From positions 1-26,932 of the forward strand of contig QZKU01000086.1 of the NCBI GenBank assembly GCA_003598085.1: a stretch of 26,932 nt of DNA, given 5' to 3'. The stretch is from Candidatus Abyssobacteria bacterium SURF_5. GTDB taxonomy: Bacteria; Abyssobacteria; SURF-5. Numbering within the stretch: position 1 is the stretch's first letter; every line of letters begins with the position of its first letter. The translations under genes and the position numbers were made by a program. Shown here piece by piece: positions 1 through 26,932 of this stretch. A model generated the notes under the pieces. The model searched no databases and was not told where the DNA came from. It was given only the letters and a program-made list of their open reading frames with translations.

Positions 1-85
1 CGTCCGAAAATATTGCAAAATGTAGTGGGTAAAATGGCCATCTGAAATCGCTAAGCCATTGATATGTCAGTACTTAATTTTTTGA

Positions 86-268
86 ACTGCGGAAGATGGA
101 CTAAAGCTCCATAACGACCTCCAGTATCGAGAAAAAGCGCTGAAGAAATCAGAGGAGATGAAGGCTCTCGATGCGGCTTCTCCCGAATATGCTGACGCCA
201 AGAAGCTGTACGAGGCTTATGTCTCAAATATCCTGAATGATCTGTTCAAACAAGGGATGAAGACTTGA
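86..268 (+). pseudogene. Coding-like remnant, possible C-terminal fragment of an unrecognised gene
   Basis: An open frame runs from just after an in-frame stop at 83-85 to a TGA at 266-268 and reads as a charged, helical, protein-like tail (start LHNDLQYREKALKKSEEMKA, end LFKQGMKT). There is no ATG, GTG or TTG near its start. The first in-frame ATG is at 158, with a purine-rich GAGGAG directly against it, so no well-placed ribosome site exists. I do not recognise the family. It may be the decayed 3' end of a gene, a gene whose upstream part is in another frame, or a chance open frame. Bases 1-85 show nothing I can name. Confidence 0.35.
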
Positions 269-298
269 AATGATAGCTTTTCGGGCAGTTCAAACCCT

Positions 299-317
299 CA
301 AGTGGATTTGCCACTTG
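299..317. repeat. Perfect 7-bp stem, 5-base loop inverted repeat
   Basis: CAAGTGG (299-305) and CCACTTG (311-317) are exact reverse complements around the loop ATTTG. It lies between the remnant ending at 268 and the convergent enoyl-CoA hydratase gene ending at 394, where a bidirectional transcription stop would be expected. No T-run follows on either strand, so it is not a classical intrinsic terminator. A weaker GC-rich inverted repeat (CGGCC/GGCCG) lies just after it, near 320-336. Confidence 0.4.
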
Positions 318-393
318 CAGCGGCCCCACGAGGCCGGGTCACCCGCCGCTGGAATTACGGCATGAATTCTTCAATGAAGGTAGTCCGATCTGT

Positions 394-1221
394 TCAGCGC
401 AGCTTGTCGACCAGTGAATTCAGGTCCAGCTCAATCTCGCGGGTCTGCCCCCCGAGTTCGATGAATCTTGCCATTCGCTCCTGGGCCGGTTTGGTCGCCA
501 ATGACTGGTTGAAATAATGGGCTTCTTCGAGAAGACCTTCGCGGGTCGGCAATTCCGAGGCGTTGACTGATGCTTTCACCAACGCGATCGCCTCGGCGGG
601 AAATGAAGCGATCCGGTAGGCCAGCCGCTCGACAAACGGGCCCAGTTCGTCAGGCGGCAGAGCTCGATTCACATAACCATATCGCTCAGCCAGGTCCGCC
701 GGGAAATCCTCGCAACCAAGGACCACCTCGAGCGCGCGTCCGCGGCCCAGCAGGCGCGGGAGCCGCTGGGTTCCACTGCCGCCGGGAATGATGCCGATTG
801 CGACCTCGGGTTGGGCAAGATATGCCTTTCCCAATGCCGCAAAGCGCATGTCGAGCGACAGCACAAACTCGCTGCCGCCTCCGCGAGCGCGGCCCTCGAT
901 CTTCGCGATGCTCGCCTTCGGCATTGTGCGGAATCGATCCACCATCATGTGGAACGGGGCAAGTTCGGATGATTTTGGAGGAACTTCGGTCGGCAGCGTC
1001 TGAATAAGCGTGACGTCTGCATGAGCGATGAAAAATTCCGGGTTTGCGCTGTCGAATACAATGACGCGGACTTCGGGGTCCGCTTCGAGTTCCTGTCCGA
1101 TCCGGTCCATCTCCTGCATGAGCGAGAGATCAAAAAGGTTTATCGGCGGGTGGTCGATGGTTATGAACGCCACGCCGCGGTCAATCCGGATCTTTAGACA
1201 GTCGTAGTCTTTGTATGCCAT
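394..1221 (-). CDS. Enoyl-CoA hydratase/isomerase (crotonase) family protein
   Basis: A 275-residue crotonase-fold protein, probably hydrating a 2-enoyl-CoA in the cytoplasm. The start is set at the ATG at 1221 because GAGAGGGG lies about 5 bases upstream and homology begins at MAYKDYDCLKIRIDRG; a start at 1290 would add 23 residues without a better ribosome site. The oxyanion-hole segments are visible (FIAHADV, and ARGGGSEF about 40 residues later). Both positions that carry the catalytic glutamates of true hydratases are Glu (in GGGSEF and in QPEVAIGIIPGG), followed by the family signature GSGTQRLPRLLG. It is the last gene of the minus-strand acyl-CoA unit, about 160 bases after the ligase. 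The substrate cannot be told; other crotonase activities (isomerase, hydrolase) remain possible. Confidence 0.85.
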   Translation of the reverse strand: MAYKDYDCLKIRIDRGVAFITIDHPPINLFDLSLMQEMDRIGQELEADPEVRVIVFDSANPEFFIAHADVTLIQTLPTEVPPKSSELAPFHMMVDRFRTMPKASIAKIEGRARGGGSEFVLSLDMRFAALGKAYLAQPEVAIGIIPGGSGTQRLPRLLGRGRALEVVLGCEDFPADLAERYGYVNRALPPDELGPFVERLAYRIASFPAEAIALVKASVNASELPTREGLLEEAHYFNQSLATKPAQERMARFIELGGQTREIELDLNSLVDKLR

Positions 1222-1380
1222 GTTGCCCCTCTCTCGGTCGGATTCAGCAGGATCGCTGATTGTGAAGATGGATTCCCGGTCGTTCGACAAACGTCAGGAC
1301 AGGTCCGCGGGAATGACAGAAACCTCTTAGTTCATTTCCCTGAAGTGCGCCGATTGATTTGATAACTCACCCCGTCTTGA

Positions 1381-2976
1381 TTACTTCTTCTGCAGTTTGA
1401 ATTCCGGCATCTCTCTTTCGCGGTCCCAGGTTCTCTTGGTGACACCGCGTTTTTTCATGTCGGCTTTGGTCACGCGAAGCGTGCCGGTGCGGGGGATTTC
1501 ATCAACCACATCGACAAACCGCGGGACCATGAAGTACGCCATATTTTCGGCGCAGTGGCGCATGAGGTCCTTGAGGTCGAGCTTCACTCCTTCTTTCGGT
1601 TTGACCCAGATCATGACTTCATCCTCGCCGAGTTCCGACGGCACGCCGAAGGCGGCCGATTCTGCAACGGCCGGATGTTTTTCAATAATGTTTTCCACTT
1701 CGAATGATGAAATATTTTCGCCGCGTCTCCGCATCGAGTCGGTCTTGCGGTCGACAAAATAAAGATTTCCATCCGCATCCGTATAGAACAGGTCGCCCGA
1801 ATATATCCAATCGCCTTTGACTTTTTTCGCGGAGGCCTCGGGATTTTTGTAGTATTCCACCGGGCGCGAGTCCCGATCGGGCACTTGCGTAACCAATTCA
1901 CCGATGCCGCCTTGCGGGACCTCGTTGCCGTTGTCGTCGATGAGCTTCCAAACCATTCCGGGGAGCGGCTTGCCGCATGAGCCGACCGGCGCAGTTCCCA
2001 GATTCATGATCAAGACACCGCCGCCGTCGACGGCGCCGTATGCCTCCCAGATTTTTACGCCAAATCGTTTTTCGAACGGCTCCCACAGGTTGGCCGGACA
2101 CGCCGCTGAATTGACCAGACGCACGGGATTATCCGCGTCGTCCGGCCGCTGCGGCTGCTTCATTAAGATCGGGATCATCGCACCAAGCGCGTTGAACTGG
2201 GTCGCGCCATAGCGCCGGATCGGTTCCCAGAACTTTGAGGCCGAAAACCGTTTTTCCAATCCAAAGGTAACGCCTCTGCACATTGAGAGGCCGGATGTCA
2301 ACACCAGCGCGTTCGCGTGGAACAGGGGAAGACACGTGTAGAGGGTGTCGTCCTCCTGGATCATGAAGTTGGAGAGCATCATGAACTGCATGACGCCGCC
2401 GAGCCGGTTCCGGTTGACCACGCCCTTTGGGAAGCCGGTAGTGCCCGATGTATACATCAGGTGCGTGATTGCGTTCGGCTCAATCAGGTGCGCCGGTTTT
2501 TCGGGCGAGGCGCTTATAAGATCATCGTTGAGATCGAATGTCCCGAGCGGGAGCGTGCTGTTCTGAGTCCGGCGGACAAAGACCTTTCTGATGGCCCCCA
2601 CCGGCTGAGCGAGTTCGGCGAATTTCGGATACAGGTCGTCGTCTACTACCAGATATTTCACTTCCGAGTTTTCCAGGATATACCGGAGGCCGTCTCCTTT
2701 CAGCGCGACGTTGATGGGAACGCTGTAAAACCCGCCGCGCGGCAATCCGTAGAAAAGGTACAGATATTCGGGACAGTTGCCCATCAAGATAGCGACTCCA
2801 TCGCCGGGACGCGCCCCGTGCGAGGCCAAGCCGTTTGCGGCTCGCGCGGTGGCCCGGTTGTATTCACCGAACGTAACCACGAGATCGCCATGCAAGATGT
2901 ATGGCTTGTTCGCGTGCTGCTCAGCCTGAAATTCGATGAGATCGGAGAAATAATTTAGTTGCGGTGCGTCAGTCAT
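1381..2976 (-). CDS. AMP-forming acyl-CoA synthetase (CaiC-like)
   Basis: A 531-residue ANL-superfamily ligase of normal length, activating a carboxylic acid to its CoA thioester through an acyl-adenylate. The ATP-binding P-loop MYTSGTTGFPKGV is at about residues 174-186. The hinge and adenine-binding region reads YSGDLFYTDADGNLYFVDRK, followed by the small C-terminal domain (GENISSFEVENIIEKHPAV). The usual A5 motif YGxTE is replaced by YGAVDGG, as is seen in carnitine/crotonobetaine-type ligases. GAGGAG lies 9 bases before the ATG. It is the fourth gene of the minus-strand unit, with a dehydrogenase, hydratase and nitroreductase. The general resemblance is to CaiC-type ligases, but there is no CoA-transferase (CaiB) here, so carnitine use is not implied. 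Confidence 0.85.
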   Translation of the reverse strand: MTDAPQLNYFSDLIEFQAEQHANKPYILHGDLVVTFGEYNRATARAANGLASHGARPGDGVAILMGNCPEYLYLFYGLPRGGFYSVPINVALKGDGLRYILENSEVKYLVVDDDLYPKFAELAQPVGAIRKVFVRRTQNSTLPLGTFDLNDDLISASPEKPAHLIEPNAITHLMYTSGTTGFPKGVVNRNRLGGVMQFMMLSNFMIQEDDTLYTCLPLFHANALVLTSGLSMCRGVTFGLEKRFSASKFWEPIRRYGATQFNALGAMIPILMKQPQRPDDADNPVRLVNSAACPANLWEPFEKRFGVKIWEAYGAVDGGGVLIMNLGTAPVGSCGKPLPGMVWKLIDDNGNEVPQGGIGELVTQVPDRDSRPVEYYKNPEASAKKVKGDWIYSGDLFYTDADGNLYFVDRKTDSMRRRGENISSFEVENIIEKHPAVAESAAFGVPSELGEDEVMIWVKPKEGVKLDLKDLMRHCAENMAYFMVPRFVDVVDEIPRTGTLRVTKADMKKRGVTKRTWDREREMPEFKLQKK

Positions 2977-3156
2977 TGCAGGATCTCCTCAGGAATCATT
3001 ACAGGTACACGTCTTCAGGTCCTGTTGCCCGACATCACAGATGTAGCACGACCAATATACCAGTGAAATCGGGCCTACCGATATATCTCTTTTCATCTTA
3101 ATTTCCCGGATTGCGCGAGGTCGACACGGAACCGCAATCGAGGCCGCTGATAGCAA

Positions 3157-4146
3157 CTAATATTCGACTTCCGAGGATGCAGCGCCCGGACGGAACCAGG
3201 TTACCGGCTTGGCCTCGCGAGCGACCATACCATGCTGCTTGAATGCGGGATATCCGATGGCCAGAGAGGCTATTACCTTGTATGGCGGCTCGATGCCCAA
3301 TCTCTGTTTCATGTCGTCCATCATGTTGACCAGGTTGACGAATCCCACCCAGCAGGCGCCGAGCCCGAGGGAATTGGCCACGAGCGTCATGTTGGTGCCG
3401 CAGATGCCGATATTGATTTCGGGCCCGCCGATGGCGCGCTCGTCTCCCAGCAGGATGATCAGCGCGGGCGTATTCAGGAATACCGGCAGGATACCTTCGC
3501 CGACCGCGTAAATGCCGCCCTGCACGCGCGGGTCGAACATTCCGGGTTGGGGCTCCATCTCGTATTGCGCCACGAGAGCGTCGAGCATCTCGTCCGTCCG
3601 ATACATCGTGCTTGCCATCTGGGCGAGCATTTGAATACGTGCGGCCAGTTCATCGAGAAAAGCCGTGTCGGTTATGACAATGAAGCGCCACGGCTGGCAG
3701 TTGCCGGTGCTCGGGGCCATGCGGCCGGCTTCAAGCACGCGCCGTATCAGATGTTCGGGCACGGGGTCTTTTTTGAAATTTCGGTTGCTGCGCCTTTCAA
3801 ATACGGCCTTTTCCATTGCGGTATACTCAGCCGTTTTGCCGTTGACGTCCTTCGGGGGAGCGGGATATTTGTACGGGATATCAGCGGGGGTGGTCTTATA
3901 GAATCCCTCCTCGACGTAGAATGTTTCGGCGACTGTGATTGCCTCTTCCGGACACGTTACCACACAGTTCGAGCAGGTGATACATTCCTCGCGCCCCATC
4001 CGCGCCTTTCCGTCATCGCCGACGACCGGCACCTTGCCGGGGCAGTTATCGGAGCATTGGCCGCACCCGATGCATTTCTCTTCGTCGATCTTGATTTTGC
4101 CCCAATGAATCCTGGGCCGAAACATGAACTGCTTGTCTATGGTCAT
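3157..4146 (-). CDS. Nitroreductase-family oxidoreductase with N-terminal 2x[4Fe-4S] ferredoxin domain
   Basis: A 329-residue fusion. Residues 15-75 form a bacterial dicluster ferredoxin with two four-cysteine motifs (C25, C28, C31, C35 and C55, C58, C61, C65), each ending in CP. Residues about 108-320 are a flavin (FMN) nitroreductase fold, opening with FERRSNRNFKKDPVPE and the FMN-contact segment MAPSTGNCQPWRF. GAGGGGG precedes the ATG. The fusion suggests that a reduced low-potential electron carrier feeds the flavin directly. It sits between the acyl-CoA dehydrogenase (50 bases upstream) and the ligase (180 bases downstream), so it may regenerate or deliver electrons in the acyl-CoA pathway, for example acting on an enoyl-CoA or flavin partner. 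The substrate is unknown. Confidence 0.85.
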   Translation of the reverse strand: MTIDKQFMFRPRIHWGKIKIDEEKCIGCGQCSDNCPGKVPVVGDDGKARMGREECITCSNCVVTCPEEAITVAETFYVEEGFYKTTPADIPYKYPAPPKDVNGKTAEYTAMEKAVFERRSNRNFKKDPVPEHLIRRVLEAGRMAPSTGNCQPWRFIVITDTAFLDELAARIQMLAQMASTMYRTDEMLDALVAQYEMEPQPGMFDPRVQGGIYAVGEGILPVFLNTPALIILLGDERAIGGPEINIGICGTNMTLVANSLGLGACWVGFVNLVNMMDDMKQRLGIEPPYKVIASLAIGYPAFKQHGMVAREAKPVTWFRPGAASSEVEY

Positions 4147-4196
4147 ATGTTAACCCCCTCTGGTTAGCGCGTACCGTTCAGTGCGGGCGTACGATG

Positions 4197-5489
4197 TCAT
4201 AAAATTGTCGGAGCCGACATCGAGCCGGAGCCGGAAGCCCCTGATTGTCCGTAACGTTCGAGTATAAAACGGGCGCCGCCGAGACTTAACGTATCGTTGT
4301 CGCCGTCCTCGATCAACGCGGCCCGGGCATCCCGGAAAATCCGCTCGATTGGATATTCGCGGCTGAGGCCGTTTCCGGCAAGAATTTGGAGCGCGTCGCT
4401 GGCCACCTCGAAAGCGATCTGCGTATTATGCACTTTCGCCGCCATTGCATAATGCGGTTCGGGCGGCATCGTCTGGGCGTTATACCCGTTCACTGCGCGA
4501 GCAAGCGCGCGCGCGCTTTCTACTTTTGTAAACATGTCGAATAACTTCTTCTGTATGAGTTGATGCTGCGAAATAATCTTTGCCCCCGCCACGCGCACCT
4601 TCGTATATTCGAGTGCCTCTTCAAATGCGGCACGCGCGACGCCGGTGAAGGTGGTAGACATGCCGCCGTTGGCGCCGGAAAGAATGATGTCGGTCACCGG
4701 CTCGAGCATTTCCGGGCCGACCAGCATGTAATGCCTTGGAATGTGAACATCATCAAAATAAACCTCGCCCTGGTTCAGGTCGCGCTGCCCGACCTTGTCC
4801 AGCGGCTTGCCTTTTGTGACGCCTTTGAGATTCAGCGGCACGAAAAAGATGGCGGCATCGCGCTGGTCTTCGGTTCCGTCGATGCTCGCATGCAGCATGG
4901 CATGCGTGGCTATTGTGCCATTCGAGACCCATGCCGATTTCTGGCCGTTGATCACCCAGTGATCGCCATCGAGCTTGGCTCTCGTGTTGTGGCGTATGAG
5001 AGGGATGTCGGGCCTTTTTGAGCCGATGTAAAGCTGATCGCCGCCACCGTGCTCAGGCTCGGTGATCGCCCAGCAGCCGATATATTCGCCTTTTTTGTCG
5101 TCGCGGAACGGGATGACAAACTCCTCAATCATCTGAGGACCGCCGAACATTGCAGCGAACATGAACGGCATGCTCCCGGCTCCCATGCAAACCGACAGTC
5201 CGGGGCTGCCCCAGCCGAGTTCCTCCCCGATGATGTTGCCTTCGGCGGGAGTGAGGCCGAGTCCGCCGAGCTCTTCCGGCAATCCGCGCGTGTGATAACC
5301 CAGCTCGCGCGACTGGCGAATGACGTCCCAAAGAATCGAGTTTTTTGCAATCACGTCGGCGGGACTCGCCATCTTATCCAACTTGTCCGCGGCCGGCCGC
5401 ATCACTTCCGCAGCGAACCTGTGCACCTCTTCTCTGAGCGCAATTTGTTCGTTGGTCAGATTGACGTTCAGGTCGAGAAAAAAGCCCAT
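4197..5489 (-). CDS. Acyl-CoA dehydrogenase family protein
   Basis: A 430-residue FAD-dependent acyl-CoA dehydrogenase. Visible landmarks are the N-terminal helical domain (LTNEQIALREEVHRFAAEV), the beta-domain flavin segment CWAITEPEHGGGDQL, WVINGQKSAWVSNGT, and the C-terminal helical domain with LQILAGNGLSREYPIERIFRDAR. GGAGGAG sits well before the ATG. At the position where medium- and short-chain enzymes carry the catalytic base (IYEGT), this protein reads IEDGD: Asp at about 395 with Glu one residue before. The catalytic base may be shifted, or the enzyme may act as a reductase or on an unusual acyl group. It is the first enzyme gene after tetR, 71 bases away, in a five-gene minus-strand unit. 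Confidence 0.88.
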   Translation of the reverse strand: MGFFLDLNVNLTNEQIALREEVHRFAAEVMRPAADKLDKMASPADVIAKNSILWDVIRQSRELGYHTRGLPEELGGLGLTPAEGNIIGEELGWGSPGLSVCMGAGSMPFMFAAMFGGPQMIEEFVIPFRDDKKGEYIGCWAITEPEHGGGDQLYIGSKRPDIPLIRHNTRAKLDGDHWVINGQKSAWVSNGTIATHAMLHASIDGTEDQRDAAIFFVPLNLKGVTKGKPLDKVGQRDLNQGEVYFDDVHIPRHYMLVGPEMLEPVTDIILSGANGGMSTTFTGVARAAFEEALEYTKVRVAGAKIISQHQLIQKKLFDMFTKVESARALARAVNGYNAQTMPPEPHYAMAAKVHNTQIAFEVASDALQILAGNGLSREYPIERIFRDARAALIEDGDNDTLSLGGARFILERYGQSGASGSGSMSAPTIL

Positions 5490-5560
5490 GCGTCTCCTCC
5501 GTTTCTTCTAACTCCCGACTATCTTGCGATCCAGCAACAGGATTTCAATTTTCGCCGGTT

Positions 5561-6208
5561 TCAGGTTCGGTCAATATTGGGAATTTCTCCTCTTTTTTTC
5601 CACAGCAGTCCCTCCGTATAATTTTTCAGTGTATCCCTTGCCCATGCCGTCAGGTGGTGGTCGCGGTCCAGATACCAGCGCGAGGCAACTCCCTGGCAGA
5701 AAGCCGAAATCGCTCGAGCCGTGTCTTCCGGATTTATGTCGCTCTTGAAGCAGCCGCGCCTGATCCCCTCCTCGATCGCGTCCCTGAGCAGGTCGATCCA
5801 ACTGGTGACCCAGTCATGGAAGAGGCGATGAAACAGCTTCTCATACAATGCTCTCGACATGCATTCCAAATAGAGAGGGTATCCCATCCGCACCGTGGCG
5901 TCGTTTTCGTCGAAGAGCCAGTCGCCGATGCAACGCAGTTTTTGGAGCGGGTCGTCGTGCTGAGCCATTGTATTTTTTGTTCGTTCGAAGAATTGATGGA
6001 AAAATTCGCGAAAGGCTGAGGCAAAGAGTTCTTCTTTTGTCGGGAAGTAATGGAGAACCGCGCCCTTGGAGATTCTGGCCTCGGTTGCGATGTCCTGAAT
6101 ACTCACGTTATGACTGCCGTTGCGGGCGATCAGCTTCAGCGCAGCCTCGATTATCTGTGACTGCCTGTCCGGCTCGATCGGGCGGGTGTGTCGTGCGGGC
6201 GAGATCAC
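5561..6208 (-). CDS. TetR/AcrR-family transcriptional regulator (acyl-CoA unit)
   Basis: A 215-residue one-component regulator. The N-terminal helix-turn-helix (about 35-66) reads VSIQDIATEARISKGAVLHY then FPTKEELF, the typical TetR signature; the remaining helices form a ligand-binding domain. The first codon is GTG at 6208, with only a weak purine stretch (GAAAG) upstream; no better start precedes the conserved DRQSQIIEAALKLIA. It is the first gene of the minus-strand unit that encodes the acyl-CoA enzymes and is transcribed divergently from the radical SAM gene. A strong promoter with an inverted repeat just after its -10 box lies 48-76 bases upstream, so autoregulation by this protein, relieved by an acyl-CoA or similar ligand, is the natural inference. 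Confidence 0.88.
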   Translation of the reverse strand: MISPARHTRPIEPDRQSQIIEAALKLIARNGSHNVSIQDIATEARISKGAVLHYFPTKEELFASAFREFFHQFFERTKNTMAQHDDPLQKLRCIGDWLFDENDATVRMGYPLYLECMSRALYEKLFHRLFHDWVTSWIDLLRDAIEEGIRRGCFKSDINPEDTARAISAFCQGVASRWYLDRDHHLTAWARDTLKNYTEGLLWKKRGEIPNIDRT

Positions 6209-6243
6209 TGAATAGCTTTCATAAATTGAACATCATCATTCGA

Positions 6244-6255
6244 CCGTCTGGACGG
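6244..6255. promoter_or_regulatory. Candidate operator: inverted repeat over the tetR start point
   Basis: CCGTC-TG-GACGG is a perfect 5+2+5 inverted repeat. It begins directly after the minus-strand -10 box (6256-6261) and so covers the expected transcription start. That is a classical repressor position, and autorepression by the adjacent TetR is the likely use. Binding is inferred. Confidence 0.5.
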
Positions 6256-6284
6256 ATTATATAGGAGCACCGATTGGATGTCAA
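6256..6284 (-). promoter_or_regulatory. Consensus sigma70 promoter for the tetR/acyl-CoA unit
   Basis: On the minus strand TTGACA (6284-6279) and TATAAT (6261-6256) are both exact consensus hexamers with a 17-base spacer. The expected start is near 6249, giving a leader of about 40 bases to the GTG at 6208. So strong a core promoter is usually kept under repression, which fits the inverted repeat overlapping the start point. Confidence 0.75.
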
Positions 6285-6379
6285 GGAGAAAGTAAAGCCC
6301 TTTCCGATTTAATTGCATCTCTATTTTAAGTGATCCATGAGTGTCAGGGCGCACCACGAATTCCCGCGCACTTTTTCAC

Positions 6380-6408
6380 TTGACAAGCCGCCCGAGCGGG
6401 GTTATACT
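6380..6408 (+). promoter_or_regulatory. Near-consensus sigma70 promoter for the radical SAM gene
   Basis: TTGACA (6380-6385) and TATACT (6403-6408) are separated by exactly 17 bases; only one position of the -10 box departs from consensus. The expected start is near 6415, giving a leader of about 63 bases to the ATG at 6478. The operator-like palindrome begins two bases after the -10 box. Confidence 0.75.
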
Positions 6409-6409
6409 G

Positions 6410-6423
6410 ACTAACACGTTAGT
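6410..6423. promoter_or_regulatory. Candidate TetR operator over the radical SAM gene start point
   Basis: ACTAAC-AC-GTTAGT is a perfect 6+2+6 inverted repeat placed over the predicted transcription start. Its half-site differs from that of the repeat at 6244-6255, so two different repressors may be at work. The two TetR genes at 5561-6208 and 8400-9011 are the obvious candidates. Confidence 0.6.
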
Positions 6424-6477
6424 TAGTCTGCTCGTAACCTGAGGCTCGGTCCCCGAAACCCAGTGAGGTGATCACAC

Positions 6478-8232
6478 ATGAAGCGCGTCCTGCTCACCAA
6501 TCCTTATGGTCCGTACAATCTCGAATGGGGTCAGAATCAGTATGACATACTTGGATCGCGCCTTCAGCGCGGCCAGGGGCCATTCACGCTAACTTCCCAA
6601 ACGCCTTGCTTGGCGCTGTACCTGATCGCGGAGAACATCAACGCCAGGACTACCGTAATGGAGTATCCCCACATCGAGGATTTCGTGGAGGAGCTGAAGA
6701 AGGGGTACGATTATCTGGGAATCCAGTTGATCGCGATGACGGTCCATAAGGTGGCGCGCATGATCAGCATTGCAAAAGAGGTGGCGCCGCAGACCAAGAT
6801 CGTGATCGGAGGCTATGGTGTTCTGAATCTCGATGATCCGCCACCCGGCGAGAGCGGGGAGGAAGCGCGCTACATACTGGAAACCGCCGATCATATTTGT
6901 CGCGAGGAAGGCGTCGGCTTCATGCGCAAGCTGTTGGGAGAAGCTCCGGCCAAACCGATTTCACAAAAATATCTGCCGCTCAACAGCACGTCATTCCCGG
7001 GGCTGGAAGGGAAAAATTTTTCGGCCAAGGGGATGGCGGCGATGGCATTGGTAGCGCTGGGTTGTCCGAACGGGTGCGAGTTTTGCTGCACGTCGGCCAT
7101 GTTCAAGAAGAATAAGATTTACGTGGCCACCCCGGAGGAGACCTTCCAGACGCTGAAGCATTACTGCCGGCGCAATGGCGGGGAAGCGACCACTGTATCG
7201 CTGATGGACGAGGATCTGCTGCTCAACCAGGACTATGTTCGCAAGCTGGGCAAGCTGATCCAGGAGGACAAGGAATTCGGTTTGCGCAAGCTGAGCTATT
7301 TCTGTTTCGGCGATCTGCGCTCGATCACCTCATACAGCATGGAGGAACTGCTTGAATGCGGAGTCGATTCTATCTGGGCGGGCGTCGAGTCGAGCATCAA
7401 TGACGTTGTCACCTCCGAACATAAGATCGAGAAACGCACGTGTGACGATATCAAGTCGACGTTCCACGCGATGGAGCAGTATGGCATCGGCATAACGGCT
7501 TCAATGGTGCTGGGGTGGGATTTCCACACGCGCGAAAACATCGAGCAGGATATCGATTTCTTTGTCGGGCTCGGGCCTTCGGCCTACCAGATCACGTTTT
7601 TGACCGCCTGCCCGGGCACTGAGCTTTATAACCGCATGAAGAAAATTGGGCGGATCAACCCGAAGATGACATATCGCGACGTTCAGCAATGCAATGAAGG
7701 GACGTTCATCTTCAAGAATTTTGAGATGGGCGAACTAAGAAATTATTTTGATTTGGCCCACAAAAAACTTTACGAGAATAATGGTCCCGGTCTCTTCCGC
7801 AGTTTCCAGTTGAATCTGAACGGATACGAGACGTGTAAGAATTCGCGCCGGCCTCTGCTCCGGGAGCAGAAAGCGCCGTTCTTCGCGGAGAGAGTTCAGA
7901 GGACGTATCCGATACTGGAGGCTTGCGCCCAGTTTGCGCCGAGCGAGACCGTTCGCCGGAAAGTGCGCGAGACCGAGGAGAAGTATCGAAGCCTGTTCGG
8001 CGAACCGACCGAAGAACAAAAGCTCTTCTCGCAGGGATTTTGCGGGCTTATCGCGCAACGGGTGGAGCAAGTGAAGGAACCGAAATCGGATGCCCCGTTT
8101 GATCCTCCCGTTCTGCGAACGCATTACGATTTGCAAAGGTCGGAGGTTCCCCTCGTTCAGGTTGGTCGTGATGGAGGCGAGCCGGTTCCGATGCAGGTGT
8201 TTGACGAACCGCAAGCTGCCGCGACGTGTTAA
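6478..8232 (+). CDS. Radical SAM protein with N-terminal B12-binding-like domain
   Basis: A 584-residue protein. The N-terminal ~150 residues have the alternating pattern of the cobalamin-binding fold found in class B radical SAM enzymes, although the B12-ligating DxHxxG motif is not obvious. The radical SAM core follows, with the [4Fe-4S]/SAM motif CPNGCEFC (C196, C200, C203) and later segments typical of the core (DSIWAGVESS, GITASMVLGWDFHTRENI). The C-terminal ~150 residues, unassigned, end in a low-complexity tail. GAGGTG lies before the ATG. The gene has its own strong promoter and palindromic operator and is followed by a tetR. Family members methylate or rearrange lipids, cofactors and secondary metabolites; the substrate here cannot be predicted. 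Confidence 0.85.
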   Translation: MKRVLLTNPYGPYNLEWGQNQYDILGSRLQRGQGPFTLTSQTPCLALYLIAENINARTTVMEYPHIEDFVEELKKGYDYLGIQLIAMTVHKVARMISIAKEVAPQTKIVIGGYGVLNLDDPPPGESGEEARYILETADHICREEGVGFMRKLLGEAPAKPISQKYLPLNSTSFPGLEGKNFSAKGMAAMALVALGCPNGCEFCCTSAMFKKNKIYVATPEETFQTLKHYCRRNGGEATTVSLMDEDLLLNQDYVRKLGKLIQEDKEFGLRKLSYFCFGDLRSITSYSMEELLECGVDSIWAGVESSINDVVTSEHKIEKRTCDDIKSTFHAMEQYGIGITASMVLGWDFHTRENIEQDIDFFVGLGPSAYQITFLTACPGTELYNRMKKIGRINPKMTYRDVQQCNEGTFIFKNFEMGELRNYFDLAHKKLYENNGPGLFRSFQLNLNGYETCKNSRRPLLREQKAPFFAERVQRTYPILEACAQFAPSETVRRKVRETEEKYRSLFGEPTEEQKLFSQGFCGLIAQRVEQVKEPKSDAPFDPPVLRTHYDLQRSEVPLVQVGRDGGEPVPMQVFDEPQAAATC

Positions 8233-8256
8233 GGACTTAAGAGGGCTTAAGAGTCC
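8233..8256. repeat. Inverted/direct repeat after the radical SAM gene
   Basis: Immediately after the stop codon the sequence can fold as GGAC-TTAAG, loop, CTTAA-GA-GTCC (stem with a two-base bulge). It also contains two direct copies of CTTAAGAG. There is no T-run after it, so terminator function is uncertain. It lies between the radical SAM gene and the downstream tetR. Confidence 0.35.
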
Positions 8257-8399
8257 GGCCGGCTTCGTCAGATTGATCATAAGATAGAGGCTCGAGATTA
8301 TAGGAACTTAGATCTGATGTAGGTCGGGATTGAGATTTCGCGGTCGAGCTATGTTAGCGAATGCACACCGGCTTGCGTCAGAATTGAAGAGACGGAGAA

Positions 8400-9011
8400 A
8401 TGGCGAGAACGCATGCGGCTGAAATAGCGCGTGAGGTGACGAAGAGAGAGCTGCTTGGAGCCGCGCTCGAGGTATTCGTTGCAAAGGGATATCCCGCCGC
8501 CACGATTTCCGATATCGTCCGCGCCGCCGGCGTAACGCAGGGGACGTTCTATCTGTATTTCCAGAACAAAAAAGACATTTTCGCAGTGCTTCTCCAGGAA
8601 TATCGGAAACTGGTGATTTCGGGCCTGTTTAATGTCGACCTCGATTCCGTGCGCACGAAGGAGGATTGGATCGCGCTGGCCAATCGCATTGGCTCTTTTC
8701 TGCTTGACCACATCAAGACACATGGCGACTATATGCGCCTGTTCATCGCCGAGACAACGACAATTGGGTCGAGTTTCCTCAACGAAGCCGATGTCTTTTC
8801 TGGGGCGATAACGGACGAGATCGGACGGCTTCTGCGCCACGGCCTAAAAATGAACCTGCTGAGGGACATAGATGTGAAAAGCGTTAGTCTTTCCTGCCTC
8901 GGTGCGCTTAAAGAGGCCGTTCGACAATCCTGTTTCGGGAATGTTCCAAGTACCGCCGATGAAATTATCCCGCGCATAATCCGCAGCCAGGCGGAACTCC
9001 TGTTGAAGTAG
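8400..9011 (+). CDS. TetR/AcrR-family transcriptional regulator (second)
   Basis: A 203-residue regulator. The helix-turn-helix reads ATISDIVRAAGVTQGTFYLY followed by FQNKKDIFAVLL, a clear TetR signature at about residues 32-62; the C-terminal part is a helical ligand-binding domain. GACGGAG lies just before the ATG. It follows the radical SAM gene by 167 bases in the same direction and may be co-transcribed or have its own weak promoter (TTGATC-17-GATTAT at 8273-8301). It may repress the radical SAM gene through ACTAAC-AC-GTTAGT at 6410-6423. It is not closely similar to the TetR at 5561-6208. Confidence 0.85.
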   Translation: MARTHAAEIAREVTKRELLGAALEVFVAKGYPAATISDIVRAAGVTQGTFYLYFQNKKDIFAVLLQEYRKLVISGLFNVDLDSVRTKEDWIALANRIGSFLLDHIKTHGDYMRLFIAETTTIGSSFLNEADVFSGAITDEIGRLLRHGLKMNLLRDIDVKSVSLSCLGALKEAVRQSCFGNVPSTADEIIPRIIRSQAELLLK

Positions 9012-9272
9012 ATCTGTGTTTTCGCGGCTCGGCCATGTCCGGTGAAATTATTTTCTTCCGCCCCCAATGCATTTTCGAAGAAGCTTTTCTCCTGTCGCTT
9101 TTGGCGCCCAGGCAATTCCGCACCTGAATCGTCCCGCATTATTTGATGTTGTCCCTTGCTTGAAGCCAACGAAAGTGGGCCGGCCATGGATCGGGCAAAC
9201 CGGGTTCGATGTCGTGTATAATGAAGTTATGGCCGATTTCAGCGTGACGGCCGACGAAGTATCAAAGACGAC

Positions 9273-11039
9273 ATGATGAAGAACCGGTACCTCATCAAAC
9301 TCCTTCATGCAGGGCTGCTCCTGATCTGTTTTCTGGCGGCCTTCTCTCTTTTCTGGCTTGTTGCGGATATCCAAATCCAGGTGGATGCAGCTCCGGAGAC
9401 GCTTTCATTCAAACTGAGATACGCCCTGCTGGGCGGGCTGTGTTTATTCGCCCTCATGTATTCAGGAGTTTCGATAAGCGCCGCCGCCAGCAATCATCAA
9501 TCTAAAGGAAGGATTCTTGCCTGGTATGCGTTACCGGCCCTCTGCTTCCTTGCGCTTACCGTATTTGCGAGGTATACCGGCCCCAATCTGACGGCCGAGA
9601 TATCCCGCGGCCCATTTGCTTTTCTTCTGAAGAGAGTGATCCCCGACCTGCGTGATGATGCCGCCTCTCTTGCAATTGCAGTCGTTCCTTCAATGGTCCT
9701 TCTGTTAGCGGTTGCTGTGAAGGCTTTCTCGAAGGCGGAGTTTGTCACTGTTCGCCGCTGGTTGAAAGCCGATGCTTCTCTGGCTCTTCTGGTGGCTTTT
9801 GTTTCATTTGGTGCATGGCAGAACTGGGGCTATAACGTATACACGAGAAAGGGTGGAGAGCCAAATATCGTCTTCATCATATGCGATGCCATGCGGGCCG
9901 ACCATCTCGGTGGATACGGGTATTTTCGTGAAACTTCGCCCGTGATGGATCAATTGGCGAAAGAAGGCGTCATTTTCACCAATTTTACAGCCGCATCGAG
10001 TTGGAGTGAGCCGTCATACATCGCCATGTACTCTTCCCAGTATCCTTCATACTACAGAGCCAAATCAAATACAGGAGAAATCCGGATCTCCAGGGAACTG
10101 AGCAAGAAGGACTATTACACGCATGGCTTTATAACAAACATCTTTGCCTATTATCCGTTTGGCGGCACACGGGCCACTTACGACCACCGCTTCATTTCAA
10201 CAAGCACCGATACAACGAAATTGATCACGGATCTAGCGCTGCAAATGATAACGAGACGCGCAAGAGACAAGTTCTTCATCCACTTGCAGTACATGGACCC
10301 GCACTCGCCATACATTCCGCCGCTGCCTGAGTACGGGATGTTCGTGGACCTCGCTAACAAATTGGAAACGCCGGAAAACGAGGCTCGCCGCAGGGCCGCG
10401 CTTTATGACGGTGAAATCAGGTGGATTAATTTCCAAATATCAAGAATAGTGTCTCGTCTCCAGTCCTTGGGGCTATACGACAACACGTATATCGTGATAA
10501 CCGCCGACCACGGAGAGAAGTTTGATGATCCATCCTCGCCTCACGGAGGCTCGCTTGAGGACGAACTGCTGCATGTTCCCTTAATAATTCGGGGACCGGG
10601 TATCCCGCCAAATCGGAGGATCGATTCCCCCGCAAGCCATGTGGATTTGTTGCCGACTTTCATGGAATGGATCGGCGCCGAACCCGCTCCCGACTATCAA
10701 GGTAAAAGTCTGATGCCGCTGATACATGGAGAAGAAGACGCGGATCGCATAATATTCAGCGAATTAATGATACCCGCTTTCGCGCCAAAATATCATGTCA
10801 TTGCGGTTCGGAAAGGGCCATGGAAATTGATAACGGGCGGCCCTGACGGCGATCAACTGTTCAACCTGGAGCAGGACCGCTCCGAGCTCGTGAACCTCGC
10901 CGAAAAATTTCCCGATCTGCTCCTCAAGCTGAAGCAAGACGCGGATGATTTTAAGAAAAATGCGCCTTCCGACCGTGCAGTCATTCAATATTCCCCCCAA
11001 GAGCGAGAGGTTCTCAAGGGCCTCGGATATCTCCAGTAA
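9273..11039 (+). CDS. Membrane-anchored sulfatase-fold (alkaline phosphatase superfamily) enzyme
   Basis: A 588-residue protein. The first ~185 residues hold about five hydrophobic segments (for example LLHAGLLLICFLAAFSLFWL and LALLVAFVSFGAW), placing the catalytic domain outside the membrane. From about residue 198 a sulfatase domain follows: metal-site DAMRADHLGGYGY (D205), nucleophile segment WSEPSYIAMYSSQYPS (Ser245), and metal-site TADHGEKF (D412, H413). The classic C/S-x-P-S-R formylglycine motif is changed to SEPSY: Ser replaces Cys and Arg is lost, so it may be a Ser-type sulfatase or a phospho-transferase/hydrolase. Two ATGs (9273, 9276) start the frame and the ribosome site is weak. 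A TATAAT at 9217-9222 lacks a good -35 partner. It seems to be a single-gene unit. Confidence 0.8.
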   Translation: MMKNRYLIKLLHAGLLLICFLAAFSLFWLVADIQIQVDAAPETLSFKLRYALLGGLCLFALMYSGVSISAAASNHQSKGRILAWYALPALCFLALTVFARYTGPNLTAEISRGPFAFLLKRVIPDLRDDAASLAIAVVPSMVLLLAVAVKAFSKAEFVTVRRWLKADASLALLVAFVSFGAWQNWGYNVYTRKGGEPNIVFIICDAMRADHLGGYGYFRETSPVMDQLAKEGVIFTNFTAASSWSEPSYIAMYSSQYPSYYRAKSNTGEIRISRELSKKDYYTHGFITNIFAYYPFGGTRATYDHRFISTSTDTTKLITDLALQMITRRARDKFFIHLQYMDPHSPYIPPLPEYGMFVDLANKLETPENEARRRAALYDGEIRWINFQISRIVSRLQSLGLYDNTYIVITADHGEKFDDPSSPHGGSLEDELLHVPLIIRGPGIPPNRRIDSPASHVDLLPTFMEWIGAEPAPDYQGKSLMPLIHGEEDADRIIFSELMIPAFAPKYHVIAVRKGPWKLITGGPDGDQLFNLEQDRSELVNLAEKFPDLLLKLKQDADDFKKNAPSDRAVIQYSPQEREVLKGLGYLQ

Positions 11040-11040
11040 T

Positions 11041-11067
11041 CAACCGCTTATCAAGGTGAAGCGGTTG
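11041..11067 (+). terminator. 9-bp stem hairpin after the sulfatase-fold gene
   Basis: CAACCGCTT (11041-11049) and AAGCGGTTG (11059-11067) are exact reverse complements with a nine-base loop, starting within two bases of the TAA stop. The position suggests transcription termination or mRNA 3'-end protection. No U-tract follows, so intrinsic termination would be weak. Confidence 0.5.
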
Positions 11068-11152
11068 GATGACATGCATACCCTATAAATATTGAGCCAT
11101 TCTGACTTTCTCCATCAAGCCGGGTCTTCCTTTCCCACTTCCTCTAGAGAAA

Positions 11153-11170
11153 TGCAACACTGGTGTTGCA
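11153..11170. promoter_or_regulatory. Perfect 8+2+8 palindrome, candidate upstream activator site
   Basis: TGCAACAC-TG-GTGTTGCA is a perfect inverted repeat centred about 196 bases before the predicted sigma54 transcription start. This is the usual distance and form of an enhancer site for NtrC-type activators. The activator encoded at 25490-26866, the last gene of the locus, is the natural candidate to bind here. Binding is inferred. Confidence 0.6.
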
Positions 11171-11214
11171 GAAGTCAATAGCGCAACCCTTTGAGCATCA
11201 GCGAGTTGGCTGTC

Positions 11215-11231
11215 TGTTGATAAATGCAACA
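11215..11231. promoter_or_regulatory. Second TGCAACA-containing imperfect repeat
   Basis: TGTTG (11215-11219) and CAACA (11227-11231) are inverted around seven bases, and the right side contains TGCAACA, the same half-site as the palindrome at 11153. It may be a weaker second binding site for the same activator. Activators of this class often use paired sites. Confidence 0.3.
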
Positions 11232-11331
11232 AGTCGTGATGGTTCGAGTTCAGGTGCAATCGAGTGCGGCAAGCTTTCTAAGTCGCTATGCCTGATAATG
11301 TTCTGCTGTGGGTCTTGTCCTGCTTTTCTTT

Positions 11332-11347
11332 TGGCAGACATGTTGCA
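11332..11347 (+). promoter_or_regulatory. Sigma54 (-24/-12) promoter of the respiratory locus
   Basis: TGGCAGA-CATG-TTGCA matches the sigma54 consensus TGGCACG-N4-TTGCW, with GG (11333-11334) and GC (11345-11346) separated by exactly ten bases. Transcription would start near 11358, about 40 bases before the first gene. The GAFTGA-containing activator in the same locus supports the assignment. Confidence 0.75.
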
Positions 11348-11397
11348 GAATAGACGTCCAAAAGAACCGGGTAAATACCAGAGAAGGAATGAGGGCT

Positions 11398-12129
11398 ATG
11401 CACCTGATTTTGGCGATTCTGACTTTTGCGGTTTTCATTGGAGTGGGTTTTCTGATTGAGTTCATTAAAGGGAGGACGCTTTCGAAGGCCATTCTTGATG
11501 CCGTTTCCATGGACGATGAGAACCCGAGTGGAAATCCGGCCTACGTTCCGCCTGTTGCGGTGCTTCCCGGACTCACCGGTGCTGCGCCGCGGGTCGAAGG
11601 CTACGCCTTACCGGAAGCCCTCTATTATCACCAGGGCCATTCATGGGTAGCGCCTCAAGGGGCCGATACGGCGATTGTTGGCATCGATGATTTTGCGGGG
11701 AAATTGATTGGAAGCCCCACTTCGATTACCGTGCCGAAGCCGGGCGAAATCTTTCGACAGGGCGAGAAGGGGTGGACCATTAGCCAAAGCGACAAACAGG
11801 TGAAAATGGTATTTCCGGTTGACGGGAAAGTGGTTGCTGTAAATGAAGCAGTGCTAAAGAATCCAACGTTGATTGCGAGCGAGCCGTACGGCAGGGGATG
11901 GCTCTTTATTATCAAGTCGAGAAGCCTTCAGAGAAATCTCCGTAACCTTCTCAGTGGTTCTGTTGCTCGGAGATGGATGGAAGAATCGGCGACGGCATTC
12001 AGAACGATGTTCAGCGGCAAACTTGGAATTGTGTATCAGGACGGCGGTCTGCCGGAGGATGGGCTGGCGGATTACATAAGCGCCAAGGAATGGCGGGAGA
12101 TCACCGGCCGGCTCTTCATGATCGAGTGA
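11398..12129 (+). CDS. Membrane-anchored GcvH-like (lipoyl-fold) protein 1
   Basis: 243 residues. One N-terminal transmembrane helix (about 2-22), followed by basic residues that predict a cytoplasmic C-terminus, then a linker and a glycine-cleavage H-protein-like domain at about 77-173. Landmarks are HSWV, IVGIDDFAGKLIG, VDGKVVAVNEAVLKNP and EPYGRGWLFIIK. In the lipoyl hairpin (SQSDKQVKM) Lys133 lies about where H-protein is lipoylated, though the loop seems one residue shorter. A C-terminal extension with IVYQDGGLPEDGLADY is shared with the next protein and absent from true GcvH. The second ATG of MRAM is chosen because AAGGA is well spaced from it; 11389 is possible. It is the first gene after the sigma54 promoter. 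No glycine-cleavage partner genes are present, so a role as an electron or sulfur carrier is inferred, not shown. Confidence 0.75.
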   Translation: MHLILAILTFAVFIGVGFLIEFIKGRTLSKAILDAVSMDDENPSGNPAYVPPVAVLPGLTGAAPRVEGYALPEALYYHQGHSWVAPQGADTAIVGIDDFAGKLIGSPTSITVPKPGEIFRQGEKGWTISQSDKQVKMVFPVDGKVVAVNEAVLKNPTLIASEPYGRGWLFIIKSRSLQRNLRNLLSGSVARRWMEESATAFRTMFSGKLGIVYQDGGLPEDGLADYISAKEWREITGRLFMIE

Positions 12130-12200
12130 GCGGCTCGGGAGAATGATGAGATGACCCTGAACCATCTGGACAGAGGACAAATAGGAAAAGGAGAAGGGAT

Positions 12201-12959
12201 ATGATTCCCGTCACGCTACCGATCAGCCTTATGATTTTTCTCTTTTTGATTCTCATTGGTTTCTCTTTGTTGCTTTTTGTCGGATCGAGCCACGTGTTTC
12301 ACCTTATCAGGTCACGGGCGCCCCGAAAACGAGGGTTCGAGGGGGCTCAGCAATCTTTATCGGCGCCTTCTCCAGCCGGGGCAGCCGCCGAGGTATCTCG
12401 CGTCGAAGGCTATGTTTTCCCGCACTTTCTCCGCTATCATCGTGGCCACACCTGGGTGGCTTTCAAGGAATCGGGCGAAGCCATTGTCGGCATCGATGAT
12501 TTCGCCGGAAAACTCATTGGCTCTCCAAAAATAATCGCTTCGCCCCGGATAGGGCAGCGCCTGCACCAGGAGGAAAGGGCGTGGATTCTGCGGCGCAAGG
12601 GAAAGGACCTGGAGGTGCAGGCGCCATTGGACGGCGAAGTGGTCGAAGTTAACGAAAGAATTTTCGATAATCCCGGGCTGCTGTCGAAGGATTGCTATGG
12701 AGGCGGATGGCTCGCGGTTATAAAGCCGGCCAACCTCAAAGAGAACATGATGAGACTGCTGAGCGGCGAAGCGGCGAGGCAATGGCTGGAGCAATCGGCA
12801 GCAGAAGTTCGTGCCACGTTCAACCGAGATCTCGGACTTGTATATCAGGATGGCGGGTTGCCCGAAGGAGGGCTCGCCGATTACCTGAACCCTAACGAAT
12901 GGGCCGGGCTGCTTGCGCGTCTTTCAGGGTGCGGCCGGATGAATCCGCCGGCAAATTAG
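12201..12959 (+). CDS. Membrane-anchored GcvH-like (lipoyl-fold) protein 2
   Basis: 252 residues and clearly a paralogue of the preceding protein. It has an N-terminal hydrophobic helix (about 6-28) followed by a strongly basic stretch (RSRAPRKRG), predicting a cytoplasmic domain. The H-protein-like domain is at about 80-175 (HTWV, AIVGIDDFAGKLIG shared with protein 1, LDGEVVEVNERIFDNPGLL). At the lipoyl hairpin (RRKGKDLEV) there are lysines at 133 and 135, with K135 aligning with K133 of protein 1. The C-terminal extension GLVYQDGGLPEGGLADYL is nearly the same as in protein 1. AAGGAG precedes the ATG. It lies 71 bases after gene 1. Whether it is lipoylated is open. Confidence 0.75.
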   Translation: MIPVTLPISLMIFLFLILIGFSLLLFVGSSHVFHLIRSRAPRKRGFEGAQQSLSAPSPAGAAAEVSRVEGYVFPHFLRYHRGHTWVAFKESGEAIVGIDDFAGKLIGSPKIIASPRIGQRLHQEERAWILRRKGKDLEVQAPLDGEVVEVNERIFDNPGLLSKDCYGGGWLAVIKPANLKENMMRLLSGEAARQWLEQSAAEVRATFNRDLGLVYQDGGLPEGGLADYLNPNEWAGLLARLSGCGRMNPPAN

Positions 12960-12984
12960 AAGATCGGGAAAGGAGAGAGGAGAG

Positions 12985-13692
12985 ATGGTTCCTATAGCTA
13001 TTGCAGGCATTATCCTGGCGTTTCTGGTCATCGACGTGATCATCCAAACGGTCCAGCACAGAAGAGGCAGGCGCGTACACGGCTTCTTTATACCGGATCC
13101 AGCCGATGAAGTTTCGCCTCCCGTCGACTATGGCAGGATGCTCGACTGCCTGAAGAGGTTCGGCATTGCGCCGCCGCACAACGCATTCGTTCATAGCGGC
13201 CACATTTGGGCCGCCGTCGAGCAATCAGGCGAAGCGGTTGTCGGACTGGATTCATTTGTGAAAAGAGTAATTGGAAAAGTGGACGCAGTCGAGCTGCCCC
13301 GCGTAGGGCAGGCGGTGCACCAGGGAGAACGGTTGATGGCGGTGCACCGGGGAAATCGAATTGCCGAATTCGTTGCTCCCGTCGATGGGGTTATCACTGA
13401 AGTCAAAGAAGTGCCAGCCCCGGTCTCCGATTTAGGAGGAACCGACTGGATTTGCAGGATCAAGCCGAGCAATTTATCGGCGAATCTGAAGGTGCTGCGC
13501 ATTGCTGAAGACGCCGTGAAATGGATGTATGAAGAACTTTTCCGGTTGCACGAGCTGGTTGCCGCGCAGATTCCGAGGCTGCAGACTGTCGGCGTGACGA
13601 TGCAGGACGGCGCTCTCGCCCTGGATAATGTGCTTCAGACGCTTGACGAGGACGCGTGGAACCAGTTTCAGCGGCAATTTCTGAAGAGCTAA
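12985..13692 (+). CDS. Membrane-anchored GcvH-like protein 3, lipoyl site lost
   Basis: 235 residues, a more distant third paralogue. An N-terminal transmembrane helix (about 4-22) is followed by HRRGRR, again predicting a cytoplasmic domain. The H-protein-like part (about 70-160) keeps HIWA, AVVGLDSFVKRVIGKV and APVDGVITEVKE. The hairpin reads HRGNRIAEF, with Arg125 where proteins 1 and 2 have Lys, so it probably cannot be lipoylated. The C-terminal extension keeps VTMQDGAL in shortened form. GGAGAG sites precede the ATG, 25 bases after gene 2. It is followed within 16 bases by the Fe-S protein gene, suggesting a structural or docking role in the same complex. Confidence 0.7.
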   Translation: MVPIAIAGIILAFLVIDVIIQTVQHRRGRRVHGFFIPDPADEVSPPVDYGRMLDCLKRFGIAPPHNAFVHSGHIWAAVEQSGEAVVGLDSFVKRVIGKVDAVELPRVGQAVHQGERLMAVHRGNRIAEFVAPVDGVITEVKEVPAPVSDLGGTDWICRIKPSNLSANLKVLRIAEDAVKWMYEELFRLHELVAAQIPRLQTVGVTMQDGALALDNVLQTLDEDAWNQFQRQFLKS

Positions 13693-13708
13693 CCGGAGGA
13701 TCAACCAC

Positions 13709-14509
13709 ATGAGCAAAGGAATGCTGATCGATACAACGTTGTGTGTGGGTTGCTGCATGTGTGAAGAAGCGTGCAACGAGAAAAATGACCTGCCGAAATG
13801 TGATGAGTCAGATCTCTCGGCCTGCAAATTCACCAAAGTTTTCGAGCGGGGCGACTACTACGTGCGAAAGATGTGCATGCATTGCGAAGAGCCCGCCTGC
13901 GCATCGGTCTGTCCCGTCGGCGCATTGAAAAAGCTGAAGGAAGGGCCCGTCATTTATTACGAAAAAAAATGCATCGGGTGCAGATACTGCATGCAAGCAT
14001 GCCCGTTCCAGATTCCGACGTATGAATGGGCGAGCGCTTTTCCGCGGGTGAGAAAATGCTGGTTCTGCTATGACCGGGTGATGGCGGGCAGTCAACCGGC
14101 GTGTGCCGAAGCCTGTCCGACCGGAGCCACCAAATTCGGCGACCGCAAAGAACTGGTGGTTGAAGCCCGGAAGAGAATCGCCGAGAACCCTGATCAATAT
14201 CATTCGCATATTTTTGGCGAACACGAAGTGGGGGGGACCTCGATGCTCTATCTGGCTGCAGTTCCCTTCGGGCGGATTGGCTTCAAATCGAACCTGATCG
14301 AAAAGCCGCTCCCGCTCTTGACGTGGAATGTCCTCTCAAAGATCCCCGATTTTGTGCTGGTCGGCGGTACGCTGCTTGGGGGAGTCGCATGGATCATCAA
14401 CCGGCGCATCATTCTGCAGGACGAGCGCATTGAGGAAGCTGAACGGAAGCGGAACGCGGGCGAGCCAACAACTCGTTCCGGGTTCTTCGGACGATTTGGG
14501 AAGAAATAG
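13709..14509 (+). CDS. Four-cluster [4Fe-4S] ferredoxin-like subunit with C-terminal membrane anchor (module A)
   Basis: 266 residues, resembling HybA/DsrO/NrfC-type electron-transfer subunits. Four cysteine groups are visible: CVGCCMCEEAC (12-22), CMHCEEPACASVCP, CIGCRYCMQACP, and CWFC paired with CAEACP. Near 210-230 is a hydrophobic helix (DFVLVGGTLLGGVAWII), followed by a charged tail. There is no N-terminal Tat or Sec signal. Either the Fe-S domain is cytoplasmic or it is exported as a passenger of another Tat substrate; no such partner lies next to it. GGAGG precedes the ATG. The next gene encodes an NrfD-type membrane subunit, so the pair should pass electrons between a donor and the quinone pool. 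Confidence 0.85.
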   Translation: MSKGMLIDTTLCVGCCMCEEACNEKNDLPKCDESDLSACKFTKVFERGDYYVRKMCMHCEEPACASVCPVGALKKLKEGPVIYYEKKCIGCRYCMQACPFQIPTYEWASAFPRVRKCWFCYDRVMAGSQPACAEACPTGATKFGDRKELVVEARKRIAENPDQYHSHIFGEHEVGGTSMLYLAAVPFGRIGFKSNLIEKPLPLLTWNVLSKIPDFVLVGGTLLGGVAWIINRRIILQDERIEEAERKRNAGEPTTRSGFFGRFGKK

Positions 14510-14564
14510 CCTTTTTCATTCATACGCATACCTGGATCGAAAGCAGGCAGGAAAGGCGGAAGAG

Positions 14565-15746
14565 ATGAATCGCAAATGGATACCGAAGATAACTTTTTGG
14601 AGATGTGTATTCGCGCTGATATTCCTGATGGGCTTATACGTCAGTTATATTCGCTTCTTCAAGGGCCTGGGAGCATCAACGAATCTGAATGACAAGGTTC
14701 CATGGGGCCTGTGGGTTGGTTTCGACGTTCTGTGCGGTGTCGGCTTGGCAGCCGGTGGATTCACCATCACCCTCGTAGTTCATCTGTTCAACATGAAGAA
14801 ATACAAGCCCATAGTGCCGTCCACTGTATTGAGCGCGTTTCTGGGATACAATCTTGTGAGCGCCGGATTAATGTACGACATTGGTCGTCCGTACCGCATC
14901 TGGCATCCCATGAGGTTCTGGAATCACCATTCAGTCATGTTCGAGGTGGCGTTGTGCGTCATGATGTACACGACCGTGCTCGCGCTTGAGTTCAGCCCGA
15001 TGATTTTCAAACGCTTGAAATGGGAGAAACCATTGCGGATCGTGAAGTCGATAACCATTCCTTTGGTTATTGCCGGATTCATTCTCTCGACGCTTCATCA
15101 ATCTTCTCTGGGGACTGTTTTCCTTATTGTCCCCGGAAGGCTGCACCAGTTATGGTATACGCCGATACTGCCGCTGATGTTCATTACATCCGCCATTGCG
15201 GCCGGCCTTTCCATGGTGATTGTGGAGTCCTACATCAGCCGGCGCGCCTTCAATAAACGCCTGGAACTGGACTTGCTGGCGGGAGTGGGGCGGGCTGTTC
15301 TGGTTGTTCTCGCGGTATACTGCGTGCTCAAGGTGAAGGATTTGTTTAACCGCGACGCAATCGAGCTCCTCTTCGACGGCAGTCACGAGAGCAAAATGTT
15401 TCTTCTGGAAATGGGATTGGGAGTGGCGGCTCCGCTGGGGATGCTGGCGGTCAGCAGAATCCGCGAGACCCAGAGCGGCTTGTTCATCTCTTCGGTGATG
15501 GTCGTCACCGGATTTGTAATCAATAGGTTAAATGTGAGCATCACCGGTATGATCAGTTCATCCGGGGTCAAGTATTTCCCTTCGTGGATGGAAATTGGAG
15601 CGACTGTTTTCCTGGTTGCAATGGGATTTGCGCTGTTTGGAGCGGCTGTTAAATACCTGCCGGTATTCCCGGAGGAAACCGAGCAGGAAACAGAAGAGTC
15701 CCTGCGGTACCTTGTTCCGGAGAGGCGCCCGGTCATGACGCCGTAA
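14565..15746 (+). CDS. NrfD/HybB-family quinone-interacting membrane subunit (module A)
   Basis: 393 residues with about ten hydrophobic segments over most of the length and a short charged C-terminal tail. The ATG at 14565 is chosen over an upstream in-frame GTG at 14328 because GGCGGAAGAG precedes it and the upstream part would overlap the Fe-S gene without membrane character. It shares landmark motifs with the second NrfD protein at 22857: HSVMFE (HSMLTE there), LHQSSLG (FHQGSLG) and VINRL (VINRF). This class of protein binds menaquinone and accepts electrons from a partner Fe-S subunit. It pairs with the preceding Fe-S gene, 55 bases upstream. No molybdopterin or haem catalytic subunit is linked directly to this pair. 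Confidence 0.85.
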   Translation: MNRKWIPKITFWRCVFALIFLMGLYVSYIRFFKGLGASTNLNDKVPWGLWVGFDVLCGVGLAAGGFTITLVVHLFNMKKYKPIVPSTVLSAFLGYNLVSAGLMYDIGRPYRIWHPMRFWNHHSVMFEVALCVMMYTTVLALEFSPMIFKRLKWEKPLRIVKSITIPLVIAGFILSTLHQSSLGTVFLIVPGRLHQLWYTPILPLMFITSAIAAGLSMVIVESYISRRAFNKRLELDLLAGVGRAVLVVLAVYCVLKVKDLFNRDAIELLFDGSHESKMFLLEMGLGVAAPLGMLAVSRIRETQSGLFISSVMVVTGFVINRLNVSITGMISSSGVKYFPSWMEIGATVFLVAMGFALFGAAVKYLPVFPEETEQETEESLRYLVPERRPVMTP

Positions 15747-15793
15747 CGGCGGCCTGAGACCCCGGTTCCTCTGGAAACACCCCGAGAAATTGC

Positions 15794-15823
15794 TTGACCG
15801 CAGGTGGCGACATGTAGTAAAAT
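15794..15823 (+). promoter_or_regulatory. Possible internal sigma70 promoter before the sensor kinase
   Basis: TTGACC (15794-15799) and TAAAAT (15818-15823) have an 18-base spacer, each one mismatch from consensus. Just downstream is a 7-bp inverted repeat, TAGGATC (15829-15835) and GATCCTA (15860-15866), near the expected start. Basal expression of the kinase and downstream genes, including the activator needed for the sigma54 promoter, would make sense. This lies in a 218-base gap. Confidence 0.4.
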
Positions 15824-15964
15824 TGGTCTAGGATCAAAACCGGGAACGGTGGCGGTGGAGATCCTAACCCCTCTTTGCGAAATGCCCACCTGCCTTACCT
15901 CGTGGAACGGCGGCACCGCAGGACCGTATTGTGCGACAACAAACACCCTGGACAAGGCGGTAGG

Positions 15965-17644
15965 ATGAGCCTCGTCACAAAATTGTTCAGCGTCTCGAAC
16001 AGCCTCGCCGTTAAACTCATTGTTTGCGTGGTCGGAAGTGTTGTGCTCATTTTCGGCGTGTTCGGGTATATCAACGTGCAAAACAGCAGGCGGCACCTGG
16101 AAGGGCTCGTTCTAACGAGCGCGCAGGGAGTTGGAGACATCGTCAAGCGCAGCACACGCCTCTCAATGCTGCGCAATGGCAGGGATGAGCTATATCACAT
16201 GATCAAGCAGATCGGCAACGAACCCGGCATCAGGCGCATCCGCATCCTGAACAAGGAGGGCAAGATTACCTTTTCCACTGACGAAAACGAAGTGAATACC
16301 TTCGTCGACAAGAAAGCCGAAGCCTGCTATGCCTGCCACACGTACGAACAACCGCTGGTCAAGCTATCGCGTCCCGACCGCGCGCGCATTTTCCGCGAGA
16401 ACGGCGGAGAAAGGCTGCTGGGACTCATCCAGCCGATCGAAAACGAACCCGATTGCTATACGGCTCCGTGTCATGTGCATTCCGAGACGAAGAAAGTGCT
16501 GGGAGTATTCGATATCAACTTGTCTTTGGCGAAAGTGGACGAAAATATCTCGCAGTATCAAAGGAATATCGCGCTGAACCTGCTTGTAGTCATGATTGCC
16601 GTCTCGGGAGTGTCGGCGGGATTTGTGTGGCTCATGATCTACGGGCCGGTAAAGAAGCTCATCATGGGGACGAAGCGCATCGCGATGGGGGACATGGATT
16701 ACGTCATCGAAACGAAATCCGTTGATGAACTGGGACTGCTTGCGCTCTCTTTCAATAAAATGACGCGCGACCTCAAGAAAGCGCAGGACGAGATAACCGA
16801 ATGGACGAAAACGCTCGAGGATCGCGTCGCCATGAAGACGAATGAGCTGCAAAAGGCGAACGACCTGATCCTGCAGGCCGAGAAGCTGGCCTCGATCGGG
16901 CGCCTGGCGGCCATCGTGGCTCATGAGCTGAATAATCCGTTGGCAGGCATTGTTGCCTATTCAAAGCTTCTCCTCAAGAGAATGGACAACAACACGTTTT
17001 CAGAAAGCAGCTACGCCAAGAGCAGGGAGATCATCACCATGATGATGCGCGAAGCCTTGCGCTGCGGCGACATCGTCAAGAATCTGCTCCAGTTCTCGCG
17101 GCAGTCCGATTTGATGTTTGCTTCTGAAGATATTTGCGTGATAATCCGGGAGTCGGTCCGCCTCGTCGAGCACCTCGTGACTATCCGTAATATTGAGCTT
17201 CAGTTCGAGTTGAGCGAGGGCATCCCCGCAGTGAGCTGCGACTCCCAGAAAATCAAACAGGTTCTGCTTGCGTTGCTGATTAATGCCTGCGATGCAGTCG
17301 CCGAAGACGGCGTTGTCAGGGTCGGCTGTCGGTGGCTGGCGGCTGTGAAGGCGGTAGAGATTTCCGTGCAGGATAACGGAATAGGGATGGAGGAGGAGAC
17401 GTTGCGCCACATTTTCGAGCCTTTTTTCACCACGAAAGAAGAGGGAAACGGGGTAGGACTCGGATTGGCTGTGGCTCATTCGATTGTCGAGAGGCATGGC
17501 GGCGCCATTTCGGTCAAGAGCGTTGTCAATGAGGGTACCGAATTTAAGATAACTCTGCCGATAGCGCCCGCGCACAAGAACGAGCATTCCATTGTGGGGA
17601 CCGAAGATGCGGCCGGCTTCGGAGAAGGTGATCTGCTGCCATGA
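15965..17644 (+). CDS. Sensor histidine kinase with periplasmic c-type haem motifs
   Basis: 559 residues. TM1 is at about 15-36 and TM2 at about 202-226; between them is a periplasmic domain of ~165 residues with a CXXCH haem motif (CYACH, 121-125) and a CX4CH motif (C164, C169, H170). After TM2 come a HAMP linker (about 227-275), a coiled-coil stretch, the HisKA H-box with phospho-acceptor His320 (VAHELNNPLAGI), N-box Asn440, G1 DNGIGM (470-475), FEPFFTTK and G2 GVGLGLAV. The start at 15965 follows AAGGCGG; a start 90 bases upstream adds non-membrane sequence. The stop overlaps the next start (ATGA), so it is translationally coupled to the 11-haem cytochrome. Covalent haem suggests sensing of redox state, NO, CO or a similar ligand. 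The sigma54 response regulator at 25490 is the likely partner. Confidence 0.88.
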   Translation: MSLVTKLFSVSNSLAVKLIVCVVGSVVLIFGVFGYINVQNSRRHLEGLVLTSAQGVGDIVKRSTRLSMLRNGRDELYHMIKQIGNEPGIRRIRILNKEGKITFSTDENEVNTFVDKKAEACYACHTYEQPLVKLSRPDRARIFRENGGERLLGLIQPIENEPDCYTAPCHVHSETKKVLGVFDINLSLAKVDENISQYQRNIALNLLVVMIAVSGVSAGFVWLMIYGPVKKLIMGTKRIAMGDMDYVIETKSVDELGLLALSFNKMTRDLKKAQDEITEWTKTLEDRVAMKTNELQKANDLILQAEKLASIGRLAAIVAHELNNPLAGIVAYSKLLLKRMDNNTFSESSYAKSREIITMMMREALRCGDIVKNLLQFSRQSDLMFASEDICVIIRESVRLVEHLVTIRNIELQFELSEGIPAVSCDSQKIKQVLLALLINACDAVAEDGVVRVGCRWLAAVKAVEISVQDNGIGMEEETLRHIFEPFFTTKEEGNGVGLGLAVAHSIVERHGGAISVKSVVNEGTEFKITLPIAPAHKNEHSIVGTEDAAGFGEGDLLP

Positions 17645-18939
17645 GAGGACGTATTATTTGGGCGGTGCTTAGTTTGGCAATATGGCTTGCGCCGGCGAAC
17701 GTTTTTTCGGCGGCGCCGGCCCGTCCTTCGGAAGATCAGGCTTGTCTCGAGTGTCATGCGGACGAGGCGGTAGCACGGAAGAACCTGGTATTCGTTGATC
17801 CGACTGTCTTTGCCAACTCGATACACGGGCGTCTCCAGTGCACCGATTGCCATGCAGATGCCGTCGAAAAGGACAACAATCCGCATCCACGCGAATTGGC
17901 TAAGGTGAACTGCCCCTCTTGTCACTACAAGGGAAATCCGGAGGGGGCTCCCAATTTCACTCCGATGCAGCAGTACAAGACCAGCGTGCACGGGCGGGCC
18001 TCCGAGAGTGGCGATCAGGATGTGGCGACATGCTCTGCCTGCCATGGAAAACACAATATCAAGCCCGCGTCAGATCCCGAGTCCACGATAAACCGCCTCA
18101 ACATACCCCGGACCTGCGCAGTCTGCCACGACAATATGCAGATGGTATTGAAGCATAATATCCATGCCGAGCAACCATACAGCGAATACGAACAGAGCGT
18201 TCACGGGAAGGCGCTTTTTCAAGACGGAGTGGCGAGCATGGCGGCGGTGTGCACTGATTGTCATGGCGTTCATGACATTCAGGCCAACGGCGATGCCGAT
18301 CTGAAACCGCATCAGCCGGCGACCTGCGGAAAATGTCATCAAGTCGAATACAACATCTACAGCGGCAGCATTCATGGCGAGGCTTTTCAGCAGGGTGTCC
18401 TGGACGTGCCGGTTTGCAGCGACTGCCATGGCGAGCATACGATAGCGGCTCCATGGAACCCGGAGTCTTCGGTTTCTGCATTCAAAGTAACTTACACCTG
18501 CGCCGGTTGTCATGATGATGTGACGCGGATGAGCAAGTACAATATCCTTACCAATAAGGTCTCAACCTTCAAACAGAGCGATCATGGGGTGGGAAATGAC
18601 TTGGGAATCGTAGCCGTCGCCACATGCGTCAGTTGTCATGGATATCATGATATTCTGCCGGCGAATAATCCCGCATCGTCCATTCATTTGTCACAGTTTG
18701 AAAAAACGTGCGGCAAAGCGAATTGTCATCCGGATCCTTCGCCCGAAATCCTCTCGGCCCACATTCACGTGGATGGCACTGATCAGAATTTTGAGAATCT
18801 GCGCCGCATCAGAACCATTGCACTCTGGTCGATTGGAGCCTTGGCCGGATTCGGTGTAGCCGCGGGCCTGTTGGCGTTCGCATTGCGTATCGGACAGAAC
18901 TTTGAGCGACCTTCCGGCCGCGGTGAAAATGGAGAGTAG
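17641..18939 (+). CDS. Membrane-anchored multihaem (about 11 haems) cytochrome c
   Basis: 432 residues with a Sec signal peptide (about 1-24), ten CXXCH motifs (CLECH, CTDCH, CPSCH, CSACH, CAVCH, CTDCH, CGKCH, CSDCH, CAGCH, CVSCH), and a final CX4CH motif (CGKANCH). Many are followed by GxH or HGxH patterns that could supply distal histidines. A C-terminal transmembrane helix lies at about 393-418, followed by a basic and charged tail. It should therefore be a periplasmic electron carrier tethered to the inner membrane. Its ATG lies inside the last codons of the sensor kinase gene. It precedes the Qrc-like module and may be its electron donor or acceptor, or a quinol-oxidising conduit. The internal spacing suggests repeated units, as in cytochrome c3/c7-type proteins. 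Confidence 0.85.
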   Translation: MRGRIIWAVLSLAIWLAPANVFSAAPARPSEDQACLECHADEAVARKNLVFVDPTVFANSIHGRLQCTDCHADAVEKDNNPHPRELAKVNCPSCHYKGNPEGAPNFTPMQQYKTSVHGRASESGDQDVATCSACHGKHNIKPASDPESTINRLNIPRTCAVCHDNMQMVLKHNIHAEQPYSEYEQSVHGKALFQDGVASMAAVCTDCHGVHDIQANGDADLKPHQPATCGKCHQVEYNIYSGSIHGEAFQQGVLDVPVCSDCHGEHTIAAPWNPESSVSAFKVTYTCAGCHDDVTRMSKYNILTNKVSTFKQSDHGVGNDLGIVAVATCVSCHGYHDILPANNPASSIHLSQFEKTCGKANCHPDPSPEILSAHIHVDGTDQNFENLRRIRTIALWSIGALAGFGVAAGLLAFALRIGQNFERPSGRGENGE

Positions 18940-19014
18940 AATCGGCGTCGCGCCGCCGTTCCTTAAAGAATGTGAAGAGTGCGGCTCCTGATAGGGGACA
19001 CGAGGATAGTCCGG

Positions 19015-19647
19015 ATGAGAAACTTCAAGAGGCGTAAAGATTCGACGATCATACTGCTGATCTTTCTGTCGGGGTTTGTTCTCTTCCATTTCGCGGGCAA
19101 GTTTGCGGCGCCCTTGCTGGTGTATGACCGCCAGAAGCAGCCGGTCGGATTTAATCATGCCAAACATGGGGACGACGTCGGAGTTTCTTGCGATACATGT
19201 CATTTCTTTTACGATGACGGCAGTTGGTCGGGAATACCGAAGATGGAGGTCTGCGCGAACTGCCATAGCGAAGTCCTTGGAGAGTCGGAAGAAGAAAAGA
19301 AGCTGGTGATGGATTTCATTCAGCAGAACAGGGAAGTCGAGTGGGGCCTGTATTTCCGGCAGCCTCAATGCGTCTCGTTTTCACATTCGTCTCATGTGCG
19401 CGGAGCAAAACTTTCGTGCGAGACCTGCCATGGACCGCAGGGGCTCTCTCGGAGCGCCGTCGAGTACCTTACCAACAGGATTACGAAGTATAGCTATGTT
19501 GTTTATGATACCGATGTATCACTAACGCTGAACACCGTTATCGGGAAGAAAGAGAAGAACATTTGGGGCACTATGGGAATGGATGAATGCGCCGCCTGCC
19601 ACCGCGCCAGAGGAACAAGCACGGCATGTTTTATCTGCCATAAGTAA
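19015..19647 (+). CDS. qrcA: Pentahaem cytochrome c subunit, QrcA/ActA-like
   Basis: 210 residues. One N-terminal hydrophobic helix (about 11-32, probably an uncleaved anchor) is followed by a class III-like cytochrome with five CXXCH motifs: CDTCH, CANCH, CETCH, CAACH and CFICH. The FNHAKH and FSHSSH segments provide typical bis-His ligands. The ATG at 19015 is chosen because GAGG lies 9 bases upstream; a GTG at 18979 is less likely. It is followed in order by a molybdopterin-fold subunit, an Fe-S subunit and an NrfD subunit, the gene order of Qrc (menaquinone reductase) in sulfate reducers. Qrc cytochromes are described with six haems, whereas ActA of alternative complex III has five. The assignment to Qrc is therefore by architecture, not by exact identity. 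Confidence 0.75.
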   Translation: MRNFKRRKDSTIILLIFLSGFVLFHFAGKFAAPLLVYDRQKQPVGFNHAKHGDDVGVSCDTCHFFYDDGSWSGIPKMEVCANCHSEVLGESEEEKKLVMDFIQQNREVEWGLYFRQPQCVSFSHSSHVRGAKLSCETCHGPQGLSRSAVEYLTNRITKYSYVVYDTDVSLTLNTVIGKKEKNIWGTMGMDECAACHRARGTSTACFICHK

Positions 19648-19681
19648 TGCTGTTGATTTTCATTTTGGGGGAACGATAAAC

Positions 19682-22054
19682 ATGAAGATAAATCGCAAGT
19701 CGTTTCTCAAGGCGCTTGCATTTGCCGGGGGAGGAACTATGGGGCTGATGACGTCTCCCGCCCCCTGGCATCTCACAAGGGATCTGGCCCGATGGACGCA
19801 GAATTGGCCGTGGGTGCCGGCGCCGGCCCAAGGAAAGCCTTCTCAAGTCAATAGTATTTGCGGCATGTGCAGCGGAGGCTGCGGGATAATAGTCAGAAAA
19901 GTTGACGAGCGGATGGTGCGCGTAGAGGGAAACAAGCGCCATCCCGTGAACCGGGGCTTCATCTGCCCCATAGGGATCTCGTCGCTTCAGATGGTCTATG
20001 GACCGGCGCGCGTCCGGCAGCCGCTCCGGCGCGCGGGTTCGCGCGGGGAAGGCAAATGGGAGGAGCTTTCGTGGGAAGAGGCAATCGCTGAATTCGCGGA
20101 TTCTATTAAGAAGCGCCGGTCCGCCGCGCAATCGCACGCGATCGCCTGTTTCACGAATAGCGCCGACGGAACAACCAATGAACTGCTTGATCGTTTCCTC
20201 AAGGCGATCGGTTCCCGAAATCTTGTGAAACTGGATTCTGGCAAGGATGCAAGAGCCGCTTTGATGAAAGTTATGCAGGGTATTGATGCGTTGCCCGCGT
20301 ACGATTTTGAGGGGGCGGATTTTCTCCTCAGTTTCGGGTGCTCTTTGCTTGAAGGATGGGGCACCTGCGGCCGGATGTATGGCGCCGTCGACTCATGGTA
20401 CAGGGAGCGAGCCCGACCGGTGGAACTCGTACAGATTGAATCCAATTTCTCAACTACGGCTTCAAAAGCCGCGAAATGGATCCCGATTGCCCCGGGCACC
20501 GAAGCCGCGCTGGCCATGGGAATCGCTCACGTGATGATAAGCGAAGGCTCGTACGACCAAGCATTCGTGAGCAAACACTGCTTTGGATTCGAAGATTGGA
20601 AGGACGACGCCGGAAAGATGCACCGCGGTTTCAAGTCGCTGGTGCTTGGCGAGTATTCTCCTCCCGCCGTTGAAAAAATAACCGGCGTGTCTGTCAAGGA
20701 TATTGAAATGCTCGGACATCGGTTCGCCGTTTCGGAACATCCTCTGGCCGTCGGAGGAGGCGGCAGGGGAGATCATTTCAACGGCATCTATGAACTGATG
20801 GCGATTCACAGCCTAAACGCTCTGGCCGGCAATATAAACAAGACGGGTGGCGTATTGGTGAAATCATCCGTGCCCCTGAATCCTCTGCCTGATGTTCTGA
20901 TGGACGAGGAAGCGGCGCGCGGATATGCGGCGGGCGCGCTTGATGGAACCGGCAAAGGATCTTCTCTTGCAGCGGCGCTTCCGGGCGTGAACGATGCCGC
21001 CTTACAATTGCTCATCGTGCACGAATCCAACCCGCTTTACTCGCTGCCCGAGCAGCAACTGGCTGCTCGCCTCTTTGAGAAGATCCCTTATATCGTAAGC
21101 CTTTCCTCTTACATGGATGAGAGCGCCGCCCATGCCGACCTGGTTCTTCCCTTATCGACACGTCTGGAGCGGTGGGACGATCAATTGGCTGCGCCCGAAC
21201 TGCAGTATGCCGTCTATAATCTGAACCGTCCCGTCGTCGCCCCACTTTACACAACGAGAAGCGCGGGCGATATCGTGATCGAGACCGCGAAGAAACTGGG
21301 TGGGACAATCGCCGAGTCGTTTCGCTGGGCGAACATGCAGGAGGTGTTGCGGGAGCGCGCACACGGGCTGTTTGAGTCGGGAAGAGGCGTCATTGATTCG
21401 CCGGACCTCCATGCAATTGAGGGGGATGCGCAATTTGGTGAGCCGTCATATTCTTCCTTTTCGGAGATGTGGGACAAGTTGCAGCAGCAGAATTGCTGGT
21501 TCGATACCGCTTACAACTATGGCGATCTACGAAATATTCTGAAAACGCCGAGCGGCAAATTCGAGTTTTACAGCCGGACCCTGCAGTCGATGTTTGGTAT
21601 CGAAGACGACGAGAAATACATGCCGCATTACGAAAAGCCCGATAATCAGCCAAAGGGCTTTGATGTGGCTATCATGACTGAGGATATGCTGCTCATGGGT
21701 GACGACGGCAAAGGGACTCCGCCTTTCCTCATGAAGCAGCTCGACGAGAACGTGCTGAAGGAGAACGACCTGTTCGTCCAAATCAATCCTATAACGGCGA
21801 TGTACCACGATCTCGCGGAGGGGGACCGCGTGGTTCTTGAATCTCCAGCCGCAAAGGTTCACGTGAGACTGCACCTGTACGAGGGAGTGCGCGAGGGGGT
21901 CGTGCTGATCAGGCTTGGCTTCGGTCACACAGCTTTTGACAAATTTCTCCGGGGCAAGGGAGTGAATGCGAAACGGTTGCTTGTCGTCAAAAAAGACAGC
22001 ATAACAGGGTTGCCTCTGTGGCGAATAACACCGGGAAAGATAGTCAAGACGTGA
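19682..22054 (+). CDS. qrcB: Molybdopterin-oxidoreductase-fold subunit, QrcB-like
   Basis: 790 residues. The N-terminus (NRKSFLK, then a hydrophobic stretch) is a Tat-type signal with Lys in place of the second Arg. A [4Fe-4S] site follows (C60, C63, C67 and C95 in GFICPIG), then the large molybdopterin-oxidoreductase domains and a C-terminal molydopterin-binding-type barrel (about 660-790). In Qrc and alternative complex III the equivalent subunit has lost molybdenum cofactor and acts as a structural and electron-transfer part; whether that holds here I cannot tell, since no obvious Cys/Sec/Ser ligand motif stands out. The ATG at 19682 follows GGGGGAAC; an upstream ATG at 19583 would run inside the previous gene. 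It should be periplasmic, next to its Fe-S subunit (8-base gap). A true polysulfide, tetrathionate or formate enzyme is the alternative. Confidence 0.78.
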   Translation: MKINRKSFLKALAFAGGGTMGLMTSPAPWHLTRDLARWTQNWPWVPAPAQGKPSQVNSICGMCSGGCGIIVRKVDERMVRVEGNKRHPVNRGFICPIGISSLQMVYGPARVRQPLRRAGSRGEGKWEELSWEEAIAEFADSIKKRRSAAQSHAIACFTNSADGTTNELLDRFLKAIGSRNLVKLDSGKDARAALMKVMQGIDALPAYDFEGADFLLSFGCSLLEGWGTCGRMYGAVDSWYRERARPVELVQIESNFSTTASKAAKWIPIAPGTEAALAMGIAHVMISEGSYDQAFVSKHCFGFEDWKDDAGKMHRGFKSLVLGEYSPPAVEKITGVSVKDIEMLGHRFAVSEHPLAVGGGGRGDHFNGIYELMAIHSLNALAGNINKTGGVLVKSSVPLNPLPDVLMDEEAARGYAAGALDGTGKGSSLAAALPGVNDAALQLLIVHESNPLYSLPEQQLAARLFEKIPYIVSLSSYMDESAAHADLVLPLSTRLERWDDQLAAPELQYAVYNLNRPVVAPLYTTRSAGDIVIETAKKLGGTIAESFRWANMQEVLRERAHGLFESGRGVIDSPDLHAIEGDAQFGEPSYSSFSEMWDKLQQQNCWFDTAYNYGDLRNILKTPSGKFEFYSRTLQSMFGIEDDEKYMPHYEKPDNQPKGFDVAIMTEDMLLMGDDGKGTPPFLMKQLDENVLKENDLFVQINPITAMYHDLAEGDRVVLESPAAKVHVRLHLYEGVREGVVLIRLGFGHTAFDKFLRGKGVNAKRLLVVKKDSITGLPLWRITPGKIVKT

Positions 22055-22062
22055 GGAAGGCG

Positions 22063-22827
22063 ATGGAAGTATCCCAGAAGACACAGGTCCGGTATGGAAT
22101 GACAATAGATGTGGACATGTGCACGGGCTGCGGCAATTGCGCCGTCGCCTGTCATATGGAAAACAACGTACCGTTCCGCCCGGATGAAAGCGATAAGTCC
22201 CGCAACATGGCGTGGCTGAGAATCTATAGGGTCACTAATGGAGCCGAGTATCCGAACATACGCGTGGCCTATTTCCCGCGTCCCTGCATGCAGTGCGACC
22301 GCCACACCCCGTGCGTGTCGGTTTGTCCCGCCAGTGCCACCAACTACGACAAGAGCACCGGATTAGTGGACCAGATCAACACGCGCTGCATCGGGTGCCG
22401 CTATTGTATGGCAGCCTGTCCGTACATGGTGCGCTGTTTCAACTGGTGGGATCCGGTGTGGCCGGCCGACATGAAACTTTATTTAAATCCCGATGTTGCC
22501 CCCAGAATGAGGGGCGTCGTTGAAAAATGTACCTTCTGCTCCCATCGCTATATTAAAGTAAAAGATCTCGCCCATCAGCAGGGAAGGGCCAAGCTGGAAA
22601 AGAACGAATATGTGCCGGCCTGCGTTGAGGCTTGTCCGGTGGGGGCAATGCAGTTCGGAGATTTGAATGATCCTGAGCATGAGGTGAGCCGCCTGGTAAA
22701 GTCGCCTCGCGCGTTCCGGCTGCTTGAGCGATTGCACAGCGAGCCGAAAGTTTATTATCTGAGTTCGCATGACTGGATAAAACGATGGTCTGATAATAAC
22801 GCCGCCGGTGTTCATTCCGCCCATTAG
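22063..22827 (+). CDS. qrcC: Four-cluster Fe-S subunit, QrcC/NrfC-like
   Basis: 254 residues with four cysteine groups: CTGCGNCAVAC, CMQCDRHTPCVSVCP, CIGCRYCMAACP, and CTFC paired further on with CVEACP. This is the ferredoxin subunit architecture of PsrB, NrfC and QrcC. The ATG at 22063 follows GAGGAAGG; an in-frame GTG at 22018 lies inside the previous gene. It has no signal peptide or membrane anchor, as expected for a subunit carried across the membrane with its Tat-exported partner, here the QrcB-like protein. It should relay electrons between the QrcB-like subunit or cytochrome and the NrfD-type membrane subunit encoded next. Confidence 0.85.
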   Translation: MEVSQKTQVRYGMTIDVDMCTGCGNCAVACHMENNVPFRPDESDKSRNMAWLRIYRVTNGAEYPNIRVAYFPRPCMQCDRHTPCVSVCPASATNYDKSTGLVDQINTRCIGCRYCMAACPYMVRCFNWWDPVWPADMKLYLNPDVAPRMRGVVEKCTFCSHRYIKVKDLAHQQGRAKLEKNEYVPACVEACPVGAMQFGDLNDPEHEVSRLVKSPRAFRLLERLHSEPKVYYLSSHDWIKRWSDNNAAGVHSAH

Positions 22828-22856
22828 CCGCGGTTAGGGGAAAGTAAAGGATCAAG

Positions 22857-24155
22857 ATGAGTTCGACACAAAGTCTGCCTGAGCTGGAAAGATGTTCGTC
22901 AAGAAAATTCTTTCTGTGGCTGTTCCCATGGGTTTTGCTGCTTCTGTGGGGCGTGTATGGCGCGTTCATCTGTCTGTTCAAGGGGCTGAATCAGACGGGG
23001 ATGAACAATTATTTTGTTTTCGGCCTGTGGATCAGCGTCGATCTCGCCGTTATCGCATTGGGGGCCGGCGCCTTTTTCGGCGGGTTTCTCTACTATGTGC
23101 TGGGGATGAAGCCGCTTCGGGAACTGATCGGCGCCGCGGTCGTGATAGGGTTTATCTGTTACAGCGGCGCCATCGGGATGCTCACGATTGACATCGGCCA
23201 ACCCTTGCGCGGGTATTTCAGCTTCTGGCACGCAAACGTCCACTCGATGTTGACGGAAGTTATTTTTTGTATCACGATATATCTGTTCGTCCTTTCCATT
23301 GAATTCTTGCCCCTGATCACTGAAAACGAGAAAGTGCGGCAGATCCCTCTGCTGAGACGTTTGGGCGAGCACCTTCATGAAATCATGGTCGTTTTCGCTT
23401 TGGTCGGGACCTTTCTGTCTTTCTTCCATCAGGGGTCTTTGGGAGGCATGTTCGGTGTCCTGTACGCGCGTCCCTTCGCTTCCCGAGCGGGCGTTGCAAT
23501 TTGGCCGTGGACGTTCTTCTTGTTCATCCTTTCGGCAATCGCCTCGGGACCAGCGCTCACTACCCTGGTTGTATGGACTACGCAGAAAGTAACCGGACGA
23601 AAACTCGTCAGCCGCTCTACTCTGTCGCGGTTGGCCTGGATTTCGGCGGTTCTGCTCGTTGTGTACCTCGCTTTCAAGGCAGCGGACACGATTTACTGGG
23701 CCAATGTCACCGCTCCCCAAAAAGGATTCACATTCGCCGATTTCTACCGGGCTCCATACGGGATGTGGCTGCTTTTCTCGGAACTCTATATATTCGGCCT
23801 GGTTCCCGCGATCATCTTGCTGATGCCGAAGGCGAGAAACAATGACTTTTGGCTTGTAACCGGCTGCCTGTTTACCTGTTTTGGGGTTGTAATTAACAGG
23901 TTTACGACCACGGTGCAATCGCTTGCGGTTCCCGTGCTGCCGTTTGAGAAGTTCGTCGTCTACACGCCAACCTGGCAGGAATGGGCCGTGGTCGCGGCAA
24001 TTCTCGGGTATGGCGTGATTCTCTATTCGTTCGCATACCGATATCTGCATTTGTTTCCGCGGGAATCGGAATTGAACGCGGAGCCTGCAGAGGAAGAAGA
24101 GGTGGAAATATGTGGCCGACAATATTTGAATTCAGTTGGGACACGGGCCATATGA
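22857..24155 (+). CDS. qrcD: NrfD-family quinone-interacting membrane subunit, QrcD-like
   Basis: 432 residues with about ten transmembrane segments, flanked by a short polar N-terminus and an acidic C-terminus (EPAEEEEVE). Landmarks shared with the module A homologue are HSMLTE, FHQGSLG and VINRF. In this family conserved His/Glu or His/Asp residues in the fourth helix lie at the quinone site and a proton path. AAGGATC precedes the ATG. It completes the A-B-C-D order of the Qrc-like module. Its 3' end overlaps a 59-codon membrane protein gene in another frame. Confidence 0.85.
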   Translation: MSSTQSLPELERCSSRKFFLWLFPWVLLLLWGVYGAFICLFKGLNQTGMNNYFVFGLWISVDLAVIALGAGAFFGGFLYYVLGMKPLRELIGAAVVIGFICYSGAIGMLTIDIGQPLRGYFSFWHANVHSMLTEVIFCITIYLFVLSIEFLPLITENEKVRQIPLLRRLGEHLHEIMVVFALVGTFLSFFHQGSLGGMFGVLYARPFASRAGVAIWPWTFFLFILSAIASGPALTTLVVWTTQKVTGRKLVSRSTLSRLAWISAVLLVVYLAFKAADTIYWANVTAPQKGFTFADFYRAPYGMWLLFSELYIFGLVPAIILLMPKARNNDFWLVTGCLFTCFGVVINRFTTTVQSLAVPVLPFEKFVVYTPTWQEWAVVAAILGYGVILYSFAYRYLHLFPRESELNAEPAEEEEVEICGRQYLNSVGTRAI

Positions 24156-24289
24156 TTTTTTTCGGCGTCTTTTACGCCGTCATCATAGTGTTGATTACCA
24201 GTGTCACCTATTCGGTTGCACGAGCGGTTGTCGATATGTTCAGCGGCAATTCTGACGACGCTGCTGAAGATGATACTTGCAAATTGTAA
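24110..24289 (+). CDS. Small single-helix membrane protein overlapping the qrcD-like gene
   Basis: 59 residues, starting MWPTIFEFSWDTGHMIFFGV. One transmembrane helix (about 15-38) is followed by a short acidic C-terminus ending DDTCKL. The ATG at 24110 has GAGGTGG at proper distance inside the last codons of the NrfD gene, giving a 46-base overlap in a different frame. A longer reading from 23981 would have no ribosome site. The conserved-looking helix and coupled translation support a real gene, probably a small accessory or assembly subunit of the Qrc-like complex. No known family is recognised with confidence. Confidence 0.7.
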   Translation: MWPTIFEFSWDTGHMIFFGVFYAVIIVLITSVTYSVARAVVDMFSGNSDDAAEDDTCKL

Positions 24290-24355
24290 CGCCGGTTCGT
24301 ATCGGTAAACACCCCCAGAAAGGACAGGCTGCTCTCGGGCAGGAGGAAGTGCAAT

Positions 24356-25402
24356 ATGGGTACTAAAAGCATGGCAGCTGCGGCATTTTTTGCTTTCGTC
24401 ATCATTGCAGTTTCAATGCCGGCGGTCGCAGAGGACACTACGGTCGAGGCAAAGCAGGCAGAAGAATGCATCTATGTGGGAGTCAAGAAGTGTGCTTTCT
24501 GTCATGTCCGCCTCGATAATTCGCTGAAGACGTGGGCGATCACGAAGCACGCGCACGCCCTCAGCGCTCTTCGCACCGCTGAGGCAAAAAAGTATTCCAA
24601 ACATCCGGATGAGGACCCAAAGTGCCTGAAGTGCCACATGACCGGGACCGCCTTCGATCCCATAATCGCGGAACAGGCCGGCAGTGAACACGATCTTGAC
24701 GGTGTCCAGTGCGAGATGTGTCATGGGCCGGGAAACCTTTACAGAAGTGAAATGGCGCGCGCGCTGCCGAAAACTCATTCTCTGGACGAGCAGGAATGCA
24801 CGCGGCGAGGGCTGATTGTTCCGACGGAGAAGACCTGCCGCAAATGTCATAATGAGGAATGCCCTGTGTATCATGGTTTCAATTTTGAAGAAGCCGTCAA
24901 GATGATCAAACACGGCAAGACGGAAACCAAATGCCAGTATATCGGGCAGGAAAAGTGCACGTTCTGTCATGTGAAAACCGACGAGGCGGAACCCTCATGG
25001 GTCATTCTTAAGCACATTAACGCTTTTTCTGTTCTTAAGACGCCGCTGGCGCGCAAGTTCTCAAAGGACCCCGTCCACGATGAGACGTGTCTCGAATGCC
25101 ACTCCACCGGCTTGAATGCCCCTGGCGGATACAAAATGAATGATCCGGCAAGCGAGAAACTCGAAGGAGTGCAGTGCGAGATGTGCCACGGCTGGGGATA
25201 CAGCTACGTTGAAGCCATGGCGAAGGCAAAAGTCCTCGATATCTGCGACTGTAGAGACGAGTGCGTCCATAAGGGGCTTGTCCTTCCGGACAAGAAAGTA
25301 TGCGTTCGCTGTCATAACGAGCGATGCCCGGTGTTTGTGGGCTTCGACTTCGAAGCGAGTCTGAAGCAGATTCAGCATGGGAAATTTTTTAAGAAGCATT
25401 GA
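24356..25402 (+). CDS. Octahaem cytochrome c made of two tetrahaem repeats (c554-like)
   Basis: 348 residues: Sec signal peptide (about 1-25), then two homologous units of ~155 residues. Unit 1 (about 38-190) carries CAFCH, CLKCH, CEMCH and CRKCH; unit 2 (about 193-345) carries CTFCH, CLECH, CEMCH and CVRCH. Matching landmarks are CIYVGVKKC/CQYIGQEKC, GVQCEMCHG in both, and CHNEECPV/CHNERCPV at the ends. Each unit resembles the cytochrome c554-type tetrahaem family. Extra cysteines in the repeats (for example CDCRDEC in unit 2 only) are unusual. AGGAGG lies 9 bases before the ATG. It has no C-terminal anchor, so it is a soluble periplasmic carrier, a candidate partner of the Qrc-like module. 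Confidence 0.85.
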   Translation: MGTKSMAAAAFFAFVIIAVSMPAVAEDTTVEAKQAEECIYVGVKKCAFCHVRLDNSLKTWAITKHAHALSALRTAEAKKYSKHPDEDPKCLKCHMTGTAFDPIIAEQAGSEHDLDGVQCEMCHGPGNLYRSEMARALPKTHSLDEQECTRRGLIVPTEKTCRKCHNEECPVYHGFNFEEAVKMIKHGKTETKCQYIGQEKCTFCHVKTDEAEPSWVILKHINAFSVLKTPLARKFSKDPVHDETCLECHSTGLNAPGGYKMNDPASEKLEGVQCEMCHGWGYSYVEAMAKAKVLDICDCRDECVHKGLVLPDKKVCVRCHNERCPVFVGFDFEASLKQIQHGKFFKKH

Positions 25403-25489
25403 TTTGCATTCGATGGGAGAGGGAACAAGCCGAGCAGGCAAAAGCTTTTCGGTCCTTGACACTCACAGGAGATACGTCGTAGGATACTG

Positions 25490-26866
25490 ATGATGGAAAA
25501 AGATAATGTTCGAATCCTGATCGTTGATGACGAGCAAATCGTTGTCAGGTCGCTTTCCGATTGGTTTCGCGACGACGGATATTCCGTTGGAACGGCTTCG
25601 ACCGCAAAGGAGGCGCTCGCAAAATTGACGGAGAGGGAGTGGGACATTTATCTTCTCGACGTGAAGATGCCGGGTATGAGCGGGCTCGAGCTTCAAAAGA
25701 AGATCAGGGAAATCAACCCGGACAGCATCATCATCATCATGACCGCCTACGCCTCGGTCGACTCTGCAGTGGAAGCCCTGAAGCAGGGGGCCTATGATTA
25801 TCTCACCAAGCCGTTTGACCCTGAGCACCTGGGGCATCTCATAAGAAATGCTCTTGAAAAGAAAACGCTTGCCGTTGAGAATTCGAGGCTGAAACAGAGT
25901 ATCGACGAGTCTGTCCTCAGTCATAATATCATCGGCGCCAGCGAAGGCATAAAGAAGGTCATCGAATCAATAGAAACGGTTTCCAACACCGAGACCTCCG
26001 TTCTTATTCGCGGCGAAAGCGGAACCGGTAAGGAACTAGTTGCCAAGGCTATCCATTCCAACAGCCGCCGCCGCTATATGCCGATGATCATCCTTAACTG
26101 CGGCGCCCTCGCCGAGAGCATCCTTGAAAGCGAACTGTTTGGCCACGAGAAAGGGGCCTTCACCGGCGCTCAATACAAGCGCAAAGGGAAATTCGAACTT
26201 GCGGACGGCGGAACTCTCTTTCTTGACGAAATCGGTGATATCAGTCAGAAAATGCAGATGGACCTGCTGCGTGTTCTCGATGAAAAAAAGATCAGGCGAA
26301 TCGGCGGGGAAAAAGAGATCGCCGTTGATTTTCGGCTGATCGCCGCCACGAATAAGGATCTTGAGGCGGCTGTCGAGGCCGGCGTCTTTCGCTCTGATCT
26401 TTACTACCGCCTGAACGTCTTCTCGGTGACGATTCCGCCGCTGCGGCAGCGCCCGTCGGACATTCCCCTGCTGGCGGAACACTTCCTGAAGAAGTACGCC
26501 CAGACCACAAACAAGCACATCGAGAAAATAGCTGATGAAGCGCTGGAAAAACTGACGGGCTACACCTGGCCGGGCAACGTGCGTGAGCTGGAGAACGCGA
26601 TAGAGCGCGCCGTGGTGGTCTGCAAATCCGATTGCATCAAGGAAGAACATTTCCCGTTTAGCGCCTCCAGGCCGAATCATACTCCAATTGGGCGCTCGCT
26701 GGAAGACATGGAGCAAGAGCATATTTTCAACACCCTTACAGAAACTCAATGGAATATCACGCAAACCGCCCGGCTGCTGAACATCGACCGGGTGACGCTG
26801 TATAGGAAAATCAAGAAATACAAATTAAAAAAGAAAAGTAGCTCCTCACAAGAATTTGTGGGTTAA
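25490..26866 (+). CDS. NtrC-family sigma54-dependent response regulator
   Basis: 458 residues with three domains. The receiver (about 7-120) has acidic residues D13/D14, phospho-acceptor D57 (LLDVKMPGMSG), a conserved Thr in MTAYAS and Lys in LTKPFD. The AAA+ activator domain (about 145-385) has Walker A GESGTGKE, the sigma54-contact loop GAFTGA (intact) and Walker B GGTLFLDEIGDI. The C-terminal Fis-type helix-turn-helix (about 425-450) reads WNITQTARLLNIDRVTLYRK. AGGA lies 5 bases before the first ATG; the second ATG (25493) is possible. It closes the respiratory locus 87 bases after the cytochrome. With the haem-bearing kinase at 15965 and the sigma54 promoter at 11332, it forms a complete regulatory circuit. 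Bases 26867-26932, after it, show nothing further. Confidence 0.93.
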   Translation: MMEKDNVRILIVDDEQIVVRSLSDWFRDDGYSVGTASTAKEALAKLTEREWDIYLLDVKMPGMSGLELQKKIREINPDSIIIIMTAYASVDSAVEALKQGAYDYLTKPFDPEHLGHLIRNALEKKTLAVENSRLKQSIDESVLSHNIIGASEGIKKVIESIETVSNTETSVLIRGESGTGKELVAKAIHSNSRRRYMPMIILNCGALAESILESELFGHEKGAFTGAQYKRKGKFELADGGTLFLDEIGDISQKMQMDLLRVLDEKKIRRIGGEKEIAVDFRLIAATNKDLEAAVEAGVFRSDLYYRLNVFSVTIPPLRQRPSDIPLLAEHFLKKYAQTTNKHIEKIADEALEKLTGYTWPGNVRELENAIERAVVVCKSDCIKEEHFPFSASRPNHTPIGRSLEDMEQEHIFNTLTETQWNITQTARLLNIDRVTLYRKIKKYKLKKKSSSSQEFVG

Positions 26867-26932
26867 TTGTGGCATAGGAAGGTCTCCGAGCACGTGATAA
26901 AGGGCAAGCGAAAAGGTTTCAAATGTGCGGTA

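Follow-up and report, generated by a model that had tools for sequence, protein, structure and literature searches.

The ligases of lipoyl domains need a lysine exactly at the tip of a hairpin, and in GcvH, the H-protein of the glycine cleavage system, this lysine lies in an ESxK hairpin. A GcvH-like protein outside glycine cleavage is already known in LbpA; its lysine is strictly conserved and, apart from some archaeal members, it has two conserved cysteines, one towards each terminus (PMC6067878). Among the membrane complexes, the closest described systems are the Desulfovibrio Hmc complex (HmcABCDEF; PMC10924467, PMC4215793) and the Tat-dependent modules of a tail-anchored Fe-S protein and a HybB-like quinol oxidase, of which a signal-less variant is described as well; no conserved flanking genes are reported for the cytochrome-linked pair, and a GcvH-like gene is unmentioned (PMC10924467). 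As for the archaemetzincins (Peptidase M54), very little is known about their biological importance (PMC3427221). Here we describe a locus that encodes GcvH-like and Hmc-like proteins.

Gene order at the locus

The window, that is the whole stretch of 26,932 nucleotides analysed here, is contig QZKU01000086.1 of Candidatus Abyssobacteria bacterium SURF_5 and carries the following features.

11332..11347, + strand: sigma-54 (-24/-12)-like promoter TGGCAGACATGTTGCA, about 50 bp before the first start codon
11398..12129, + strand: GcvH-like protein 1, 243 aa; transmembrane anchor, GcvH fold at about 70-200, QDGG extension
12201..12959, + strand: GcvH-like protein 2, 252 aa; paralogue of protein 1
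12985..13692, + strand: GcvH-like protein 3, 235 aa; QDGA; N124/R125 at the hairpin tip
13709..14509, + strand: HmcB/HybA-like 4Fe-4S protein; C-terminal tail anchor, without Tat signal
14565..15746, + strand: HmcC/HybB-like NrfD quinone-binding membrane protein; Pfam NrfD 110 bits
15962..17644, + strand: sensor histidine kinase; HisKA/HATPase/HAMP
17641..18939, + strand: multihaem cytochrome c; about ten CxxCH motifs (ten, counted by eye)
18979..24155, + strand: QrcABCD-type menaquinone reductase block, by NCBIfam/Pfam
24356..25402, + strand: multihaem cytochrome; CxxCH motifs
25490..26866, + strand: sigma-54-dependent response regulator; receiver, GESGTG and GAFTGA motifs

The start at 11398 was preferred over an upstream GTG at 11308, because the sigma-54-like site lies between the two; this site is the top-scoring one among the plus-strand sigma-54-like sites listed for the window. 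For the products of 13709..14509 and 14565..15746 the best NCBIfam matches are HmcB (247 bits, cut-off 420) and HmcC (328 bits, cut-off 550), which makes the Hmc subunits their best named matches at scores below the equivalog cut-offs. The histidine kinase bears CxxCH and Cx4CH motifs at 122 and 165, in its predicted periplasmic part, and its phospho-acceptor motif is HELNNP. Compared with Hmc, neither a 16-haem HmcA nor a cytochrome b HmcE nor HmcF was recognised among the operon ORFs or the Pfam/NCBIfam matches, and where Hmc has rrf1/rrf2, the module described below has GcvH-like domains, a haem kinase, a sigma-54 regulator and an archaemetzincin. The two-protein core is like that of the Tat-dependent Fe-S/HybB-like modules.

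A reading made from the sequence alone had placed the three GcvH-like proteins at the head of a respiratory operon. They do head the block, but the block is better described as two units, namely a module of GcvH-like proteins, HmcB, HmcC, histidine kinase, cytochrome and response regulator, and a QrcABCD block lying inside it. This block was recognised in NCBIfam by QrcA (187 bits, cut-off 180), QrcB (470, cut-off 440) and, just below the threshold, QrcC (389, cut-off 400), while the fourth gene matches Pfam NrfD. Only in the window genome is it placed within the module, between cytochrome and regulator; in genome G001 the regulator follows directly after the cytochrome, and G002 has its Qrc genes ahead of the module, on the upstream side. 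The M54 gene of the module is not visible in the window because the contig ends 66 bp past the regulator, and the only archaemetzincin detected in the window genome (G000) lies on another contig (C135:16986-17366, L246), next to a cytochrome b-like gene. In another part of the window (4197-9011), we read from the sequence an acyl-CoA dehydrogenase, two TetR-type regulators and a B12-type radical SAM protein, which look unrelated to the module.

Fold, lipoyl position and membrane anchor

The three ORFs proved to be paralogues as first read, each with one N-terminal hydrophobic helix followed by basic residues and each with a QDG motif within a C-terminal extension that has no counterpart in canonical GcvH. 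Their H-protein-like domain is borne out by Pfam GCV_H, with 73, 80 and 53 bits for copies 1, 2 and 3 (cut-off 22.2), as well as by AlphaFold2 models of copies 1 and 3, built with six sequences each and confident over the domain: the model of copy 1 matches the pea H-protein with Z 19.1 and 1.4 A over 131 residues, and that of copy 3 matches solved H-proteins with Z 13.7 and 2.2 A over 121 residues. The core motifs HxW, PxxG and DPYGxGW are also common to both, so that in fold and core motifs these proteins and GcvH are alike; in contrast to GcvH, the window proteins are without the lipoyl lysine and add the membrane anchor and the DGG/W extension. With NCBIfam gcvH they score 71, 71 and 45 bits, below the curated cut-off of 115.85. 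The pattern of the extension (W, G, DGG, W) is kept across the alignment of 168 relatives, and since it is conserved there and missing from canonical GcvH, the GcvH-like proteins form a separate family. We saw neither gcvP nor gcvT nor lpd in the window, as had been noted before, and the true gcvH of the genome is found with gcvT and two gcvP genes on another contig (C56); the proposal of a GcvH fold outside glycine cleavage is supported. A phage-family scan of copy 1 gave no match.

The idea that these proteins are lipoylated carriers fared differently. In the alignment the lipoyl-lysine column is occupied by D132 in copy 1, G134 in copy 2 and N124 in copy 3, and according to the full alignment, from which all these conservation counts are taken, a lysine stands there in 12 of the 168 relatives and is absent in the other 156. 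The position after it is basic in 100 of the 168 (Lys 48, Arg 52). K133 of copy 1 and K135 of copy 2, which the sequence-only reading had proposed to check for lipoylation, are these neighbours and miss the lipoyl position by one residue, while copy 3 carries Arg at this place; lipoylation at K133/K135 was rejected on these grounds, and as far as the sequences tell, it is unlikely that the window proteins are lipoylated carriers. Membership in the LbpA family, which that reading had named as a precedent, was rejected because of the missing lysine and cysteines. Both are GcvH-like outside glycine cleavage, and some relatives of our family adjoin Hdr-like genes, but LbpA keeps the lysine and, in most members, the cysteine pair, whereas the window proteins have neither: copy 1 contains no cysteine, and copies 2 and 3 have theirs at different places. 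Moreover, no sHdr genes and no dedicated lipoate ligase were recognised among the window ORFs.

Copies 1 and 2 are 44% identical, and in the tree they join only copies of the same phylum (support 1.0), inside a wider membrane-type clade (0.97), while copy 3 falls in a different clade (0.99) that is common to Desulfobacterota and Acidobacteriota. Judged from this tree, copies 1 and 2 arose by a recent duplication within the phylum of the window, and copy 3 belongs to an old separate clade. This placement suggests that two kinds of GcvH-like protein per module are probably the older state, and that the third copy came by later duplication.

In 46 of 58 proteins the charges on either side of the anchor speak for a cytoplasmic GcvH domain, the wider flank of copy 1 being not clearly positive, and the domain probably lies on the cytoplasmic side, in agreement with the membrane-tethered arrangement supposed at first. 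The HmcB-type Fe-S subunit carries a Tat-like signal (RR motif) in 43 of 54 related loci. Such a signal would bring the Fe-S protein to the periplasm, so that a cytoplasmic GcvH domain could not hand electrons over to it directly, and direct transfer as a general rule is weakened by these signals. The periplasmic placement applies where the signal is present. Comparison of N-termini with the relatives revealed no Tat signal in HmcB of the window's clade, the window protein beginning at the first cluster motif, and in this clade HmcB might lie on either side of the membrane, because a signal-less relative is suggested to hitch-hike through Tat with a partner (PMC10924467). As to the anchor itself, 8 of 21 membrane-type family proteins were hit there by the HmcD model, with a best E of 5e-7; these matches stay below the curated cut-off (34 bits). 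The likeness to HmcD was seen in several relatives, and for the window's three GcvH-like proteins no NCBIfam match to HmcD was reported.

A conserved module in three phyla

Our comparison revealed a conserved module in which one to four GcvH-like proteins are encoded together with HmcB and HmcC, with a histidine kinase of the haem type and a sigma-54 response regulator, and with an archaemetzincin, the last being a member of the M54 family (PMC3427221). The module recurs in Desulfobacterota and Acidobacteriota, one represented by a Desulfobacula MAG and the other by an Acidobacteriaceae MAG, which were taken as members of these phyla, and in all three genomes of the window's small phylum. In these three genomes the order is three GcvH-like genes, then HmcB, HmcC, kinase, cytochrome and regulator, the multihaem cytochrome c of the 17641..18939 type being part of the module in each; in G001 and G002 the archaemetzincin follows directly after the regulator.

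Module genes in the relatives were located by six-frame profile searches of the regions. GcvH-like genes adjoin HmcB/HmcC in 54 loci across the three phyla; the linkage to the Fe-S/NrfD pair drawn from the window by the sequence-only reading is close and widespread. The two-component genes and the archaemetzincin, which that reading did not foresee, are constant companions: the 54 regions contain a kinase in 43 cases, a regulator in 41 and M54 in 42, and for the 34 module regions of at least 15 kb the numbers are 31, 29 and 28. Twenty control loci with HmcBC and without GcvH gave M54 in 0/20 and weak kinase matches, none above 265 bits, and in 20 random stretches GcvH-like genes, HmcB, HmcC and M54 were all 0/20. 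An independent Pfam search of 395 genomes, only 146 of which have any M54, placed M54 within 10 kb of 61 of 103 GcvH clusters. Considering that the profiles were built from module members and that the loci were chosen best-hit-first and are related, these counts describe an association and not independent events.

Sigma-54-like sites were found ahead of the GcvH-HmcBC block in 25 of 50 related loci, compared with 40 of 1000 control stretches (4%). A loose sigma-54 pattern searched across the whole window is not enriched over shuffles; only the comparison of upstream regions is informative for these sites.

The family extends beyond the module. Some Acidobacteriota copies have no module gene nearby (L007, L219, L222, L225 and L232), and 29 GcvH-like regions have no HmcBC beside them; kinase, regulator and M54 still occur in such regions, M54 in 18 of the 29. 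Family members of the non-membrane type occur with kinase, regulator and M54 beside Fe-S or flavin enzymes and often have a Cys-rich N-terminus. For example, the proteins of about 310-370 aa in L036, L098 and L099 carry an N-terminal pattern close to C-x12-C-x5-C-x2-C twice, possibly a metal or Fe-S site, and this Cys-rich part has no Pfam match. In two Acidobacteriota loci (L237 and L238) a GcvH-like protein of about 376 aa stands beside the HmcBC pair and a haem-type kinase, with regulator and M54 not detected there; matched ORFs of similar size were seen in several related genomes.

Besides the stand-alone proteins, several fusions were observed. In the window genome (L027:9459-10244, contig C48) and in L028 and L029, one protein combines a receiver with a GcvH-like domain; its gene adjoins those of a histidine kinase and of a kinase-like protein and lies downstream of dsrMKJOP-like genes, an arrangement found in all three genomes of the phylum; the dsr identity is our reading of the sequences. 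In G035 (L243:6233-7585, contig C1), one ORF joins receiver, GcvH-like and HdrC-type Fe-S domains. The array to which it belongs also encodes receiver-GcvH proteins, receiver-STAS-like proteins, a haem-type kinase and a sigma-54 regulator, and it contains genes like HdrB and HdrA. At L095:9604-12522, L096:7136-10102 and L102:5652-9047 the GcvH-like domain stands at the C-terminus of a large flavin or Fe-S protein resembling HdrA/FlpD, the fusion being Pfam-checked in L095 only.

In the open-access literature, no description was found of GcvH with NrfD, Hmc, archaemetzincin, receiver or HdrA, nor, in the literature searched, of an archaemetzincin linked to a respiratory or two-component gene set. 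The module is widespread and, it appears, undescribed, and for the make-up of the window, for which no described complex had been known at the outset, no published counterpart was found in this literature.

Docking, signalling and carrier readings

The fold, the missing lysine, the conserved neighbourhood, the sigma-54-like sites and the domain fusions were established by computation, whereas we infer that these proteins belong to the complex, that they dock partners, on which side of the membrane they do so, in which direction electrons flow and what the protease does. In the simplest reading, to which we give an even chance, an Hmc-type quinone complex would bear the GcvH-like proteins on its cytoplasmic face as docking subunits with a GcvH fold and without lipoylation. 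A single helix beside HmcC would tie each of them to the membrane, and since the anchor helix in Desulfobacterota resembles HmcD, the small Hmc membrane subunit, an HmcD-type subunit seems to have gained the GcvH domain. The H-protein surface and the basic hairpin tip would then dock soluble cytoplasmic partners, which may be the co-encoded Cys-rich GcvH proteins and elsewhere the receiver-GcvH and Hdr-GcvH proteins. The haem-type kinase and the sigma-54 regulator would turn the operon on through the -24/-12 promoter, and the archaemetzincin would probably trim or turn over one member of the assembly; that its substrates are the GcvH-like proteins with their conserved DGG stretch is a speculation. 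Against docking it counts that sigma-54 control alone could account for the linkage to the regulator.

In the main rival the GcvH-like proteins would not be stoichiometric subunits but would serve the two-component system as its sensing or output arm: they would signal to kinase and regulator how oxidised or reduced the quinone complex is, or be released by archaemetzincin cleavage. The receiver-GcvH proteins, which adjoin their own kinase and have no DNA-binding domain, speak for it, as do the regions that keep the two-component genes and M54 without HmcBC; but the membrane-type copies adjoin HmcBC, several with an HmcD-like anchor, and the fusions with HdrC and with HdrA-like proteins suggest that the domain sits on the enzyme, and we regard signalling as a serious though doubtful explanation. 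Docking and signalling may both hold. The proposal from which this study set out, that lipoylated carriers pass reducing equivalents or sulfur to the Fe-S/NrfD pair, could appeal to the H-protein fold, to LbpA as a precedent (PMC6067878) and to the lysine that copies 1 and 2 have directly beside the lipoyl site; it has become improbable, however, with the lipoyl lysine absent in all three copies and in nearly all relatives, no conserved cysteine pair, and an Fe-S partner that mostly bears a Tat-like signal. Still less credit can be given to the variant that the off-by-one basic residue (K133/K135) bears another cofactor or acyl group. The position is indeed often basic, but arginine, which cannot take an amide-linked lipoyl- or biotinyl-type cofactor, is more frequent there than lysine and is the residue of copy 3. 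That ordinary duplicated GcvH proteins stand near respiratory genes by chance is hardly conceivable in spite of the clear H-protein homology, being already contradicted by the scores below the NCBIfam gcvH cut-off, by the true gcvH elsewhere in the genome and by a neighbourhood conserved across three phyla.

Starting again from docking, a wider proposal can be made tentatively, one that we think could hold but do not expect to. The non-lipoylated GcvH fold might have been recruited quite generally to link two-component signalling to anaerobic redox complexes (HmcBC, DsrMKJOP and Hdr-type) by docking. It would be carried by the complex, by the receiver domain, or by both, of which the receiver-GcvH-HdrC fusion is an example, and archaemetzincin would be the dedicated processing protease. 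If true, this would mean a protein-level phosphorelay control of respiration and would give bacterial M54 proteases a defined role.

In a more practical respect, many genes in Desulfobacterota and Acidobacteriota are probably mislabelled as 'glycine cleavage system H protein', and the module gives archaemetzincins concrete candidate partners. That a carrier fold lacking the site for its cofactor accompanies a quinone complex, a haem sensor and a protease in many anaerobes suggests that respiratory electron flow is subject to a further, unrecognised level of control.
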